Source: Thermoguttaceae bacterium (lineage in GTDB: Bacteria > Planctomycetota > Planctomycetia > Pirellulales > Thermoguttaceae). Taken from it: DNA of 64,000 nucleotides. This document shows positions 1 to 64,000 of this stretch, piece after piece (position 1 is the first letter of the stretch; every line of letters begins with the position of its first letter). A program made the position numbers and the translations under genes. The notes under the pieces are model-generated. The model saw only the letters and a program-made list of their open reading frames with translations, searched no databases and was not told the DNA's origin. Location of the stretch: positions 1-64,000 of the forward strand of contig JARKPK010000023.1 in the NCBI GenBank assembly GCA_029975295.1, in the 5' to 3' direction.

Positions 1-281
1 ATCTCGACATCGAACCGCATCCGCACCCGCCCGTGCCACGAAACCCGCGTGGTGATTCGCAGCAGGTCGTCGTATTCGGCCCGGCCCAGAAACTTCACAT
101 AGGCCTCGACCACCGGCAGCAGCACGCCCTCGGACTCCCACAGCCGATAAGGCTTGCCCGTGGCGCGGCACAGTTCGGAGCGGCCCACCTCGAACCATTC
201 CAACGCCCTCGAGTTGTAGTAGCCGCCCATCGCGTCGGTTTCGCTGTAGCGGACGCGCAGTTCCGTGGTGTGTTCGATCAC
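1..281 (-). CDS. YbgC/4-hydroxybenzoyl-CoA thioesterase-like hotdog protein, C-terminus beyond window
   Basis: Partial gene; the first 93 codons are visible and the 3' end lies before position 1. The translation opens with GTG, and near residues 11-35 shows R-Y-S-E-T-D-A-M-G followed by Y-Y-N-S and W-F-E-V-G-R. This is the signature of small acyl-CoA thioesterases of the YbgC type, where the Asp of the E-T-D segment is the usual catalytic acid. These are about 130-150 residue cytosolic hotdog enzymes that hydrolyse acyl-CoA thioesters. The GTG overlaps the TGA of the upstream glycosyltransferase (GTGA, positions 278-281), which supports both the start and translational coupling. Substrate cannot be inferred. 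Family call is fairly safe; the truncated end is unseen. Confidence 0.8.
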   Translation of the reverse strand, partial: MIEHTTELRVRYSETDAMGGYYNSRALEWFEVGRSELCRATGKPYRLWESEGVLLPVVEAYVKFLGRAEYDDLLRITTRVSWHGRVRMRFDVE

Positions 282-1015
282 AGGTGCAGCCAATTCTTCA
301 CGCCCAGCCGGAAGAGAATCCACAAGGCCGCCCAGGCTTCGCGGCCGTTGATCTTCGACGTGCCCCGTTGCCGGTCGGCGAAGACGATCGGCACCTCGCG
401 GAATCGGGCGCCGAGCCGCTTCAGCCGCCACAACACTTCCTCTTGAAACGAATACCCGCGGCTGATGATCGCGTCGGCATCCAATCGGCGCAACAAATCC
501 ACACGATAGCACCGATAGCCCCCACTGCAATCGCGCGGCCGAAGGCCCAACAGCGTTCGGGCGTAGAGGTTCACGGCCGCACTCATCAATCGGCGTTTCA
601 GCGGCCAACCTTCGACGCCTCCGCCGGCCACATACCGCGAGCCGATCACCACGTCGGCCGGTTCATCGTCCGGCGGGTCCATGGCCGCTACGATCGCCGG
701 CAGGTAGCGCGGATGGTGGCTGAAGTCGGCATCCATATTAAGCATGTAATCGTAGCCATGCTCCACGGCGTAGCGCATTGCAGCCACAATGGCCGTGCCC
801 AACCCCAACTTGCCCGAGCGATGCAGGCAGCGGAGCCGCGGGTCGCCTCGGCCGAACTCGTCGCACCACTGCCCGGTGCCGTCGGGCGAGCCGTCATCAA
901 CCACCAGCATCTCGGCCGCGGGAAGCTGCTCGAACACCGCCTCGACCAACAGCGGCAGGTTCTCGCGCTCGTTGTAGGTGGCCACGGTGACCAATGTCTT
1001 GCGTTGTTGCGACAT
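278..1015 (-). CDS. Polyprenol-phosphate (dolichol-phosphate mannosyltransferase-like) glycosyltransferase family 2
   Basis: 245-residue GT-A glycosyltransferase. The N-terminus has V-T-V-A-T-Y-N-E-R-E-N then V-V-D-D-G-S-P-D-G-T-G, followed by the metal-binding block L-N-M-D-A-D-F-S-H-H-P and D-V-V-I-G-S-R-Y. This order is typical of DPM1-like enzymes that move a sugar from a nucleotide donor to a polyprenyl phosphate on the cytoplasmic face of the membrane. There are no C-terminal membrane helices, so it is the short soluble/peripheral form. The ATG at 1015 is chosen because the longer open frame up to 1318 adds about 100 Arg/Ser/Pro-rich residues unlike the family. It is likely cotranscribed with the overlapping thioesterase. 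Donor sugar unknown. Confidence 0.88.
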   Translation of the reverse strand: MSQQRKTLVTVATYNERENLPLLVEAVFEQLPAAEMLVVDDGSPDGTGQWCDEFGRGDPRLRCLHRSGKLGLGTAIVAAMRYAVEHGYDYMLNMDADFSHHPRYLPAIVAAMDPPDDEPADVVIGSRYVAGGGVEGWPLKRRLMSAAVNLYARTLLGLRPRDCSGGYRCYRVDLLRRLDADAIISRGYSFQEEVLWRLKRLGARFREVPIVFADRQRGTSKINGREAWAALWILFRLGVKNWLHL

Positions 1016-1188
1016 TTGGGGTTTTTCCAGGGATCGCCCGAAGGAACCGGCCGCCGAATCGCCCGCGAGCCCGCGATTCGTGGGGCGACGCGGGGATCGT
1101 TCTGCGGCTGTCTGCAACGAATCCGGCCTTGCCGAACCGTTTGCGTGATTGTAACAAAGTTCGCATAGCCCGCGAGGCCGAATTCGCG

Positions 1189-1195
1189 TATAATA
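1189..1195. promoter_or_regulatory. Candidate -10 box between divergent glycosyltransferase and MFS genes
   Basis: A perfect TATAAT lies on the plus strand at 1189-1194, and the minus strand reads TATTAT over 1195-1190, so the same AT-rich patch could serve both directions. No good -35 hexamer is seen at 16-18 bp on either strand. A plus-strand start about 7 bp downstream would leave a leader of roughly 30 nt before the ATG at 1230. Confidence 0.4.
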
Positions 1196-1229
1196 AGGCT
1201 TTGAGTTCCACGAATTGCGGTTTCTGACG

Positions 1230-2774
1230 ATGTCTCCAGTCTCTTCGGCGTCGGGCCGACGCGTCCCGAGGCCGCATGGTCTCTCCCCCGCTGTGCGTTC
1301 CGCGGAACAGGCCGCCACACCGTGCGAATCGACGGAAGGTTCGCCTCGCAGCGCCGGTGTGCAAGCAGCGGCCGCCGAGGAAACAGCTTCCAGTAGTCGC
1401 CGGGACGATTCGGCCGTAGTCGCGGCCGACGGTCGGGCCTGCGCACCGGAACGGGCTGCGACGGAAGACGTTGTTTCCGCAGAGGCAAGCGGCGATGGCG
1501 CCCCGCGCCACCCTGTGGGCGAGGCGCTGCTGACTGCGGCCGTGGGCCCGTTGCCCGATCACCCACCGGCGGCGCTCTATGGGCGAACATTCTGGTACGC
1601 CTACGGGTCGAACCTGCTGTTCATGATCGCCGTTTCGCTCTTGTTTCGGCTGGGCGATTATGTTGCGGTGCTCGGCGGCGGCGAACGCGAGTTGGGCTGG
1701 ATCGTCGGCTTCGGGATGATCGGCAGCTTGTTCGCGCGGGTGACGATCGGCACGGCCATCGATCGCCGCGGCGCCCGCGAAATCTGGCTCGTCTCGGCCG
1801 TGGGGTTTGCCGTGGCCTGCGTCGGGCATGTGTACGTGGCCAACGTCCATAGTCCATGGTTGTACGCACTGCGACTGCTCTTCTGCTGTTCGATTGCGGC
1901 CTTATTCGGGGCATCGATGACCTTCATCGGCGCTTTGGCCCCGCGGCATCGCGTGGCCGAGCTGATCGGGATGTTGGGCACCTCGGGCTTCTTGGGCACC
2001 TTGCTGGGAACGCAACTCGGCGACCTGCTGCTGGGCCGAGAGCGGATCGCCCGTGGCGATGTCAACCTGATGTTTTGGACGGCCGCGGCCTTGGCGTTGG
2101 CGGCGGCCATGCTGGCGCTGTTGGCCACGCGAGGCGGAACCGCTCCGCCGAAGCATCACGAACACGCCCCGCCGTGGCGCGTGCTCCGCGCCTATTTCCC
2201 CCTGCCGGTGTTCGTAGCCGGTGCGGCGATGGGCGCCGGGCTGGTCGTGCTGCAAACGTTTTTGCGCACCTATACGGCCAAGTTGGGCATCCATCAGATC
2301 GGCAATGTGTTTGCCGTCTATGCGATTACGGCTGTGGTCACCCGGGTGCTCACCCGCCGCTGGCCCGAGCGCGTGGGCATCAGGCGCATGATCGTCATGG
2401 GGCTGCTGGCTTTGGCCGTCGGTCAACTGTTGCTGTTGCCCGTCAGCCGGCCGTGGCATCTGATCGGCTCGGGCTTGGCGTTCGGCTTTGGGCACGCGCT
2501 GTTGTTCCCCTCGGTGGTGGCCGCCGGAACGATCGGATTCCCCGCCCGACATCGCGGCCTGGCTACAACCACAATCCTTAGCGCGTGGGACGTGGGCCAG
2601 TTGATCGGCGCGCCGGCCGGCGGCATGGTGCTCACCTACGCGCTCTCTCTGCATCTGCCCGATTATCCCTCGCTGTTCATCGTTTCGGCCGTGATGCTGG
2701 CGGTTGTCGCCTGCTACTTCGTTGCGACATATCAACCGCGGCCGATCGAGCCGCAGGCCGAGGATGCCGCCTGA
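1230..2774 (+). CDS. Major facilitator superfamily transporter
   Basis: 514 residues. Hydrophobic membrane segments run from about residue 120 (start of the F-W-Y-A-Y-G-S-N-L-L-F-M segment) to near the C-terminus. The first loop contains an MFS loop 2-3 like pattern (G-T-A-I-D-R-R-G-A-R). Ten to twelve helices fit a half-and-half MFS layout with a hydrophilic central loop around K-H-H-E-H-A-P-P-W. The first ~110 residues are Ala/Ser/Arg-rich, carry no motif and look disordered, which is unusual. GTG codons at 1515 or 1542 would remove most of this tail. ATG 1230 is preferred over the codon at 1215 because of its distance to the TATAAT box at 1189. No substrate can be assigned. Confidence 0.8.
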   Translation: MSPVSSASGRRVPRPHGLSPAVRSAEQAATPCESTEGSPRSAGVQAAAAEETASSSRRDDSAVVAADGRACAPERAATEDVVSAEASGDGAPRHPVGEALLTAAVGPLPDHPPAALYGRTFWYAYGSNLLFMIAVSLLFRLGDYVAVLGGGERELGWIVGFGMIGSLFARVTIGTAIDRRGAREIWLVSAVGFAVACVGHVYVANVHSPWLYALRLLFCCSIAALFGASMTFIGALAPRHRVAELIGMLGTSGFLGTLLGTQLGDLLLGRERIARGDVNLMFWTAAALALAAAMLALLATRGGTAPPKHHEHAPPWRVLRAYFPLPVFVAGAAMGAGLVVLQTFLRTYTAKLGIHQIGNVFAVYAITAVVTRVLTRRWPERVGIRRMIVMGLLALAVGQLLLLPVSRPWHLIGSGLAFGFGHALLFPSVVAAGTIGFPARHRGLATTTILSAWDVGQLIGAPAGGMVLTYALSLHLPDYPSLFIVSAVMLAVVACYFVATYQPRPIEPQAEDAA

Positions 2775-3119
2775 GCGAGGCCCCCGCTGCCGACTTTTTC
2801 GGGTAACGCCGAATCGGCCGCGCGGCGAAAGATTCTGCAACGGTCTTCGGCCGGCAGCCGATCGCGCATCTGCCCCGTTTCGGCCGCGGGTGGTAGAATC
2901 CGGACGGTAGAATGCAACCTCGGCGGCAGCGGTGTTTCGCGCGCCGAGAATCGCTGCTGATCCGGTCGAGAATCTCACGCATGGTAGAATGCGTTATCGC
3001 TGATTGAATCGCATTCTTGCCAATGCCGCCGACGAAGACGGCCGAGGCGACGAAGCAGCGTGCAAGTGCCGAACGGAAACGCAACGGTAGCCATCGCGCC
3101 CCGAAGGAAAACGGACTTT
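2775..3119. other. Intergenic region before AddB-like gene; no gene seen
   Basis: 345 bases. Just after the MFS stop there is a short T5 run (2800-2804) without a convincing stem. The second half carries three GGTAGAAT boxes and a short inverted repeat (listed separately). Frames in this stretch are short and lack a recognisable protein. Confidence 0.6.
2892..3016 (+). promoter_or_regulatory. Tandem GGTAGAAT boxes and inverted repeat upstream of AddB-like gene
   Basis: GGTAGAAT occurs at 2892-2899, 2906-2913 and 2983-2990. TAGAAT is one mismatch from a -10 hexamer. Related CGAGAAT words sit near 2945 and 2967. The last copy forms part of a 7-bp inverted repeat, GAATGCG (2987-2993) with CGCATTC (3010-3016). 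No -35 hexamer stands out. This may be a set of start sites or a binding-site array for the addAB operon. Confidence 0.35.
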
Positions 3120-6100
3120 ATGCCGGCGGAAGTGCATCTGCTGTTGGGCCTGCCGCGAAGCGGGAAGACGGGCGCGCTGCTTTCTCAGTATCGGCGGCGG
3201 CTGCACACGCAGCCGTTGGGAACCTGCCTGTGGCTGGCCCCGTCGAGCCGAGCGGCGGCCGAGGTTCGCCAACGACTGGCGGCCCAAGGCGATCGCGCGG
3301 TGTTGGCTCCGGGCATCAGCACCTTCGGCCGTTTGGCCGGGGAACTGCTCGATCGGTTCGGCGTAACCGCCCGACCGCTGACCGAGCCGTTCAAGCGCGA
3401 ATTGCTCGAACGCATCGTGGCTGAGATGGCCGAGCAAGGACGGCTGAGCTACTTCGGCCCGATCGCCGGTCGGCAAGGACTGATCGACCTGCTGGCCGAC
3501 TTCATCAGCGAGATGAAGCGGCTGGAAATCTGGCCCGAACAATTGGCCGAGGCCTGCCGCGGCGGCATCGAGGGCGACGATTCCTCTCCGCGGCAGCGGC
3601 GCGGCCGAAGGTCGTCGGCCGAGGGCAAGCACGCCGAGTTGATCGAAGTCTATTCTCGGTATCAACAACTGCTCACTCAGTTCGATTTGTACGACTCGGA
3701 AGGCCGACTGTGGCTCGCCCGCGATTGCCTGCGGCGGGCGATTGAGACGACCCGACCCGAGGGCGAGGCCGCCGAGCGATCGAAGCGAAGATCGCCGGCT
3801 TCCACCGTCGCAAGCGATCGGTCTCCCCGCGATTGGCCGCTGTGTGTGCGGTTCGTTGTGGTCGATGGTTTCACCGATTTCACGCGCACGCAGTTCGAAA
3901 TGCTCGACGTGCTGGCCCAGGCGGCCGAAACACTCTGGATTTCGCTGCCGATGGAAGCGCCGATGCTTCGGCACGACTTGTTCCGCAAGCCGCTGGCCAC
4001 CTTGAACGAATTGCAGCGCCGCTTTCCGCACGCGCAGATTCATTCGTGCGAACCCTCAGAGCCGATCGGCGAATCGCCGTCGGCAACTTCGGGCACCGGG
4101 AAGCCGCGCGCGGTGCAGAAAGAGAGCGAAACCTCGTCGCCCGCGCCGGCAACAGCGCCGGCGATCGAGCCGGCAACGGCTTCGGCAATCGCGTCGGCAG
4201 CGGAGTTGGCACAATCGTCGTCGCCGCTTTCGGAAACGATGCCGGGCGTGAATTCGGCCTGCGACACGCCGCCCGCATTGGCGCACCTGCAACGATGGTT
4301 GTTCGCGCCTCCGCGCCTCCGGGTTCCCGCCCCGCCGGGCAGCGACGGCCTTACGATCATCGCCGCCGCCCTCGCACGTGGCGAACTGGAGGCGGTGGCC
4401 AGCCGCGTGAAGCAACTGCTGCTTTCCGGCGTGCCGGCCGACGAGATTGCCGTGGTCTTTCGCCTCGCCCCGGGCGACGATTCGCCGGTGGCCGAGGTGT
4501 TCGCCAGTTTCGGCATTCCCTTTTTCGCCGAGCGCGGGGCGGCATTGGGCGGCAGCGGGGCGATGAAATTCCTTGTGCGATTTCTCGCGGCTGCGGCCGA
4601 GCTGGGTGCGTGGTCCACCGCCGAATTCCGCTCGCTGCTGGGGAACAGCTACTTCCGCCCGGCATGGGACTGGTGGACGCCCGCAGCCGCTGCGGCCGTA
4701 AGTCGCGCGCTGGCCCGCGCACGACAGGCCGATTCGCCCCAACAATTGCTCGACACGTTGCGCGGCTTCGTCGCTGCTGCCGACGGTAGTGGCGATGCGA
4801 ATAATGTTGATGCGAATACCGCGGCCGGCCAACAGCCCCCCAAAGCCGCAGCGGCCCACGCCGCAGACGATGACGACCGCGACGCCGAACGGGTCGCAGT
4901 CCAAGCGGCCGACGCCGCCTGGGCGCTGAAGGCCCTCGAAGCCGTGCTCGACCTTTGGAATCGTCTGCCGCGCGAGGCCGACGTACGCGGTTGGCGATCC
5001 GCCTTCGAACAGCTTGCCGAAGCCGCGGGGCTGAACGCTGCCTGCAACGACCCGCCGGTGTTGATTCGCTCGCCGGCGGTTGACGATGCGGCCGCCTGCA
5101 AGCAGTTCCTCTCGTCCTGGGACGATCGGGCCCGGCTCGAGGCCCGACTCGGTCGGTCCGACCGCGTGCTCAGCCGCGCCGACGTGGTCGAGATCGTCAA
5201 AGAACTGCTCCGCTACGAGCGTCTGCCGCCGGCGGGCAACGCCGTCGGACGGGTACGCCTGCTTTCGGCTGCGGGCGTGCGCGGGCTGCGCGTTCGGCAC
5301 CTGTTCGTTGCCGGCCTGACGGAAGGCGCATTCCCCACAACGCAACGCGACGACCGCGCACTGTCGCCGGCCGAGTACGAACACCTCGCCGCGCGCGGTC
5401 TGCCGCTGCCGCGCCGCGGCGATCAAAGCTGCGACGAAATGTTGCTCTTCTACGAAGTGCTCGGCTGCGCCGCCGAGCACATTTATTTGAGTTACCCAGC
5501 GATCGACGATGCCGCCCGACCGATGAACCGCAGCTCGTTCATCGATGCCGTTGAAGCGATTTTCGGCGCTGCTGGGATTCACACGGTTCGTCAGACGGGA
5601 TTAAGCCCGATTCCTATCGACGACAAGCCGCTTTCTTTCGACCGTTGGCGATTGAAAGCGGTGGCCGAAGCGCTCGATGGCCGAATCGACCTTTTGGCCG
5701 CACTGATCGGATCGGAGCAAGATCTGTCCAGCCGCTTTGCCCGGCAGCGAACGCCGGCTACCGGCGGCCGAACATGGCTCGAACCGGGCACGAATATCGC
5801 CGAAGCGTTGGGCGTTCTGGCGCTGCGAAGCCGCCTGACGTTCACCGCAGCCGAGGGAATAATCGAGTTGCCCCAGTTGCAAGCGCAGGTGGCTTGGATG
5901 TTTTCCGACCGGCGCACCTTTTCGGCCTCCGAGTTAGAAGCGTATGCCGTGTGTCCGTTCCGTTTTCTTGTCGAACGCGTAATGGAGCTGGAGCAGACAG
6001 CCGAAGAGGGGATTGGCGGCGATCCGGCCTATCGCGGCCGATTGGCCCATGGAACGCTGGAGCTATTCCACCAGCGGTTGGCCGAACAACTCAAGCCCGG

Positions 6101-7022
6101 CCAACGCCTCAGCAAGATCCCCCTTGCAGTTTGGACACAGTTGCTCGATGAGTCGTTCCGCGACGCGGCCGCCCGATACGACTCCGATCCGCCCGGCAGC
6201 ATCGAAGAGATCGCGCACCGCATCGACCGCAGCACCGTCCGCCGTTGGCTCGAAGACTACCGCCGACAGCACGAGAAGTACGAGGCGTTTTGGGCGAAAA
6301 CGGCCGACGAAGTCGTTCCCCTGCCCGAGCTGTTCGAGGCCGGCTTCGGTTTCGGCCGCAGCCGCAACCCTCATAGCGCGACCGAGCCGCTGGAGTTGAC
6401 GCACGTCGGCCGCACCGTGCGCCTCTCGGGCCGAATCGACCGGATCGACGAAGCCCGCCGCAACGGAAAAAGCCTGATCGTGTTGATCGACTATAAGACG
6501 GGCAAGGCGGGCTTCGACCGGGACGAGTTCGAACGCGGCCGCGCTCTGCAACTTCCCGTGTACAGCATGGCGGCCTGCGAGTTGATCTTCGCCGATCGCG
6601 ACGCCGTGCCGATTGGCGCCGGGTATTGGCAACTGCGTGAGGGCGGTTTTCTCAGCGGAAAGAAAATGTTGCAACCCTATGTCTTCAAGGGAGATCGATT
6701 GCAGATTACCGATCAATGGGAATCGTGCCGCGCGCGACTGCCGCAGATCGTCGTCGCTCTGGTCGAGGGGCTGCAACGCGGGCAATTCCCCGTGTACAAC
6801 AGCGATTTGGAATGCACCGGCCGTTGCCCTTGGAGGACGCTGTGCCGCATCGGCACGATCCGCGCGTTGGAAAAACAATGGTCGCCCCCGGAGCCGGTCG
6901 ATTCTCCGTCGTCTGCCGAGCGGGCGGCGCGCAGCAGAAAATCGCCCGCTGGTTCCACTGGCACGAAGTCCTCGGGCGCTAAGCGTGCCGAAGGAAACGA
7001 CCGCCGCAAACCGCGCCGCTGA
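3120..7022 (+). CDS. addB: AddB/RexB-like ATP-dependent nuclease subunit with PD-(D/E)XK and Fe-S cluster domain
   Basis: 1300 residues. The N-terminus carries G-L-P-R-S-G-K-T (residues 10-17), a Walker A loop on a UvrD-like inactive-helicase fold. The C-terminal third is a RecB-family nuclease, with the active-site segment I-D-Y-K-T-G followed by Q-L-P-V-Y. Four cysteines (C945, C1232, C1236, C1242) match the Fe-S staple of AddB, although the last three are spaced CxxxC rather than the usual CxxC. In AddAB this subunit pairs with AddA to resect double-strand breaks for RecA recombination. Its partner lies 107 bp downstream. Two low-complexity inserts (near residues 320-395 and 555-600) are unusual. 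ATG 3120 follows a GAAGGAAAA ribosome site; a GTG at 3060 is the alternative. Confidence 0.85.
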   Translation: MPAEVHLLLGLPRSGKTGALLSQYRRRLHTQPLGTCLWLAPSSRAAAEVRQRLAAQGDRAVLAPGISTFGRLAGELLDRFGVTARPLTEPFKRELLERIVAEMAEQGRLSYFGPIAGRQGLIDLLADFISEMKRLEIWPEQLAEACRGGIEGDDSSPRQRRGRRSSAEGKHAELIEVYSRYQQLLTQFDLYDSEGRLWLARDCLRRAIETTRPEGEAAERSKRRSPASTVASDRSPRDWPLCVRFVVVDGFTDFTRTQFEMLDVLAQAAETLWISLPMEAPMLRHDLFRKPLATLNELQRRFPHAQIHSCEPSEPIGESPSATSGTGKPRAVQKESETSSPAPATAPAIEPATASAIASAAELAQSSSPLSETMPGVNSACDTPPALAHLQRWLFAPPRLRVPAPPGSDGLTIIAAALARGELEAVASRVKQLLLSGVPADEIAVVFRLAPGDDSPVAEVFASFGIPFFAERGAALGGSGAMKFLVRFLAAAAELGAWSTAEFRSLLGNSYFRPAWDWWTPAAAAAVSRALARARQADSPQQLLDTLRGFVAAADGSGDANNVDANTAAGQQPPKAAAAHAADDDDRDAERVAVQAADAAWALKALEAVLDLWNRLPREADVRGWRSAFEQLAEAAGLNAACNDPPVLIRSPAVDDAAACKQFLSSWDDRARLEARLGRSDRVLSRADVVEIVKELLRYERLPPAGNAVGRVRLLSAAGVRGLRVRHLFVAGLTEGAFPTTQRDDRALSPAEYEHLAARGLPLPRRGDQSCDEMLLFYEVLGCAAEHIYLSYPAIDDAARPMNRSSFIDAVEAIFGAAGIHTVRQTGLSPIPIDDKPLSFDRWRLKAVAEALDGRIDLLAALIGSEQDLSSRFARQRTPATGGRTWLEPGTNIAEALGVLALRSRLTFTAAEGIIELPQLQAQVAWMFSDRRTFSASELEAYAVCPFRFLVERVMELEQTAEEGIGGDPAYRGRLAHGTLELFHQRLAEQLKPGQRLSKIPLAVWTQLLDESFRDAAARYDSDPPGSIEEIAHRIDRSTVRRWLEDYRRQHEKYEAFWAKTADEVVPLPELFEAGFGFGRSRNPHSATEPLELTHVGRTVRLSGRIDRIDEARRNGKSLIVLIDYKTGKAGFDRDEFERGRALQLPVYSMAACELIFADRDAVPIGAGYWQLREGGFLSGKKMLQPYVFKGDRLQITDQWESCRARLPQIVVALVEGLQRGQFPVYNSDLECTGRCPWRTLCRIGTIRALEKQWSPPEPVDSPSSAERAARSRKSPAGSTGTKSSGAKRAEGNDRRKPRR

Positions 7023-7129
7023 TCCCTCGCCGGTGCGCCTGGCGAAAAGAGAAAGAAAGTGTTGCCAATCGGCCTGATTCGCTAACGGCCGTTCATCGTG
7101 AGACTCGATCGCTTCATTGCATCACAATC

Positions 7130-10100
7130 ATGGCGAAGAATTCGGCCGGCAAAACATCGGATCTGACGGACCAACAGCGTGCCGCTTTGGAAGCCCAAGG
7201 CGTATCGGTGGCGCTGTCGGCTGGGGCGGGCTGCGGCAAAACCTTCGTGCTCACCGAACGATTCCTTCGCGAGTTGCAGCCCGACAACGAAGGAGCCCGG
7301 CCCGGCGAGCGGCTGGCCTCGACAATCGCCATCACGTTCACCGAACGGGCGACCCGCGAAATGCGCGAGCGCATCCGCCGCGCCGTCGAAAAGCGATTGC
7401 GCGATTGCCCGGAACCCGAAGCTGAATACTGGTGGGCGCTGCTCCGCGAGTTGGAGTCGGCCCAAATCGACACGATCCATGCCTTTTGCGCCGCGCTGTT
7501 GCGGCGGCATGCCGTCGAGGCCGGCCTGGATCCGCGATTCGAAGTGATCGATGCCGCCCAAAGCGCTTTGTGGCGCAGCGAAGTGCTCGAGACTGTTCTC
7601 GAAAGCACGTTGCGACAGGCCGACGAAGCGACTCTCGACCTATTCGCTCGATACGATTTCCGCGGCGTGCGCGACCGGCTGAGCGCGCTGGCCGCAACGA
7701 TAGGACCGACCGGGGCCGCGCTGTGGACCGACGGCGACGCCCAACGTCTTGTCGAGCGATTGCTCGACCGTTGGCAGCGGTATTTTCAGCAAACCGTGCT
7801 GCCCGCCGAGAGAACCCGTCTGTCGCAAAGCAGTCCCGTTCGGCGGCTGCGCGCATTGATTGCCGATCCGCCGACATCGAGCGTGAAGGCCCGAGAGAGG
7901 TTCGCCGTCCTCGCCGCGCTGTCGGACGGCGATCTCTCGACCCTCAGCGCCGACCGCTGGCGCGAGCTGCGCGAAGCAGCCAAAGTGCAGGGCCTAAGCA
8001 AGAAAGATTTCGTTGCGGAATCGGGCTACACCGAGTTTAAGGAAGCGGCCAAAGAGTTTCGCGGTCAGATCGACAAGCTGCTCGCGATCCAATTCGACCG
8101 CGAAGCGGCGCGGCCCGCCGCCGAAGACGGACTGGCCCTGCTCCGCATCGCCGTCGAGGCGGCCGAGCAGTATCGCGAGCGAAAGGAATCGGAGGGCGTG
8201 CTCGATTTCGATGACCTGCTGATCCGAGCGCGCGACCTGCTGACGGGCAATCCCGATTTGAGGCGGCGTCTGTCGCGGCGGGTGCGGCTGCTGCTGGTCG
8301 ATGAGTTCCAAGACACCGACTCCGTGCAAGTGGAATTGGTCCGCGCGCTGTGCGGCGACGCTCTGACCGGCGGCAAGCTCTTCTTCGTCGGCGACTACAA
8401 GCAATCCATCTACCGTTTTCGCGGCGCACAGCCGGAGGTGTTCCGCGGGCTGAGCGACGAGATGCCATCGGCGGGCCGACTGCCGCTGTCGGTCAATTTC
8501 CGCAGTCAGCCGGCGATCATCGAATTCGTCAATGCTCTCTTCGCGGCTGCGATGAACCCTTATGAACCCTTAGTGGCATCGCGCGGCGATCTTTCGGACG
8601 AGCCGCTGGTCGAGTTCCTCTGGGCGCTGCCCGACGAGACCGATTCCGTCGCCGGGTCGGTCCAAGCCGCCGACACCGCCGGCGAATCGACCAATTCGAG
8701 CGAAGAGGGCGCGGACGACGAAGCTGCTCAAAAGGTCAAAGAGCCGGTCGAAGCGGTTCGCTGCCGCGAGGCCGAGCGGATCGCTCGCCGCATCAACGAA
8801 ATGATCGGCCGGGGCCGGCCGCTCGTCGGTGAGAAGCAGCAGGACAACTCTTGGATCGCCCGACCGCCCCGCTACAAAGACGTGGTCGTCCTCTTCCGCG
8901 CGCTGAGCGACGTGGTTCTTTACGAGCGCGCCCTGCGCGACCGCGGCATTCCCTATTACTTGGTAGGCGGCAAGGCGTTCTACAGTCAGGAAGAAGTGTT
9001 CGATCTGGCGAACCTGCTGCGGGCGATCGACGACCCGGCCGACGACGGGGCCTTGTTCGGCGCGCTGCGCAGCCCGATCTTCAACCTGCTCGACGAAACG
9101 CTCGTCGCGTTGAAGCTCGGCCGACCGAGTCTGAACGATGCGCTGTTTGAAACTGCCGCCGCTTGGACGTCTGATCTTCGCCCAATCGCCGGCCCGGCCG
9201 ACGCGATCAGTGCTCGACAAAAGCAAGCCGTCACCCGCGCCGCCGCGGTCCTAGGCGAGCTTCGAGCGATGAAAGACCGCGTTCCCGTGGCAGTGCTCGT
9301 CCGCGAGGCGCTGGCGCGCACCGGATTCGACGCCGCCCTGGTCGCCGACTTTCTCGGGGAACGCAAGCTGGCCAACCTTTACAAGCTGATCGAAATGGCC
9401 GCCGCCAACGACGCCAAAGGCATTTTCTCGCTCGGCGATTTCATCGTGCAACTGGTGGAACTCGTCGCGAGCCAACCCGACGAAGCCCTGGCTGCGACCG
9501 AGGCCGAACAGGCCGATGTTGTAAGGCTGATGAGCATCCATCAATCGAAGGGGCTGGAATTTCCCATCGTGTTCGTCGCCGACATCGGACGGATGAAACG
9601 CGGTTCGCAGGAGGTAGGCCGATACTCCGCCGATTTAGGGCCGCTGGTCACCCTGCCGCCGTCGTCGGAGAAGGTCGTAACCGGAATGAGGCTGTTCAAA
9701 CAGGTTGAAGCGATCGAAGACGAGGCGGAATCGCTCCGTTTGTTCTACGTGGCGGCCACTCGGGCAGCCGACTATTTGGTGCTTTCTCATGGTTGGAGCG
9801 CCGACGACAGACTCGGCGCCGACCAGAAAGCCCCTTGGGTGCGATTGTTGGCCGAACGGTTCGACCTGACCAACGGCCGAGCGCTGGCCGCCGGCCCGAA
9901 ATCCGCGCCGCGCGTTGTTGTGCGGATCGATCGGCCCGAAAAAACCGACGATGCCAAGCCGGCGACGCGGCGCCCGCCGCTGGTTGAATTGGCCGAAAAA
10001 GCCATGGCCGCGGCCGCGCCGGGCAGCCGGCCGCCGACGGCCTTGCCCGTGTCGCCCCAGGGCGCGCGCCGCCGTCAGTTTTCGTTCTCGCGTCTCTCAG

Positions 10101-10831
10101 CCGGCTGGGAAGACTCGGCTGGAGAAACCGAAGAAGGGCCGCCTCGCGAGCGTGGCCCAGCCAACGGCGTTCCGCGAAGCGAACTCGCGTCGAACGCCGC
10201 CGGTGACGGAGCGAGGGAAGAGGCCGCCACTCTCGGGTCATGGGCGCATGCGGTGTTGGCGAACATCGAGCCGCAGTCGCTCACCAGCGCCGAGGCTTAT
10301 GCCGAGTGGATCGCCCGACTTGCGCCGGAGGAACTCGATCCCGGCGGCGACGAGTATCGCCTGTGCGTCGAGCAACTCGAAGCGATGATGGCCCGGTTCG
10401 CAGGCAGCGACCGCGCGGCCCGAATCGCCGCGGCTTCAGCACTGCACCGCGAAATCGAATTCGTGCTGCCATGGCCGCGGCCGCTCTCCGATGGCGAGGC
10501 GCGCGAGGCGGAACGGGGGTTCGTGCGATTTGCTCAAGGCTACATCGACTGCCTTTACCAAGAACCTGGCGGCCGCTGGCTCCTGATCGATTTCAAGACG
10601 AACCGCATCGGTCCGAACAATCGCGCGGACTTGCTGGAAAAGTATCGCATGCAAATGCGGCTGTACGCCCTGGCCGTCGAATCGGCGTTGGGGCAAGCGC
10701 CCGACGAAGTCGTCTTGCATTTCCTGCGCACCGGCGAGGAGCACCGCGTCGATTGGAACCAGCAAGATCGCATGGAAACCGAACGCGAGATTCATCAAGC
10801 GCTGGGCCGATTGATTGCGCGAATCGACTGA
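7130..10831 (+). CDS. addA: AddA: UvrD/RecB-family helicase-nuclease subunit
   Basis: 1233 residues, full length for AddA. Superfamily 1 helicase motifs run in order: Walker A S-A-G-A-G-C-G-K-T (30-38), motif Ia I-T-F-T-E-R-A, the T-I-H-A-F-C segment, Walker B V-D-E-F-Q-D-T, motif III G-D-Y-K-Q-S-I-Y-R-F-R, motif IV N-F-R-S, motif V H-Q-S-K-G-L-E-F and motif VI F-Y-V-A-A-T-R-A. Around residue 1150 a nuclease site follows (L-L-I-D-F-K-T-N, then Q-M-R-L-Y). It unwinds and cuts DNA ends with the AddB-like protein encoded just upstream on the same strand. A hydrophilic stretch near residues 960-1020 separates the helicase and nuclease parts. The start is the ATG just after a short spacer. Confidence 0.93.
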   Translation: MAKNSAGKTSDLTDQQRAALEAQGVSVALSAGAGCGKTFVLTERFLRELQPDNEGARPGERLASTIAITFTERATREMRERIRRAVEKRLRDCPEPEAEYWWALLRELESAQIDTIHAFCAALLRRHAVEAGLDPRFEVIDAAQSALWRSEVLETVLESTLRQADEATLDLFARYDFRGVRDRLSALAATIGPTGAALWTDGDAQRLVERLLDRWQRYFQQTVLPAERTRLSQSSPVRRLRALIADPPTSSVKARERFAVLAALSDGDLSTLSADRWRELREAAKVQGLSKKDFVAESGYTEFKEAAKEFRGQIDKLLAIQFDREAARPAAEDGLALLRIAVEAAEQYRERKESEGVLDFDDLLIRARDLLTGNPDLRRRLSRRVRLLLVDEFQDTDSVQVELVRALCGDALTGGKLFFVGDYKQSIYRFRGAQPEVFRGLSDEMPSAGRLPLSVNFRSQPAIIEFVNALFAAAMNPYEPLVASRGDLSDEPLVEFLWALPDETDSVAGSVQAADTAGESTNSSEEGADDEAAQKVKEPVEAVRCREAERIARRINEMIGRGRPLVGEKQQDNSWIARPPRYKDVVVLFRALSDVVLYERALRDRGIPYYLVGGKAFYSQEEVFDLANLLRAIDDPADDGALFGALRSPIFNLLDETLVALKLGRPSLNDALFETAAAWTSDLRPIAGPADAISARQKQAVTRAAAVLGELRAMKDRVPVAVLVREALARTGFDAALVADFLGERKLANLYKLIEMAAANDAKGIFSLGDFIVQLVELVASQPDEALAATEAEQADVVRLMSIHQSKGLEFPIVFVADIGRMKRGSQEVGRYSADLGPLVTLPPSSEKVVTGMRLFKQVEAIEDEAESLRLFYVAATRAADYLVLSHGWSADDRLGADQKAPWVRLLAERFDLTNGRALAAGPKSAPRVVVRIDRPEKTDDAKPATRRPPLVELAEKAMAAAAPGSRPPTALPVSPQGARRRQFSFSRLSAGWEDSAGETEEGPPRERGPANGVPRSELASNAAGDGAREEAATLGSWAHAVLANIEPQSLTSAEAYAEWIARLAPEELDPGGDEYRLCVEQLEAMMARFAGSDRAARIAAASALHREIEFVLPWPRPLSDGEAREAERGFVRFAQGYIDCLYQEPGGRWLLIDFKTNRIGPNNRADLLEKYRMQMRLYALAVESALGQAPDEVVLHFLRTGEEHRVDWNQQDRMETEREIHQALGRLIARID

Positions 10832-11211
10832 CGCGCCGCCGCAGGCCGACGGACGCGATCGCCAACCGTTTCAGCCTTCCGCGCCGACCGGCCGCTTCCG
10901 ACGCCGAGCGCGGGCGTCCCATCCGGCGCCCCCCGCGCCGAACGTCTCAGCAGGATCAGACCGAATCGCTCCTATTTCTCAAGCCGATGAAGTTCGGCCG
11001 TCGCGCCGAGGCCGCTTTGCGGTACAATCGAAAGGGTGCGACGGCGGTTGGCTCTCCTCGCGATCATTGTTGGCACGGTCTCGCGCCTTCAGCAGCGCCA
11101 AGCCTGAACGGCGCATGTTCGTGCAGGAACAAACGCATTTTGTTCTGGGATGCCCGCACCCGATCGCTGTTGCCGCGTGAAATGGGGGTATCAACGGTGG
11201 AAGCTTTCGCG
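10832..11211. other. Intergenic region before CCA-adding enzyme; overlapping palindromes
   Basis: 380 bases without a convincing gene. A TACAAT box (11023-11028) could be a -10 element, but no -35 is visible. Further down, TGTTC-N6-GAACA (11116-11131) overlaps GAACAAA-N5-TTTGTTC (11127-11145) through a shared GAACA. These could be an operator or two mutually exclusive hairpins in the leader. An in-frame ATG at 11182 may belong to the downstream gene. Confidence 0.5.
11116..11145. promoter_or_regulatory. Two overlapping inverted repeats upstream of cca
   Basis: TGTTC-GTGCAG-GAACA (11116-11131) and GAACAAA-CGCAT-TTTGTTC (11127-11145) share one arm. Both have perfect arms, of 5 and 7 bp. They lie 67 bp before the chosen start. 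A repressor site or a switchable RNA hairpin both fit. Confidence 0.35.
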
Positions 11212-12621
11212 ATGGACGACTCAGAACAGCGCAGCGACAACTCCGCTATCGACGACCGGTCACAACGAGGCCCCGCGCCGCGCGGGCATCGTTCGGAAGA
11301 AGCGGCGCCGTGCGCTTCGCCGGAGCGTTCACCGGCGGGCGACGCTCTGCCAGAAGATGCCCGCGCAAGCGAAGCCGATCGCGCTCGCCAATCGGCCGAC
11401 TCGATCGTTCGCGAGCTTCGCCGTTGCGGATTCGAGGCCTATTGGGCGGGCGGCTGCGTCCGCGATCGACTGCTCGGCCGAACGCCGAAAGACTACGATG
11501 TGGTCACCTCGGCCCGGCCCGACGAAATCCGCCGCGTTTTCGGCCTGAAACGCACCAAGCCGATCGGAGCGGCCTTTGGGGTAATCGCCGTCTATCGCCC
11601 GCACGTGCGTGGTTATATCGAAGTGGCCACGTTCCGAAGCGATTTCGACTATGCCGACGGCCGACACCCGGGCCGAGTCGAGTTTGCCAATGCCGAGGCC
11701 GATGCCCAACGACGCGATTTCACCATTAACGGGCTGTTTTTCGATCCGATCGAAAACCGGGTGATCGACTTCGTGGGCGGGCAGGGCGACTTGGCCAACC
11801 GTGTGCTCCGTGCCATCGGCGACCCGCATCGTCGATTCACCGAAGACAAACTCCGCCTGCTTCGGGCCGTCCGCTTTGCCGCCGACCTGGGTTTCGAAAT
11901 CGAATCGGACACCTGGCGTGCCCTGTGCGAAATGGCCGCCGAGATTCGCGTTGTCAGCGCCGAGCGGATCGCCGGCGAAATGCGGCGGATGCTCACCGAG
12001 CCGGGGCGCGTCCGCGCGGCCGCGCTGCTCGACCGCTGCGGCTTGGCAACCGAATTGATCCCCCGCTGGGCTGCCGCGCCGGATGATGCCCGCGCTCGGG
12101 CCGTGCAAAGGCTTGCCCGATTGGAGCAGCCCGGCTTTGAGCTGGCCCTGGCGACGTTGCTTGCCGAACTGCTCAGTCCCAAGGAGGCGGCTGCGGTGGG
12201 ACATTGTTGGAAGCTTTCCAACAAAGAGACCGATCGCATCGTATGGCTGATGGCGCACTGCCGCGATCTTCTCGAAGCCGATCGCCGACCGTGGTCGCAG
12301 GTGCAACCACTGCTGGCGGCCGATGGGGCCGACGACTTGATCGCGCTGACGGCCGCGTTGGAGCCGTCGGCGCAGGCCGCCCTAGATTTCTGCCGCGCAC
12401 GCCGCCGCCTGCCCGAGGCCGAGTTGAACCCGCCCCCATTGCTCACCGGCAACGATTTGATCGCTGCCGGGATGAAGCCCGGCCCGCGGTTCGCCGAGAT
12501 CATCGCCACCGTGCGCGCCGAGCAACTCGACCGGCGACTTTCCACCTGGGAAGAGGCGATAGAACGCGCCGGGCGCCTGGCCCGCGAAGCCACCGACACA
12601 GACAGGCCGGAGACCCTCTGA
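11212..12621 (+). CDS. cca: CCA tRNA nucleotidyltransferase (class II, poly(A) polymerase family)
   Basis: 469 residues. After about 60 disordered residues, the class II nucleotidyltransferase head begins: G-G-C-V-R-D-R-L-L-G-R then D-Y-D-V-V-T-S-A, with the two metal-binding Asp in D-Y-D. These are followed by R-R-D-F-T-I-N-G-L and R-F-T-E-D-K-L-R-L-L-R-A-V-R-F, the template-forming segment. It adds or repairs the 3' CCA of tRNA in the cytoplasm. Without an archaeal or poly(A) marker, CCA addition is the most likely role; a poly(A) polymerase cannot be excluded. ATG 11212 has a GGTGGAAG ribosome site; ATG 11182, in frame, is the alternative. Its stop overlaps the next ATG. Confidence 0.88.
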   Translation: MDDSEQRSDNSAIDDRSQRGPAPRGHRSEEAAPCASPERSPAGDALPEDARASEADRARQSADSIVRELRRCGFEAYWAGGCVRDRLLGRTPKDYDVVTSARPDEIRRVFGLKRTKPIGAAFGVIAVYRPHVRGYIEVATFRSDFDYADGRHPGRVEFANAEADAQRRDFTINGLFFDPIENRVIDFVGGQGDLANRVLRAIGDPHRRFTEDKLRLLRAVRFAADLGFEIESDTWRALCEMAAEIRVVSAERIAGEMRRMLTEPGRVRAAALLDRCGLATELIPRWAAAPDDARARAVQRLARLEQPGFELALATLLAELLSPKEAAAVGHCWKLSNKETDRIVWLMAHCRDLLEADRRPWSQVQPLLAADGADDLIALTAALEPSAQAALDFCRARRRLPEAELNPPPLLTGNDLIAAGMKPGPRFAEIIATVRAEQLDRRLSTWEEAIERAGRLAREATDTDRPETL

Positions 12622-12791
12622 TGGACAAGAAAACCAAAAAGAAGATCGACGTTCTTCACCAACGCATCGCCACGCTCAGGCAGCAGGTGGCGGGCATGCG
12701 CAAGCACAACGACGATCCGAATGAACTGCGACAAATGGAGCAGCAATTGGCCGCTGCCGAGGCCGAGGTGGCCAAACTGAAGGCCCAGTAG
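12621..12791 (+). CDS. Small coiled-coil protein of unknown function
   Basis: 56 residues, highly charged. It has a Lys-rich start (M-D-K-K-T-K-K-K) and two heptad-like helices separated by a K-H-N-D-D-P-N-E turn, so it probably forms a helical hairpin or dimer. The ATG shares its A with the TGA stop of the CCA-adding enzyme, so translation is very likely coupled. No membrane segment or signal peptide. I do not recognise a named family. The coupling hints at a link with RNA metabolism but does not prove it. A stem-loop follows directly after the stop. Confidence 0.7.
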   Translation: MDKKTKKKIDVLHQRIATLRQQVAGMRKHNDDPNELRQMEQQLAAAEAEVAKLKAQ

Positions 12792-12794
12792 CGC

Positions 12795-12829
12795 GGCCCA
12801 ACAGGTTGGAACGATTTGGGCCAATTTCC
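12795..12829 (+). terminator. Putative terminator after cca-small protein pair
   Basis: GGCCCAA (12795-12801) and TTGGGCC (12816-12822) form a perfect 7-bp stem with a 14-nt loop, starting 3 bp after the stop codon. The stem is followed by AATTTCC, so the U-tract is short. Position right after the last gene of a plus-strand group supports the call. Confidence 0.45.
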
Positions 12830-13482
12830 GAGAATCAATGGCTCGGCACAATAACGGAAGCGGTCGATGTCGCGACGGACTGGCCAACAGGCGTGCTTCG
12901 CCCGCTTGAACAGTTTTGTTTCGGCAGATTCGTTTGGCGGCAGCCGCCTTTCCGGTCCGCTGTGAACGGACGCGACTGTGCAAGGGCACGACCGGCGCGC
13001 CGTTCCACGAATTGAGGGGTGGTGTTGTTTCGCGGCGGATCAACGCAACTCGGCAGTCGCGCTGCCGCCTGCGGCAACAACCGGCCACCGTTCGCCATTT
13101 CGCGTCTCTTTCCAGAACTGAAAAAGGTTGGTGATCGCCCGAAGTTCCCCAGGTTCTCACCGCTGTTTCACCATGCCATCGCCTGCCGCGCCGAAGCCGG
13201 CGTCATCGCCGGAGTCGTAAGAGTTTCTGCATCATCGAGTTGCGCCACAGTGCCGAGCCCGTGAAGAACCGAGGTTGTCAGACGCGCGGGCCGCACGCTA
13301 AGCTATGGGCCCACAGGAACGTCGTTCGGCACGGGTGAAAGGGTTCGTCTGTTCCGGCGGGCCTTCGGCGCCGGGATCGAGTTCGTTGCTGTTCCGATGG
13401 GCGGATGTGTCGCATCGCGGAGTGATGCGATGCGTTCGACCGGGTTGGCGCCAACTTGTTTGAGAAGAACGTGAACCGACCG
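12830..13482. other. 650-base stretch without a supported gene
   Basis: All frames here are short with no recognisable protein. I looked for a tRNA T-loop, RNase P, tmRNA and SRP RNA signatures and saw none. One small perfect hairpin, TCGCATC-N7-GATGCGA, lies at 13410-13430. The promoter for the following operon begins at 13483. Confidence 0.5.
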
Positions 13483-13510
13483 TTGCGTTCCTCTTCTGAA
13501 GATCAATAAT
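13483..13510 (+). promoter_or_regulatory. Candidate promoter of sugar isomerase/oxidoreductase operon
   Basis: TTGCGT (13483-13488), a 16-bp spacer and AATAAT (13505-13510). The same layout, with TTGCAT, a 16-bp spacer and AATAAT, lies before the hexomutase gene at 30347. The two sites share TTGCrTTCCT and TCAATAATACyGTTT at the same distance. Transcription would begin near 13517, leaving a leader of about 215 nt. Confidence 0.45.
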
Positions 13511-13516
13511 ACTGTT

Positions 13517-13730
13517 TCCGGCCCGATCCGATGGGGCCTGTCGCCCCGCGGTTTCGGTTTTTGGCGGGTTTCCTGTTGCGTGGGCCAACCGCCTAAGAAC
13601 CGTGGAACACGGCCGGACGGAACGGATCGATGCCGTTTCGTCGCGCGTTGGCCCGTTGGCCGGCTCAGGCCGGCTTGAGTCCCGCTTTCGGGGCCGCTGA
13701 CGCGGATTCGATACGAAAGGAGTTTCGGGG
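13517..13730 (+). promoter_or_regulatory. Structured 5' leader, possible attenuator
   Basis: Just after the predicted start, GGCCC (13520-13524) can pair with GGGCC (13534-13538). GGGGC (13533-13537) can instead pair with GCCCC (13543-13547), and T-rich sequence follows (T5 ending near 13561). Nearer the gene, CTCAgGCCGGCtTGAG and CCCG-CTTT-CGGG (13681-13692) form further hairpins. AAAGGAG (13717-13723) then precedes the GTG start. Competing stems plus a T-run fit an attenuator, but no known riboswitch class is recognised. Confidence 0.3.
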
Positions 13731-14480
13731 GTGTTTGTCGCCGCTTCGAGTCGTTGCTTTGCCGATCTGCCGCTCGACGCCGCTATGCGGCAGTTGGTTG
13801 ATCTCGAATTCAGCCATGTCGAGGTGTTCCTTCACGAGCGTGACGGACATATCAAGCCGTCGGAGGTGTACGAGGATTTCGACCGTGTGTTGTTGACGAT
13901 TCGCCAGATCCACCGGTTGACCCCGGCGGCCTTGAGCGTGGAGATCGACGCTCCTGATGATCTTTACTACCGGCAATTCGCCGCCTGCTGCAAACTGGCC
14001 AAGGCGGCCAAAGTGGTGACGATGACTGTGCGCGCCGGCGAGCTGGGCACCCCCTACAACCAAGAGGTCGAGCGGCTTCGGGCGTTGGTTGCCTTGGCGA
14101 CGATCGAAGGCGTGCGCGTGGGACTGCTGACCGAAGTGGGGCGCATGACCGAAGACCCGGCTACGGCCGCCGTGCTGTGCGACACGGTTAAAGGGCTGGG
14201 CATCACGCTCGACCCGAGCCACTATATTTTCGGGCCCCGCGGCGGCGTCAATTACGACATGCTGTTCCGCCACACGATCCACATGCGGCTGCGCGACACC
14301 ACCCGCGATCGCCTGCAAGTGCGCGTTGGGCAGGGAGAAGTCGAATACGGACGCCTGATCGCTCAATTGGGTCGGTATCAGTACAACCGCGCTTTGTGCG
14401 TCGATATTGCGCCGAGCGACGACATCGACCATCTGGCCGAGCTGCGCAAGTTGCGGCTGCTGCTTGAAACGCTGCTGTAG
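13731..14480 (+). CDS. Sugar phosphate isomerase/epimerase-like TIM-barrel protein (AP endonuclease 2 fold)
   Basis: 249 residues. The start resembles xylose-isomerase-like TIM barrels (A-A-S-S-R-C-F-A-D-L-P then H-V-E-V-F). Later segments with acidic or His metal-ligand candidates include V-G-L-L-T-E-V-G and G-I-T-L-D-P-S-H-Y, which resembles the family L-D-x-x-H site. Such proteins are cytosolic isomerases, epimerases or dehydratases of sugars and inositols. The GTG start is 8 bp after AAAGGAG. It is followed on the same strand by a Gfo/Idh/MocA oxidoreductase, a frequent pairing in carbohydrate catabolism. The substrate cannot be told from sequence. Confidence 0.8.
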   Translation: MFVAASSRCFADLPLDAAMRQLVDLEFSHVEVFLHERDGHIKPSEVYEDFDRVLLTIRQIHRLTPAALSVEIDAPDDLYYRQFAACCKLAKAAKVVTMTVRAGELGTPYNQEVERLRALVALATIEGVRVGLLTEVGRMTEDPATAAVLCDTVKGLGITLDPSHYIFGPRGGVNYDMLFRHTIHMRLRDTTRDRLQVRVGQGEVEYGRLIAQLGRYQYNRALCVDIAPSDDIDHLAELRKLRLLLETLL

Positions 14481-14494
14481 TAGTGGCGTCCCGC

Positions 14495-14551
14495 CGCCCC
14501 GGCGCTTGCCGCGCGCGACGGCGGCCTTTCGTTCGGTCGGGGGGCGTTTTT
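14495..14551 (+). terminator. Possible terminator or attenuator after isomerase gene
   Basis: CGCCCC (14495-14500) can pair with GGGGCG (14541-14546), which is followed at once by five T (14547-14551). The 40-nt loop can fold by itself through GCCGCC/GGCGGC. The loop is long, and the next gene lies on the same strand, so partial termination between the two genes is also possible. Confidence 0.35.
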
Positions 14552-14676
14552 GCTTCACTGCGGCGTTGCCTCGGCCTTCTGCCGCGAGGCCGCCGTGCGG
14601 CCCCTCCCTCGCTGGTTTTCGCAATAGATCGCGCGATGGTGAATCGCAAACCGACTTGCCTCGCGGAGCGACAACA

Positions 14677-15822
14677 ATGACGACCTATCGTGTGGGATTG
14701 CTTGGGTTCGGTTTCATCGGCAAAGTTCACGCCTACGCCTACGACGCCCTGCGTTGGTTCTACGCTCCGCCGCCGGCTGCCGGCCGGATTGTCCGCGTGC
14801 TGGCCGGAAGGCCGGAATCGACCCGCGCCGCGGCCGCGATGCTCGGCGCCGAGCCGGCGACCGACTTCCGCCGGATCACCGAAGCGGCCGACATCGACAT
14901 CGTTCACATCTGCACGCCGAATGTCCATCACGCCGAGGCGCTGTTGTCTGCGCTGGCTCACGGAAAGCATGTCTATTGCGACAAACCGCTGACGGCCGAT
15001 TGGAAGCAAGCCGCGGCCGTGGCCGCGGCATTGCCCGCCTGGCGCGGCATTGGGCAAATGACGCTTCACTATCGTTTCTATCCGGCCGTGATGCGCATGA
15101 AGCAGCTGGCCGACGAAGGCGCGCTGGGCGACTTGCTTGAGTTCCGCGCGTTCTACCTGCACGGAGGCAGCGCCGATGCCGGCGCGCCGTGGCGATGGAA
15201 GTTCTCGGCGGCCGCGGGCGGCGGGGTGTTGGCCGATCTGGCCGTGCATGCCGTCGATTTCGTCGAGCACCTGATCGGCCCGCTTGCCGCCGTGATGGCC
15301 GAACAGCGGACCGTGTTCGCCGCGCGTCCTGCCGCCGCCGGAAGCCGGGAATTGCGGCCAGTCGATGCCGAAGACCAAGTGCTGCTGCTGGCCCGAAGCG
15401 CCGGCGGGGCCAGAGGGGTGATTACCGCGGGCAAGGTGGCCACCGGGTGCGAAGACGAGCTCCGCATCGAGCTGCACGGCACGGCCGGCGCCCTGCGATA
15501 CAACAGCATGGATCCGCATCACTGCGAATACTACGACGCCCGACGCGGCCGCGGCGCGCCGCCCGACGCGGCCGGTTGGACGCGGCTGGCCGCGGGCAGG
15601 CGGTTCCCGCCGCCCGGCACCGGCTTCCCCAGCCCGAAGGCCCCCATCGGCTGGCTCGAAGGGCACGTGGCCTGCTTGGCGAACTTCTTGCAGGCTGTGC
15701 GGTCGGGAGAGCCGGCCGAGCCGAGCCTCTACCGCGGCGTGGAGCTCGAGCAGCGAATCGAGGCAGTGCGGCTTTCCGCCCGGCGGCAGGCGTGGGTGGA
15801 CGTTGCCGAGATCAGCCGGTAG
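14677..15822 (+). CDS. Gfo/Idh/MocA family NAD(P)-dependent oxidoreductase
   Basis: 381 residues. The dinucleotide-binding loop G-F-G-F-I-G-K-V-H-A lies at residues 10-19. The family motif, here Y-C-D-K-P-L (canonically E-K-P), is near residue 105, followed by the alpha/beta C-terminal domain. These enzymes oxidise or reduce sugar hydroxyls or rearrange inositols and sugars. There is no export signal, unlike the Tat-dependent relative at 36.5-37.9 kb. ATG 14677 is the natural start because it puts the Rossmann strand at residue 5; the frame is open further upstream without protein-like sequence. It probably works with the TIM-barrel protein encoded 196 bp upstream. Confidence 0.9.
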   Translation: MTTYRVGLLGFGFIGKVHAYAYDALRWFYAPPPAAGRIVRVLAGRPESTRAAAAMLGAEPATDFRRITEAADIDIVHICTPNVHHAEALLSALAHGKHVYCDKPLTADWKQAAAVAAALPAWRGIGQMTLHYRFYPAVMRMKQLADEGALGDLLEFRAFYLHGGSADAGAPWRWKFSAAAGGGVLADLAVHAVDFVEHLIGPLAAVMAEQRTVFAARPAAAGSRELRPVDAEDQVLLLARSAGGARGVITAGKVATGCEDELRIELHGTAGALRYNSMDPHHCEYYDARRGRGAPPDAAGWTRLAAGRRFPPPGTGFPSPKAPIGWLEGHVACLANFLQAVRSGEPAEPSLYRGVELEQRIEAVRLSARRQAWVDVAEISR

Positions 15823-15870
15823 CGAGCGGGTAGGAACGGGCTTCGCCGAGATTCGCCGCAAGATGATTCG

Positions 15871-17487
15871 TCAATCGATGCTGATTCCGCCGGCATCAAC
15901 GGACGTCGCGCCGATGCCCGCCGAGTTGCCGCTCACGTAGCGGGAGTAGGCCAAAAGGTCGGTCACCAACGACTGCATGCCGGTGGCGCTGCCGATGACC
16001 AGCGGACCGATGTCTTCCGAGGATTGGGCGGCGGCGCCCGCCAGGCGGGCGGCCAGCTCGGCCAATTCCTGAGAGGTCTCGGCCACGCGGCGACGGGCGC
16101 ATTTCGGCTCGGTGTCGGCCACTTGCCAGCTCTCGTGATCGGCCAACAGTCCGCGGCTGATCAACAGATTGCGGAACCAGCGAATCAGAGAACCACGGCT
16201 GATCGCTCCGGTGGGCCGGCCTTCAGAAACGATCACCACCCGGCGAAGCGAAACTCGGCAAAGGAATTCGTAGATCGTGCGGACTGGCGTTTCCTCTTCG
16301 TAGCAGATCACGTTCGGTTTCATGATTTCGCGGACCGGCCGCTGCCACGAATCGAGCGAAACGATGGCGGCCATCAAGTCTTTGTCCGACAGGATGCCCA
16401 CTAGCTTCCCGTCGTCGTCCACCACTGGGCTGGAACTGAGCCGCAATCGGAGCAGGAAGTCGGCGGCCTGCCCGACGATCTCGTCTTGATGCACGCAGGC
16501 CACCAGCGGCGTCATCACATGCCGGGCCAGCACGCCGTGGAAGAGGGCTTCTTGCGACTCGGCCGATTCCAGGTCGGTTTCGCCGGCCAGTTGGGCGAAC
16601 CGGACCACGCGGTCGCGGCCGGCGCGCTTGGCGGTAAGCAGCGCCTGATCGGCCAGATCGACTAATTGCTCTGCGGTTGTTGTGTCGTCGTAGCGTTGGG
16701 CCGCGCCGAAGCTGGCCGTGACCGTTAGGCATCTGTCGCCGATGTCGATCGGGTGATCGGCCAATGCGCGGCGCAGGCGATCGGCCCAAAGGCCCGCCTG
16801 TTGTTCGTCGGTTTCGGGCAGCAATGCGCAAAACTCTTCGCCGCCGTACCGGCAAACGATGTCGCTTTGCCGGCTGTGGCGCCGCAGCAGTTCGGCAAAG
16901 GCGCGCAATACAGTGTCGCCGGCAGGGTGGCCATGCGTGTCGTTGATCCGTTTGAAATAGTCGAGATCGATCATCACGCAGCTGAGCGGCAGGTGGAATC
17001 GCCGCGCGCGGGCCCATTCTTTTTCCAGGTGCTCGTAGAAGGTCCGTTGCGTGAAGATGCCCGTCAGCGGATCGGTGCTGGCCAACCGGCTGAGCCGGCG
17101 TTCCAATTCGAGCACTCGGGTGCCGGCGCGGAGCCGTGCGATCAGCTCTCCTTGATGGATCGGCTTGGCCAGAAAGTCGTTGGCCCCGGCCTCCAGACCG
17201 GCGATGATCTCTTCGTGCGAGTTGCGCGCGGTGAGAAAGAACACATACACATAATGGGGCAGATCGAGCTCGCGGACAGCGCGGCAAAGCTCCAGCCCGT
17301 TGAGCCGCGGCATCTCCCAATCGGTGATGATGACGTCGGGACACTCGGCCTCGATCATCCGCAGGGCCTGCTCCCCATCGGCGGCGAGGCGGATGCCGGC
17401 GACCTTGCCGTCGAGCCAGCGGCTGATGATCCGAAGCATCAGCGGCTCGTCGTCCACCAAAAGTACGTTGAGTTCCGCGGTGTTCAT
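15871..17487 (-). CDS. Response regulator with GGDEF diguanylate cyclase and two CBS domains
   Basis: 538 residues. REC domain (1-125) with acidic pair D12-D13, phosphoacceptor D56 in I-I-T-D-W-E-M-P and Lys in L-A-K-P-I. GGDEF domain (about 135-300) with an intact active site G-G-E-E-F (215-219). An inhibitory-site motif R-Q-S-D (206-209) lies exactly five residues before it, so cyclic di-GMP synthesis with product inhibition is expected. Two CBS modules follow (about 318-375 and 380-440), which usually bind adenine nucleotides. The Ala/Ser-rich tail has no clear domain. No histidine kinase is adjacent. A protein joining phosphorelay input, nucleotide sensing and c-di-GMP output is unusual; the pilus cluster in this window is a conceivable but unproven target. 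Confidence 0.92.
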   Translation of the reverse strand: MNTAELNVLLVDDEPLMLRIISRWLDGKVAGIRLAADGEQALRMIEAECPDVIITDWEMPRLNGLELCRAVRELDLPHYVYVFFLTARNSHEEIIAGLEAGANDFLAKPIHQGELIARLRAGTRVLELERRLSRLASTDPLTGIFTQRTFYEHLEKEWARARRFHLPLSCVMIDLDYFKRINDTHGHPAGDTVLRAFAELLRRHSRQSDIVCRYGGEEFCALLPETDEQQAGLWADRLRRALADHPIDIGDRCLTVTASFGAAQRYDDTTTAEQLVDLADQALLTAKRAGRDRVVRFAQLAGETDLESAESQEALFHGVLARHVMTPLVACVHQDEIVGQAADFLLRLRLSSSPVVDDDGKLVGILSDKDLMAAIVSLDSWQRPVREIMKPNVICYEEETPVRTIYEFLCRVSLRRVVIVSEGRPTGAISRGSLIRWFRNLLISRGLLADHESWQVADTEPKCARRRVAETSQELAELAARLAGAAAQSSEDIGPLVIGSATGMQSLVTDLLAYSRYVSGNSAGIGATSVDAGGISID

Positions 17488-17815
17488 TGGCTCAAGTCCC
17501 GCCCCGCGTTGATGTTCGCATCGACGTACAAGCGTAGGTTATCAGACTGGCAACGGGCACGTTCCCCAAAAAAAACCGGCCGCCCGACCCGGCCGACGAA
17601 GGGGCCGAATCGGCACGACCGTTCCGATTCCCCGATCCGCTCCAGATCGAATGCGGAGAACCACGGCACGGCCGCGCATCGCCGGCGTTCGGGTGGGCGG
17701 CGTTGTTCGCGCCCTGGGCCGGGCGGTCACCGGTCGAATCGCTGCGCCGCGAGGCAATGGCCGAGCAATCGCGCGCCGAAGCGGCAGAAGCGGCGACAGA
17801 AGCCCGCCTACCCGC
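17488..17815. other. Intergenic region holding a terminator; no gene seen
   Basis: 328 bases between the start of the REC-GGDEF-CBS gene and the end of the 1322-residue gene, both minus. It holds the 3' untranslated part of the latter (about 220 nt) and a strong intrinsic terminator. Short Arg/Pro-rich frames in this stretch look non-coding. Confidence 0.6.
17568..17597 (-). terminator. Strong intrinsic terminator for the 1322-residue gene
   Basis: Read on the minus strand: GTCGGCCG, loop GGTCGGG, CGGCCGGT, then an uninterrupted run of eight T (17575-17568). Six Watson-Crick pairs plus two G-U pairs form the stem. It lies about 220 nt after the stop of the minus-strand gene and before the next minus gene, so it separates the two transcripts. 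Confidence 0.8.
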
Positions 17816-20800
17816 TCAGAACTTTCGGGCGATCTGTTTCAGCGCTTTCAGCGGCAGGAAAGTTTGCGGAAGATGCAAGAGGGGATCGACTGCGTCGGGG
17901 TCGATCCCATGCCGGCGAATCTCCATCTGGCGGTCGTACTCGTCTTGCAAGGCGACGATCCATTTGGGCAACTCGATGCCCGTACCGGCGCCGCGGTATT
18001 TGAACTGATTGACAACTGCTCGAAGATCCGCGGCCTGCTTGCTCTCTTCGCCGCGATCTTCTGCGCGAACGGCCTGTGCCACGGCGGAGCGCAATCGGGC
18101 GATTTCCAACGGTTCGATCATCCCGGTTTCAAGCCGTTGAGAGATGCTGGTCAGCGTCATTCCGTGCGTGCGGACGAGCGTCTGAAATCGGCGGTGGAAG
18201 GCGCGTGTTAGGGATTCGGTGCGGTAGTAGAACTCATTCCGCCACGCGGCGGCGTCGGAGCGGCATCCCGATTCAAGCATCACTCGATGGGCGATTGTCG
18301 CCGGTTCCATGTTCCACACCAAACGATTGAACTCGGCGACCAGCCGAAGGAAGTCGAGGAGGGTATAGAGCCGATCGCCGCGGTCCGACTGGGTGGTCGA
18401 CGAATTGTAGTCGATGTAGGCGGCGTAGTTCTCCACCACCGACTCGATGATCAGCCCCAGGCACTCGATCGCCTCGTTCTGCGAGAGGCGCCGGCCCAGG
18501 TCGCGGAGCAGCAGGGGGCGATGCTCCTCGGGCGTGTCTTCCTCCAGGGCGTCCAACCACTGATTGACGCCTTGCAGCAAGATGGCCCGCAAATTGCCGA
18601 AAAACATAAACGGCTGCGTGAACAGTTCTTCGCCATAGCGTTCGATGAACTGCCGCACTTGCCGCCAGCGGTCTTCGTCGTCCAGGCTTTCAACGACGGA
18701 CAGCCGCATCGATCCGCTGTGCCAGAGCCAAAGATGCGTCAGTGAGGCGGTGACGGAATCCACCAGATCGAGCAACCGCTCGTCGGGCCGGTCGGAATAC
18801 CGCCTTTTCGACCAGGAACCGCTCGATTCGGCCACGCACCGACAGATCGCCGCGCAGCCGGCGCGAAACAATTGATCGAACTCGGTGATCGCGCCCGGCC
18901 CGATCGGATGGGTCAACTCGATCTTGTTGATCGCCGAGAGCAAGTCGCGGGTTTCCAGGAGCAATCCGAGCCGAGGCAGGTAGGTCACCAGGCGGCGCAA
19001 GATGCGGTGCAGCCCGCGCACGGCGGCCACCCGGTGCGGACTGCCCCCGCGCGCCGGCGGCAGATAGAGAAGCTGCTCGCTCTGCAAGCTGCCGAAGACC
19101 TCGGGCCAGCGATCGCGCACGGCGGCGGTGTCGCTCCGCAGCACGGCATGCAACAGGGCGATCAGCGCCTTTTCCGCCGACGAATCCGAGGGGCGCAGAT
19201 CGAGCCGCCAGCGCGCCGCCGCCAGAATTCGCGCCGTGTCGCGCATCTCGACGCACGCGAAGATCAAGTCTTCGACCAGCGATTCCTTGATGCTCCGCTG
19301 CCGATCGTACTCCATCAGCGCTTCTTGGCTTGCCCGGGGTTGCGGAATCCGGCTGCGGTGGACCCGCACCAGCATTTCGTCCAGTTCCTTGGCGTTGCGT
19401 TCGGCCTGCGCTTGCCAAAGGGCCAACGCCTCGTCGCGGCCGGCCAGTTGTTCAGCCGCCGGCAGCGAGGCCAAGGCGGCGGCCCGCCACATTTCGGCCA
19501 CCGAATTGAGGAACTCGAGCCGCTCGCCCACCTCGGCGATCACCGCAAGAAGTTCCTGTTCCAAGGCCGAAGGGCCGAACTCGTGCGTCGCGCCTTCAAT
19601 TCCGTCGTCGGCGCTGTCGCGGAAGATCATCTCGTCGTAGGCGGCCGAGAGCGATTCGTCCCAACCGCCTTCGCCCGAATCGCGGTCGCCCAGTTCTTCG
19701 AGAACGTCGTTGAGCTGGTCGAACGAGGCTTCGTCGCCACGGTCGACGGCGGCGGCCCAATCCAACGACGGCGGGCGCCAGTAGTCGTCCGCATTGGCTT
19801 CGAGAAAATCGAGGAACTTCTTGGCCATCTGCCAGCGTTCGGCCGGCGAGCGGGCGGCGCCGACCGTGTCGCCTTCGGCGGGACGCCACAGCCGCTCCAT
19901 CCATTCCACGGCATAGCTGGAGAACGGGTTCTCTTCGTCGTTCAAATCCACTTCTTCATGCCGGCTGAGCCAATGGACCAGCAACGCCATCGACGCCGCG
20001 GCATCGTGCCGGCGGAACAACTCGGTGACGACCAAGCCGTAGGCCTTGGGGTTGCCGAACAGCTCGACGTGATTGCGCCAAAACGCCACGTCGCCCGCGG
20101 CTGCGCCCGCCTGGTGCCACGCGCTCAGGGCGTCGGCCACATGGCGGGCGGCCTCGCACGTTTCCGGGCCGGAAAGCCGCCGCACGCCGCTGACCTCGGT
20201 CGTAGCGTATTTCCGCCACCATTGGCTCCAGCGTTCGAGCAAGGCGGCCGCCTGCCGCCGCAGCGTTTGCTCGCCTGCCGCAGCGGCGGCTGTTTGCAGG
20301 GCGACGTACGAGTCGAAAATCGCGCCGACGAAACCGATGAGGGCATCAACCCGCTCGTCGACGATGCTGTTCTCCGGCCCGTTGAACAGGCTGTATTGCC
20401 CGCCGAAGCCCAAGATGTTCCACGGATCGACAAAAGCCCCGCATTCGATGGCGCGAATCGTCAGCGCCTCGACCTCGGGCAACGCGGCAGCCGCGTCTTC
20501 CAGGCGGCCTTCGGCGATGTCGCGATCGACGGCCATCAGCCGGCAATCGATCTGCGCGCTCATGCGCACCGAGGCGGCGGGCACGTAATTGGCCTCGCGC
20601 AGCGCGGCTTCGGGATAGTTCATCTGCGCATAGAATTCCGACAGCGCCGCTTGCTGCACCTGCCAAGCGCGGCGGCGCAGCATGGTTTGATTCAAATGCT
20701 TGCGCACCGCGCCGAAGGGCTGTTGGTGCTCGGCCGCTTCGCGCTGCAGCCGCTCGGCATGCTCGCCCGAAACGCGCTTGAGCAACCGCTCGTAAAAAGC

Positions 20801-21784
20801 GTCGCGGTAGTCGGCGATTCGTTGGATCACCGTGCTGGCGGTCACGGTCGAATCGTAGGCGTCGGGCCGATTGCCGCTGACGCCCGAACCCATCAGCATT
20901 GTGCCGGCGAGCACGGCGGCCGCCTCGAACAGCGCCTCGTCGCGGTTCCGTTTCTTCTGGTCGGAAACCCAGTTCAGCAGCGACTCGACCAGCACGTCAT
21001 GCACAACGAACCGCCGCGATCGCCCGGAAAGATCGAGCTGCGACAAATCCCATTGGCCGTACAGATAGTTCGGCCGCTTGTGATTCGGATGTTGGAAGTC
21101 GTAGGCGCGCGGATCGATCGCCAGCTCGTCGAGCAATTCCACGTCGAAGAACGCTTGAAAGAGGATGTCGGCCGGCGTTGCCGCCAAAATCGCCAACGCC
21201 CGCTCCACCAGCGGCGCATACCGGCCGTGCTCCACGCCCGCGCCGTTGATGAACTGCGGCAACGGGCAAACCCATTCGTGGGCGTAGGGCTCCATCTTGC
21301 GGTCGTCGTGCAGCACCGCCACGGGCCGATAGCCCACGTAGTTGTTCAGCCCGTGCAGCGCCCCGGCGACAATTCGCTCGCGATCCGCCCAAGGCGGGCC
21401 TTGCCGCAGCACCTGTTCGAAGGCGCGCGCGATGAAGAACGGGCGGAACAGCCGGCCGTCGGGCAGGTGAGCCAAGAGGTCGGCATGAAACTCACGATAC
21501 GCCGGCAACAAATGGCCGAACACCAACTCGACAACGGCGCGAGCTTGCGACAGATCGCGAAACGCTTGGTCTTCGCCGGCAAACGCCTGGCACCCTTCCA
21601 GCAAACACTGCCGCAGCTTGGAGACGGCCAATTCCGACTTGCGCTTGTCGAACTGGGCAAACAACGCGTTGAGGTGCGCAAAGAACTTCGGATCGAACGC
21701 CCCGCTGGAAAAATTCAGATAGCCCAGGCACTCCCGGACTCTCTGCTGGAGATCGGTGGAAAGACGCTGCAAGATTCTCGACAC
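17816..21784 (-). CDS. Large uncharacterised protein, 1322 residues
   Basis: I do not recognise a family. The protein is soluble-looking, with no signal peptide, no membrane segments and no Walker or other catalytic motif. It is rich in helices with many Trp, Tyr, Arg and Glu residues, which suggests a helical-repeat (TPR- or HEAT-like) scaffold, though no regular repeat period is obvious. Segments such as I-L-G-F-G-G-Q-Y-S-L-F and N-Y-V-G-Y-R-P-V-A-V-L are distinctive enough for homology searches. The start is GTG at 21784, seven bases after a TGAGGG ribosome site, with a TATACT box 54 bp upstream. It is its own transcription unit, closed by the terminator at 17568-17597. Coding is clear from length and composition. 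Confidence 0.75.
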   Translation of the reverse strand: MSRILQRLSTDLQQRVRECLGYLNFSSGAFDPKFFAHLNALFAQFDKRKSELAVSKLRQCLLEGCQAFAGEDQAFRDLSQARAVVELVFGHLLPAYREFHADLLAHLPDGRLFRPFFIARAFEQVLRQGPPWADRERIVAGALHGLNNYVGYRPVAVLHDDRKMEPYAHEWVCPLPQFINGAGVEHGRYAPLVERALAILAATPADILFQAFFDVELLDELAIDPRAYDFQHPNHKRPNYLYGQWDLSQLDLSGRSRRFVVHDVLVESLLNWVSDQKKRNRDEALFEAAAVLAGTMLMGSGVSGNRPDAYDSTVTASTVIQRIADYRDAFYERLLKRVSGEHAERLQREAAEHQQPFGAVRKHLNQTMLRRRAWQVQQAALSEFYAQMNYPEAALREANYVPAASVRMSAQIDCRLMAVDRDIAEGRLEDAAAALPEVEALTIRAIECGAFVDPWNILGFGGQYSLFNGPENSIVDERVDALIGFVGAIFDSYVALQTAAAAAGEQTLRRQAAALLERWSQWWRKYATTEVSGVRRLSGPETCEAARHVADALSAWHQAGAAAGDVAFWRNHVELFGNPKAYGLVVTELFRRHDAAASMALLVHWLSRHEEVDLNDEENPFSSYAVEWMERLWRPAEGDTVGAARSPAERWQMAKKFLDFLEANADDYWRPPSLDWAAAVDRGDEASFDQLNDVLEELGDRDSGEGGWDESLSAAYDEMIFRDSADDGIEGATHEFGPSALEQELLAVIAEVGERLEFLNSVAEMWRAAALASLPAAEQLAGRDEALALWQAQAERNAKELDEMLVRVHRSRIPQPRASQEALMEYDRQRSIKESLVEDLIFACVEMRDTARILAAARWRLDLRPSDSSAEKALIALLHAVLRSDTAAVRDRWPEVFGSLQSEQLLYLPPARGGSPHRVAAVRGLHRILRRLVTYLPRLGLLLETRDLLSAINKIELTHPIGPGAITEFDQLFRAGCAAICRCVAESSGSWSKRRYSDRPDERLLDLVDSVTASLTHLWLWHSGSMRLSVVESLDDEDRWRQVRQFIERYGEELFTQPFMFFGNLRAILLQGVNQWLDALEEDTPEEHRPLLLRDLGRRLSQNEAIECLGLIIESVVENYAAYIDYNSSTTQSDRGDRLYTLLDFLRLVAEFNRLVWNMEPATIAHRVMLESGCRSDAAAWRNEFYYRTESLTRAFHRRFQTLVRTHGMTLTSISQRLETGMIEPLEIARLRSAVAQAVRAEDRGEESKQAADLRAVVNQFKYRGAGTGIELPKWIVALQDEYDRQMEIRRHGIDPDAVDPLLHLPQTFLPLKALKQIARKF

Positions 21785-21837
21785 GGTAAACCCTCAGAAC
21801 GGCTCCGCGTCTTCGCCTTTCCGCGAAGCCCCAAACA

Positions 21838-21843
21838 AGTATA
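21838..21843 (-). promoter_or_regulatory. Candidate -10 box of 1322-residue gene
   Basis: TATACT on the minus strand, five of six matches to TATAAT, lies 54 bp before the GTG start. No clear -35 hexamer is found at 16-18 bp. The predicted leader is about 47 nt. Confidence 0.3.
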
Positions 21844-22045
21844 TCCGCAACCGGGCGCGTTCCATAGCAGCCCCGCCACAGGACTGCCGGCTCGTGTCTT
21901 GCTCATTCCGCCGAACCGCAGCGGCGCCCATTGACCAGCGGAGAAGCGACGCAATCTCGGAATCGCGGGCTGCCGACAGACGGCGGCCTTCCGCCGGTCG
22001 GCCGGATTGCATTGCCATGGCGAGCGGCAAAAAGACGGTGCAGCT

Positions 22046-22063
22046 CCGGCCGCATTCGCGGCC
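22046..22063 (-). terminator. Stem-loop after giant membrane protein gene
   Basis: On the minus strand CGGCCGC-GAAT-GCGGCCG forms a perfect 7-bp stem with a four-base loop, 7 bp after the stop codon. A T5 run follows only about 12 nt later, so it is either a weak terminator or an mRNA-end stabilising hairpin. Confidence 0.35.
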
Positions 22064-22070
22064 GCCGCGG

Positions 22071-25000
22071 TCAATCGTTCCACTGCCGCAGCCGCTCGAC
22101 CGCGGCCGCGAACTGCTCGCGACGGCGTTCAAACAGTGCGAACAGCGCAATCATCCCCGCCCCGGCCAGCAAGCAGCAACCCCAGAACAGCCACATGCGC
22201 CCTTGCTCGAAGGCGGCATAGTAGAGCAATCTCGCCAACGCCAGCAGCAGGCACCCGCTGGCCACGGCCAAAAACGACCGCAAGTGCAGCCAAATGCCCA
22301 ACAACACGCCGGCCAAACACAGGCCGATCGTTATCAGCGCCGGCGCCAACGACGTATCGACCAACCGCCAGAACTCGACCAAGGACGATCCGTAGATGAC
22401 CGTCAGCGCCAGATAGCGCAGCGCCGCTCGCCCGGCGTCGGTCAGCCGGCCGCGCTGCAACCGTTCCACCGCCAAAAGCATGATTCCCGGCGGGATCAAC
22501 CACACCTGCGGATGCCGTGCGAAACGCCAATCGAAGCCGTGCCAAAGCACCCACAGCCCGGCTGTGCCCGTCACCACGGCGGCGGCCGTCAGCCAAAGCG
22601 ACCCGCGCCGCGCCGCCAGCACAGTGTAGAAGCCGCCCATCATAAACCAGATGACCGGGCTGGCACCGCCCAGGTAATACGTTTCGACCCCCCAAGGTTG
22701 GCCGCGCCAAAACGCCAACGCCGGCACGAGCGGCGCGAGCATGGCCGTGCGCTCCAGCGGTTCGGAAAGAACGGCCAATCCCCGCCGCGCAAACAACTCG
22801 GCCAGCGCAGCGCCGATCATTGCGACGATGATCACCAGCGCCATCCAATACTGACGAACCCAACCGGCGGCAAAGAGCCAAGGCATCGACCAGTACAGGT
22901 GAATGCCGACCAGGGCCATGATCGCCTCGGCAACGTACACAGCCGCTTGGCGATCATACTCCGATCGCCGGCGGTCGCGCGGCGACGCAACCGCCCAAGC
23001 CACCGCGGCAATCGCCGCCGCCACCAGCGCGACGGTTACGGTGAGCGAGGCCCATACCGCCATCGGAACCGCGCCGGTGTTCCACCAAAGCCCAGACTCG
23101 CCGAAGACTGTCAGCGTCAAAACGGCGGCGGCAACGGTGGCCAAGCCGGGCATGGCCGTTCGCGCGGCCTCGGTCCACGGGGCGATCCAGGCAGGCCCTC
23201 GCGTTCGCCCGCGCGAAACCACCCACGACATGCAGCTCATCAGCGTCGTCGTCAGCAACACCACTATCAAGCGGTGCAGCCGCGGAGCGGCCGCTTCGAA
23301 CGACTCGGGATCGACGGGCAGCCGCGCCCAGCCGAAGCAGGTCGTGGTCAACACGACGCTCGCCACGGCCGCCACCTGCCACCACAGCCGATGCGGCCCC
23401 GGCGAGGCCCAGGCCATCACGGCCGCGGCCGCCGCCAAAATCAACGCCGCTCCCACGCCCGCAAAACGCCCTCCGAAACCCAGTATGCCCTGCGCGTCGG
23501 CCAACTGGTCGAATCGCGGCTCCCAGGCCACCGCGGCGGCCAACACGGCCGCCACCAACGCCCAAAGCGCCTGCGATACGCCGAACCAATCGCCGACGGC
23601 GATCGAAGGCGCCTTGATGTCCGAACCGCGCCGGGCCGAATCGGCTGCCGACTGCTGACAACAACCCATCCCCAGCGCAGCCAGCAGACGCGAGGCCCCT
23701 GCCCACGAAGCGAACCACGGCGAAGAAATCGCCCGCAACGCCGACCAACCAATCAGCGCCACGGCCAGCACAAAGGCGGCCAAAGCGCCGCACAGTTTCC
23801 AAACGAACAGCTCGCCGACCTCCGTCCGCGCGGTCATGGTCATCACCAGGGCCGTCAACGCGGCATAGTAGCCAACAGCGGCAATCGCACCGGCGCCGTA
23901 CTGCGCCGCAACGGTTCCCGCGCCCAACAGAACCGCAGCGAAAGCAACGATGTCGAGCCCGGCGACGGCTACGGGACCACGGTCGGCCAGCACCATTCCG
24001 ACACGGGCCCCGATCGCAACCGCAAACAGCAGCACGGTCCAAGCGCAGAAGCCCAGCAACGGCCGCCGGGCTGCATTTCCAAGGCCGCCAAGGTCGGCCT
24101 CTCCAACCTCGCGGTCTTCGCTGTCGGGCAAGCCGGCAGCGCAGTCCACAGCGTTGGCAACCGACGGGCGTTCCGCTCGGCCCGGCGAAGAAGTTTGGTC
24201 GCGCCGATCCCACAATGTTCGTCGCCGCGAGGCCGCCCACGCGGCCGCAACCATCACTAGGCACCACGCCGAGCCGGCTGCCACGGCAAGCAGCAAGGCG
24301 TTCTTGGCGGCCGTCCACGTGAACGGATGGGCCGCTACCGCGACACGTTGCGCCAAGAAACCCAGTACGGCGCCGACCTGTAGGAACAACCCGGCGATAC
24401 TGCCGAAGGCATCGTTGCGCCACCGCCAAGCAGCCAAAGCCGTGCCGAGCGCCGCGAGCGCCCACGGAACGGCCGTCACACCCACGGAAAAGTAGTTGCC
24501 GAACAAACGATGGATTACAGGGGGGACGGCCGTGCCCGAATCGCCCAGCAGGTGCCTGAGTGCCACGAGGAATGCCGTGGCGACGGACGGCACGGCCAGA
24601 ACGAGAGCGGCCGCCCCCCAAAAGGCCCGCTCGATTCGTAGGGCCTCGGCTCGGCCCGATCGCGCGCGGAGCCAACGCCCGGCCAAACGCCGGTCGTTCC
24701 AAAGGGTGCAAACGGCAGCCAATGCCGCGAACCCTAATCCCATCGACCAGGCCCACGCAGGCATCACGGCCGGCAACGTCGGATGTCGATAAACCGGCAA
24801 GCAATTGTCCTCTTGCGATTGCGGATCGTCTTCTCGATCGGGTTGATTGCTTGGTTGATCGAGCGGATCTGTCGGTTGGCTCGGTTGATGGCCGGGTTGG
24901 TCGCTTTGAACCCTCGGCCGGCCGGCTGCTTTCGGGAGGTCGTCGCAAACGAGCGTCGCCGTCCCGGCGTCGGGCGGGTCGCCCGTCCAAACAGCCGCGG

Positions 25001-27929
25001 CCGAGGCCGTCATGCCCACAAGCAACACAAGGGCGACCGCATCAAGCCGACCGAAGCGAATCGCGCGCCGCGCCAACAACAGAACGATCCCAACGGCCAG
25101 CGGCCACAACGCCGTCGGGCCAAAGAACTCGGCCCGAATCGCAGCATGGTTTTCGCCGACCCAACGATCGGCAGACCAGGTTGGTTCGGTCCACTCGATC
25201 CATCCCGCAGCCGCAATCCACGCGGCGCAAAGCACGGCCGCCACCGCAATGACGCCATGAGGCAACCAACGGGCCAGCGGCGTGTCGCTCAAGAGCCTTG
25301 GCACGCGGGCAAGCATCTGTCGCGCGTCCGGCGGCGGTGAGATCAGCCCTTGCGGGCGAATCGCTGCGATGAGCGCGGGCCGCTCCGTGCAAACGCCCGG
25401 CGGCCGAGCGTCGCCTGAGTTCTGCGACTGATCGCCGTCGGACGTTTTCGGCCCCATCAACCGCGCGAGCCAGTCTTTTCGGCCGGCAATCCACTGAAGC
25501 GCTATCCAATAAACGCTCAATAAACCCAAGACGGTCGCAAAGGCGTGCAAACAGATCGGCCGCGTCAAGTCGGCAGGATCGACAGCCCAACCGCGATGGA
25601 CCGCCAACAGGCACACCCCGCCCACCGCCGCAGCCATGAGCCCAACCTGATGCAGGATGGCCCACGACCGATCGTTGCCGCGAACGGCTGCCGGCGCAGC
25701 CAACAACGCCGCCGCCAGCACCGCGGTCGAACTCAAGGCCGCCTCGGGGCCAAGGCGGATCGCCTCGAACAGCCCGATCGCCGCGGTCAGGGCCATGGCC
25801 ACGGCCGCCCCGCGTTCGAGCCAACGGGCGACTGCGGCCCGCCGCCAGCGGCCCACCGCCTCGGCCGACGCCAGAAAGACCGCCTGCAAGGCGACCCAAA
25901 CCAAGACCGATCGAGCTCCCCAGGGAAGCAGCAGCAGTTCCACGCCCAGCTCGCCGAACAAATCGCGCGGCTGCCTATTCGCCTCGAATGCCGCCTCCGG
26001 CCCCAGGTGCCAAGGAAGCGGCGGTCGGCCGTCCCAAAGATGGAACAGCAGCAGCGCGGACCAGGCCGCGCAGAGCATCGCGGGAATCACCAGCAGCGGC
26101 GCCCGTTGCCGGATTGCCACCGCGGCAAGGACAATCGCGTTGAATGAGGCCACGGCGAGCATGTCGGCCGGTTGGGGCCAAGCGGCTGCGACGCACAACA
26201 CCATCACCGCGCCGGACGAATAGCCGACCAACTGCGCGAGAATGCCCACCAACGCCGACTCTCGGCCGCTGCGGCCCGCCCGATAAACCGCCACGGCCGT
26301 CGCCAAGCATGCGCCCGCGCCCACGGTGGCCAGCGGGGCCAACAGGCGCAACGCCTCGGCCAGACTGCTTGCGTTTTCGCAGCGAGCCAAGAGCGTGCCG
26401 TGCATCACGATCAGGGCAAACACCGAAAGCCCAATCGCATTGAGCAGCGAGGCGCCTTCGCTCCGCAACAGCCGTCGGCCTGCCGCGCGCGCCACCGCCC
26501 AACCCAGGGCTGAAAGAAACAACGCCGAGCCGACAGCCGCAGCCAGCCAATACGGATCGCGCCAGCCGGCGCTCCAGGCCGGTTGGCCGGCGATTTTCGG
26601 CCAAGCCGCCGCAAAGACGATCCACAGGCTGTTGCCAACGACCCCCCAGGTCATTGGGCCGCGCAGGTTCGGCGCAAGCACGACGCCTGATCGCTCAACC
26701 AAGACGGCCAGTCCCGCGGCCACTGCCAGCGCCAGTCCCAAGGCGGTGTAGTCGGGCTCGGCCGACTCGTAAAGCGGCCCGGCCAGCGCGACGAAGGCCA
26801 ACGGCGTCAGCAGCGACGCCACGCCCAACAGACCGCAACTGGTGGCCTCTAAACGCCAGCGACGATGAGCATAGAGCCCGGCTGCGAAGATCGTCGCCAC
26901 CAAACCCGCCGAGAAGAAGAACGGAAAGTAACGGATCTCTTGCAATGTTTGCCAAAGGCTGATCACCAGCGCCACCGCGCTGCCGACCATCAACACCGCC
27001 CCGATCACTTCGCCCCAGCGGATGTTGCGCTGCTCGAGAAAGCCCGAAAACACTTCAACCCACGATCGCGTTGCTGACGGCCGAAAATCGGCTGCGCCAA
27101 CCGGCTCGGCCACCAGCGGCGGAACGGCCGGACGCTGCCGCGCGGCGGCGGGCGGCCGGGCCTCGGACGCAATGGGCGATTGCGCACCGCTTGGCGGCAG
27201 GCCGGCAACCTCAGATCGAGCCGCTGCGGTCCGGGCATCGCTTGGCTCGCCCGGCGGAAGGCTCTCGGCGTCGGGAACCATTTCGGCGATGACGTAGTCT
27301 TCGGGCTCCTGCGGCGATCCCGGGCGCAACGACTCCTTTTCTCGCTCCTCGAATGTTTGCGCAGAAGCTTGCGCCGGCGACGGCTCAGCGCGCTCTGCGC
27401 GGCCTTGGCCGAGCAACTCGCTGCGACGGGCTTCGAGCCATTGGTGCCAGCGGATTTGCTCGTCCTCGGAAATCTGACCGGTCCGCCGCCACCGCCTCAG
27501 TTGTCGGAAAACTGCCCGAATGTCTTGCCATTCCTCGACCGCCGCGCCCAGCAGGTCGCGGCCGCAGAACGCGCACCGGCGATCGCCTTTGCCGATCACC
27601 CGACCGCAGAAGACGCACTGCGACTGTTCGGTCGCAATGGGTTTCTCTCGATCCGTCCGACCGAATATCAAACCAAGCAGGGCCGACGCCGCCAACCAAA
27701 GAACGTGGCCGACCACGGCGACGACCGTCAACAACACCAGCGCAGCCAGAACGACCGGAACCAATTCGGAGAAATCATTCAGGAACGAGAAAGGCGTGTG
27801 CGCCCACAACAGCGCGCACGCCCCGAGCAATGCCCGACCGACTCCGCACGCCGCAAAAGCGGTGCTCATAGCGATTCCGATCTGTTTGCTTCGACGGCTT
27901 GTGTTCGACGGCCGAAGGAACCGGCGCAT
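22071..27929 (-). CDS. Very large polytopic membrane protein with N-terminal zinc ribbon
   Basis: 1952 residues. One or two N-terminal hydrophobic segments are followed near residue 100 by a zinc-ribbon-like motif C-V-F-C-G-R-V-I-G-K-G-D-R-R-C-A-F-C-G (two CxxC pairs). A soluble Ala/Glu/Pro-rich linker follows, and from about residue 290 dozens of hydrophobic helices run almost to the C-terminus. The helix-dense part resembles the DUF2339/DUF2157 type of predicted membrane proteins, but is about twice as long. Near residues 1010-1045 lies a Gln/Pro/Asp-rich repeat. It may transport or sense at the inner membrane; function is unknown. Start is ATG 27929; ATG 27869 would begin just before the first hydrophobic segment and is equally possible. 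Confidence 0.75.
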   Translation of the reverse strand: MRRFLRPSNTSRRSKQIGIAMSTAFAACGVGRALLGACALLWAHTPFSFLNDFSELVPVVLAALVLLTVVAVVGHVLWLAASALLGLIFGRTDREKPIATEQSQCVFCGRVIGKGDRRCAFCGRDLLGAAVEEWQDIRAVFRQLRRWRRTGQISEDEQIRWHQWLEARRSELLGQGRAERAEPSPAQASAQTFEEREKESLRPGSPQEPEDYVIAEMVPDAESLPPGEPSDARTAAARSEVAGLPPSGAQSPIASEARPPAAARQRPAVPPLVAEPVGAADFRPSATRSWVEVFSGFLEQRNIRWGEVIGAVLMVGSAVALVISLWQTLQEIRYFPFFFSAGLVATIFAAGLYAHRRWRLEATSCGLLGVASLLTPLAFVALAGPLYESAEPDYTALGLALAVAAGLAVLVERSGVVLAPNLRGPMTWGVVGNSLWIVFAAAWPKIAGQPAWSAGWRDPYWLAAAVGSALFLSALGWAVARAAGRRLLRSEGASLLNAIGLSVFALIVMHGTLLARCENASSLAEALRLLAPLATVGAGACLATAVAVYRAGRSGRESALVGILAQLVGYSSGAVMVLCVAAAWPQPADMLAVASFNAIVLAAVAIRQRAPLLVIPAMLCAAWSALLLFHLWDGRPPLPWHLGPEAAFEANRQPRDLFGELGVELLLLPWGARSVLVWVALQAVFLASAEAVGRWRRAAVARWLERGAAVAMALTAAIGLFEAIRLGPEAALSSTAVLAAALLAAPAAVRGNDRSWAILHQVGLMAAAVGGVCLLAVHRGWAVDPADLTRPICLHAFATVLGLLSVYWIALQWIAGRKDWLARLMGPKTSDGDQSQNSGDARPPGVCTERPALIAAIRPQGLISPPPDARQMLARVPRLLSDTPLARWLPHGVIAVAAVLCAAWIAAAGWIEWTEPTWSADRWVGENHAAIRAEFFGPTALWPLAVGIVLLLARRAIRFGRLDAVALVLLVGMTASAAAVWTGDPPDAGTATLVCDDLPKAAGRPRVQSDQPGHQPSQPTDPLDQPSNQPDREDDPQSQEDNCLPVYRHPTLPAVMPAWAWSMGLGFAALAAVCTLWNDRRLAGRWLRARSGRAEALRIERAFWGAAALVLAVPSVATAFLVALRHLLGDSGTAVPPVIHRLFGNYFSVGVTAVPWALAALGTALAAWRWRNDAFGSIAGLFLQVGAVLGFLAQRVAVAAHPFTWTAAKNALLLAVAAGSAWCLVMVAAAWAASRRRTLWDRRDQTSSPGRAERPSVANAVDCAAGLPDSEDREVGEADLGGLGNAARRPLLGFCAWTVLLFAVAIGARVGMVLADRGPVAVAGLDIVAFAAVLLGAGTVAAQYGAGAIAAVGYYAALTALVMTMTARTEVGELFVWKLCGALAAFVLAVALIGWSALRAISSPWFASWAGASRLLAALGMGCCQQSAADSARRGSDIKAPSIAVGDWFGVSQALWALVAAVLAAAVAWEPRFDQLADAQGILGFGGRFAGVGAALILAAAAAVMAWASPGPHRLWWQVAAVASVVLTTTCFGWARLPVDPESFEAAAPRLHRLIVVLLTTTLMSCMSWVVSRGRTRGPAWIAPWTEAARTAMPGLATVAAAVLTLTVFGESGLWWNTGAVPMAVWASLTVTVALVAAAIAAVAWAVASPRDRRRSEYDRQAAVYVAEAIMALVGIHLYWSMPWLFAAGWVRQYWMALVIIVAMIGAALAELFARRGLAVLSEPLERTAMLAPLVPALAFWRGQPWGVETYYLGGASPVIWFMMGGFYTVLAARRGSLWLTAAAVVTGTAGLWVLWHGFDWRFARHPQVWLIPPGIMLLAVERLQRGRLTDAGRAALRYLALTVIYGSSLVEFWRLVDTSLAPALITIGLCLAGVLLGIWLHLRSFLAVASGCLLLALARLLYYAAFEQGRMWLFWGCCLLAGAGMIALFALFERRREQFAAAVERLRQWND
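24838..24905 (-). repeat. Short imperfect repeat encoding Gln/Pro-rich linker in giant membrane protein
   Basis: On the plus strand GGTTG recurs five times within 65 bp (GGTTGATTGCTT, GGTTGATCGAG, GGTTGGCTC, GGTTGATGGCC, GGTTGGTCG). On the coding strand this gives an irregular series of Q-P-x-x-Q/D-P units, inserted in the middle of a helix-dense membrane protein. It is probably a polar loop grown by slippage. Confidence 0.5.
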
Positions 27930-27985
27930 TCATCCCGCCGAACACGGCCGAGGAGCATCGCAACCACAAGCGCAGCATCAATTAA

Positions 27986-28019
27986 GGGCGACGCATCGAC
28001 CAAAGGCAATGCATCGCCC
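27986..28019 (-). terminator. Putative intrinsic terminator after phosphoglucomutase gene
   Basis: On the minus strand GGGCGATGCAT pairs with ATGCGTCGCCC (11-bp arms, one mismatch) across a 12-nt loop, and TTAATT follows. It begins 18 bp after the stop of the phosphoglucomutase gene and precedes the next minus-strand gene. Confidence 0.55.
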
Positions 28020-28037
28020 CACAGCACGAAGCGGCTG

Positions 28038-29879
28038 CTACTTGCCGGCGGCGATCTTTCGCAGGTCGGCCTCCATGGCGGCCAATCGCTCGGCTTGGTT
28101 GCGGCGGACCTCGGCCACCCCGCCGGCCGACGGCGGATCGCACGCGAACATGTAGAACTTCACCTTCGGTTCCGTGCCCGAGGGCCGCACCGCCACGGCA
28201 TTGCCGGGCTGCTCCAGTTCGAGCGTTACCATGTCGCCGCGGGCCCCATCGAACGGCAGCGGTTTTTCGCCCGGCGCCCACACCAACTGCGCCTTGTAGT
28301 CGAGAATGCGGACGACCTTCATGCCGGCGATCCGTTGCGGCGGGGTTTCGCGCAGCCGCTGCATCAGCGCCCGCATGTCGTCCATGCCCTTTTCACCGGG
28401 CATCTGCACGTTCAATTGCGATTCGCTGTGAACGCCGTGGCGGGCGAAAAGATCGTCGAGCTGTTGCACCAGCGTCCGTCCCTGCGCTTTCAACTCGGCG
28501 GCCAACTCGCACATCACCAGCGCGGCCACGGCGGCGTCTTTATCGCGGGCGTGGTCGCCGATGAGGAAACCGTACGACTCTTCCGCGCCCAGCACGAAAT
28601 CAGCCGGTCCCAGCCGATCGATCTCGCCGCCGATGTACTTGAAGCCCACCTGATGATTGCCCGAGGTCCGCACGCCGTAGGCGTCGCCGATCTTTCGCAT
28701 CAACTCGGTGGTCACCAGCGTTTTCACCAGGTAAAGCTCCGGCCGCAACGTGCCCTCGCGCTTGTGCCGCGTCAACAGGTAGTCGGCCAGCAAGGCCGCC
28801 TGTTGATTGCCGGTGAGTGTGCGCCAAGGGGCGTTGGGGGCGGGCGTTTCGCGGGCGGCGCAGCCCAGCCGGTCGCAATCGGGATCGGTGGCCAAGATCA
28901 AGTCGGCGCCGATCTTGCCGGCCCGCTCGATCATCGTGTCGAACACGGCCGCGTTTTCCGGATTGGCGACATGGTTGGGCACGTTGGGGAAGTCGGGGCT
29001 CGGCTCGGCATGAGGGCCGAACAGTTCTACGTCGGCGAACCCGGCCGCCGCCAGCACGGGCATCACCGCCGAAGCCCCCACTCCGTGCAACGGCGAATAG
29101 ATGATCTTCAGATTCCTCGGCCCGGGGCGCGACTGCCGCAGAACAGCCGCGGTGAAGGCCGCATCGACTTCCTCTTGGCAATACTCGATCAGCCCGCGCG
29201 AACGCCCCTCGTCGAACGGCATCCGTTTGATCCACGTTACTTCCTGCATGCGGTGGATCGAATCGGCATCGTGCGGAGGGAGCAACTGCCCGCCGGTGGA
29301 CCAATAGACCTTCACGGCGTTGTCGCTGGGCGGATTGTGGCTGGCCGTAATCATAATGCCGCACGCGCACCGCTTGAACCGCACGGCGAACGACAACTCG
29401 GGCGTGCTGCGATAGCCGTCGAGGAACCAGACCTTGAAGCCGTTGCCCGCCATGATCTCGGAGCACAACTCGGCGAATTCGCGCGAGCGATGACGCGTGT
29501 CGTAGGCGATGGCGCAGCCGGGCGGTTCGTTGGCCGGCGCAGCGCCGCTGCGCGCCAGGTGATCGAGCACATAGTCGGCCAGCCCCTGCGCGCTTTCGCC
29601 GATCGTCCGCGCGTTGATCGCGTTGCAGCCGATCGGGTAGAGCCGTCCGCGACGCCCTCCGGTGCCGAAGGGAATGGTCGTCCAGAAGGCGGCTTCGAGT
29701 TCTTCCCATCGGCCTTGTTGCACATGCTCGGCCGTGGCCGGGGCGAACTCGGCCAAGTGCGGCGCGGTAAGCCAGTGGCGAACATTCTCGGCCGCCCGCG
29801 GCGTCAATTTGCCCGCGGCAACGGCTTCTTCCAGCAACTTCAACGTGGCGGCGGAATCGAAGTTCATGGCGTTGGTCAT
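28038..29879 (-). CDS. Phosphoglucomutase/phosphomannomutase family enzyme (alpha-D-phosphohexomutase)
   Basis: 613 residues. All four signatures of the family are present: catalytic serine loop T-A-S-H-N-P-P, metal loop D-P-D-C-D-R, sugar-binding G-A-E-E-S-Y-G and phosphate-binding R-P-S-G-T-E-P near the C-terminus. It interconverts hexose 1- and 6-phosphates in the cytosol. The G-A-E-E-S-Y-G loop and the length favour a PgcA-like phosphoglucomutase/phosphomannomutase over GlmM. ATG 29879 is chosen because the upstream extension to 29960 has Cys/Arg-rich sequence unlike the family. It is divergent from a second hexomutase, with a repeat-bearing region between them. Confidence 0.93.
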   Translation of the reverse strand: MTNAMNFDSAATLKLLEEAVAAGKLTPRAAENVRHWLTAPHLAEFAPATAEHVQQGRWEELEAAFWTTIPFGTGGRRGRLYPIGCNAINARTIGESAQGLADYVLDHLARSGAAPANEPPGCAIAYDTRHRSREFAELCSEIMAGNGFKVWFLDGYRSTPELSFAVRFKRCACGIMITASHNPPSDNAVKVYWSTGGQLLPPHDADSIHRMQEVTWIKRMPFDEGRSRGLIEYCQEEVDAAFTAAVLRQSRPGPRNLKIIYSPLHGVGASAVMPVLAAAGFADVELFGPHAEPSPDFPNVPNHVANPENAAVFDTMIERAGKIGADLILATDPDCDRLGCAARETPAPNAPWRTLTGNQQAALLADYLLTRHKREGTLRPELYLVKTLVTTELMRKIGDAYGVRTSGNHQVGFKYIGGEIDRLGPADFVLGAEESYGFLIGDHARDKDAAVAALVMCELAAELKAQGRTLVQQLDDLFARHGVHSESQLNVQMPGEKGMDDMRALMQRLRETPPQRIAGMKVVRILDYKAQLVWAPGEKPLPFDGARGDMVTLELEQPGNAVAVRPSGTEPKVKFYMFACDPPSAGGVAEVRRNQAERLAAMEADLRKIAAGK

Positions 29880-30295
29880 CTTCAGTCGATCTTTGGTGAG
29901 TGAACGAAAAATCGCCCGATCGCGGGCAAAACACCTCGCTTCAGAACACCAGTCGGCCAAGGGCCAGTTCGGCCCGTCGTGTACTCTTGCCCATTTTTTC
30001 CAACAGATTTTTCCAACGGATGCCGCTGCTTCAGGGCGCCGAAGCCGGCTTGCTCCGTTTCGTCGCTTTGTTCGGCTTGCCGAGTGGGGCGACCCGGCCG
30101 AGAAGCTCGGCGGTGTTTCCGACCCGGCGGCAACGTGTTTCTCATCCTGCGGTCAACAGTGCGCCCAGCAGCCCCGGTCGAGAAAAGCTCGGCGGTGCTT
30201 GGGCGCTGCAAAACGGCGGTGCGAAAGCTCGGCCGTAGCCGGCAAGGGCGACAGAGCGCGACCGACCGTCCGGCGAATCTGGCGGACACCCCTGT
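29880..30295. other. Region between divergent hexomutase genes; no gene seen
   Basis: 416 bases with only short frames. It carries three copies of an AAGCTCGGCnGT word (listed separately). The promoter of the plus-strand hexomutase starts at 30296. No clear promoter for the minus-strand gene was identified. Confidence 0.5.
30103..30237. repeat. Three copies of AAGCTCGGC[G/C]GT between hexomutase genes
   Basis: AAGCTCGGCGGTG at 30103-30115 and 30185-30197, and AAGCTCGGCCGTA at 30225-30237. Starts are 82 and 40 bp apart. The first two copies also share a preceding GAGA. They could be binding sites of a shared regulator or relics of duplication. Confidence 0.4.
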
Positions 30296-30323
30296 TTGCA
30301 TTCCTTCCAAGAGCATCAATAAT
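30296..30323 (+). promoter_or_regulatory. Candidate promoter of GlmM-like gene
   Basis: TTGCAT (30296-30301), 16-bp spacer, AATAAT (30318-30323). The surroundings match the candidate promoter at 13483-13510 in two blocks at equal spacing. Transcription from about 30330 would leave a leader near 17 nt including CAAGG before the ATG at 30347. Confidence 0.45.
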
Positions 30324-30346
30324 ACCGTTTTTCCCAAGGTTCTGCG

Positions 30347-31693
30347 ATGAGTGCTCAACCGATAATCAGTGTGGCCGGGTTGCGGGGGATCGTCGGCGAA
30401 TCGCTGACGCCCGAAGTCGTTGTTCGCTATGCGGCCGCCTATGCCGCCGTTGCGCCGCCAGGCGTAATCCTCGTCAGCCGCGACGGCCGGGGCACCGGCG
30501 CCTTGGTCGCCGAGTTGGTTCATGCCGCACTACAGGCGATGGGCCGAACCACGGCCGACTTGGGCGTGCAGGCCACGCCCACCGTCGGTGTCGCCGTGCG
30601 GCAGTTTCAGGCGGCCGGGGCGATTCAAATCACCGCCAGCCACAATCCGCCGCCGTACAACGGGCTGAAGCTCTTTTCGCCCCGCGGCCGCGTGCTGCCG
30701 CATGCGGAAGGTCGGCCGGTGCTCGACCGTTACCATGCGGGCCGGTTCGATTGGGCCGCCTACGATCGGCTCGGCCGGCGCGAGACGATTGCCGACCCGG
30801 CCCGCGGACATCTGGAAGCCCTGCTCGAACTGGTCGATGTCGATCGCATCTATCGTCGCGGATTCCGCGTGTTGCTCGACGCCAATCACGGGGCCGGCGC
30901 CGTGTTGGGGCGGCGGTTGCTCGAAGAACTCGGCTGCGAGTTGATCGTCCGCGGCGAGCAGCCCGACGGCCAATTCGAACACCCGCCCGAGCCGACCGCC
31001 GAAAACCTGGCCGACGTGCCGCGATCGGTCGTCGAGGCCGAGGCCGATGTGGGCTTCTGCCAAGATCCCGACGCCGACCGCCTGGCACTGATCGATCACC
31101 AGGGGCGCTATATCGGCGAAGAGTACACCGTGGCCCTTTGCGCCAACCACATCTTGGCGCAGCGCCGCGGGCCCATCGTCATCAACACCGCCACCAGCCG
31201 CATGAACGAAGAGATCGCCCGGCGGCACGGTGTGGCATGCCATCGCGCGCCGGTGGGCGAAGCCCATGTGGTCGATGCGATGCTCGAACACGAGGCCGTC
31301 TTTGGCGGCGAAGGCAACGGCGGGCCGATCGACCCGCGCGTCGGGCTGGTCCGCGACAGTTTCGTGGGCATGGCCTTGGTGCTCGACGCGATGGCGGGCC
31401 GCGGGCTGCCGCTTGCCGCGTTGGCCGACGAATTGCCGCGCTACGAGATCGTCAAAACAAAATATCCGCTGCCGTCCGACCGCGTGGCCCCGGCCATCGA
31501 GGCCCTGGTGAAACAGTTTCCCGAGGCCGAGGTCGATCGGCGCGACGGCCTCCGACTTCAGTGGCCCGATCGCTGGCTGTTGCTCCGCGCGAGCAACACC
31601 GAACCGATCGTCCGCGCCATCGCCGAAGCGCCCACCGCGGCTGAGGCGCAAGCCCTGTGCGATCGGGCGGCCGAAGTGCTCGCGGCCTCGTGA
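30347..31693 (+). CDS. glmM: Phosphoglucosamine mutase (GlmM-like) phosphohexomutase
   Basis: 448 residues, the usual length for GlmM. Motifs in order: G-L-R-G-I-V-G-E at the N-terminus, catalytic serine in I-T-A-S-H-N-P-P-P-Y-N-G, metal loop D-P-D-A-D-R, sugar-specificity loop G-G-E-G-N-G-G and phosphate loop R-A-S-N-T-E-P. The G-E-G-N-G loop and R-A-S-N-T-E-P variant fit glucosamine- or bifunctional-type mutases better than plain phosphoglucomutases. It would make glucosamine 1-phosphate for UDP-GlcNAc, used for cell wall and lipopolysaccharide. Substrate choice is inferred. The stop overlaps a possible GTG start of the methyltransferase downstream. Confidence 0.85.
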   Translation: MSAQPIISVAGLRGIVGESLTPEVVVRYAAAYAAVAPPGVILVSRDGRGTGALVAELVHAALQAMGRTTADLGVQATPTVGVAVRQFQAAGAIQITASHNPPPYNGLKLFSPRGRVLPHAEGRPVLDRYHAGRFDWAAYDRLGRRETIADPARGHLEALLELVDVDRIYRRGFRVLLDANHGAGAVLGRRLLEELGCELIVRGEQPDGQFEHPPEPTAENLADVPRSVVEAEADVGFCQDPDADRLALIDHQGRYIGEEYTVALCANHILAQRRGPIVINTATSRMNEEIARRHGVACHRAPVGEAHVVDAMLEHEAVFGGEGNGGPIDPRVGLVRDSFVGMALVLDAMAGRGLPLAALADELPRYEIVKTKYPLPSDRVAPAIEALVKQFPEAEVDRRDGLRLQWPDRWLLLRASNTEPIVRAIAEAPTAAEAQALCDRAAEVLAAS

Positions 31694-31755
31694 AGGCCGG
31701 CAACGAATCGCTTGGCAGAACGATCGACCGGCAAGAAACCAACACGACGGCGCCC

Positions 31756-32499
31756 ATGACCGACGAACTCCACATCTGGCAACGCGCAGAGACGGCCCTG
31801 ACCTTCCTCGACGAAATCCGCGGCGGCATTCCGCTGGCCGAGGTGCAAATCGATGTGATCGTTCGCTTGGCGCGGCATTGCGTTCCCCATGCGCAGCGCG
31901 TGCTCGACTTGGGGTGCGGCGACGGCATCCTCGGGCGGACGCTTATGCAGCGGATGCCGGCGCTGGAAGGAGTGTTCGTCGATTTTTCGGAGACGATGCT
32001 CGAACAGGCGCGGAGCCGGATCGATCCGCTGCGGGCCGTGTGCCTGGCGGCCGACTTCCGCCAGCCCGATTGGGCGCAAGCCGCGGCGGCGCGCGGCCCG
32101 TTCGACCTGATCGTCTCCGGCTTCGCCATCCATCATCTCGACGACCAGCGCAAACAAGCCCTCTATGCCGAACTGTTCGCGTTGGCCGCCCCAGGCGGAA
32201 TGCTGATGAACCTTGAACACGTGGCGGCCCGTTCGCCAACCGCACACGAAGCGTTTTACGAGCTGTTCATCGACTCGCTTTGGGCCGAGCATCGCCGCCG
32301 CGGGGGAGAAAAGACGCGCGAGCAGGTGGCCTCGGCCTTTCTCAACCGCCCAAGCCGCGCCGCCGACCGACTTGCGCCGGTAGAAGACCAATGCCGCTGG
32401 CTCGAACAAGTCGGCTTCGTCGAAGTCGATTGCTGGTTCAAGCTGTTCGAGCTGGCGCTGTTCGGCGGCCGCAAGCCCCCGGTTGCTCGGCCGAACTGA
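31756..32499 (+). CDS. Class I SAM-dependent methyltransferase
   Basis: 247 residues. The SAM-binding motif I V-L-D-L-G-C-G-D-G-I-L-G lies near residues 47-58. Further Rossmann motifs follow: acidic strand V-F-V-D-F-S-E-T-M-L, then D-F-R-Q-P-D-W, and F-D-L-I-V-S-G-F-A-I-H-H-L. The fold matches small-molecule methyltransferases of the UbiE/Tam type, but the acceptor is unknown. ATG 31756 lacks a clear ribosome site. GTG 31690 overlaps the TGA of the upstream mutase (GTGA), would add 22 residues and offers translational coupling. It is therefore a real alternative. Confidence 0.82.
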   Translation: MTDELHIWQRAETALTFLDEIRGGIPLAEVQIDVIVRLARHCVPHAQRVLDLGCGDGILGRTLMQRMPALEGVFVDFSETMLEQARSRIDPLRAVCLAADFRQPDWAQAAAARGPFDLIVSGFAIHHLDDQRKQALYAELFALAAPGGMLMNLEHVAARSPTAHEAFYELFIDSLWAEHRRRGGEKTREQVASAFLNRPSRAADRLAPVEDQCRWLEQVGFVEVDCWFKLFELALFGGRKPPVARPN

Positions 32500-32592
32500 A
32501 CCGGGCCAGTTTCGCCGCCCCGGCGCGCACGCGCAACCAGTTCGCCCTGGCCGCCGATTATGCCCCCATGGAACGGCGATGAACACCGCGCC

Positions 32593-32844
32593 TCATTGCC
32601 CGGCGATGCGCCGCGGAATGGTGAACGAGTAGAGGCAGGTTACCGCGCCGGTGGAAAGCAGGCTCCAAGCCCACCACGGCTGAGTAACAATTGCCTTGTT
32701 CGGCCCGGGCGCAGTGGAGGGGAACAGGCCCATCGTCGCCGGCGGATCGTCGCGGAATCGCAAGATCGCCTTCTCGACGGCCAGAAACTGCGCGCCCAGC
32801 AGAATCATGAATAAACCGATGCCCAAGAAGAACGCGCGCCACAT
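32593..32844 (-). CDS. Small membrane protein of unknown function, two predicted helices
   Basis: 83 residues. A first hydrophobic helix (about residues 3-25, F-F-L-G-I-G-L-F-M-I-L-L) and a second (about 55-72, W-W-A-W-S-L-L-S-T-G-A-V-T) flank a polar loop with charged and Pro residues. The C-terminus is basic. There is no catalytic motif. An AAGGTGATGG ribosome site precedes the ATG. It stands alone between the convergent methyltransferase and the CobA-HemD gene. I do not recognise the family, though the composition and start signal support real coding. Confidence 0.6.
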   Translation of the reverse strand: MWRAFFLGIGLFMILLGAQFLAVEKAILRFRDDPPATMGLFPSTAPGPNKAIVTQPWWAWSLLSTGAVTCLYSFTIPRRIAGQ

Positions 32845-32994
32845 AGTTCCATCACCTTTCGATCGGGAATCGCGTCTCTACAAGAGATCGGCACACTTGG
32901 CGAAGGAGAATAAGACGCTCGGCGCCTGCCGTCGGCAGATCGGCCCTCCGCGGGGTCGAAGAGACGAGATGTAGCGATTCGACCGAACAAATCG

Positions 32995-33009
32995 GCCCGG
33001 CAGTCGGGC
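32995..33009 (-). terminator. Weak stem-loop at the end of the CobA-HemD gene
   Basis: On the minus strand GCCCG-ACTGC-CGGGC starts inside the stop codon and is followed by CGATTTGTT. The stem is only five pairs and the T-tract is interrupted, so the terminator call is tentative. Confidence 0.3.
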
Positions 33010-34601
33010 TACAATCGTTTTTCGGCGGCGACGATCGCTTCGACCATGCCCGTCGGCGTGTACTCGGCCGCCTCGGCCGCCGGCGGAAAACCCGACTCGA
33101 TCAGGACCTTCGACGTGATCGGACTGATGCTCACCAATCGGGCGCGGCGCAACAGGGGGCCGAACATCTTGATCAGGCTTCGGGCCACGGCCGAGCTGGA
33201 AACGGTGATCCAGTCGATCTTGCCTGCCTCCAACGCCGCCCGATTGCGCGGCTCGGGCGTTGCAACATCGGTGCTTCGATAGGCGACCACCTGCTCGACC
33301 TCAACGCCCGCGGCACGAAGCTGCTCGGCCAACACGTCGCGACCTCGGCTGGCGCGAACCAGCAGCACCCGCGGAGCGGCGCTGGGGCGGCCTGCCGATT
33401 GTGTTTCGACCGTTTCGGCGGCGCGCGGGCCGAGGTCCCCTTTACGGCTATCCGACTTGTCGGGAATGGCCGCGATCAACGCCGACGCTAGCGATTCGGC
33501 GCAAAACTCCTCGGGCAGCAGATCGGCCGCCAGATGGTAGCGGCGCAACTCGGCCGCGGTGCCCGGCCCGATGGCCGCCAACCGCGTGGGGCCGAGCCGC
33601 CGCAGATCGCCGCCGCGGGCCAGCAGCCGTTCGAGGAAGTAGCGCACGCCGTTGGGGCTGGAAAACACCAACCAATCAAACTGCTCGATCCGTTGCAGGG
33701 CGTCGTCCACAGGCCGCCAGTCGTCGGGCTGCCCAATCTCGATCGCCGGCTGGTGCCACACTTCCGCCCCCAGGGCCGATAGCCGTTGGGCCATCGCGGC
33801 CGACTGGCCCTCCGGACGAGTTACCAGCACGCGCACCCCGGCCAGCGGCAACGGATGACGCGATTCATCGGCGATCAGCCCGGCCACCTCGCCGACAATC
33901 ACCACCGCGGGCGGCGAAATCGGCCGCCGCTCCAAGTCTTCGACCAACCGCCCCAACGTGCTCCGCAGCACCGCTTGGCCGGCAGTCGTGGCGCGGCTGA
34001 CGACCGCCACGGGCGTTTCGGCCGATCGCCCATGGGCCAGCAGCGCCCGGCTCCACTCGCCCGCCCGAGCGATTCCCATGTAGAACACCAGCGTACCGGG
34101 GAACGAGGCAAGTTGGGCGTAGTCGAGCGGCACCTTCTTTTCGCGTCGCTCGTGGCCGGTTACCAAGGCAACGGCCGAGGCCCGCGCGGCATCGGTGAGC
34201 GAGATGCCGGTCAGCGCTGCCGCGGCCGCGGCGGCCGTTACCCCCGGCACGATCTCGCAAGGGACGCCGGCGCGGCGAAAGGCTTCCAGCTCTTCGTGCA
34301 GTCGGGCGAACACGCCGGGGTCGCCGCCTTTGAGACGCACAACCGTCTTGCCGGCACGGGCCGCCTCGCCGATCTGCCGACAGACGGCCGCCCGCTGCGA
34401 CGCCTCGGCATGGCACGGCAGAACGATCACCTGCTTCTCGCCCGGCGGCCAAATCAACAGTGCGGGATGAACCAGCGCATCGGCCACGATCAACTCGGCC
34501 TGCTCGAGGCAACGCCAACCCTTGAGCGTCAACAAGTCGGGATCGCCCGGCCCGGCGCCGACGATGTACACGCATCCGGTTGACTGCGATGGGCTGTTCA
34601 T
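33009..34601 (-). CDS. cobA-hemD: Fused uroporphyrinogen-III C-methyltransferase / uroporphyrinogen-III synthase
   Basis: 530 residues with two enzymes in one chain. Residues about 8-250 are a CobA/SUMT methylase: V-Y-I-V-G-A-G-P-G-D-P-D-L-L-T, V-R-L-K-G-G-D-P-G-V-F-A-R and V-P-G-V-T-A-A are hallmark segments. It converts uroporphyrinogen III to precorrin-2 with SAM. Residues about 260-525 are HemD-like (V-L-V-T-R-P-E-G-Q at the start, then V-F-S-S-P-N-G-V and V-S-S-S-A-V-A-R), the cyclase that makes uroporphyrinogen III. A short hydrophilic insert near 390-410 lies inside the HemD part. The fusion feeds sirohaem or cobalamin. The nearby CysH suggests sirohaem for sulfite reduction, but no precorrin-2 dehydrogenase or ferrochelatase is in the window. 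Confidence 0.92.
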   Translation of the reverse strand: MNSPSQSTGCVYIVGAGPGDPDLLTLKGWRCLEQAELIVADALVHPALLIWPPGEKQVIVLPCHAEASQRAAVCRQIGEAARAGKTVVRLKGGDPGVFARLHEELEAFRRAGVPCEIVPGVTAAAAAAALTGISLTDAARASAVALVTGHERREKKVPLDYAQLASFPGTLVFYMGIARAGEWSRALLAHGRSAETPVAVVSRATTAGQAVLRSTLGRLVEDLERRPISPPAVVIVGEVAGLIADESRHPLPLAGVRVLVTRPEGQSAAMAQRLSALGAEVWHQPAIEIGQPDDWRPVDDALQRIEQFDWLVFSSPNGVRYFLERLLARGGDLRRLGPTRLAAIGPGTAAELRRYHLAADLLPEEFCAESLASALIAAIPDKSDSRKGDLGPRAAETVETQSAGRPSAAPRVLLVRASRGRDVLAEQLRAAGVEVEQVVAYRSTDVATPEPRNRAALEAGKIDWITVSSSAVARSLIKMFGPLLRRARLVSISPITSKVLIESGFPPAAEAAEYTPTGMVEAIVAAEKRL

Positions 34602-34752
34602 AACGGTTCTGATTCTCGGAGCCGGCCAAAGCCGCTCATGACGCTATTCGTTCTCGGGGCCGACTCGAGCCGCAGTCGGGCTGGAGCTTCGCATGCCGAA
34701 ACGCGCTGCGGGCAACGGCGCGCCGTGCGTGGGCCGCGGCGCGATCGGACGG

Positions 34753-35229
34753 TTACAAACCCATGCCGAGGAAGCCGCCGCGGGCGATCGAGTCGGCCTC
34801 GAGTTGTTCGGCCCGTTGTTTCGTCCGCTCCAGGTCGCCGGCGGCGATGTAGCGGTCGAACTCGATCCGCACCGCATGGCGGACCGTTTCCGTCAACCAA
34901 TCGACGGCCGCAGCCGAGAGCCAATCGCAAACCTCCCCCTCCAACTCCACCCGCAAATCAACCGACTGAGTCTTCATATCGTCCGGGCCGGTCAGGGCGG
35001 TGCCCTCGAACCGAAACGCCACGGTGCCGATCTGTTCGTGATTGGTCAGTCGAAAAACGCACTGGCCATTGCACAAGTAGTATGCGTTGTGCGAGCCGTG
35101 TTTCGCCAGCGCGGCCCGAAGCCGAGCAATCATCTCCTGGTCTTCCTGGGGTGCATCCACCGGCACGTCGAGCCGCGAGAAGCTGCGTAGCGGGAGGCAA
35201 TCGAACTGAATATGCACTGCATTGCTCAT
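34753..35229 (-). CDS. Uncharacterised protein divergent from cysH
   Basis: 158 residues, soluble, mildly acidic, with three cysteines (one in Y-Y-L-C-N-G-Q-C). No named domain is recognised. The central part alternates like a beta-sheet (V-F-R-L-T-N-H-E-Q-I-G-T-V-A-F-R-F-E-G) and the C-terminal half is helical with a charged end. ATG 35229 is preferred because a strong AGAAGGGG ribosome site lies 7 bp upstream; an ATG directly before it (35232) is closer than usual. It lies between the CobA-HemD fusion (same strand) and CysH (divergent), which suggests a role linked to sulfate assimilation or its control. This is inference from position only. Confidence 0.65.
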   Translation of the reverse strand: MSNAVHIQFDCLPLRSFSRLDVPVDAPQEDQEMIARLRAALAKHGSHNAYYLCNGQCVFRLTNHEQIGTVAFRFEGTALTGPDDMKTQSVDLRVELEGEVCDWLSAAAVDWLTETVRHAVRIEFDRYIAAGDLERTKQRAEQLEADSIARGGFLGMGL

Positions 35230-35491
35230 CATTGAACCCCTTCTGTATGGGCCTTCAGCGACCGGATGGACCACGCGGAGCCGATTGCCGCAATACGAGA
35301 ATATAAAACGAGTTATGGCAGGAACACTCGCGGACGACTTGGGCCGAATCCCGAAGCGATCGTTAAAGCGACCCCGCTATTCTAGCCGCCCTGCAAGCCG
35401 ACGGGAAACCAATTTCCGCAAAGTGCCGCCCGGCTGCAAACCGATACCAATGGTACCGAGAAAACATCATCATGTTTATCGGAAAACAATC
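35230..35491. other. AT-rich divergent regulatory region between unknown gene and cysH
   Basis: No gene. It holds a palindrome (35442-35458) and an AT-rich patch near 35298-35310 that reads TATATT on the minus strand and could be a -10 for the unknown gene. Local AT content is much higher than in the surrounding genes. Confidence 0.5.
35442..35458. promoter_or_regulatory. 17-bp palindrome upstream of cysH, candidate operator
   Basis: CGATACCAATGGTACCG reads CG-n-TACCA-n-TGGTA-n-CG, with the two arms identical apart from one position. It sits 34 bp before the cysH -35 box, within the divergent region, so a dimeric regulator could act on both genes. Confidence 0.45.
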
Positions 35492-35520
35492 TTTACTTTG
35501 TTTGTCTCTTGGTGTATAAA
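35492..35520 (+). promoter_or_regulatory. Candidate promoter of cysH
   Basis: TTTACT (35492-35497), a 17-bp spacer and TATAAA (35515-35520). A start near 35527 would make the ATG at 35530 almost leaderless, or leave a 39-nt leader to the second in-frame ATG at 35566. Confidence 0.55.
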
Positions 35521-35529
35521 TAAACGATC

Positions 35530-36348
35530 ATGAGCACTACCACCTCGATTCGAGAAGCCGCAGATATGTCGAACAGCACGGTACTGAACGCGCTTTCTAC
35601 ACCGCCACGGATCTGGCCAGAACCGGACGGGGAGTTTGTTCCGCGCTCGCCCTCGGCCGAGGAACAAGCCTTTATCGAACTGCACAATCAACGGCTCGAA
35701 GGCGCTTCGCCCGAGGAGATTCTGACCTGGGCCGTGGAAACCTATTACCCGCGGTTCACCATGGCCACCGGATTGGGGCCGGAGGGCTGCGTGATCATCT
35801 CGATGCTGGCGAAGATCGAGCCGCGGGTGTACGTGTTCAATCTCGACACGGGCTACCAGTTCGCCGAAACGCTCGAACTGCGCGAACGAATCGCCGAGAA
35901 GTACGGCATCGTCATCGACTTGCAGCGCCCGCTGCAAAGCGTCCACGACTATGAAAAATCCCACGGCGGCCCGGTTTACGTTCACAGCCCCGACCAGTGC
36001 TGCTTCGACCGCAAGATTCGGGTGTTGCAGCGCGTCGCCCCGCACTTCGACGCTTGGGCCACCGGCATCCGCCGCGATCAGAGCGTAACACGGGCCAACA
36101 CCCCGATTGTTCGCTGGGACAAGAAGTTCGGCTTGGTCAAGGTTAGCCCTTTGGCCGCTTGGACCAAGAAACAAGTTTGGCAACGGATTGTCGAAGAATC
36201 GGTGCCGTACAACCCTCTCCACGATCAAGGCTATCCGAGCATCGGTTGCCAACCCTGCACCCGCCCGGTTGTCGCAGGGCAAGACGAACGCGCAGGCCGC
36301 TGGAGCGGCTTCGCGAAAACCGAATGCGGCCTGCACACCGGCGACTAG
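35530..36348 (+). CDS. cysH: Adenylyl-sulfate/phosphoadenylyl-sulfate reductase CysH, Fe-S type
   Basis: 272 residues. A PAPS-reductase fold with the thioredoxin-dependent active-site Cys in E-C-G-L-H (C266). Two Cys pairs, C157-C158 and C240-x-x-C243, bind a [4Fe-4S] cluster. This cluster is typical of the assimilatory form that prefers APS (adenylyl sulfate), found in plants and many bacteria. It reduces activated sulfate to sulfite with thioredoxin. The ATG at 35530 is very close to the -10 box, while ATG 35566, preceded by GAGAAG, may be the true start and would remove 12 residues. The CobA-HemD fusion nearby would supply sirohaem for sulfite reduction. No sulfite reductase or ATP sulfurylase is in the window. 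Confidence 0.93.
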   Translation: MSTTTSIREAADMSNSTVLNALSTPPRIWPEPDGEFVPRSPSAEEQAFIELHNQRLEGASPEEILTWAVETYYPRFTMATGLGPEGCVIISMLAKIEPRVYVFNLDTGYQFAETLELRERIAEKYGIVIDLQRPLQSVHDYEKSHGGPVYVHSPDQCCFDRKIRVLQRVAPHFDAWATGIRRDQSVTRANTPIVRWDKKFGLVKVSPLAAWTKKQVWQRIVEESVPYNPLHDQGYPSIGCQPCTRPVVAGQDERAGRWSGFAKTECGLHTGD

Positions 36349-36548
36349 TCCATCGTCGGCCTACTGATTCGCCTCGGAACGTAAACCGGGCCGGCCGATC
36401 ACCCACCGTCTGCCGCGCCTCTGAACGAAAGTGCGGAGAGCGGACGGCGACACGAACGATCGAAGCGGGCCCGTCAGCCTGTTCGCTCCGCTGCGTCTGC
36501 GTCCGCAACTCTTGATCGCGCGGAATGATTAAGCGGGGTTCGTTTCGC

Positions 36549-37853
36549 TCAGCTCTTGAGTCCCTTCAGGTCGAACTCCAGTTTCTCACCGTCGGCCAGC
36601 AGCCGCTGCCAGGTGATGACTTCGCCTTTGTAGGCCGCAGTCCGGCCGAGAATCGTCACCAAGTTGCTGCGCACGCTTTCGGGCACGGTGGGGTTATCGC
36701 ACCGGCCGGCCTTGATGTTGTCGTGGAACTCGGCAATGTTCGTAACGGCCCCTTGTTTGTAGATCGCCGGCGAGCTGCCGCCGCGCCAGAAGTTCTTGCC
36801 GCGGATGAGCACCTGCCCGCCGTAGGAAGTCTCCAGCACGCCATCGGTGCCGAACATCCGGTTGCGGATGCCCTCGGGCTGTGACCCGTAGCCTTCGAAC
36901 TGCCGCGAACTGAAGGCGATGCCCACGTTGTCGGGATACACGAACGTGATGGAGAACGTATCCCAACACGAGCCGACCTCGCGGAGCTTTCGCCCGCCCG
37001 TGCCCCAAGCGGCCACCGGCGCGGTGTTCATGATCCAACTGGCCACATCAAGGGTGTGGATATTTTGCTCGGTGATGATGTCGCCGGAGAGCACCCGATC
37101 GAGTCCCCACGCGCGGAGCCGCGATTCGGGATCGTCGCCCTTTTTGAGCACGGCTAACTGACCGACAAACGGCAGCCCGGCGTGATAAGTCGCCTCGCCG
37201 AAGGCGAACTTGCCGATGGCCCCTTCATGCACCCGCTTGAGCGCCTCGCGGAAAAACTCGTCGGCACGGGTCTGAAAATCGACCAAGAAGCAAAGCTTCT
37301 TTTCAGTAGCCTTCTTGCCCGAGGCCTCGATCGATCGACAGCCGGGCACGTCCACCGCCACCGGTTTCGCCACATACACATGCTTGCCGGCATCGACTGC
37401 CGCAGCCGCCTGTTCCGGATGGAAGAAGGGCGGCGACTCGATGGCCACGGCGTCAACCTTGCTGTCGAGCAAACGGCGATAGCCCGAAAGCCCGGTGTAA
37501 CAACGCTGAGGATCGACCTTGAGTTTTTCGGCGAGATTGTTCACCCGATCGGCAAAGTAGTCGGCCCCGGCAACCACCTCGTAGCCGCCGTGTTGGGCGA
37601 ACAGCTCGGCGATCCACACCCCGCGCCCACCGCAACCGACTAACCCCAGTGCCACTTTTTCGTTGGCCGCGTAGCCGCGGGCGGATTCGGGCCGCACGAT
37701 CGTCGCCGAAGCCGCCGCCGCGGCCGCCGCGACGAAGCCGCGACGCGAAACGATCGCTTTCGGCTGAAGATGATTGACGCTAGGCAAACAGTCGTCGCTG
37801 TGCGGTTGATTGTGCGCAACGCCCGTGGCGACACGACGGAGTTCGCTGCTCAT
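36549..37853 (-). CDS. Tat-exported Gfo/Idh/MocA family oxidoreductase
   Basis: 434 residues. A twin-arginine signal S-R-R-G-F-V-A-A-A (about residues 36-44) is preceded by an unusually long polar N-tail of 35 residues. The export region is followed by a Rossmann loop G-L-V-G-C-G-G-R-G-V, the family segment V-A-K-P-V-A-V-D (in place of E-K-P) and the C-terminal beta-sheet domain. Exported Gfo/Idh/MocA proteins are abundant in planctomycetes and are thought to act on sugars outside the cytoplasm with a prebound cofactor. ATG 37853 follows a strong GCAGGAG site 8 bp upstream, which rules out the longer frame to 38012. It lies downstream of an exported discoidin protein on the same strand. Confidence 0.9.
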   Translation of the reverse strand: MSSELRRVATGVAHNQPHSDDCLPSVNHLQPKAIVSRRGFVAAAAAAASATIVRPESARGYAANEKVALGLVGCGGRGVWIAELFAQHGGYEVVAGADYFADRVNNLAEKLKVDPQRCYTGLSGYRRLLDSKVDAVAIESPPFFHPEQAAAAVDAGKHVYVAKPVAVDVPGCRSIEASGKKATEKKLCFLVDFQTRADEFFREALKRVHEGAIGKFAFGEATYHAGLPFVGQLAVLKKGDDPESRLRAWGLDRVLSGDIITEQNIHTLDVASWIMNTAPVAAWGTGGRKLREVGSCWDTFSITFVYPDNVGIAFSSRQFEGYGSQPEGIRNRMFGTDGVLETSYGGQVLIRGKNFWRGGSSPAIYKQGAVTNIAEFHDNIKAGRCDNPTVPESVRSNLVTILGRTAAYKGEVITWQRLLADGEKLEFDLKGLKS

Positions 37854-38021
37854 GGTCGGCTCCTGCGAAGGGGGAGGAAATCGAAAGGGCGGAAGAAGAA
37901 TTCTCATTTCGACATCGCAACACGACGGGCGAAGGCGGACCGAATCGAACCGGTTCCGGCCGACGCGCGGCAATTCAGGCCGACTTGTCATCAACGCAGA
38001 CCGATCGGGCAACTCGGCCGA

Positions 38022-38714
38022 TCATTGCGTTTCCGCCGGCCGGCCCCAAACCTCGACCTCGACATAGTGGTTCAAGTCGCTGGCCGTATTGCCGTCGCTG
38101 TACAATCGCACATAACGGGCCTTGACGCCCTTGGCGTCGATCAATCGGCCGAAGTTGGTTTCGATATAGGCGCGATCCTTCCCCACGCCCTTTCCGGCCG
38201 CGTTCTCTTTGTCGGTGTTGAACAGCGTGCGCACATTCTTGGTAAACTCGGCGTCGTCGGCCGCCTGCACGATCACCGAATGATAACTGCGCGCCTCGCG
38301 GAAGAAGTGCCAAATGTACACGGCGAAGATCTCCGACGGCTTCTCCAGGTCGATCTGCACCCATTGCAGGCCCGGGCCAAGCTCGACGTAGTTCTCTTCG
38401 CCGCCTTCCTTGTCGCCGTCGGTCACCATCGCCAGCTTGCCGAAGATCGGTTCTTTGTCGCTGGAAGAGACGGGCTTCTTCAGCGCCAAGTTGACCGTGC
38501 CTTTGGGCACCTTCAATGTCGGCTTCTGCTCTTCTTTCGAAAGATACAAGTGCGGATAGAGCTGGCCGAGCACGTCGGGCGGCGTGCCCACCAGCACCTC
38601 TTGCGGAATGGTCGTTTTGAAGGGAACCAGTTCCTCGGCGGCCCGGGCGTGCGGAATCGTCGAACACGCCCATACGGTCCATACGGTCAACGGAAGCAAA
38701 CTCGGGATGCGCAT
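38022..38714 (-). CDS. Exported discoidin (F5/8 type C) domain protein
   Basis: 230 residues. A signal peptide (first 25 residues, hydrophobic core then H-A-R-A-A-E) precedes an unassigned stretch of about 50 residues. A galactose-binding beta-sandwich then starts at N-L-A-L-K-K-P-V-S-S-S, with W-V-Q-I-D-L and Y-V-R-L-Y-S as family-typical strands. Such domains bind carbohydrates or cell surfaces in the periplasm or outside the cell. The ATG follows an AGAGG ribosome site. It is near the Tat oxidoreductase gene (168 bp) and 37 bp after the glycosyltransferase gene, all on the minus strand, so joint transcription is possible. The ligand is unknown. Confidence 0.82.
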   Translation of the reverse strand: MRIPSLLPLTVWTVWACSTIPHARAAEELVPFKTTIPQEVLVGTPPDVLGQLYPHLYLSKEEQKPTLKVPKGTVNLALKKPVSSSDKEPIFGKLAMVTDGDKEGGEENYVELGPGLQWVQIDLEKPSEIFAVYIWHFFREARSYHSVIVQAADDAEFTKNVRTLFNTDKENAAGKGVGKDRAYIETNFGRLIDAKGVKARYVRLYSDGNTASDLNHYVEVEVWGRPAETQ

Positions 38715-38751
38715 CGAATCAACCTCTTGGAAACGGAACAGATACTCCCCT

Positions 38752-39549
38752 TCAGCGTGAATCTGCCCGACGCGGCACGTCGGGCGGCGGGCAAGGCAGC
38801 GACGCGCGGCGCCAGCGCAGCCGTCGCAAACCTTTCACTATCTTGACACACTCGCGCGCGAAACTCAACCGCGAACCGGGTTGTTCGCGCCAAACGATCG
38901 GCACTTCCGCCACGCGCAACCCCCACGTGTTGGCCAACATCAGCAGCTCCAAGTCGAACAGGAACCCGTCTTCACACGAGGCGCCGAACAGCGCTCGGGC
39001 CGCTTCGCCACGAAACATTTTGAAGCCGCATTGCGTATCGCGCACCGGCAGCCCCAACGCGCGACGGGCTACCGCGGCGAACAACCGTCCGGCGAGCCGC
39101 CGATGCCAAGGGCGCGTGCAGCCGACCTCTGCCGAGGGCAACAACCGCGACCCGATGGCCACATCGGCCCCATCGTCGATGGCCGCACGGAGTCGGGCCT
39201 CTTGATCGATCGGGGCCGCCCCGTCGGCATCGGCAAACAGAACCAGCCGTCCGCGCGAACAACCCACACCGGTGCGCACGGCCGCCCCTTTGCCGCGATT
39301 GCACTGGTGGCGCGACACGCGCAGTTGCGGCCAATCGGGCCACAGCCGCGAAAGCACGCCCGGCAAATCGTCGTCGCCGCCGTCATCGACGACGATCACC
39401 TCGTAGCCGCCGTCGAACTTTTGCTCGCAATAGTCGCGAATCGTTCGCAAGTAGGGTGGAAGGCGGACCGACTCGTTCAACGCGGGAACGATCAACGAAA
39501 GCAGTGGCAGGCCGATCGGTTCGCCGTTCTGCTTTTGATCGTTGGTCAT
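38752..39549 (-). CDS. Family 2 glycosyltransferase, dolichyl-phosphate glucosyltransferase-like
   Basis: 265 residues. GT-A fold with S-L-I-V-P-A-L-N-E-S at the start, V-I-V-V-D-D-G-G-D-D-D, the Asp-rich metal motif F-A-D-A-D-G-A (resembling D-A-D-G in ALG5-like enzymes) and D-V-A-I-G-S-R. After these come T-Q-C-G-F-K-M-F-R-G-E-A and E-V-P-I-V-W-R-E-Q-P-G-S, also ALG5/DPM-like. There is no transmembrane segment, so it is peripheral. It probably charges polyprenyl phosphate with a hexose from a nucleotide sugar. It is divergent from the TIGR03663 membrane glycosyltransferase, which would be a natural user of such a lipid-linked sugar. That link is inferred. Confidence 0.88.
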   Translation of the reverse strand: MTNDQKQNGEPIGLPLLSLIVPALNESVRLPPYLRTIRDYCEQKFDGGYEVIVVDDGGDDDLPGVLSRLWPDWPQLRVSRHQCNRGKGAAVRTGVGCSRGRLVLFADADGAAPIDQEARLRAAIDDGADVAIGSRLLPSAEVGCTRPWHRRLAGRLFAAVARRALGLPVRDTQCGFKMFRGEAARALFGASCEDGFLFDLELLMLANTWGLRVAEVPIVWREQPGSRLSFARECVKIVKGLRRLRWRRASLPCPPPDVPRRADSR

Positions 39550-39771
39550 AGGGCGTTCGCACTGCTGGTCAGAAGGCGGCGCTCGGTTGGTCGGTGGAAA
39601 GGAACACGGGGGCGCACCGAAGGATCGGGCCGACGGCGATCATCGACCGTCCGCTCTTTCGAAGCCCCGGTCCATCGTGCGGGCCTGACGGCGGACGAAC
39701 CGTAATCTCTTCGGAGGATCGGCAACTCGGGCCGACGACCGCGGCTGTTTCTCGCCGCCGGCGCTGCTGGT

Positions 39772-41841
39772 ATGATAAATCGTCCGTTCGCCCGCGGTCC
39801 TCTCGCTCTGACGATTTCGATTATAGCAGCAGTGTCTTCCTCTTTCCTCTCCCTCTGTTGCCGGCCGCTTGATTGCGTTGCGTGCCGCACCGCTCTGTGG
39901 GCCGTTGGTTGGACGGTGATCGTCGCCGCGGCGTTGGGCGTTCGCCTTGTCGCCTTGGACGATCGCCCGATGCACGCCGACGAAGCGGTGCAGGCGGCCA
40001 TCACCCGCGATCTGTGGCTTTCCGGCCGCTATCGGTACGATCCGCACGAGTTCCACGGCCCGACGCTCAATTACTTGAGCCTGCCCTTGTTGCACATGGC
40101 CGGGCGCCAGCGATTTGCCGACACCACGGCCGCCGACTTCCGCCGCACGCCGGCGCTGTTCGGCGCGGCCGCAATTCTTCTTCTGTTGCTGCTCTGCGAC
40201 GGGCTGGGCCGCGGGGCAGCCATTGCGGCCGGCGGACTGCTGGCCCTTTCGCCGGCCATGGTCTTCTACTCGCGGAGCTACATCCACGAAACGCTGCTGG
40301 CGTTCTTCACACTGGCGGCCATCGGGTGCGGTTGGCGCTGCCTGCAACTGCTCCGCTTGGTGCGGAACGATGCGAACGAAACAACCGATGGGCAAGCGTT
40401 GCCGTTCGGCGGCGCGCTGCGGAAGAACCGCGCGGCGCTGTGGGGATGGGCCGTCGCGTTGGGCGCTTCGGTCGGAATGATGCAGGCCACGAAAGAAACG
40501 GCCGTGCTGAGCTACGCGGCCGCCGCGGGCGCACTGTTGGGGGCAACCGTCTGCTTCTGCCGCGGAACCGACAATGGCGGCCCCAACGGAAGCCGATCCG
40601 GCGATCATTCTTCCGATAGCGACGCCGTTGCCGACCGTCCGGCCGCGCGCAGCGCCCAACAGCGGCAACCGTTGAACGCCAAAGCGATGGCCGCCCCGTT
40701 GATGGTCGCGGCCTTCGCCGCGGTGGCGACGGCCGCGGTGTGGTTCAGCTCGTTCGGCAAGAATCCGCGCGGAATCGTCGATGCCGTGCGGACCTACACG
40801 CCTTGGACGGAGCGGGCGGCCGGCGCGTCACCGCACGTGCAACCGATCGGCTATTTCGCCCGGCGCCTGTTGTGGCAACGCGACGACCGGGGGCAATGGT
40901 GGTCGGAAGGGTCGATCGCGTTGTGCGCGGTGATCGGCGGACTCTGGGCGTGGCGCAAGCGGCAATCGCCCGATGCGGCCGCGCCCACTGCCGCGCAACC
41001 GGACGAGGCGGCGCGAGGCGAACCGCCCTATAGCACGCCCTTCAGCCCGCCGAGAGATCGGCGCGGTGGCCATCCCGAGTTGATTGTCTTTCTCGGCCTC
41101 TATTCCGCGATCTTGGCCTTGATCTATTCGCTGATTCCCTACAAAACCCCTTGGTGCATGGTGCAGTTTTGGATGCCGGCGATTCTCACGGCCGGAGCGG
41201 GCGTGGGGTTGATCGTTCGATGGGCCTGGGCCGCCTTGCAGAAGAAGAATGCGGCCGGAATCGCGGCCGCCGCCGGCGCCGGACTGCTGCTGGCGGCCAT
41301 GCCGCTGCAACTGGGGCGGCAGACGCATCGGGCGGCCTTTGCCGCGGCCGCCGACCCGCGCAACCCTTATTGTTGCGCGCCCACCTTGCCGAGCGTCCAG
41401 AAGTTGGAACAACGGCTCGAGGCGCTGCTCCTTGCGCAGCCCGAGAGCCCGATCGCCGCGGCCGTCCTGTGGCACGACGGCTACTATTGGCCTTTGCCGT
41501 GGTACCTTCGCCGCTACGAGCCGGTGGGCTACTGGACCGCGTTGCCGGCGGGGCCGCCCGACGCCGCGTCGATCGGCGAGGGAACCGACGCCGCCTCGGA
41601 CATGGACAACCGCGCGCAAGCGACTGCGGCGGCCGAACCGCCCAAGGGGCGCAACGCGACCGACCCATACTCGATGCCGGTGATCATCGCCTCGACGCGA
41701 TTCGACGCGCCGCTCACCGCAAAGCTGGAACAAACGCACCTGATGATCGACTTCTACGCCCTGCGGCCCGACGCGATGCTGATGCTTTGGGTGCGCGAAG
41801 ACCTTTGGCGCGCGCACCTGAAGCGGCTGGGCCGGCTGTAG
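39772..41841 (+). CDS. TIGR03663/Agl23-like multi-pass membrane glycosyltransferase
   Basis: 689 residues. After the first helix comes D-D-R-P-M-H-A-D-E-A-V-Q-A, then Y-R-Y-D-P-H-E-F-H-G-P-T-L-N-Y-L-S-L-P, the signature of TIGR03663, a GT-C/PMT-like family noted as Agl23-like. Acidic residues in the first loop would be catalytic. About ten membrane helices are interspersed with hydrophilic Pro/Arg-rich loops, and the C-terminal domain is outside the membrane plane. Such enzymes use polyprenyl-phosphate sugars on the outer face of the membrane. The ATG at 39772 lies within a TATGAT box; if that is the -10, a later start such as GTG 39832 is more likely. Its neighbour encodes a polyprenol-phosphate glycosyltransferase. 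Confidence 0.82.
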   Translation: MINRPFARGPLALTISIIAAVSSSFLSLCCRPLDCVACRTALWAVGWTVIVAAALGVRLVALDDRPMHADEAVQAAITRDLWLSGRYRYDPHEFHGPTLNYLSLPLLHMAGRQRFADTTAADFRRTPALFGAAAILLLLLLCDGLGRGAAIAAGGLLALSPAMVFYSRSYIHETLLAFFTLAAIGCGWRCLQLLRLVRNDANETTDGQALPFGGALRKNRAALWGWAVALGASVGMMQATKETAVLSYAAAAGALLGATVCFCRGTDNGGPNGSRSGDHSSDSDAVADRPAARSAQQRQPLNAKAMAAPLMVAAFAAVATAAVWFSSFGKNPRGIVDAVRTYTPWTERAAGASPHVQPIGYFARRLLWQRDDRGQWWSEGSIALCAVIGGLWAWRKRQSPDAAAPTAAQPDEAARGEPPYSTPFSPPRDRRGGHPELIVFLGLYSAILALIYSLIPYKTPWCMVQFWMPAILTAGAGVGLIVRWAWAALQKKNAAGIAAAAGAGLLLAAMPLQLGRQTHRAAFAAAADPRNPYCCAPTLPSVQKLEQRLEALLLAQPESPIAAAVLWHDGYYWPLPWYLRRYEPVGYWTALPAGPPDAASIGEGTDAASDMDNRAQATAAAEPPKGRNATDPYSMPVIIASTRFDAPLTAKLEQTHLMIDFYALRPDAMLMLWVREDLWRAHLKRLGRL

Positions 41842-41876
41842 TCTTCAGGCTTTCGGCAGTGCCTGCAACCGCCCGG

Positions 41877-44800
41877 CTACTCGATGAACCGGCGGATGAG
41901 GATCAGGTTTTCGATGTTCAGGTCTTCACCGCGGAAGAAGCCGACGGGAATCGACCGATCGATCAGATAGAACGCCCGATGGCGTTCGACTTCGCCGGTG
42001 TCGGCTCCCAATTCGTTGCGGATTTCCCAACCGTCGGGATGGCCCGCATCGACCGCGTGCGGATAGACCTCAAAATAGCCGACAGTAATCCACACGGCGA
42101 AGACATTGGATCGCGTGGTGCCGCAGGCGGCCAGCTTGCCCAAGCCCTGATAGCGGAAGAACGGATTGCGGTTGGCGTTTTCCGCCGGGTTCGCCGTTCG
42201 GCGTTCGAACATCGGCCGAGTCGGCTCGTCGGGATCGGCGCGCAGGATCGTAGCGTCGATTTCCCGGTTCGGCCGCAGTGCGTCGATCGGCACGTTGGCC
42301 GATCCGGCAAAGGAACGGAACGGGCGAGCTGTTGCCGCGGGCAGATCGTTCGTGTTCGGGCGAAGCAGGTCGTCGTTCACGCCGTCGCCGCGACGGCTGC
42401 GGACGAACTTCTCCCACATCGTCTGCGCGTTGCGATCGCCGAAGGTGTTCCAGTTCGTTCGGCCGGGGATTTCGTTGATTAGCCCGAAGAACACCTCCGG
42501 ATAATAGATCGTGTTGAGGTTCACCTTGCCCGGCTCGCGGTAGGTGGGCAAATGATGGAACGGCGGATGGAACCAATGATCGCCGCCAACCATCAAATTG
42601 GCCTTGCCGCGCAGCATAACGCCGGTGAACCGCGAAGGGACCGTCACATATTCCAGCAGCCGATGCAGTTCCATCGCCCCGTGCGCGCCGCCGGCCAGCG
42701 GCCGCGATTGGAAGAAGTTCAGCAGATGCGGGTAGGGCAGCCGATCGGCGGCGTTTCTCAGATCGGCCTCGTAGGGGTCGATTGAATCGCTTTGGTGCGG
42801 GTAGCCGTAGTAGCGATCGTCGCGGGCGGTCGAGTCTTCATTGCGCCGGGCCAAGAGCTTCGAGGATTGAACCGTCGGCACCAGCAGCAGTTCCATCGGG
42901 TGGAAGAACGGGCGGTTGTTCCAGGTGAACCAGGGGAACGGCTGTTGCGGATCGCCGCGGTAGGGATCGACAGCCGTGGGCGGGCCGAAGATGCTGTTGG
43001 CGGTTTTCCCGTCGTTCAGGTAACCGAGCGTGTGGACAAACTCATACTCGAAGACATGATTGGTCAGCGTCTTCGCGCCGGCTTCGATCCGCTTGCGGAT
43101 CGGCTCTTGCTTCCAGATGTTGAATTGCCCGGCGGCACGTTCGTTGCGCTCGCCGCGCTGGCGGCAATCGAATTGGGTGGTTGCGCGGGTGATGCCCGGC
43201 TCGATCACTTCTCCGCCTCCGACGGGATCGACAGGCTTTTTGATCCCGGTGAACACCGTCAGGTCCACCGGCAGCGAGTCGATCGTGCGATAAGGGTTGG
43301 TTACCGGATGGAAGGGCCGCGTCGGGTCGGCCAGCCGTTGCAGGTGGAGCACACGGAAGTGGGGCACCGTGCCGTCCTGGGCCAAAACCGTGGCCACGTC
43401 TTCGGCGTGATACTCGTTGGCCGAGGGCGGATCGCTGTAGTCGAACGGCTCGTCGTAGGGCACCTTGTAGCCTTCGGCCTCGGTGTGGACCTCGGGCGTA
43501 GCCGCGGCATCGACGTTGGGGTAGGCCTTCTTCGTCGGCGCGGTCACCCCCAGGCGGCGATCGGGCGGATTCGATTTGTCGATGACCACGGCGGCGGCAT
43601 CTTGCATGGCGATGTTCTGTTGGTCGGGCTGGGCGCCGTTGCGGTTGTCGCGCACTTCCACCTGGTTGCCCGAGGTCGGATCGGCGTTCGGCCGCAGCAC
43701 GATGCGGCGGATTTGATCGCGGTCGGTGTTCCAGTCGGTCATCGTCGTCTTTTCACCGATCCACGTGGGCTGTTCGGCCCGCGAGGCGTAGTAGCTGTCG
43801 GCGCTGTTGGGGCCGACCACCGCATAGCGGCCCGGCAGCAACGGCGCGATTCTGTTCGACCAACTGGCCGAGGGATAGAATTGCAGGTAGCCTTGCGAGC
43901 CGGCGTCGGGGTCGGCGAAGCCTGCGGTTGTCGATAAATCGACGAAGTAGATCGAGGCGAAAATCTTCTCCGGCCGCTGATTCGAGTCGTAATGGTCGGG
44001 GTCGGGCTGTTCCTCGCTCTCGTCGCGCGGCGAGGCCATCACAACGCGCCACACCGGGTCGCCGTTAGAGGCCACCTGGTTGAGCAGCACGCCGGCGGCC
44101 CACTGCCCGCTGCCCGACGGGCGGCGGTCTTTGCGAAACTCGCCGCTGGGCGCCTCGAAGGCCGACCACGGATTGAACAATTCGAAAAAGAGCGACGGCA
44201 GCGGCTTCTTCTTCTGGTCGAAATCGTTCTTGCCGTCGGTTTCGCCGCGGGGATTGCCCGGGCCGTTGTCGTGGGTGGTGGTTTTGCCGTTAGGCAGTTC
44301 CTCGGCGGTGTCTTTCGTGCGGCGGTCGTGGAAGGCGATCGCCTCGGTCAGCAACAGTTCGGGCCGTTCGCAGCCCCAAACGACCATCGCCGGATCGTTC
44401 GGCGGGTTCCAACCGTTGTTGCGGAAATCGGTGTCCAGCGCGAAGGGGAATCGCGTCATGATCGAGTCGCGGTCGTAGAAATCGACCACGTTGACCGCCC
44501 ACTGGGCCAGATAGCGGCAGGCCAGCCTGCGGCCGTTGCCGGCCCCATCCTCGAACACGGTGGTCAGGTGATCCATGTCGGCCAGCAAGCAGGCGAGAAC
44601 GTAAAGGTATCGGGCCTGCAACTGGCGGGCCGTATAGGGTTGGCCCGTGGCCGGATCGGTTCCGGGAAATTGGGCCACCGCCTCGCCCGACCGGCGATTG
44701 ATGTGGTCGAACGGCACGGCGGTGGGCTCGCCGGGGGCGAAGACGGCCAACTGCTCGCCGCCGTCGGCCTCGGCCGGATCGTCCACCACTCCGTCGCCGT

Positions 44801-46895
44801 TGTCGTCGCGCCCATTGCCGAACCAGCGGTTCAAATCGAGCCGCTCGCCGCGGAGCAACTCGGCCGGAAGCAGTTGCCGCCAGTATTGCGCGGGAATGTT
44901 CTTCGCCCGCAGCAAATCGACCGGATGCATCGCTCGTGGCGAAGTGCCGCGCATGGCAGTGCGCATTTCGGGCGTCAGCGCCATGTTGGGCACGGTCAGA
45001 TCCCAGCTTTCGGTGGTCAGGAGATGCCGCCGCTGCATCAGCCAGCTCGAATCGCCCAACCACGAAAGCCCCATCAGCCGGCCCGGCAAGCTTGGGTTGT
45101 CGCGATCGAACGGGCGGAGCAGCCGCTCCAATTCGCCGTAGCCGAACAGGTTGTCGGGCACGTTGGCCGGGGCCGGCGTGCTGGCGCCGCGCGGGGCGTC
45201 TAAGCCCACATTGATCTTGTACGGAACATCGGGCAAGTGGAAATCGCGGCCCATGCTGCTGTAGATCGGCCGACCGGCCACGTCCAAGCCGACCGCGCCG
45301 GCGGCGACCAAGTCGGGCGGCGAGGCGAAGGCGTCGAGCTGGTAGTTCGTTCCGGTCAGGTAGCCCCAGTAGTTGCCCGCATAGCTTGCCCAACGGCTGT
45401 AGTAGAGAAGATTGGTGATGCTGTTGTCCAACTGGCTGTCGTTGGCCGCCAAGCCCGGCCGCGGCATTTGGCCCCCGACCGCCAGCGCGTAGTCGCCCCA
45501 GCGCCCATCGAGCTGCATCGTCGTCATCCCGCCCAGAACGGCCTGATACATCGTCAGCGGATCGGCGCTTGCGCCAATGAACAACGGCAACAGGTTTACA
45601 TCGGCCGGGCCCATTCCCAGTCCGCGCGGCAAATTGTTCTGGGCTTGCCCGGCGGCGCCGTCGGCGAAACGGGCGACGTTCAGCGGCGCGGGCAGCTCTG
45701 CGCTTGCTTGCACCGCGTTGTAGTAAGCGGCCGACGTTTGCGCCATCGTGCCATGCACGTTCAGGTTCAATCGGCCGTCCATATCCATGCAGTAAATGGC
45801 GAACAGCGGCTTGTACTTCCGCCCGTCGGTCGTGGAACGGACGGGCATCCCCAGGTCGATCCAAATGCTGTCGGCAAGGCCGTCGCCGTCGTTGTCGACG
45901 TCCCAAGGTCCGTTCACCGGATCGAAGGCGGCCATTCCCGAGAGAGGGTTGCCCGGGAAGTACGGATGATCGGCCGGAGCGGGGCGCAACAACACCGAGC
46001 GGACCAAATCGATCGGACCGTTGCGGATGAAGTCGCCTGCGCTGCCCAACCCGGCGCGACGCGCCCAGTACGCGATCAGGTCGGGCCGATGGAACGACGG
46101 GGTGATCCGAAATCCCAACGGACTGGAACTCGACGGCACCGGCGGGGTGCCGAGGAACATGTTTTGGAAGTCGGCGGCGTCGTAATCCTCGTTCATGCCG
46201 CCCAAGGTGGGATCGACCGCGCCAACGCTGGCCTTGGCCACGTTGGGCATCAACCCCACTTCATAGCTGCCGACGCGAAGATCGAGATTGCCGGTGTTCG
46301 GATCGAAGCCCGCCCCGGCGCCGGAGAACGCGGGCTGATTGACCACGTAGTAGTCGCCGTTAGACGGCTGGCCCGAGTCGAACAGCACGGCCTGGAGCTT
46401 CGAGCCGCTGCTGTTGACGCCGACGATGTGCGCGCTGCGGCCCGCCGCCTGGCCGGTAATCATCGTCATCACGCAGCCCAAGTAATGGTAGGGCGTGGGA
46501 CGATACATGGGCGAAGCCGCGGGAAACGGCGGCACGTCGAACTCGAAGATCTGCCCGCCGCTGGCCACAGTCGCCAAGCCTGAAAGCTGCACGGCCGCAT
46601 CGCTCAGTTGCAGCACCCCGCCGGCGGCGACCGGCTGCCCGTACAAGTCTTCCAACAGGCTGTGCGGCCCGACGGCCGACAAAGCGTTGTTCGTGCCGCG
46701 AATCAACTGGCGAACGGCCTGGTCGGCCAGTTTCTGCGGGGTTTCCAACTCCATGTCGATCCGCGCATGCGATCGCGACGTGCGGCTGTGCTGACCGGCC
46801 ACCATCACGAAGGCGATCAACACCATGCCGAACATCGCCAGCAAGCCCATAATCACCAGCAGCAAAACGCCGCGGCGATGGTTGCTTCGCTTCAT
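41877..46895 (-). CDS. Giant pilin-like (PilX/GspK type) protein of pilus/secretion cluster, 1672 residues
   Basis: 1672 residues. The N-terminus K-R-S-N-H-R-R-G-V-L-L-L-V-I-M-G-L-L is a basic leader followed by a single hydrophobic helix, like PilX or GspK minor pilins, and almost all of the rest is hydrophilic. It carries calcium-loop-like motifs, D-V-D-N-D-G-D-G near residue 333 and D-D-N-G-D-G-V-V-D-D near residue 700. It is far longer than typical GspK (about 300-350 residues). It is probably anchored by the helix with a large extracytoplasmic part at the tip of a pilus-like structure. The start is the ATG at 46895 (AAAGG ribosome site 9 bp upstream) rather than an in-frame TTG at 46901. 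Last gene of the cluster. Confidence 0.75.
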   Translation of the reverse strand: MKRSNHRRGVLLLVIMGLLAMFGMVLIAFVMVAGQHSRTSRSHARIDMELETPQKLADQAVRQLIRGTNNALSAVGPHSLLEDLYGQPVAAGGVLQLSDAAVQLSGLATVASGGQIFEFDVPPFPAASPMYRPTPYHYLGCVMTMITGQAAGRSAHIVGVNSSGSKLQAVLFDSGQPSNGDYYVVNQPAFSGAGAGFDPNTGNLDLRVGSYEVGLMPNVAKASVGAVDPTLGGMNEDYDAADFQNMFLGTPPVPSSSSPLGFRITPSFHRPDLIAYWARRAGLGSAGDFIRNGPIDLVRSVLLRPAPADHPYFPGNPLSGMAAFDPVNGPWDVDNDGDGLADSIWIDLGMPVRSTTDGRKYKPLFAIYCMDMDGRLNLNVHGTMAQTSAAYYNAVQASAELPAPLNVARFADGAAGQAQNNLPRGLGMGPADVNLLPLFIGASADPLTMYQAVLGGMTTMQLDGRWGDYALAVGGQMPRPGLAANDSQLDNSITNLLYYSRWASYAGNYWGYLTGTNYQLDAFASPPDLVAAGAVGLDVAGRPIYSSMGRDFHLPDVPYKINVGLDAPRGASTPAPANVPDNLFGYGELERLLRPFDRDNPSLPGRLMGLSWLGDSSWLMQRRHLLTTESWDLTVPNMALTPEMRTAMRGTSPRAMHPVDLLRAKNIPAQYWRQLLPAELLRGERLDLNRWFGNGRDDNGDGVVDDPAEADGGEQLAVFAPGEPTAVPFDHINRRSGEAVAQFPGTDPATGQPYTARQLQARYLYVLACLLADMDHLTTVFEDGAGNGRRLACRYLAQWAVNVVDFYDRDSIMTRFPFALDTDFRNNGWNPPNDPAMVVWGCERPELLLTEAIAFHDRRTKDTAEELPNGKTTTHDNGPGNPRGETDGKNDFDQKKKPLPSLFFELFNPWSAFEAPSGEFRKDRRPSGSGQWAAGVLLNQVASNGDPVWRVVMASPRDESEEQPDPDHYDSNQRPEKIFASIYFVDLSTTAGFADPDAGSQGYLQFYPSASWSNRIAPLLPGRYAVVGPNSADSYYASRAEQPTWIGEKTTMTDWNTDRDQIRRIVLRPNADPTSGNQVEVRDNRNGAQPDQQNIAMQDAAAVVIDKSNPPDRRLGVTAPTKKAYPNVDAAATPEVHTEAEGYKVPYDEPFDYSDPPSANEYHAEDVATVLAQDGTVPHFRVLHLQRLADPTRPFHPVTNPYRTIDSLPVDLTVFTGIKKPVDPVGGGEVIEPGITRATTQFDCRQRGERNERAAGQFNIWKQEPIRKRIEAGAKTLTNHVFEYEFVHTLGYLNDGKTANSIFGPPTAVDPYRGDPQQPFPWFTWNNRPFFHPMELLLVPTVQSSKLLARRNEDSTARDDRYYGYPHQSDSIDPYEADLRNAADRLPYPHLLNFFQSRPLAGGAHGAMELHRLLEYVTVPSRFTGVMLRGKANLMVGGDHWFHPPFHHLPTYREPGKVNLNTIYYPEVFFGLINEIPGRTNWNTFGDRNAQTMWEKFVRSRRGDGVNDDLLRPNTNDLPAATARPFRSFAGSANVPIDALRPNREIDATILRADPDEPTRPMFERRTANPAENANRNPFFRYQGLGKLAACGTTRSNVFAVWITVGYFEVYPHAVDAGHPDGWEIRNELGADTGEVERHRAFYLIDRSIPVGFFRGEDLNIENLILIRRFIE

Positions 46896-47168
46896 GAGCA
46901 AAAACCTTTCTATTCGCCCGTCGGTCGAGCCGCGCGCTTCGCCTCAACCGCATTCGTTCATCGGGGCCCGAGCCTGCCCAGCCGCAGGCCGTTGTTGTCT
47001 GACCCAAGGGAGTATTCCCCGTCCACAGCCGATCGCAGGGACCGACCCCAACGGCCGCTGGTCTCGGCATCCGGCTGCCGCCACTTTGCCGTCGCCTGGG
47101 CCGAATTCGAATCTGCTGAGCCCCGTCGCGGCAACCGCTTTTCGCCGACGATTTCCGTCGCCGACGCG

Positions 47169-48233
47169 CTACCGGTATTTGTTCCAGGTGGGGTCCGTAT
47201 CGATCTCCACCATCGTCGAGTACACGCCGATCACCGTTTGCAGCACGACCGCCCGCGTCGTGGCCCCCGAGTAAATCACCCAGTCGGGCCCAACCAGCGT
47301 CAACAGCTCGGATCGCGGGTCGGCATCGGACCGCGGCGGGGCCGACACCACGCGATACCAGTGGCACTGCACGCCGTCGGCCAAGAGCAGCCATTGCCTC
47401 GGCCGAACCAGCAGCGGCGGGCTGACCTGCACCGTGCCGCCGCCAAGGGCCATCGGCGTGCCGCCCGGCAAGAATGCCACTTGCGCCACCTGTTCGGCCG
47501 CAATGCCCGCAGCCGTGTCGTCGCGGAACACGCGCTTATGGCAGACGGCCACCGACACCTGAAACGATTTCTTCAACGCCACCGGCGCCAGGCGTTCCGA
47601 TGCTGCCGGTGTCACTGTTGCCAGCCAGGTGTAGTGGCCCGCCGCGTTGTCGCCCGAAAGGTCGATCGCCTCGGGCCGCAGCTTGCGATCACTGGGGAAG
47701 TTGAACTGTTCATCGTCTTTGGCCATGAAGAACCGCTCGGCCAACGGCAGCGTAAACGCGACTCCGGCCGGGGTTCGCAGATTCAGTCGCGGAAGAAAGT
47801 TCAAACCGCCCACGAAATGCGCCGGGAAGCTGCCGCTTTCCGCCGGACCGCGCAGTACGCCGTACGGATCGATGGCGAACGGCGGCAAGGCGGTCGTCTG
47901 CCCGAATTGCACGTAGTTGGCCGGGATGTTCGGATGCACCCAGTAGCGGTAGTCGAGCATCCGCTGGACGCTCAGATCGCGCATGGCCGCTCGGCCGCAG
48001 GCGGCGGCGTAGTCGGAACGCGAGGTTTCGGCGATCGTAAAGCGACCCACCGGGATCAACGCCGCCAAACTCATCAACCCGATCGAAAGGATGAACGTCG
48101 AGAAGAGCACTTCCATCAAGCTCACGCCGGGCCGCACTGCGCCGGCGCCCGCCGCAGCCCCGCTGCCGCAGAAGCGCCGGCGGCGGCTCGGCCGCCGGAG
48201 AATCGCCGTTGCGCGCCCTTGGGTGTTCATCAT
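47169..48233 (-). CDS. Prepilin-type protein (PilV/GspI-like), minor pilin
   Basis: 354 residues. A long basic leader of about 36 residues ends in R-P-G followed by V-S-L-M-E-V-L-F-S-T-F-I-L, the prepilin cleavage motif (Gly then aliphatic, Glu at +5) and hydrophobic helix of type IV pilins. The remainder is a soluble pilin-fold-like domain of mixed beta content. It would be cut by a prepilin peptidase and enter the pilus or pseudopilus as a minor subunit. ATGA overlaps the upstream prepilin gene's stop at 48230-48233, so translation is coupled. The peptidase itself is not in the window. Confidence 0.85.
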   Translation of the reverse strand: MMNTQGRATAILRRPSRRRRFCGSGAAAGAGAVRPGVSLMEVLFSTFILSIGLMSLAALIPVGRFTIAETSRSDYAAACGRAAMRDLSVQRMLDYRYWVHPNIPANYVQFGQTTALPPFAIDPYGVLRGPAESGSFPAHFVGGLNFLPRLNLRTPAGVAFTLPLAERFFMAKDDEQFNFPSDRKLRPEAIDLSGDNAAGHYTWLATVTPAASERLAPVALKKSFQVSVAVCHKRVFRDDTAAGIAAEQVAQVAFLPGGTPMALGGGTVQVSPPLLVRPRQWLLLADGVQCHWYRVVSAPPRSDADPRSELLTLVGPDWVIYSGATTRAVVLQTVIGVYSTMVEIDTDPTWNKYR

Positions 48234-49291
48234 CCGCCTCCCTTCGACCGCCCGCTGCGGACAAATTCGCGCGATTCGTCGATCGATTGCGGCCGCCCCG
48301 AGGTGTTCCCCTCGGCAATGCCCACCTGTTCGGTAACGATCATTCCCTGCGGCGTAATGCCGATCCAGAAGTTTTCGAAATCTTGGAAGTTGGCCACCCC
48401 GCCCTCGGCCTGCGCGGCGGGCACGCGATCGCGCCGACCGAGCAGGAAGTAGGCCGGCATGATCCCCGGCCGGGCCGCGCCGTGAACGTAATACCGCTCC
48501 AATCCCCCGTTGGCGCCGAAGATCACATACACCGGCGAGGTGTCGCCGCTGCCCGACGGGGCAAAGGAATACGCCGGCAGCTCGTTGCCCGACGCCTCGA
48601 AATCAATCACCACCGGGGCCGGTATCTGCAACGGGGCGGCAGCCGACTTCTGCGGCTGACGGAGAATCTTGTACGGCATCGGCAGCGAAGGAGTGTTCGA
48701 CCAAGGCACCCACAGGCCCGTCGATAGATCGAGCACGGCCGTCAGGCTCGCTCCGCCGCTGCCATCGACCCCGGTGATCGTAAAGTACGGCCCTTGACCG
48801 TTGAACTGGATCAGATCGCCGGGATAAACCAAATTCAACCCGATCGACGGAGCAAACTGCACGGCCACGGTCGCCTGGTTCAAGGCCGAATACCCGGTCA
48901 ATCGCACCGAACACACCGCGCCGAGCGACTCGCCCGCGTACGGCGGCGGGGTTTCCACTTGATGCAGCACCATCCCCACCCGCGGGTCGCCGGCAAACCG
49001 CTCGATCATCACCCCGCAGGGACGATTCAATTCGATCGCGCGCGAGCGGGCCGAGCTGAAATACGTGCTCACCTGCCGGGCGGCCTCGCGCATCCGCCGC
49101 GATTCGACCGCCGGGCGAAGGTTCGGCGCGGCCACGGCCACCAGCGCCACGAGCACGCCGATGACGATCAACAACTCGATCAGCGTCAGGCCGCGGCGCG
49201 CACCCGTCCCCAACGCCGCCGTTCCGGGCCGGCCGTCGCGGGCCCGCCGCGTAGCGGGAGCCGACAAATCGTCTTGATTGCGCCGATTCAT
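48230..49291 (-). CDS. Prepilin-type protein (GspH/FimT-like)
   Basis: 353 residues. Leader of about 34 residues, then the cleavage site R-R-G followed by L-T-L-I-E-L-L-I-V-I-G-V-L-V-A-L-V-A-V-A-A-P, a class III signal with Glu at +5. The C-terminal domain, about 290 residues, is larger than most GspH proteins. In a pilus or pseudopilus it would be a minor subunit. Two bases separate it from the upstream pseudopilin gene, and its stop overlaps the next gene, so it sits in a tightly packed operon. Confidence 0.85.
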   Translation of the reverse strand: MNRRNQDDLSAPATRRARDGRPGTAALGTGARRGLTLIELLIVIGVLVALVAVAAPNLRPAVESRRMREAARQVSTYFSSARSRAIELNRPCGVMIERFAGDPRVGMVLHQVETPPPYAGESLGAVCSVRLTGYSALNQATVAVQFAPSIGLNLVYPGDLIQFNGQGPYFTITGVDGSGGASLTAVLDLSTGLWVPWSNTPSLPMPYKILRQPQKSAAAPLQIPAPVVIDFEASGNELPAYSFAPSGSGDTSPVYVIFGANGGLERYYVHGAARPGIMPAYFLLGRRDRVPAAQAEGGVANFQDFENFWIGITPQGMIVTEQVGIAEGNTSGRPQSIDESREFVRSGRSKGGG

Positions 49292-49293
49292 GG

Positions 49294-50220
49294 CTACCGT
49301 TGCTCGATGTGATGGTTGTGGATGTTGTCGAAAATCGCGTTGCCTTCCGAGGCGTCGATGCCGCCGATCGTGGGATCGGCGAAGGCGTTGCCGTTGAACT
49401 GCACGTTGTTGCCCACATTCACGCCGTACTTCTTATCCGGACCGGCCGAATAGATCAGCGGGATCAAATGGTAGGCGTCGGCCTGCACGCGGTGCGAATC
49501 GAACGGATCGTGGGCGTTGACCGAGTCGGCCCTCTGAATGTCGGAGAGCCCCGCCTCGTTGGTGAACCCCGGCGCCCAGCGGAGCCAATAAATCGGCATC
49601 CCCCAGCCGTCAACGAACTCGGGCCAGCCGTCGCCATCGACATCGCGCACTTCGTCGTCTTGAAACAGCTCGCGGGCTTCCGGATCGGAAGTCACCACCG
49701 CATACAGCATCTCCCCGTGTTGGTAATCGGGCGTGGCCGGCTGATTCTTGTAGCGAAGCCCGTACTGCATGGCCAAAGCGGACCACGGCAGCGCACGCCC
49801 ATGGGGAAGCGAAACCGGCGTGCCGAAATTGGCGTCGGTTTTGATGTCGTTGATCCGTTCGGGCATGTCCATCCGCATCATGTAGAGCAACGCCCGATAG
49901 CGCACCTCGGCCGCCTGCCGACCGCCCAAGCCGGTCAGATCGACCGGCACGCGCCGCGTGCGGTACGACTCGTAACGGGCCAGGATCAGGTGGTCGAGCT
50001 TGGCGATCGTGCCCTTGGTTCGGGCGATCCGCGCCTCTTGCCGGGTGGCGCTGACGGCCACCATGGCAATGCCCGCCAGCGTGAGAATCACCGTGATCGA
50101 CACGAGCAGTTCGACCAACGTGAACCCGCGCGGCCTGGGCCGGCGCGCAGCTCGGGCGGCGACCGCCGGCAAGGGCGGGCCGATTTCCCGTTCGGGCTTT
50201 CGCGGGATCAGACCGATCAT
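49294..50220 (-). CDS. Prepilin-type pseudopilin with calcium-loop motif
   Basis: 308 residues. Leader then R-P-R-G-F-T-L-V-E-L-L-V-S-I-T-V-I-L, a standard pilin helix with Glu at +5. Further on D-V-D-G-D-G-W-P-E-F-V-D-G-W-G-M-P-I resembles the calcium-binding region of type II secretion pseudopilins. The chosen ATG overlaps the TGA of the preceding gene (ATGA, 50217-50220). The longer open frame upstream to 50421 is the shadow of that gene. It is a likely minor or major pseudopilin of the apparatus encoded by this cluster. Confidence 0.85.
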   Translation of the reverse strand: MIGLIPRKPEREIGPPLPAVAARAARRPRPRGFTLVELLVSITVILTLAGIAMVAVSATRQEARIARTKGTIAKLDHLILARYESYRTRRVPVDLTGLGGRQAAEVRYRALLYMMRMDMPERINDIKTDANFGTPVSLPHGRALPWSALAMQYGLRYKNQPATPDYQHGEMLYAVVTSDPEARELFQDDEVRDVDGDGWPEFVDGWGMPIYWLRWAPGFTNEAGLSDIQRADSVNAHDPFDSHRVQADAYHLIPLIYSAGPDKKYGVNVGNNVQFNGNAFADPTIGGIDASEGNAIFDNIHNHHIEQR

Positions 50221-51020
50221 GGGATGGCGTCCTCGAACGTGCCGTCGGAGAAGTTGGCCACGTCGTCGTATTGCACTTCGTTGTAGTCCGTGCCGTCGGG
50301 GAAGGCGATGCCGCTGCCGTGCTTGCCGTCGAGGCCCGGGGCGCGGAGCTGGAACTTGTTCGGCGCGGCCCAGGCGTTCGGCCCGATGCGCAAATCGCGG
50401 CACGCCTTGCACTGGCTCCAATTCTTCACCGTGCTGGTGCCGGCGACGTAATAACCGCTGGCCCCCGATTTGAAATAGACGTAAGGCTCGGTGTCGTTGT
50501 TCGAGTTGGGCTGGAAGTAATAGAGCTTGTTGCCCACCAAACGCAGCCGGTCGGGGCGGAAATCGAACAACGGTTGGCGCCCGCCGGTGGTGACCGTCTC
50601 GAACGGGTTGCGCGGATTGGGACTGAACCCCAGCAACTCAGTGCCGTTGCGCATGCCGCCCAGCCAAAAAACCATGGCGGCGGCCGGATCGTTCTGCAAG
50701 TTGGTCCAACCAATGGCCGTCTTCCAATCGCCCGTGTAGCGCGGCCAAGTGGCGGCGATGAATCGGGCCACCTCCTGCTCGTTGGTGCAATCGGGCGGGT
50801 AGTCGCCGTACTTCTCTTTGAACAGCGCCAAGGCCTGCTCGATGCCGCTGAGCTCGAGCTTGATTTCGGCGACGCGGGCCGAAACCCGCACCCGCATCGC
50901 CACCGCCGTCACCAGACCGGCCAAAATGCCGATGATCACCACCACCACAAGCATTTCGACCAGCGTGAAGCCGGCGCGGACGCCGCTTGCCGAGCGATCT
51001 GCGCAATCGTTCCGTCGCAT
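50217..51020 (-). CDS. Type II secretion/type IV pilin subunit (GspG/PilA-like)
   Basis: 267 residues. After a 16-residue leader comes G-F-T-L-V-E-M-L-V-V-V-V-I-I-G-I-L-A-G-L, a strong prepilin cleavage site and hydrophobic helix. The soluble domain begins with an amphipathic stretch and K-Y-G-D-Y-P-P, a segment often seen in GspG-like pseudopilins. Its position first among the four prepilin genes suggests a major or initiating subunit. A GGGAGGG ribosome site lies 8 bp before the ATG. Confidence 0.87.
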   Translation of the reverse strand: MRRNDCADRSASGVRAGFTLVEMLVVVVIIGILAGLVTAVAMRVRVSARVAEIKLELSGIEQALALFKEKYGDYPPDCTNEQEVARFIAATWPRYTGDWKTAIGWTNLQNDPAAAMVFWLGGMRNGTELLGFSPNPRNPFETVTTGGRQPLFDFRPDRLRLVGNKLYYFQPNSNNDTEPYVYFKSGASGYYVAGTSTVKNWSQCKACRDLRIGPNAWAAPNKFQLRAPGLDGKHGSGIAFPDGTDYNEVQYDDVANFSDGTFEDAIP

Positions 51021-51139
51021 GTTCGGTCCCTCCCGTCGCGCCTTTGCGCGGCCCGGGGCGGCGCGACCGGCCGCCCGGCGGCAATCAATAGCGCGATTCT
51101 GTCTCGCTCCCGCCGGCGATTCTCCCGGCCCGCCTCGTC

Positions 51140-52471
51140 TTACGACAATTTCTGAATCAACGCGATCAGCGGCAAGAACAGCGCGATGACGATGAACCCC
51201 ACCATGCCGCCCAAGCAGATGATCAACAACGGCTCCATCAAGCTCATCAGGCTTTCCGTGAGCACGGCCACTTCTTCGTCGTAGTTGTCGGCGATCTTAT
51301 AGAGCATCTTGTCCAGTTCGCCGGTTTCCTCGCCCACGTCGATCATGTTCACCACCATGTCGTCGAGCACGCGCCCGCGGAGCTTGTTCAAATAGATCGC
51401 CACTCCGATGATCGGCGGCCAGAAGAACCAGAAGAAGAGCGCCACCGGGTGGAGCTTCAGTTTCGCGTTCTCGCGCATCGGCGTGGCGATCGATTCGCCC
51501 TCGCGGACCGATTCGTACACGCGCTGATAGAGGTTTTCGAACACGGCGTTGCCCGAGGTCTCTTTGGCGATGTGAATCGCTTCGAGGATCGGCACGCCGC
51601 TGGAAACCAGCGTGCCGAGGGTTCGCATCGTTCGGGCGATGATGTTCTTCTCGATCAACTGCCCGAAAATCGGCACCTTCAAGGCGAACTGGTCCCAGCC
51701 CATCCGCCCGGCGTTGAACTTGCGGACCAGCTTGAGGAACAGCCACAGCCCGATCGGGCCCAGCGGGAGCGACCACCAGTAGCTGCCCACCCACTTCGAG
51801 ATGGCGATGAGCATCTGCGTCATCGCCGGCAGCTCGGTGCCGAAGTCGGCGAAGATCTTCGTGAACGCCGGCACGATCTTCAGCATGATGAACACGAGGA
51901 TGCCCACGGCGAAGGCGACCACCGTGATCGGATACACCAGCGCGCCTTTCACCTTGCGTTTCAAGGCCTGCGAACGCTCTTGGAACTCGGCCAACCGCTG
52001 GAGAATCACTTCCAGCGCGCCGCCGGCCTCGCCCGCCTTGATCATGTTCACATAGAGCCGATCGAACGCCTTGGGCGTTTTCGACATCGCCTCCGACAGC
52101 GTGGCGCCGCCTTCGATCTCGTCGATCACGTCGATTAGGCAGTTCTTCAACTGGCCGGGCTTCTGCTGGCCTTCGAGAATCTTCAGGCTGCGGAGGATCG
52201 GCAGGCCGGCGTCCTGCAAAATCGACAACTGCCGCGTGAAGGTGGTCAACTGCTTCGAGCCGACCCGCCCCAGGGCGAAGCTCTTGCCCTTCTTCTTGGC
52301 GGTCGATTTCTGCTCGGGCCCTTTGCCGCGGCTCTTCTTCACCGCGATTTTGGTGACGAAGTAACCCATCTGGCGGATGGTCGCTTGCGCTTCATCCTGC
52401 GACGGGGCTTCGATCACATCCTTGATCTCCTGCCCGGTGGCGTCCATCGCCTCGTACTGAAAAATCGGCAT
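51140..52471 (-). CDS. pilC: PilC/GspF inner-membrane platform protein
   Basis: 443 residues, typical for the family. N-terminal F-Q-Y-E-A-M-D-A-T-G-Q-E-I-K is the classic start of PilC/GspF. Two GspF domains carry three membrane helices (for example around A-L-V-Y-P-I-T-V-V-A-F-A-V-G). Segments such as A-G-L-P-I-L-R-S-L and I-K-A-G-E-A-G-G-A-L are conserved landmarks. It anchors the pilus-assembly ATPase at the inner membrane. GGGAGG lies 8 bp upstream of the ATG. The second GspE/PilB-like gene precedes it by 118 bp on the same strand. Confidence 0.94.
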   Translation of the reverse strand: MPIFQYEAMDATGQEIKDVIEAPSQDEAQATIRQMGYFVTKIAVKKSRGKGPEQKSTAKKKGKSFALGRVGSKQLTTFTRQLSILQDAGLPILRSLKILEGQQKPGQLKNCLIDVIDEIEGGATLSEAMSKTPKAFDRLYVNMIKAGEAGGALEVILQRLAEFQERSQALKRKVKGALVYPITVVAFAVGILVFIMLKIVPAFTKIFADFGTELPAMTQMLIAISKWVGSYWWSLPLGPIGLWLFLKLVRKFNAGRMGWDQFALKVPIFGQLIEKNIIARTMRTLGTLVSSGVPILEAIHIAKETSGNAVFENLYQRVYESVREGESIATPMRENAKLKLHPVALFFWFFWPPIIGVAIYLNKLRGRVLDDMVVNMIDVGEETGELDKMLYKIADNYDEEVAVLTESLMSLMEPLLIICLGGMVGFIVIALFLPLIALIQKLS

Positions 52472-52589
52472 GGCTCATCCTCCCGTCGCCAACCGGCCCG
52501 CAGACCCGGTCGGCGACTATCCCGCGCCGGCCGCGATTCGGGCCGCCCCGCGGCGACCCAAGCTCAGCCGGCTTTTCGCAGCGTTAAGA

Positions 52590-54305
52590 TCAATAGTCTG
52601 CCACGGTTTCCCGAATGACTTCTTCAATGGTGGTCGTTCCGCCGAACACCTTCTCCAAGCCCGAGGTGCGCAGCGGAATCATGCCCGATTGCAACGCGAT
52701 GTCGCGAATCTTTTCGGTCGAGGCGTTGCTGTTGATCGCCTCGCGGAGCCGATCGTTGACCGGCATGTACTCGAACAGGCCCGTCCGCCCCTTGAACCCC
52801 GTGTTGTTGCAGGCGGCGCAACCGCGACCGCGGTAGAACGTCTTTCCCAGCACGTCGTCGGGCGTCAGGTCCAATTGGGCCAGCGTTTCGGTGCTGGGAA
52901 CGGTGGGCTCTCGGCACTCTTTGCAAATGCGCCGCACCAAACGTTGGGCGAGCACGGCCTCCAAGGTGGCCGTCAGCAAGAACGGCGGCACGCCCATGTC
53001 GCGCATCCGCGTAACGGTCGATGGGGCGTCGTTGGTGTGCAGCGTGCTGAACACCAAGTGGCCGGTCAGCGACGCCTGCACGGCGATTTCCGCCGTTTCC
53101 AAGTCGCGGATTTCGCCCACGAGGATGATGTCGGGGTCTTGCCGCAAGATCGAACGCAGGCAGTGCGCAAAAGTGTTGCCGATCTGCGCATCGATGGGAA
53201 TCTGCACGATGCCGTCGATGTTGTACTCCACCGGATCTTCGGTGGTGATCAGCTTGTCTTCAATGCAATTCAACTCGTTCAGCGCGCCGTAAAGCGTCGT
53301 GGTCTTGCCCGAACCGGTCGGGCCGGTCACCAGCACGATGCCGTTGGGCCGGCGGATCACCTCGCGGAACGCTTCGAGGATGTTCTGCTCCATGCCCACT
53401 TTTTCCAGGTCGAGCATCACCACCGACCGGTCGAGCACCCGCATCACGATGCTTTCGCCGAACATCGTCGGCAAAACGCTGACGCGCAAATCGACGCGAT
53501 GGCCGCCCACGTTCAACTGAATGCGCCCGTCTTGCGGCAACCGTCGCTCGGCAATGTCGAGGTTGGCCATCACTTTGATTCGCGTGGTGATGGCGAACGC
53601 CAGATGCCGCGGCGGCGGCACCATTTCGTAAAGCACGCCGTCGGAGCGGATGCGAATCTTGAACTCGTTTTCGAACGGCTCGAAGTGCAAGTCGCTGGCA
53701 TGGTCCTTGATGGCCATCAACAGCACCATGTTCAGCAGCTTCCGCACCGGCGCGCTGTCGGCCAGGGCTTCGACGCTGGTCAGATCGAGCGTGTCTTTCT
53801 CGGCCGCCTGCACGGCGGCCAGCAGCTCGGCGTCTTGCTCCAACCCGGCGATCAGCGATTCCACACTTTCGCCGCCGACGGCGTAGTAGCGGTCGAGCGA
53901 CTTGCGTATGTCGCGCTCGGTGGCCACCACCGCGCGGATGTTGTACCCCAAGAAGCCCCGCAATTCGTCAATGATCGACAACTTCTGCGGATCGCACATG
54001 GCGATCGTCAGCGTGTTGTCTTCAAACGCCAGGGGAATGACTCGGTACATCTGAGCCATCGGCTCGGTGATGTAGCGAAGCACCTCGGGCGCAATCACCG
54101 CGTCGGCCAGCGACACGACCTGCATGCGGAATTGCTCGCCCAGCGCCTGGGCGAGCTGCTCGTCGGTAATCAAGCCCATGCTCAGCGCGATTTGCCCGAG
54201 CAACTCGCCGGGACGCTGCCGCTGCTCTTCCAGCAGCATCTCCAAGCGGTCTTCCGAAAGGAAGCCGAGATCGACCAGAATCTGACCGATACGCCGAATC
54301 GCCAT
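52590..54305 (-). CDS. PilB/GspE-like assembly ATPase
   Basis: 571 residues. N-terminal GspE domain (to about 170), then a RecA-like ATPase: Walker A G-P-T-G-S-G-K-T-T-T-L-Y and Walker B I-I-L-V-G-E-I-R-D. The zinc site has C-K-E-C near residue 475 and C-A-A-C about 35 residues later, the tetra-Cys motif of GspE/PilB. It powers pilus or pseudopilus extension from the cytoplasmic face. It precedes the PilC-like gene and follows PilT in transcription order. A second ATPase of the same type is encoded at 55.9-57.6 kb, so the cluster holds two assembly ATPases. Confidence 0.93.
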   Translation of the reverse strand: MAIRRIGQILVDLGFLSEDRLEMLLEEQRQRPGELLGQIALSMGLITDEQLAQALGEQFRMQVVSLADAVIAPEVLRYITEPMAQMYRVIPLAFEDNTLTIAMCDPQKLSIIDELRGFLGYNIRAVVATERDIRKSLDRYYAVGGESVESLIAGLEQDAELLAAVQAAEKDTLDLTSVEALADSAPVRKLLNMVLLMAIKDHASDLHFEPFENEFKIRIRSDGVLYEMVPPPRHLAFAITTRIKVMANLDIAERRLPQDGRIQLNVGGHRVDLRVSVLPTMFGESIVMRVLDRSVVMLDLEKVGMEQNILEAFREVIRRPNGIVLVTGPTGSGKTTTLYGALNELNCIEDKLITTEDPVEYNIDGIVQIPIDAQIGNTFAHCLRSILRQDPDIILVGEIRDLETAEIAVQASLTGHLVFSTLHTNDAPSTVTRMRDMGVPPFLLTATLEAVLAQRLVRRICKECREPTVPSTETLAQLDLTPDDVLGKTFYRGRGCAACNNTGFKGRTGLFEYMPVNDRLREAINSNASTEKIRDIALQSGMIPLRTSGLEKVFGGTTTIEEVIRETVADY

Positions 54306-54535
54306 GCGCCCAACTCCCCTCGCCGGTCGATCAACCGTGGCGAGCCTGTCTCCGGATGAACCTCACCGATGCTGCCGATCGATCGTCAGAACAACAATGC
54401 AGCCGCCCATGCGCCTTCCGCGCCCGCGAACCGGCCTATCACCCTTCGGCCCGGTTGCATCGTTCTCCTGAGCGTCAACAAACGATCTTCCTCTGAACAT
54501 CGACGACGATCGCCGGCTCGTCCGCTGATCCGAAC

Positions 54536-55669
54536 CTATTCGTCGCCGCCGCCGTTGCGATCCAGTCGCCCGCGCGCTTCTTCCTCGTCTTCGAACAGTC
54601 CCCGTTCGGCCCGCGCGATCTTCGAGGCCAATTCCTCGGGATTGTTCGCCTTCATCAGCACTTCTTTCTTCTCGACGATTCCATCGCGCCACAACTTGAA
54701 CATGTGATCGTCGAGCAATTGCATGCCCAACTTCGCCCCGGTTTGAATCGTCGAGGTGATGCGGAACGTCTTGTTTTCTCGAATCAGGTTGGCCACGGCC
54801 GGAGTGACCACCAGCATTTCGTAGGCGGCCACGCGCCCTCCGCCGATCTTCGGCAACAGCGCCTGCGAGAGGATGCCGATGATCGAAGTGGACAACTGCG
54901 TGCGAATCTGCTCTTGCTGATTGGTCGGAAAGACGTCGATGATGCGGTTGACCGTGCCCTGAGCCCCGGTGGTGTGCAGCGTGCCCAAGACAATATGCCC
55001 GGTTTCCGCGGCCGTGATCGCCGTTTCAATCGTCTCCAAGTCGCGCATTTCACCGACGAGAATCACGTCGGGATCTTGCCGCAACGCCCGGCGAATGGCC
55101 TCGGCGAACGTGGGCACGTCCACCCCCAATTCGCGCTGGTTGACCGTCGATTTCTTGTGTTGGTGATAGAACTCGACCGGGTCTTCGATGGTGATGATGT
55201 GGTGCTCGTAGTTCTCGTTGATGTAATCGACCATGGCCGCCAACGTGGTCGTCTTGCCCGACCCGGTCGGCCCGGTCACCAAAATCAAACCGCGGGGCCG
55301 CTCGCACAACTTGGCCAACACCGGCGGCGTGCCCAAATCCTTGAAGTTCAGCAGCTTATTGGGGATCTGCCGAAGCACCATCCCCACATAGCCCTTCTGC
55401 TTGAAGACCGAAACGCGGAACCGCGCCTGGTCGCCAAAGGCAAAGCCGAAGTCGCTGCCGCCCACCTCCTGAAGCTCCTGCTGGCAACGTTCCGGCGTAA
55501 TCGCCTTCATCAAGGCAACGGTGTCTTCCGGCTCGAGCGACTTGGTTTCCAGCCGCTTCATCTTCCCATCGAGCCGAATCACCGGCGGCTGCCCCACCGC
55601 AATGTGCAAGTCGCTTGCCTTGCGGTTGACCACCGTTTGCAGAAGTTTGTCGATCAGAATAGTTGCCAT
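54536..55669 (-). CDS. pilT: PilT twitching/retraction ATPase
   Basis: 377 residues, usual length for PilT. Walker A G-P-T-G-S-G-K-T-T-T-L-A, Walker B I-L-V-G-E-M-R-D and the His box G-T-L-H-T-T-G-A. The C-terminal N-L-I-R-E motif (here before N-K-T-F-R-I-T-S) is part of the A-I-R-N-L-I-R-E signature of PilT and is absent from PilB/GspE. No zinc cysteines. It drives pilus disassembly (retraction). Presence of PilT between two assembly ATPases argues for a retractable pilus rather than a pure type II secretion system. The acidic C-terminal tail of about 25 residues (E-D-E-E-E-A-R-G) is distinctive. Confidence 0.95.
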   Translation of the reverse strand: MATILIDKLLQTVVNRKASDLHIAVGQPPVIRLDGKMKRLETKSLEPEDTVALMKAITPERCQQELQEVGGSDFGFAFGDQARFRVSVFKQKGYVGMVLRQIPNKLLNFKDLGTPPVLAKLCERPRGLILVTGPTGSGKTTTLAAMVDYINENYEHHIITIEDPVEFYHQHKKSTVNQRELGVDVPTFAEAIRRALRQDPDVILVGEMRDLETIETAITAAETGHIVLGTLHTTGAQGTVNRIIDVFPTNQQEQIRTQLSTSIIGILSQALLPKIGGGRVAAYEMLVVTPAVANLIRENKTFRITSTIQTGAKLGMQLLDDHMFKLWRDGIVEKKEVLMKANNPEELASKIARAERGLFEDEEEARGRLDRNGGGDE

Positions 55670-55882
55670 TTGGCGAAGCGCCCTACTCGGTGACTTATTG
55701 CTGGTTGCCCCCGGCCTTGCCGCAAGCCGACGCGAGAACCGCGGAGATACCAGGTTGAATTTTGCGGAGAAGAAGTTGCTCTGTTCCGAGTGCCTTGCCC
55801 TGGCGAGGACATTATTGGCACGTGTGCCGAAAAAGGCACGTCAATTTCCATGGATTGCGTGGCGGCCCTCGCGGGAACCCGA

Positions 55883-57601
55883 TTATTCCGATTCCGACCG
55901 TTTCGCCACTCGAAGCACCTCGTCCAACGTTGTAATCCCTCGGCAGACCTTCGAAATGCCGTCCCAATACAACGTCCGCATCCCTTCGGTCATCGCGGCG
56001 CGACGAATCACTTCCGTCGGCGAGTTGTTAAACGTCAGCTCCCGAATCTTCGACGACATCAACATCAACTCGAAAATGCCCAAACGCCCCCGAAAACCAC
56101 TGCCTTGGCAGTTTCCGCAACCGCGACCCTTCATAAACGTGGCCTTGGCCGCCATTTCGGGCGTAATGCCTGCCGCCTCTAGCACTACCTCGCTCGGAGT
56201 GAACGGCTGCTTGCATTTCTGGCAAATCACGCGCACCAAACGTTGCGCCATGATCGCCACCACACTGCTTGAGACCAAGTAGGGCGGGATGCCCATATCG
56301 ATCAAACGTGTAATGGCACTGGGCGCATCGTTCGTATGAAGTGTACTGAAAACCAAGTGTCCAGTAAGAGATGCCTGGATGCCCATCTGCGCAGTCTCGG
56401 CATCTCGCATTTCTCCCACCAGAATCACGTTGGGGGCCTGACGCAGCATGGCGCGGATCACCCGGGCGAAGTCGAGGCCGATGTCGTGCCGAATCTCGAC
56501 TTGGTTCACCCCGGGCAGGTAGTATTCCACCGGATCCTCGGCCGTGATGATTTTCCGGTCGGGCGTGTTCAGCTCGTTCAGGGCCGCGTAAAGAGACGTG
56601 GTTTTCCCGGAACCCGTCGGGCCGGTCACCAGGATGATTCCGTTGGGCCGATTGATCAGGCTCCTGATTTTTTGATAGTCGTCGTCGGCAAAACCCAACT
56701 GACGCAGCCCGACCTTAATGCTGTCTTTATCCAAAATCCGCATGACGCACGATTGGCCATGCACCGATGGGATGATGCTGACGCGAAGATCGAGTTCCTT
56801 GTCGTTGACAGTCACCTTGATTCGGCCGTCTTGCGTACGACGCCGTTCGGCAATGTCGAGTTTCGAGAGAATCTTGATACGGGATAGGATCGCTCCCAAC
56901 AGACGCCGCGGGGGGCTATCGCGTTCCACCAGCACGCCATCGATCCGGTAGCGAACCCGAATTCGATCTTCAAACGGCTCGATGTGGATGTCCGACGCCC
57001 GAAGCTGCACCGCCTCGCTGATGATTAAGTGCACCAAACGGACGATCGGGGCGCTGCTTTCGTCAACGTCTTCCTGAGTGGCGGCAGAGTCGGCCTCGGT
57101 TTCGGTGAAGTCGATGGCCGTGTCGGTAAACTCTTGCAGCATCGAGTCGGCGCTTTCGCCCACCGTTTGCCCATAGTACCGATTGATCGCCTCAAGGATG
57201 GCCTCGCGGGGGGCCAAAACAGGCGTGATTCGCCGGTTGAGGATGAACTGGAGCTTGTCGAAAACGTCGTAGGCGTCGGGCTTGCTGACCACAACCTTCA
57301 GCTCGCCGTCGTCCTCGGCCAAAGGAATGATCGCGTTTTCGCGGGCGACCGACTCGGGCACCAGCTCCACGACCGACGGCGGGATGACCGCCTCGCTGAG
57401 CTTGACCCAATCCAAACCCCATTCCTGGGCCATTGCTCGCGTTACGTCTTCGCCGGTCGCATAGCCCAGCCGGATCAGTGCATCGGCCAGCTCCATGCCC
57501 GACTCTTTGGCCATCTGCTTGGCTTCGTCGAGCTGGTCGATGCTGACAACTTTCTGCCGGACAAGGATTTCGGCGAAATCCGATTTTCTTTTGGCCGCCA
57601 T
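55883..57601 (-). CDS. PilB/GspE-like assembly ATPase (second copy)
   Basis: 572 residues. Like the other ATPase it has an N-terminal GspE domain, a Walker A G-P-T-G-S-G-K-T-T-S-L-Y, Walker B V-I-L-V-G-E-M-R-D, and a zinc site C-Q-K-C ... C-G-N-C. The two ATPases are clearly diverged, differing at many positions and in the zinc-loop spacing, so this is not a recent duplication. AGGAG lies 6 bp before the ATG and overlaps the stop of a small upstream frame, which suggests translational coupling. A divergent promoter pair lies about 300 bp upstream. It may be specific to pilus extension, with the other used in secretion, or the two could form a mixed system; sequence cannot settle this. Confidence 0.93.
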   Translation of the reverse strand: MAAKRKSDFAEILVRQKVVSIDQLDEAKQMAKESGMELADALIRLGYATGEDVTRAMAQEWGLDWVKLSEAVIPPSVVELVPESVARENAIIPLAEDDGELKVVVSKPDAYDVFDKLQFILNRRITPVLAPREAILEAINRYYGQTVGESADSMLQEFTDTAIDFTETEADSAATQEDVDESSAPIVRLVHLIISEAVQLRASDIHIEPFEDRIRVRYRIDGVLVERDSPPRRLLGAILSRIKILSKLDIAERRRTQDGRIKVTVNDKELDLRVSIIPSVHGQSCVMRILDKDSIKVGLRQLGFADDDYQKIRSLINRPNGIILVTGPTGSGKTTSLYAALNELNTPDRKIITAEDPVEYYLPGVNQVEIRHDIGLDFARVIRAMLRQAPNVILVGEMRDAETAQMGIQASLTGHLVFSTLHTNDAPSAITRLIDMGIPPYLVSSSVVAIMAQRLVRVICQKCKQPFTPSEVVLEAAGITPEMAAKATFMKGRGCGNCQGSGFRGRLGIFELMLMSSKIRELTFNNSPTEVIRRAAMTEGMRTLYWDGISKVCRGITTLDEVLRVAKRSESE

Positions 57602-57609
57602 AGGGGCTC

Positions 57610-57831
57610 CTATCGAGGATCAGATTCGCTCGGCAACGAACCCGAGCGACCCAGCTCCGGTTCTACCGGACGAAACCCGACGCCCAAGCCGCTGCGCCGC
57701 TGCGAGCGTCGATAGACACAATTCCCCACCACTGCGAAAAGCGCGATAAGCAAGAACGACGGGCGCAAATAGCCGCCGCCAACACGGCATGCGCGCCCGG
57801 GGATCTTTGGCCGCTCTGGGGCTGCAATCAC
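57610..57831 (-). CDS. Possible small single-pass membrane ORF leading the pilus operon
   Basis: 73 codons from GTG (57831), with a TTG start five codons earlier as alternative. One hydrophobic segment (L-R-P-S-F-L-L-I-A-L-F-A-V-V-G) is followed by a basic stretch and a hydrophilic tail. Its TAG overlaps the AGGAG ribosome site of the PilB-like gene. It lies within the transcript predicted from the promoter at 57904-57932. There is no good ribosome site for its own start and no recognised family, so it could be chance. Confidence 0.3.
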   Translation of the reverse strand: MIAAPERPKIPGRACRVGGGYLRPSFLLIALFAVVGNCVYRRSQRRSGLGVGFRPVEPELGRSGSLPSESDPR

Positions 57832-57903
57832 TCCGCCCCGCCGCAACCAGGGACCGGAACGCCGAAAAAACGCCCTAGAGAGTCCGACACCATCGCCAAG
57901 TTT

Positions 57904-57932
57904 AGCCTACCGACGCAGGTTGCCCTTGTCAA
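57904..57932 (-). promoter_or_regulatory. Candidate minus-strand promoter of the pilus cluster
   Basis: Minus strand: perfect TTGACA (57932-57927), 17-bp spacer, TAGGCT (57909-57904). The leader would be about 295 nt to the PilB-like ATG, or about 65 nt to the small ORF. It faces away from the plus-strand promoter at 57943, with 10 bp between the two -35 boxes. Confidence 0.45.
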
Positions 57933-57942
57933 TCAATCCGCA

Positions 57943-57971
57943 TTGACGCCGCAAACCCGAATCGCCATAAT
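57943..57971 (+). promoter_or_regulatory. Candidate plus-strand promoter of barrel protein/phosphoesterase genes
   Basis: TTGACG (57943-57948), 17-bp spacer, CATAAT (57966-57971). Five of six matches in each box and the ideal spacing make this the best-looking promoter in the window. Predicted start near 57978. Confidence 0.65.
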
Positions 57972-58028
57972 CCGGCCCGTTTTTCTCCGAATCGTCGGAA
58001 TTCGCCCGGTTCCTCGCAGCCCCGGGGC

Positions 58029-59144
58029 TTGCCCTTGTTCCGGCCAACGAACGCCCGCAACGCCCGCCGCCCATGCTCAGCGGCCCGCTCAGGCCGATCG
58101 GCCCGGCCTGTCGGCTTGGCCCGTTCGACCCGTGTTGGCGTTGTCGGCACTCTTCTTTTTCTTATTGGTGCGAGTGCCTCTGCGGCGGGCGCGCGGTGGT
58201 TGCTTGGCGGGCGATGGGACGGGGCACGGATTCGTTGGGCGGTCGGCTTGTTGATCGTGCTGATGCTGGGCGTGGCCAACGCTTCGGCGCAATCCTCCGG
58301 TTCTCAGTCGCCTGTGGCCGAGGCCATCGACGGCGGCCGGTCGATTTACGACCCCGTCTTCCAAGGCCGCGAGCCGGCATCGGCCTGGATTGGCGGCCCA
58401 CGGCCCGAGTCGGAAACGCTCGGCGGCCCTTCGCCGATGTCGTCCGAAACCGATGCCGGCCCCGGATGGTTTGCGCGCCTTGCCGGACGGCCGAGAATGG
58501 GATCGCAAGTCCACCGCGAAAGCTGGTTGCGCCGCCCGCTGAACGCCACCTGGTTTCTCGGGGGCGTAGTAGGCAGTCCGATGATCGACGACTGGGTTCG
58601 CGGCGATGGCGGCGTGTTCGGCGGCGTTCGGCTCGGATGGGATTTCGATCACTACTGGGGCGCCGAGTTTCGACTTGCCTTCGGATCGATGCAACTGATC
58701 GATTCGCAACGCGCCGTCGATGCGCAGCACTGGCACGACTCACTCGCCGGTTTCAGCCCGAACGATCCATACTACCATCGCTTCGACGGCACGCGCAATG
58801 CCGACATGTTTCTCTACGACATCAACCTGCTCTATTATCCCCGGGGCGACGATCCGATTCGCCCTTATCTTACGGTTGGCATCGGCGGTGCTCAGTTCAC
58901 GCTGATCGACCGACTGGGCCGGAGCTACGAAGCGACGCTGCTGACCATGCCGTTCGGCATCGGCCTGAAGTACCATTGGACCGACTGGCTGGCGTTGCGC
59001 TTCGAGTTGTGCGACAACGTGTCGTTCGGCGCCGCCGGGTTATCGACGATGCACAACGTTTCGGTGGTGGGCGCCGCCGAATTCCGCCTGGGCGGCTCGC
59101 GGCGCAGCTACTGGCCGTGGACGCCCGGCAGGGCGTCGTGGTGA
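58029..59144 (+). CDS. Outer-membrane beta-barrel-type protein
   Basis: 371 residues from a TTG start. The C-terminal ~200 residues alternate Gly, aromatic and polar residues (F-G-G-V-R-L-G-W-D-F-D, R-P-Y-L-T-V-G-I-G-G-A, M-P-F-G-I-G-L-K-Y-H-W), as in small OmpA-like or OMP_b-brl barrels. The last strand, A-A-E-F-R-L-G-G, precedes a short tail. A hydrophobic segment W-A-V-G-L-L-I-V-L-M-L-G-V-A-N-A-S-A-Q looks like the real signal peptide, with cleavage near the Ala-Gln. The true start may then be TTG 58200; the first 57 residues are Arg/Ala-rich and poorly supported. Its stop is 7 bp before the metallophosphoesterase start, so the two are probably cotranscribed. Confidence 0.75.
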   Translation: MPLFRPTNARNARRPCSAARSGRSARPVGLARSTRVGVVGTLLFLIGASASAAGARWLLGGRWDGARIRWAVGLLIVLMLGVANASAQSSGSQSPVAEAIDGGRSIYDPVFQGREPASAWIGGPRPESETLGGPSPMSSETDAGPGWFARLAGRPRMGSQVHRESWLRRPLNATWFLGGVVGSPMIDDWVRGDGGVFGGVRLGWDFDHYWGAEFRLAFGSMQLIDSQRAVDAQHWHDSLAGFSPNDPYYHRFDGTRNADMFLYDINLLYYPRGDDPIRPYLTVGIGGAQFTLIDRLGRSYEATLLTMPFGIGLKYHWTDWLALRFELCDNVSFGAAGLSTMHNVSVVGAAEFRLGGSRRSYWPWTPGRASW

Positions 59145-59151
59145 TCGGCCC

Positions 59152-60378
59152 ATGAACGATGGAGCGATTAGGGCGTTGATCATCGCCGCCGCGGCGCTGG
59201 GGCACGGATTGCTTTGGCTGGGCGCGCTGAATCGGTTCCACGGAATGCCGTTCTCCCGACCGGCCATTCGCCGCGTCAACATTGCCATTGTCTTGTTGGC
59301 CGCCGGTTTACCCATCGCGTGGACCTGTTGGCGGGCGGCTTTCGGATGCGGGCCGATGGCGTGGGCCGACCAAGCCCTCTGGCTCAACGCCGGGCATCTC
59401 TTCTGCCGCGGTTATCTGGGCGTGTGCATTGCGGCCGCGGCGATCGGCTTGTCCGTCGGCATCGCGCGAATCATCGCCGACCGCCTCGCGCCCGAGCCGC
59501 CCGCCGTTTGCCGAGTGCTCAACTTCCCCCGAGCCGCTCCGCACCCTCTTCTGCGGATTCCGGGCAATCAAAGCCTGGAGGTGGCTCTGGTCGATCGCGA
59601 AATCGTGATGCCGCGTTGGCCGACCGAACTCGATGGGCTCAGCCTACTGCATCTCTCCGACTTGCACGTCTCGCCGCGGTTGGGCCGATCGTTCTTCACC
59701 GACGCGCTCACCTGCTGCGCGGGACGGCCCGCCGACTTGGCCGCCGTTACCGGCGATATTCTGGAAGACCCTGAATGCCTCGATTGGCTGCCCGACATTT
59801 TCGCCCGTCTTCGCGCGCCGCTGGGCGTATATTGGATTCGCGGAAACCACGAACTGAAATCCGACTCGGCTCGGCTCCGCGCCGCACTCGACGATTGCGG
59901 GCTTATTTGCCTCAGCGCCCGCTGGCTGCCGATTGCGTGCCGCGGCGCGTCGATCGTTTTGGCGGGCAACGAACTGCCCTGGTTCCCGCCGGCCGCCGCG
60001 ATGGATGCCGCACCCGCGCCGGCCCCCCTCGGCCCGCCGCGAATCGCCTTGCTGCACAGCCCCGATCAATTCGGCTGGGCTCAGCGCGAACAGTTCGACC
60101 TGGCCTTGGCCGGCCACGTCCACGGCGGACAAGTGCGACTGCCGCTGTTCGGTCCGCTGCTGGCGCCGAGTCGCCGCGGGCTGACCTACGCGCGGCGGAG
60201 CGTCTATCGCCGCGGGCCGACCGTGATGCACGTTAGTCGCGGGCTATCGGCCGAGTGGCCGCTCCGCATCGGCTGCCGCCCCGAAGTTGTGCGACTTATA
60301 CTGCGAGCCGCAGCGACAACAGCAGAGTCGCCGGGCCGCGCGGCCGGTTCATCGGACGAGATTCCCGCAGACACCTGA
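59152..60378 (+). CDS. Membrane-anchored metallophosphoesterase
   Basis: 408 residues. About three N-terminal hydrophobic helices precede a calcineurin-like phosphoesterase domain. Motifs in order: H-L-S-D-L-H-V-S (near residue 170, D-x-H), G-D-I-L-E-D, G-N-H-E and G-H-V-H-G-G-Q, the full set of metal ligands for a two-metal site. The layout matches YkoQ/YaeI-like membrane phosphoesterases of uncertain substrate (UDP-diacylglucosamine hydrolases are related). The ATG is 7 bp after the stop of the barrel-protein gene on the same strand. Active site looks intact. Confidence 0.88.
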   Translation: MNDGAIRALIIAAAALGHGLLWLGALNRFHGMPFSRPAIRRVNIAIVLLAAGLPIAWTCWRAAFGCGPMAWADQALWLNAGHLFCRGYLGVCIAAAAIGLSVGIARIIADRLAPEPPAVCRVLNFPRAAPHPLLRIPGNQSLEVALVDREIVMPRWPTELDGLSLLHLSDLHVSPRLGRSFFTDALTCCAGRPADLAAVTGDILEDPECLDWLPDIFARLRAPLGVYWIRGNHELKSDSARLRAALDDCGLICLSARWLPIACRGASIVLAGNELPWFPPAAAMDAAPAPAPLGPPRIALLHSPDQFGWAQREQFDLALAGHVHGGQVRLPLFGPLLAPSRRGLTYARRSVYRRGPTVMHVSRGLSAEWPLRIGCRPEVVRLILRAAATTAESPGRAAGSSDEIPADT

Positions 60379-60681
60379 AGCAAAATGCGCCGTCAGACCC
60401 GTTGATCGGCGCAAAAGCAACGCAACCGCGGAATCTCGGGCCGGCGATCGGACCATCGGCGGCGGTCCTCCGTTGGTCGGCCTCCTCTTTGCATTGCTGT
60501 TCCGAGGGTCGGCAAACAGGTCTGCACCATCAGCAAATCGGCTGACAGCGCAGGAAATCAGCCGGTCGCGCACGCAAGAGAACGGAATCGCATTCCCGCT
60601 TTCTCCAGAGCAGGGCGCGAAGCTGTTGATTGAGTAAACCGCCGGCTTTCCGAGACCGAAGCGAGCCGTTCTTCGAGCGAC
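60379..60681. other. Intergenic between convergent genes, with terminator hairpin
   Basis: 303 bases between the metallophosphoesterase (plus) and SGNH hydrolase (minus). It holds a hairpin listed as a minus-strand terminator. No gene is supported. Confidence 0.5.
60382..60413 (-). terminator. Putative intrinsic terminator of SGNH hydrolase gene
   Basis: On the minus strand TGCGCCG and CGGCGCA form a perfect 7-bp stem with a 14-nt loop, followed by TTTTGC. It lies about 270 nt after the SGNH hydrolase stop. Confidence 0.4.
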
Positions 60682-61926
60682 TCACTGCGAGCCTTTGAGC
60701 AACTCGTCGAGAAGCGGGTCCATGGCGTTCGCCCAAAGCGCGTAGCCTTGGGCGCTCAGGTGCAGTTTGTCGCCGACGTACATCTCGAGTTTCAGCTCGT
60801 CGTCGTTCGTCAGCATGTGTTCGCTGAAATCGAGGAAACGCACCCGTCGTCCGTCGGCCAGCTTGGCCAGCGCGGCATTGATGTGGCGCACCCGTTCCCG
60901 GCCTTTGCCGTCGCCCTTGTCGAAAAAGTGCGTGTTGCCCAACAGCAGCACCTTCGCGTTGGGGCATTTCTCCTTCAGCCTTCCCAGCACGGCATCGACG
61001 CCCTGAACCGTGTCGGCCGCATCGAAGCCCGGCCAAAGATTATTGATTCCTATGCACAGAACAACCACGCGCGGGTCGAGCCCGTCGAGGATGCCGTGAT
61101 CGATCCGCCAAAGAACCTGCGGCGTGCCGTCGCCGCCCACGCCGAAATTGACCGCCCCCAGTTTCGCGTAGCGATCCTTCCATTGGGGCTGCTCGTGCCA
61201 ACCCAAGGTGAGCGAATCGCCGAGGAAGACCACTGCCGCCGGGCCTTCTTTCGCCCGCTTCTGTTGCCCCTCGACGATCTGCCGCCACGCGTGCGGATAG
61301 TCGGGATAGAAGCCTTCGGCCGGATCGCACGAGTTCTTCGGCTTCGGCGGACCGGCGGGCTTGGGCCGGGCCGCGGACTGCGGCTGCGCGCCCGCGCCGG
61401 GGTCGCTGCCGTCGAGGCTCACGTCATCGAGCCAGGCCGCTCCCGGGCCTTGCAGCACCAACACCACCGCCGCCCGAGCCGCGCCGGCGGGAATGACGAC
61501 TTCACCCTCGGCCTTGCGCCAGTCGAACCCGGTCAGGGCGTTGCCCACCACTTTCAGGTCGATCCCCTTCCAGTCGGCCGAAAAGCTTTGTAGGGCCAGC
61601 ATGGCGTTGCCGCCGCCGTCGGCGCGAACCCAGCCGCATAGTTTCACCCGCTCGCCGCCTTTGACCTCGAAGAACTGCGAAACCTGCGCGTGGGCCGGGC
61701 CATCTACCGCTTCGATCGCCAACGAGGCCGGGGCCGAACGATAGGTGGCCGTGTCGCGCATCACCTTAATCTTGCCGCGGCCGACCCATTGGTTCGTCCA
61801 ATGCTCCGGCACGTCTCTGCCGTCGGTCATCGACGGGTTCTTCACGGCGAGCTTCACCGGGGCCGACGAGTCGGCCCCGGCAACACCCAGCAACAACAGA
61901 AAACACGGGACGAGGGTGATTCTCAT
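60682..61926 (-). CDS. Exported SGNH/GDSL hydrolase with N-terminal carbohydrate-binding-like domain
   Basis: 414 residues. A signal peptide (about 19 residues, F-L-L-L-L-G-V-A-G-A) precedes a beta-sandwich of roughly 150 residues (F-F-E-V-K-G-G-E-R-V-K-L-C-G-W-V-R and A-W-L-D-D-V-S-L fit a CBM-like jelly roll). A Pro/Lys linker leads to a GDSL domain. SGNH blocks: F-L-G-D-S-L-T-L-G (nucleophile Ser near 237), G-V-G-G-D, G-I-N-N-L and the catalytic D-K-L-H near 392. It probably removes acyl esters from polysaccharides. The substrate is inferred only by family. Confidence 0.9.
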   Translation of the reverse strand: MRITLVPCFLLLLGVAGADSSAPVKLAVKNPSMTDGRDVPEHWTNQWVGRGKIKVMRDTATYRSAPASLAIEAVDGPAHAQVSQFFEVKGGERVKLCGWVRADGGGNAMLALQSFSADWKGIDLKVVGNALTGFDWRKAEGEVVIPAGAARAAVVLVLQGPGAAWLDDVSLDGSDPGAGAQPQSAARPKPAGPPKPKNSCDPAEGFYPDYPHAWRQIVEGQQKRAKEGPAAVVFLGDSLTLGWHEQPQWKDRYAKLGAVNFGVGGDGTPQVLWRIDHGILDGLDPRVVVLCIGINNLWPGFDAADTVQGVDAVLGRLKEKCPNAKVLLLGNTHFFDKGDGKGRERVRHINAALAKLADGRRVRFLDFSEHMLTNDDELKLEMYVGDKLHLSAQGYALWANAMDPLLDELLKGSQ

Positions 61927-62267
61927 AAAGAGGGTTCAAGCAACATAAGGGAAGTTGGGGGTCATTCAGCCCGCGCCGCCGCGTCGACCGCTCGGTCGGC
62001 CAGCGGGCCGAGCAGCCGAGCTTTCGCAACCGGTTTGATTTGCCGGGCCTGCCACACATCGGCGCCCTCATCGGGCGACACAGTGCGGAGCTTCGCGCGG
62101 CGGTGGAACAATCGGCCTTCGCGCCGGCGCACAACAAACGTTGAATGGTTGAATTCACAAGCGCCGGCGCGGAACAGGCCGTCCGTTGTGCGAAGCCGGG
62201 CGGGTTCCCGCACAAGGACGCAGTATCAAGGGCGACGCCCAACTCGCCCGCCGCGTCTGGCGGGCGG
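61927..62267. other. Intergenic between SGNH and ACT-domain genes, with paired palindromes
   Basis: 341 bases between two minus-strand genes. Two GCGCCGGCGC palindromes and a 7-bp inverted repeat are listed separately. No frame resembles a protein. Confidence 0.5.
62121..62170. repeat. Two identical GCGCCGGCGC palindromes 40 bp apart
   Basis: Copies at 62121-62130 and 62161-62170 enclose a 30-nt AT-rich loop containing AACGTT. Together they could form a 10-bp hairpin stem on either strand. Since each is itself palindromic, each could also bind a protein dimer. A second inverted repeat (TTGTGCG 62186-62192, CGCACAA 62209-62215) lies 15 bp further. These might terminate the ACT-domain gene or regulate the SGNH gene. 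Confidence 0.4.
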
Positions 62268-62738
62268 TCACTTGCTTTTGGGCGACCGGGCGGCCACCGA
62301 GCGTCGGACCAGCGTGCGCCGTTTGCTGGGCAGTCCGTTTTGCCCCAGCACGCGCTGGGCTTTGGCCAAGTCGTTCACCTTAATCACGGCCACAACGCCG
62401 GCCTTGCCTTTTCCGCCCGGGCCGAACGAGCAGTAGGCATAGTCGATGTTCAGATGTTCGGCGGCCAGCTTTTCGCAGATCTTTCGGAACGCACCCGGTT
62501 GACTGGGAACGTCGGCCAGCAGCACCTCCGTGGCCTCGTAGCGGATGTTGAAATCGTCGAGCACCTTGGCTGCCGTTTGATGATCGTTGGGTACGAAGCG
62601 CACCGTGCCGCGATCTCCCGAATCCATTACTGTCAACGCCCGAAACGAAACCTTGCCCTTCGCCAATGCGGCCAGCATGTCGGCGAGCCGCCCGGGCTTA
62701 TTGACCAGTTTGACCGAAAGCTGCTTTGCCGTTTGCAT
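62268..62738 (-). CDS. Two-ACT-domain protein
   Basis: 156 residues. The first ACT domain (about 4-68) starts Q-L-S-V-K-L-V-N-K-P-G-R-L-A-D-M-L, and the second (about 70-138) has L-L-A-D-V-P-S-Q-P-G-A-F-R-K-I-C-E-K-L-A, the characteristic P-G-x-L/F turns. A basic tail (R-R-T-L-V-R-R-S-V-A-A-R-S-P-K) follows. ACT domains bind amino acids or other small ligands and normally regulate an enzyme; here they stand alone. ATG 62738 is chosen over an in-frame TTG because it follows AAAGGA by 7 bp. It may act as a free-standing regulator of amino-acid metabolism. Confidence 0.88.
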   Translation of the reverse strand: MQTAKQLSVKLVNKPGRLADMLAALAKGKVSFRALTVMDSGDRGTVRFVPNDHQTAAKVLDDFNIRYEATEVLLADVPSQPGAFRKICEKLAAEHLNIDYAYCSFGPGGKGKAGVVAVIKVNDLAKAQRVLGQNGLPSKRRTLVRRSVAARSPKSK

Positions 62739-63252
62739 GAGTCGTCCTTTCACGAACAAGACCTGACGGCATCAGAAACAACACACGCGCCCAGCCGGCC
62801 GGAGCAAGCAGGCCGACCATCTCTCTGGTTGCTCCCGACGGGTTGTTCGGCGGCCTGCGGCGGCATGGTCCGTTTGCACGAACAGAATGCCGGACGCCGC
62901 CTGCCGACCGAGGCATTAAGAAGTCTATACCGGTGGGAAGAAAAGACCAATGCCCCACCACCCCGCCGGCGCGTCGGCCCGACCGTGAGCCGGTGGTGGG
63001 GCATCCGCGGCCTGCCGGCTCGGGACTGCGCCGCCGATTGTCGCCGCCGAGAAAATCGGTGAATGCGGCTCTTGCCCACCCGATCGGCAGGTCGATTTCG
63101 CGATCGATCCATTCCATGGATCAGGGCTTTCGATCAGTGCGCACGAATTGAAGCCGGCTCAACGCGGAAAAGGCGATCGGCCGCCAATTCGCCGCCGTCG
63201 CACAATAGGCCGGCTTTCTCCAACAAGCTCGCTGTATCAGACGCAAACCGCT
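62739..63252. other. Intergenic between ACT-domain gene and sulfatase, with terminator
   Basis: 514 bases, minus-strand genes on both sides. It contains the strong hairpin listed separately. No plausible gene is seen. Confidence 0.5.
62950..63004 (-). terminator. Strong hairpin, putative terminator of the sulfatase gene
   Basis: ATGCCCCACCACC (62950-62962) and GGTGGTGGGGCAT (62992-63004) form a perfect 13-bp stem with a 29-nt loop that has its own small inverted repeat. On the minus strand TGGTCTTTTCTTCCC follows. It lies about 250 nt after the sulfatase stop, so the transcript has a long 3' end. Confidence 0.55.
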
Positions 63253-64000
63253 TTACTGGGGTTTTCGGCCCTGCACTTTTTGCCAGTCTTCGACCAGGGC
63301 GCGCCGCGCATAGGCTTCGTACAGGGCGGCCATTTGCGCGGCGCGATCGGGGAACTTCGCCACAAGGTTGTTGCTTTCGGTGCGATCGCGGCTCAGGTCG
63401 TACAGCTCCCACGGCTTGCCGTGCTTGGCGACAAGCTTCCAATCGCCCACGCGCACCGCGCGGTTGCCTTCGTGTTCCCAGTACAGGGCCTCGCGTTCGA
63501 TTGGTTTGTTCTCGAAGGCGGGCAAAAGGCTGCGGCCTTCCAGCGGCGTGGCGTCGGCCGGATAGGCTGCGCCGGCCAACTCGCGGCACGTGGCCGCCAG
63601 GTCGATCACATGGCCCGGCTGCGCCCGCAGTTCGCCGCGGGCGGCAATGCCGCGGGGCCAATGCGCGATAAGCGGGGTGGCGATGCCGCCCTCGTGAACC
63701 CAATGCTTGTACTCGCGGAACGGGGTGTTCGACACGTTCGCCCAGCCGCGCCCATAGGCGACATACGTGTCGGCCGGGCCGGGCATGACCTTCGATCCCA
63801 TGCGCACCGGAAAACCGTCGCGGGTTTGCCTCGGAACGCTGCCCGCGGCGGCGAATTCCTCGGGCTTCATCGGGGGCAAGGTCGGCTGGGCGGGCCGCTC
63901 GATGTTCGGATGTTCTTTTTTGCCGCTGCGGCCCATCGGCTCGGCGCACGCTCCGTTGTCTTGCAGGTAAAAGATCAACGTGTCGTCGAATCGGCCGGTT
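63253..64000 (-). CDS. Sulfatase (arylsulfatase A family), C-terminal part only
   Basis: Partial gene; its 5' end lies past position 64000, and the visible part covers about 248 residues. It begins inside the conserved block D-D-T-L-I-F-Y-L-Q-D-N-G, whose Asp and Asn are metal ligands in sulfatases. It continues with a family-typical region P-F-R-E-Y-K-H-W-V-H-E-G-G-I-A-T-P-L-I-A-H-W-P, then G-H-V-I-D-L-A-A-T and the C-terminal R-V-G-D-W-K-L-V-A and Y-D-L-S-R-D-R-T-E-S-N-N-L. The catalytic formylglycine site is outside the window and unverified. Planctomycetes often have dozens of such enzymes for sulfated polysaccharides. Confidence 0.92.
   Translation of the reverse strand, partial: TGRFDDTLIFYLQDNGACAEPMGRSGKKEHPNIERPAQPTLPPMKPEEFAAAGSVPRQTRDGFPVRMGSKVMPGPADTYVAYGRGWANVSNTPFREYKHWVHEGGIATPLIAHWPRGIAARGELRAQPGHVIDLAATCRELAGAAYPADATPLEGRSLLPAFENKPIEREALYWEHEGNRAVRVGDWKLVAKHGKPWELYDLSRDRTESNNLVAKFPDRAAQMAALYEAYARRALVEDWQKVQGRKPQ

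What the first reader, a model, noticed from the sequence alone, without database searches (positions are those of the whole stretch)
41877..46895. 1672-residue protein with pilin-like N-terminus and calcium-loop-like motifs
Only the first ~35 residues look pilin-like; the rest is hydrophilic and about five times longer than GspK. D-V-D-N-D-G-D-G and D-D-N-G-D-G-V-V-D-D resemble calcium-binding loops seen in dockerin or pseudopilin proteins. It could be a very large tip adhesin or a secreted substrate docked by a pilin helix.
Basis: partly seen in the sequence, partly recalled or inferred. Interest (0 to 1): 0.65.

Follow-up and report, generated by a model that had tools for sequence, protein, structure and literature searches.

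The report
Giant tip subunit of planctomycete pili
The 1,672-residue protein is most likely a greatly enlarged version of GspK, the small protein that caps type IV pili and type II secretion pseudopili; it carries extra domains inserted into the cap, so it could be the working tip of the retractable fibres that planctomycete bacteria are thought to use to catch large molecules.

Summary
One uninterrupted frame (ATG 46895 to stop 41877) encodes 1,672 residues with a prepilin leader (RRG|VLLLV) and DxDxDG-type loops. Relatives, mostly 1,300-2,150 residues (up to ~2,900), all open frames, occur in 53 of 60 sampled genomes, across the order Pirellulales; a frameshift or assembly fusion is excluded. 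The claim that only the first 35 residues are pilin-like is wrong. The predicted ectodomain of the shortest relative matches GspK/XcpX best (Z 11.6, 227 of 261 residues, spread over model residues 1-1200; next unrelated hit 7.0). Shorter planctomycete homologues (811-1,092 aa) hit GspK and lamin-tail-domain models and align end to end with the giants (E 2e-31). The giants hit no Pfam or NCBIfam model. Position +5 is never Glu, as in filament-capping subunits. The gene ends a conserved operon, PilB-PilT-PilB-PilC-G-G-H-I-K; an ordinary T2SS with its own 532-aa GspK lies elsewhere in the genome. Best reading: the cap (K) subunit of a retractable type IV pilus, enlarged by internal insertions including a lamin-tail-like domain and a small beta-barrel. 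Tip exposure, ligand binding and calcium binding are inferred, not shown. New variant of a known kind.

The parts
41877..46895 (-). Giant K: 1,672-aa GspK/PilK-type cap subunit
   Evidence: single open frame; relatives; fold of a relative
46761..46895 (-). Residues 1-45: prepilin leader, RRG|V cleavage site and hydrophobic helix without Glu at +5
   Evidence: sequence; conservation
46332..46634 (-). Residues ~88-188: inserted small beta-barrel
   Evidence: model of relative L145 residues 24-107, mapped by alignment; generic barrel match only
45870..45902 (-). Residues 332-342: DVDNDGDGLAD, conserved DxDxDG loop (calcium binding inferred)
45759..45809 (-). Residues 363-379: PLFAIYCMDMDGRLNLN, GspK-like core strand and NLN motif
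44778..44807 (-). Residues 697-706: DDNGDGVVDD, second acidic loop, partly conserved
44451..45227 (-). Residues ~557-815: helical part corresponding to the GspK alpha-domain, ending in AQWAVNVVDFYDRDSIMT
43248..44366 (-). Residues ~844-1216: inserted lamin-tail-like beta-sandwich (itself with insertions)
   Evidence: lamin A/C 1ifr Z 6.6, 108/113 residues in L145 model; Pfam LTD in short homologues
42876..42917 (-). Residues 1327-1340: NRPFFHPMELLLVP, GspK motif N.P..s..ELLLV
42336..42542 (-). Residues 1452-1520: YREPGKVNLNTI and following helices, second helical part of the GspK alpha-domain
41880..42119 (-). Residues 1593-1672: C-terminal strands TTRSNVFAVWITVGYFEV...DRSIPVGF
47169..48233 (-). 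GspI/PilV-like minor pilin
   Evidence: weak PilV and N_methyl hits; synteny
48230..49291 (-). GspH-like minor pilin
49294..50271 (-). GspG-like pilin G2 (exact start uncertain)
50217..51020 (-). GspG-like pilin G1
   Evidence: TIGR01710 7e-13
51140..52471 (-). PilC/GspF platform protein
   Evidence: T2SSF 1e-59
52590..54305 (-). PilB-like assembly ATPase with MshEN domain
54536..55669 (-). PilT-like retraction ATPase
   Evidence: TIGR01420 464.6 bits, cut-off 319.1
55883..57601 (-). second PilB-like ATPase with MshEN domain

Best explanation
The protein is the K subunit (GspK/PilK type) of a PilT-equipped type IV pilus, enlarged about five-fold by domains inserted inside the GspK fold. Shown here: the prepilin leader and helix, the absence of Glu at +5, a GspK-like fold in the predicted ectodomain of the shortest relative, the bridge through 811-1,092-aa homologues, and the fixed gene order ending in K. 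Inferred: the prepilin peptidase cuts after G9, and K joins the I and H pilins in the inner membrane. Lacking Glu5, it caps and starts the filament. PilB drives addition of pilins below it, the cap is carried outward, and PilT pulls it back. Also inferred: the inserted lamin-tail-like sandwich, small beta-barrel and calcium-type loops form a large exposed surface that binds a ligand, perhaps doing in one chain what K plus the PilY1 adhesin do in other pili.
For: Fold: XcpX/GspK are the four best structural matches, Z 10.5-11.6 over nearly the whole model, next hit 7.0. Sequence bridge: short homologues hit T2SSK, NF037980 GspK and LTD, align end to end with the giants at E 2e-31 and with conventional GspK at 3e-8 and 1e-6. 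Leader and +5 residue. Invariant operon in more than 50 loci with PilT and PilB. A separate T2SS with its own GspK exists. Prepilin peptidases are encoded. Literature: the tip complex of minor pilins is capped by a subunit lacking Glu5 (PMC10191384).
Against: The giants hit no GspK, LTD or other curated model. The whole-chain fold is predicted only for a relative, at moderate confidence; Foldseek E is 0.014. The model of window residues 527-1672 alone found no match. Lamin-tail match Z 6.6 is below the level at which a match is safe. No GspJ-like gene is recognised in the operon. A cap of roughly 180 kDa must pass a secretin gate. Tip location, retraction, ligand and calcium are not tested. 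PilY1 absence has no positive control.
Confidence: 0.72

Rival explanations
1. It is the giant tip of a periplasmic type II secretion-type pseudopilus. The inserted domains recognise or push secreted substrates, and no extracellular pilus is made.
For: The closest fold and motifs are GspK of T2SS; the gene order E-F-G-H-I-K resembles gsp operons; such a large cap would not need to leave the cell.
Against: PilT and two PilB-like ATPases with MshEN domains are in the operon; a canonical T2SS with a normal GspK is encoded elsewhere.
Confidence: 0.2
2. It belongs to the Verru_Chthon cassette: a pilin-like export or surface cassette of the PVC superphylum whose large A protein has an unknown job, not a pilus cap.
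For: Short homologues hit TIGR02600 at up to 5.7e-7 and a neighbouring pilin hits cassette protein D weakly.
Against: No giant hits TIGR02600. The same short homologues hit GspK more strongly (2.5e-11), so cassette A may itself be an enlarged K. The operon has full pilus motors.
Confidence: 0.07
3. A secreted substrate or free adhesin merely docked by a pilin-like helix, with an unrelated body.
For: The body has no sequence match in Pfam, NCBIfam or PDB.
Against: GspK-like fold and motifs extend to the C-terminus; fixed K position in the operon.
Confidence: 0.03
4. A frameshift or assembly error merged two genes.
For: None found.
Against: Dozens of independent genomes carry collinear full-length open frames without stops.
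Confidence: 0.01

Closest known systems
GspK / XcpX, cap minor pseudopilin of T2SS (PDB 3CI0, 5VTM, 6UTU)
   Same: Prepilin leader, no Glu5, pilin sheet with an inserted alpha-domain, NLN / DWiDaD / ELLLV / PGrinlN motifs in the same order, last in the E-F-G-H-I-K gene order; a calcium-binding precedent (PMC6211770)
   Different: About five times longer; extra barrel and lamin-tail-like insertions; operon with PilT; not recognised by GspK models; conserved acidic loop not seen in the C9 GspK of the same genome
Modular pilins (S. sanguinis PilB/PilC, ETEC CofB, Thermus ComZ; PMC8179133)
   Same: A pilin carrying a bulky functional module, proposed to act at the filament tip
   Different: Modules are mostly C-terminal grafts (ComZ: an insertion); the most extreme multi-domain case named in the survey is 860 aa; here the insertions sit in a GspK-type fold and the protein is conserved across an order
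T4aP K minor pilin plus PilY1/PilC tip adhesin
   Same: Proposed joint role: priming cap and large tip adhesin
   Different: Here one chain; no PilY1 domain found, without positive control
Verru_Chthon cassette protein A (TIGR02600)
   Same: Large PVC protein beside pilin-like genes; weak similarity through the short homologues
   Different: The giants do not match the model

Membership tests
Type 4 filament K subunit (GspK/PilK superfamily) | Class III prepilin leader and N-terminal hydrophobic helix | tested here: met
   RRG|VLLLV; Gly at -1 in 61 of 62 relatives
Type 4 filament K subunit (GspK/PilK superfamily) | No Glu at +5 | tested here: met
   0 of 62 relatives have Glu
Type 4 filament K subunit (GspK/PilK superfamily) | Pilin sheet with an inserted alpha-domain (GspK fold) | tested here: met
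   In relative L145: Z 11.6, 227/261 residues. The window's own residues 527-1672 alone gave no match; the full window protein could not be folded
Type 4 filament K subunit (GspK/PilK superfamily) | Operon position after G, H and I pilins | tested here: met
Type 4 filament K subunit (GspK/PilK superfamily) | Forms a tip complex with I and J | not testable with these tools
   No recognised J gene in the operon
NF037980 T2SS_GspK equivalog / PF03934 | Score above the curated cut-off | tested here: not met
   No hit in 26 giants; short homologues hit below cut-off. So it is not filed as a T2SS GspK equivalog
Lamin tail domain (PF00932) | Sequence match to the model | tested here: not met
   Giants: none; short homologue L168 above the cut-off
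Lamin tail domain (PF00932) | Lamin Ig fold | tested here: inconclusive
   1ifr Z 6.6, 108/113 residues in L145; not found with the window model
Verru_Chthon cassette protein A (TIGR02600) | Score above the curated cut-off | tested here: not met
Dockerin | Dockerin domain match | tested here: not met
   No hit at E up to 1
Calcium-binding DxDxDG protein | Binds calcium | not testable with these tools
   Only the conserved acidic loop is shown

The most novel reading that the evidence does not exclude
Giant K is the ligand-catching head of planctomycete 'fishing-rod' pili: one chain combining the roles of the K cap and the PilY1 adhesin, carried on PilT-retractable fibres that leave crateriform structures and draw polysaccharides into the periplasm.
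Probability: 0.22. Interest if true: 0.87.

Novelty: new variant of a known kind. Interest (0 to 1): 0.62.

Why it matters
It explains a widespread family of proteins of 1,300-2,900 residues in Planctomycetota that has no Pfam or NCBIfam match. It is the largest K-type pilin I know of; the published survey of modular pilins names 860 aa as its most extreme multi-domain case (PMC8179133). It gives a concrete candidate operon for the dextran-binding, pili-like fibres attached to crateriform structures (PMC5394234) and for the hypothesis that planctomycetes take up polysaccharides with pili of pilin-like proteins (PMC12078418). Gene deletions could test this.

Tried and rejected
Direct sequence searches of the giant against Pfam, NCBIfam and PDB gave nothing. 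T2SSK and TIGR02600 scans of the own genome missed the giant; of the other T2SSK hits, C164 is a DnaE-like polymerase, C64 a ComEA-like HhH protein and C157 an RsmH-like methyltransferase by my reading. The profile of the short homologues against PDB gave only chance hits. Folding window residues 527-1672 gave a good model (pTM 0.82) but no informative match, probably because the GspK sheet needs the N-terminal strands; this is not counted as support. PilY1 absence is not controlled: the model rang in no control genome, so it is suggestive only. Dockerin and frameshift explanations were rejected as stated.

Full report
OBSERVATION. The minus-strand frame 41877-46901 is open; from ATG 46895 it gives 1,672 aa. 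The N-terminus MKRSNHRRG|VLLLVIMGLLAMFGMVLIAFVM is a prepilin leader and helix. The acidic loops DVDNDGDGLAD (332-342) and DDNGDGVVDD (697-706) are present. A D.D.DG..D motif arises in 0.45% of shuffles of the same composition, and the first loop is conserved in most relatives. The protein matches no Pfam, NCBIfam or PDB sequence.

NOT AN ARTEFACT. 53 of 60 related genomes contain a relative. About 110 loci from two searches, several of them the same genome fetched twice, show single open frames, mostly 1,300-2,150 aa and up to ~2,900 aa. Named contigs place the family in Pirellulales, including Blastopirellula marina DSM 3645 and Bythopirellula polymerisocia. Diverged relatives of about 1,400-2,350 aa occur elsewhere in the class, and profile matches to proteins of 811-1,092 aa (and some larger) in the rest of the phylum.

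CONSERVED ANATOMY. Alignment of 33-35 full-length members shows the blocks RRGvlLlv.l.lLa.F; wDVDnDgDG..DSiWvD.G.Pv....PLfAilc.D.DGrlNlNahG; D.pF..aElEr.lR..D.D; AQWAvNvVDFrD.DsiMT; ErPeLlitE...ELYNP; LQRLANP...NPY.T.D; nRPf.s..ELlLVP; yRePG.vNlNTi....vw; TTrSNVyAvWiTvGyFEv...DRSiPVgf. Several are GspK motifs: the conventional GspK on contig C9 of the same genome has YGIEDESTKLNLNAL, ILDWMDADDEP, NGPLETIEELLLVRGV and IPGRININQAP in the same order.

BRIDGE BY SHORT HOMOLOGUES. Proteins of 811-1,092 aa from other planctomycete classes carry the same blocks. They hit T2SSK, HHH_3 and, in one case above the gathering cut-off, the lamin tail domain. Six of eight hit NF037980 T2SS_GspK (best 2.5e-11) and three hit Verru_Chthon cassette A (best 5.7e-7). 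Their profile aligns with the giant profile end to end (870 columns, E 2.1e-31). It also aligns with conventional GspK at the N-terminal helix (2.9e-8) and from PGRINxNTA to the C-terminus (1.3e-6). The giant profile aligns with conventional GspK directly only at the helix (2.2e-5).

STRUCTURE. Only window sequences and loci from certain searches could be folded, up to 1,200 aa. I folded the ectodomain of the smallest relative, L145 (Thermoguttaceae), with 46 sequences: mean pLDDT 72, pTM 0.79. Foldseek's best of 350,542 chains is XcpX (GspK) 6utu_C, with 5vtm_X, 9a1f_T and 3ci0_K also in the top 21, though the E-value is only 0.014. VIA-align gives Z 11.6, 11.6, 10.6 and 10.5 to these four, with 211-227 residues aligned over model residues 1-1200 (9a1f_T: 14-1199); the next hit is at 7.0. 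The GspK core is thus spread over the whole chain, with the extra mass inserted in it. Residues 522-851 (window ~844-1211) match the lamin A/C tail domain (1ifr, Z 6.6, 108 of 113 residues), where the short homologues have the Pfam LTD hit. By the motifs it lies between the 'DWiDaD' and 'N.P..s..ELLLV' elements of the GspK alpha-domain. Residues 24-107 (window ~88-188) form a small beta-barrel. A second model, of window residues 527-1672 (pTM 0.82), found no informative match; it lacks the N-terminal strands.

CONTEXT. The operon reads PilB - PilT - PilB - PilC/GspF - G1 - G2 - H - I - K and is conserved in more than 50 loci. PilT scores well above its family cut-off. The genome separately has a canonical T2SS (GspE-F-G-H-I-J-K; GspK 532 aa), whose K is also common in the order (29 of 40 genomes). 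PilM, PilO-like and secretin genes lie on contig C39 and prepilin peptidases elsewhere; which of them serve this system is not known. PilY1 was not found in related genomes, but there was no positive control.

MECHANISM. Shown: sequence features, gene order, predicted fold of a relative. Inferred from the type 4 filament literature: a complex of minor pilins capped by a subunit lacking Glu5 starts filament assembly (PMC10191384); no relative has Glu5 (0 of 62). So K most likely caps and primes a retractable pilus and presents its inserted domains at the tip. Its ligand is unknown. Dextran-binding pili-like fibres attached to crateriform structures are described in Planctopirus and Gemmata (PMC5394234), and uptake by 'fishing-rod' pili of pilin-like proteins is hypothesised (PMC12078418). 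This operon is a candidate; that link is a hypothesis.

VERDICT. A real, widespread and essentially unannotated enlargement of a known kind of protein.

Noticed in passing
L182 (own genome, contig C9), 4815-13313: A separate canonical T2SS cluster GspE-F-G-H-I-J-K with an ordinary 532-aa GspK.
   Followed up: yes
window 46896-47168: A 271-nt gap between the I pilin and giant K, and no recognisable GspJ in the operon; what replaces J is unexplained.
   Followed up: no
own genome, contigs C7 (13231-13749) and C84 (17607-18230): Secretin domains inside unusually long frames of about 1,460 aa; they may be matching giant gates.
   Followed up: no
L166-L171, L176: Short GspK homologues of other planctomycete classes carry a lamin-tail domain inside GspK, which I have not seen described.
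   Followed up: partly
window 52590-54305 and 55883-57601: Two PilB-like ATPases with MshEN domains flank PilT; MshEN-type domains bind cyclic di-GMP in other ATPases, so the pilus may be under c-di-GMP control.
   Followed up: no
window 39772-41841: A mannosyltransferase-like membrane protein converges on the giant K gene with about 35 nt between the two ends.
   Followed up: no
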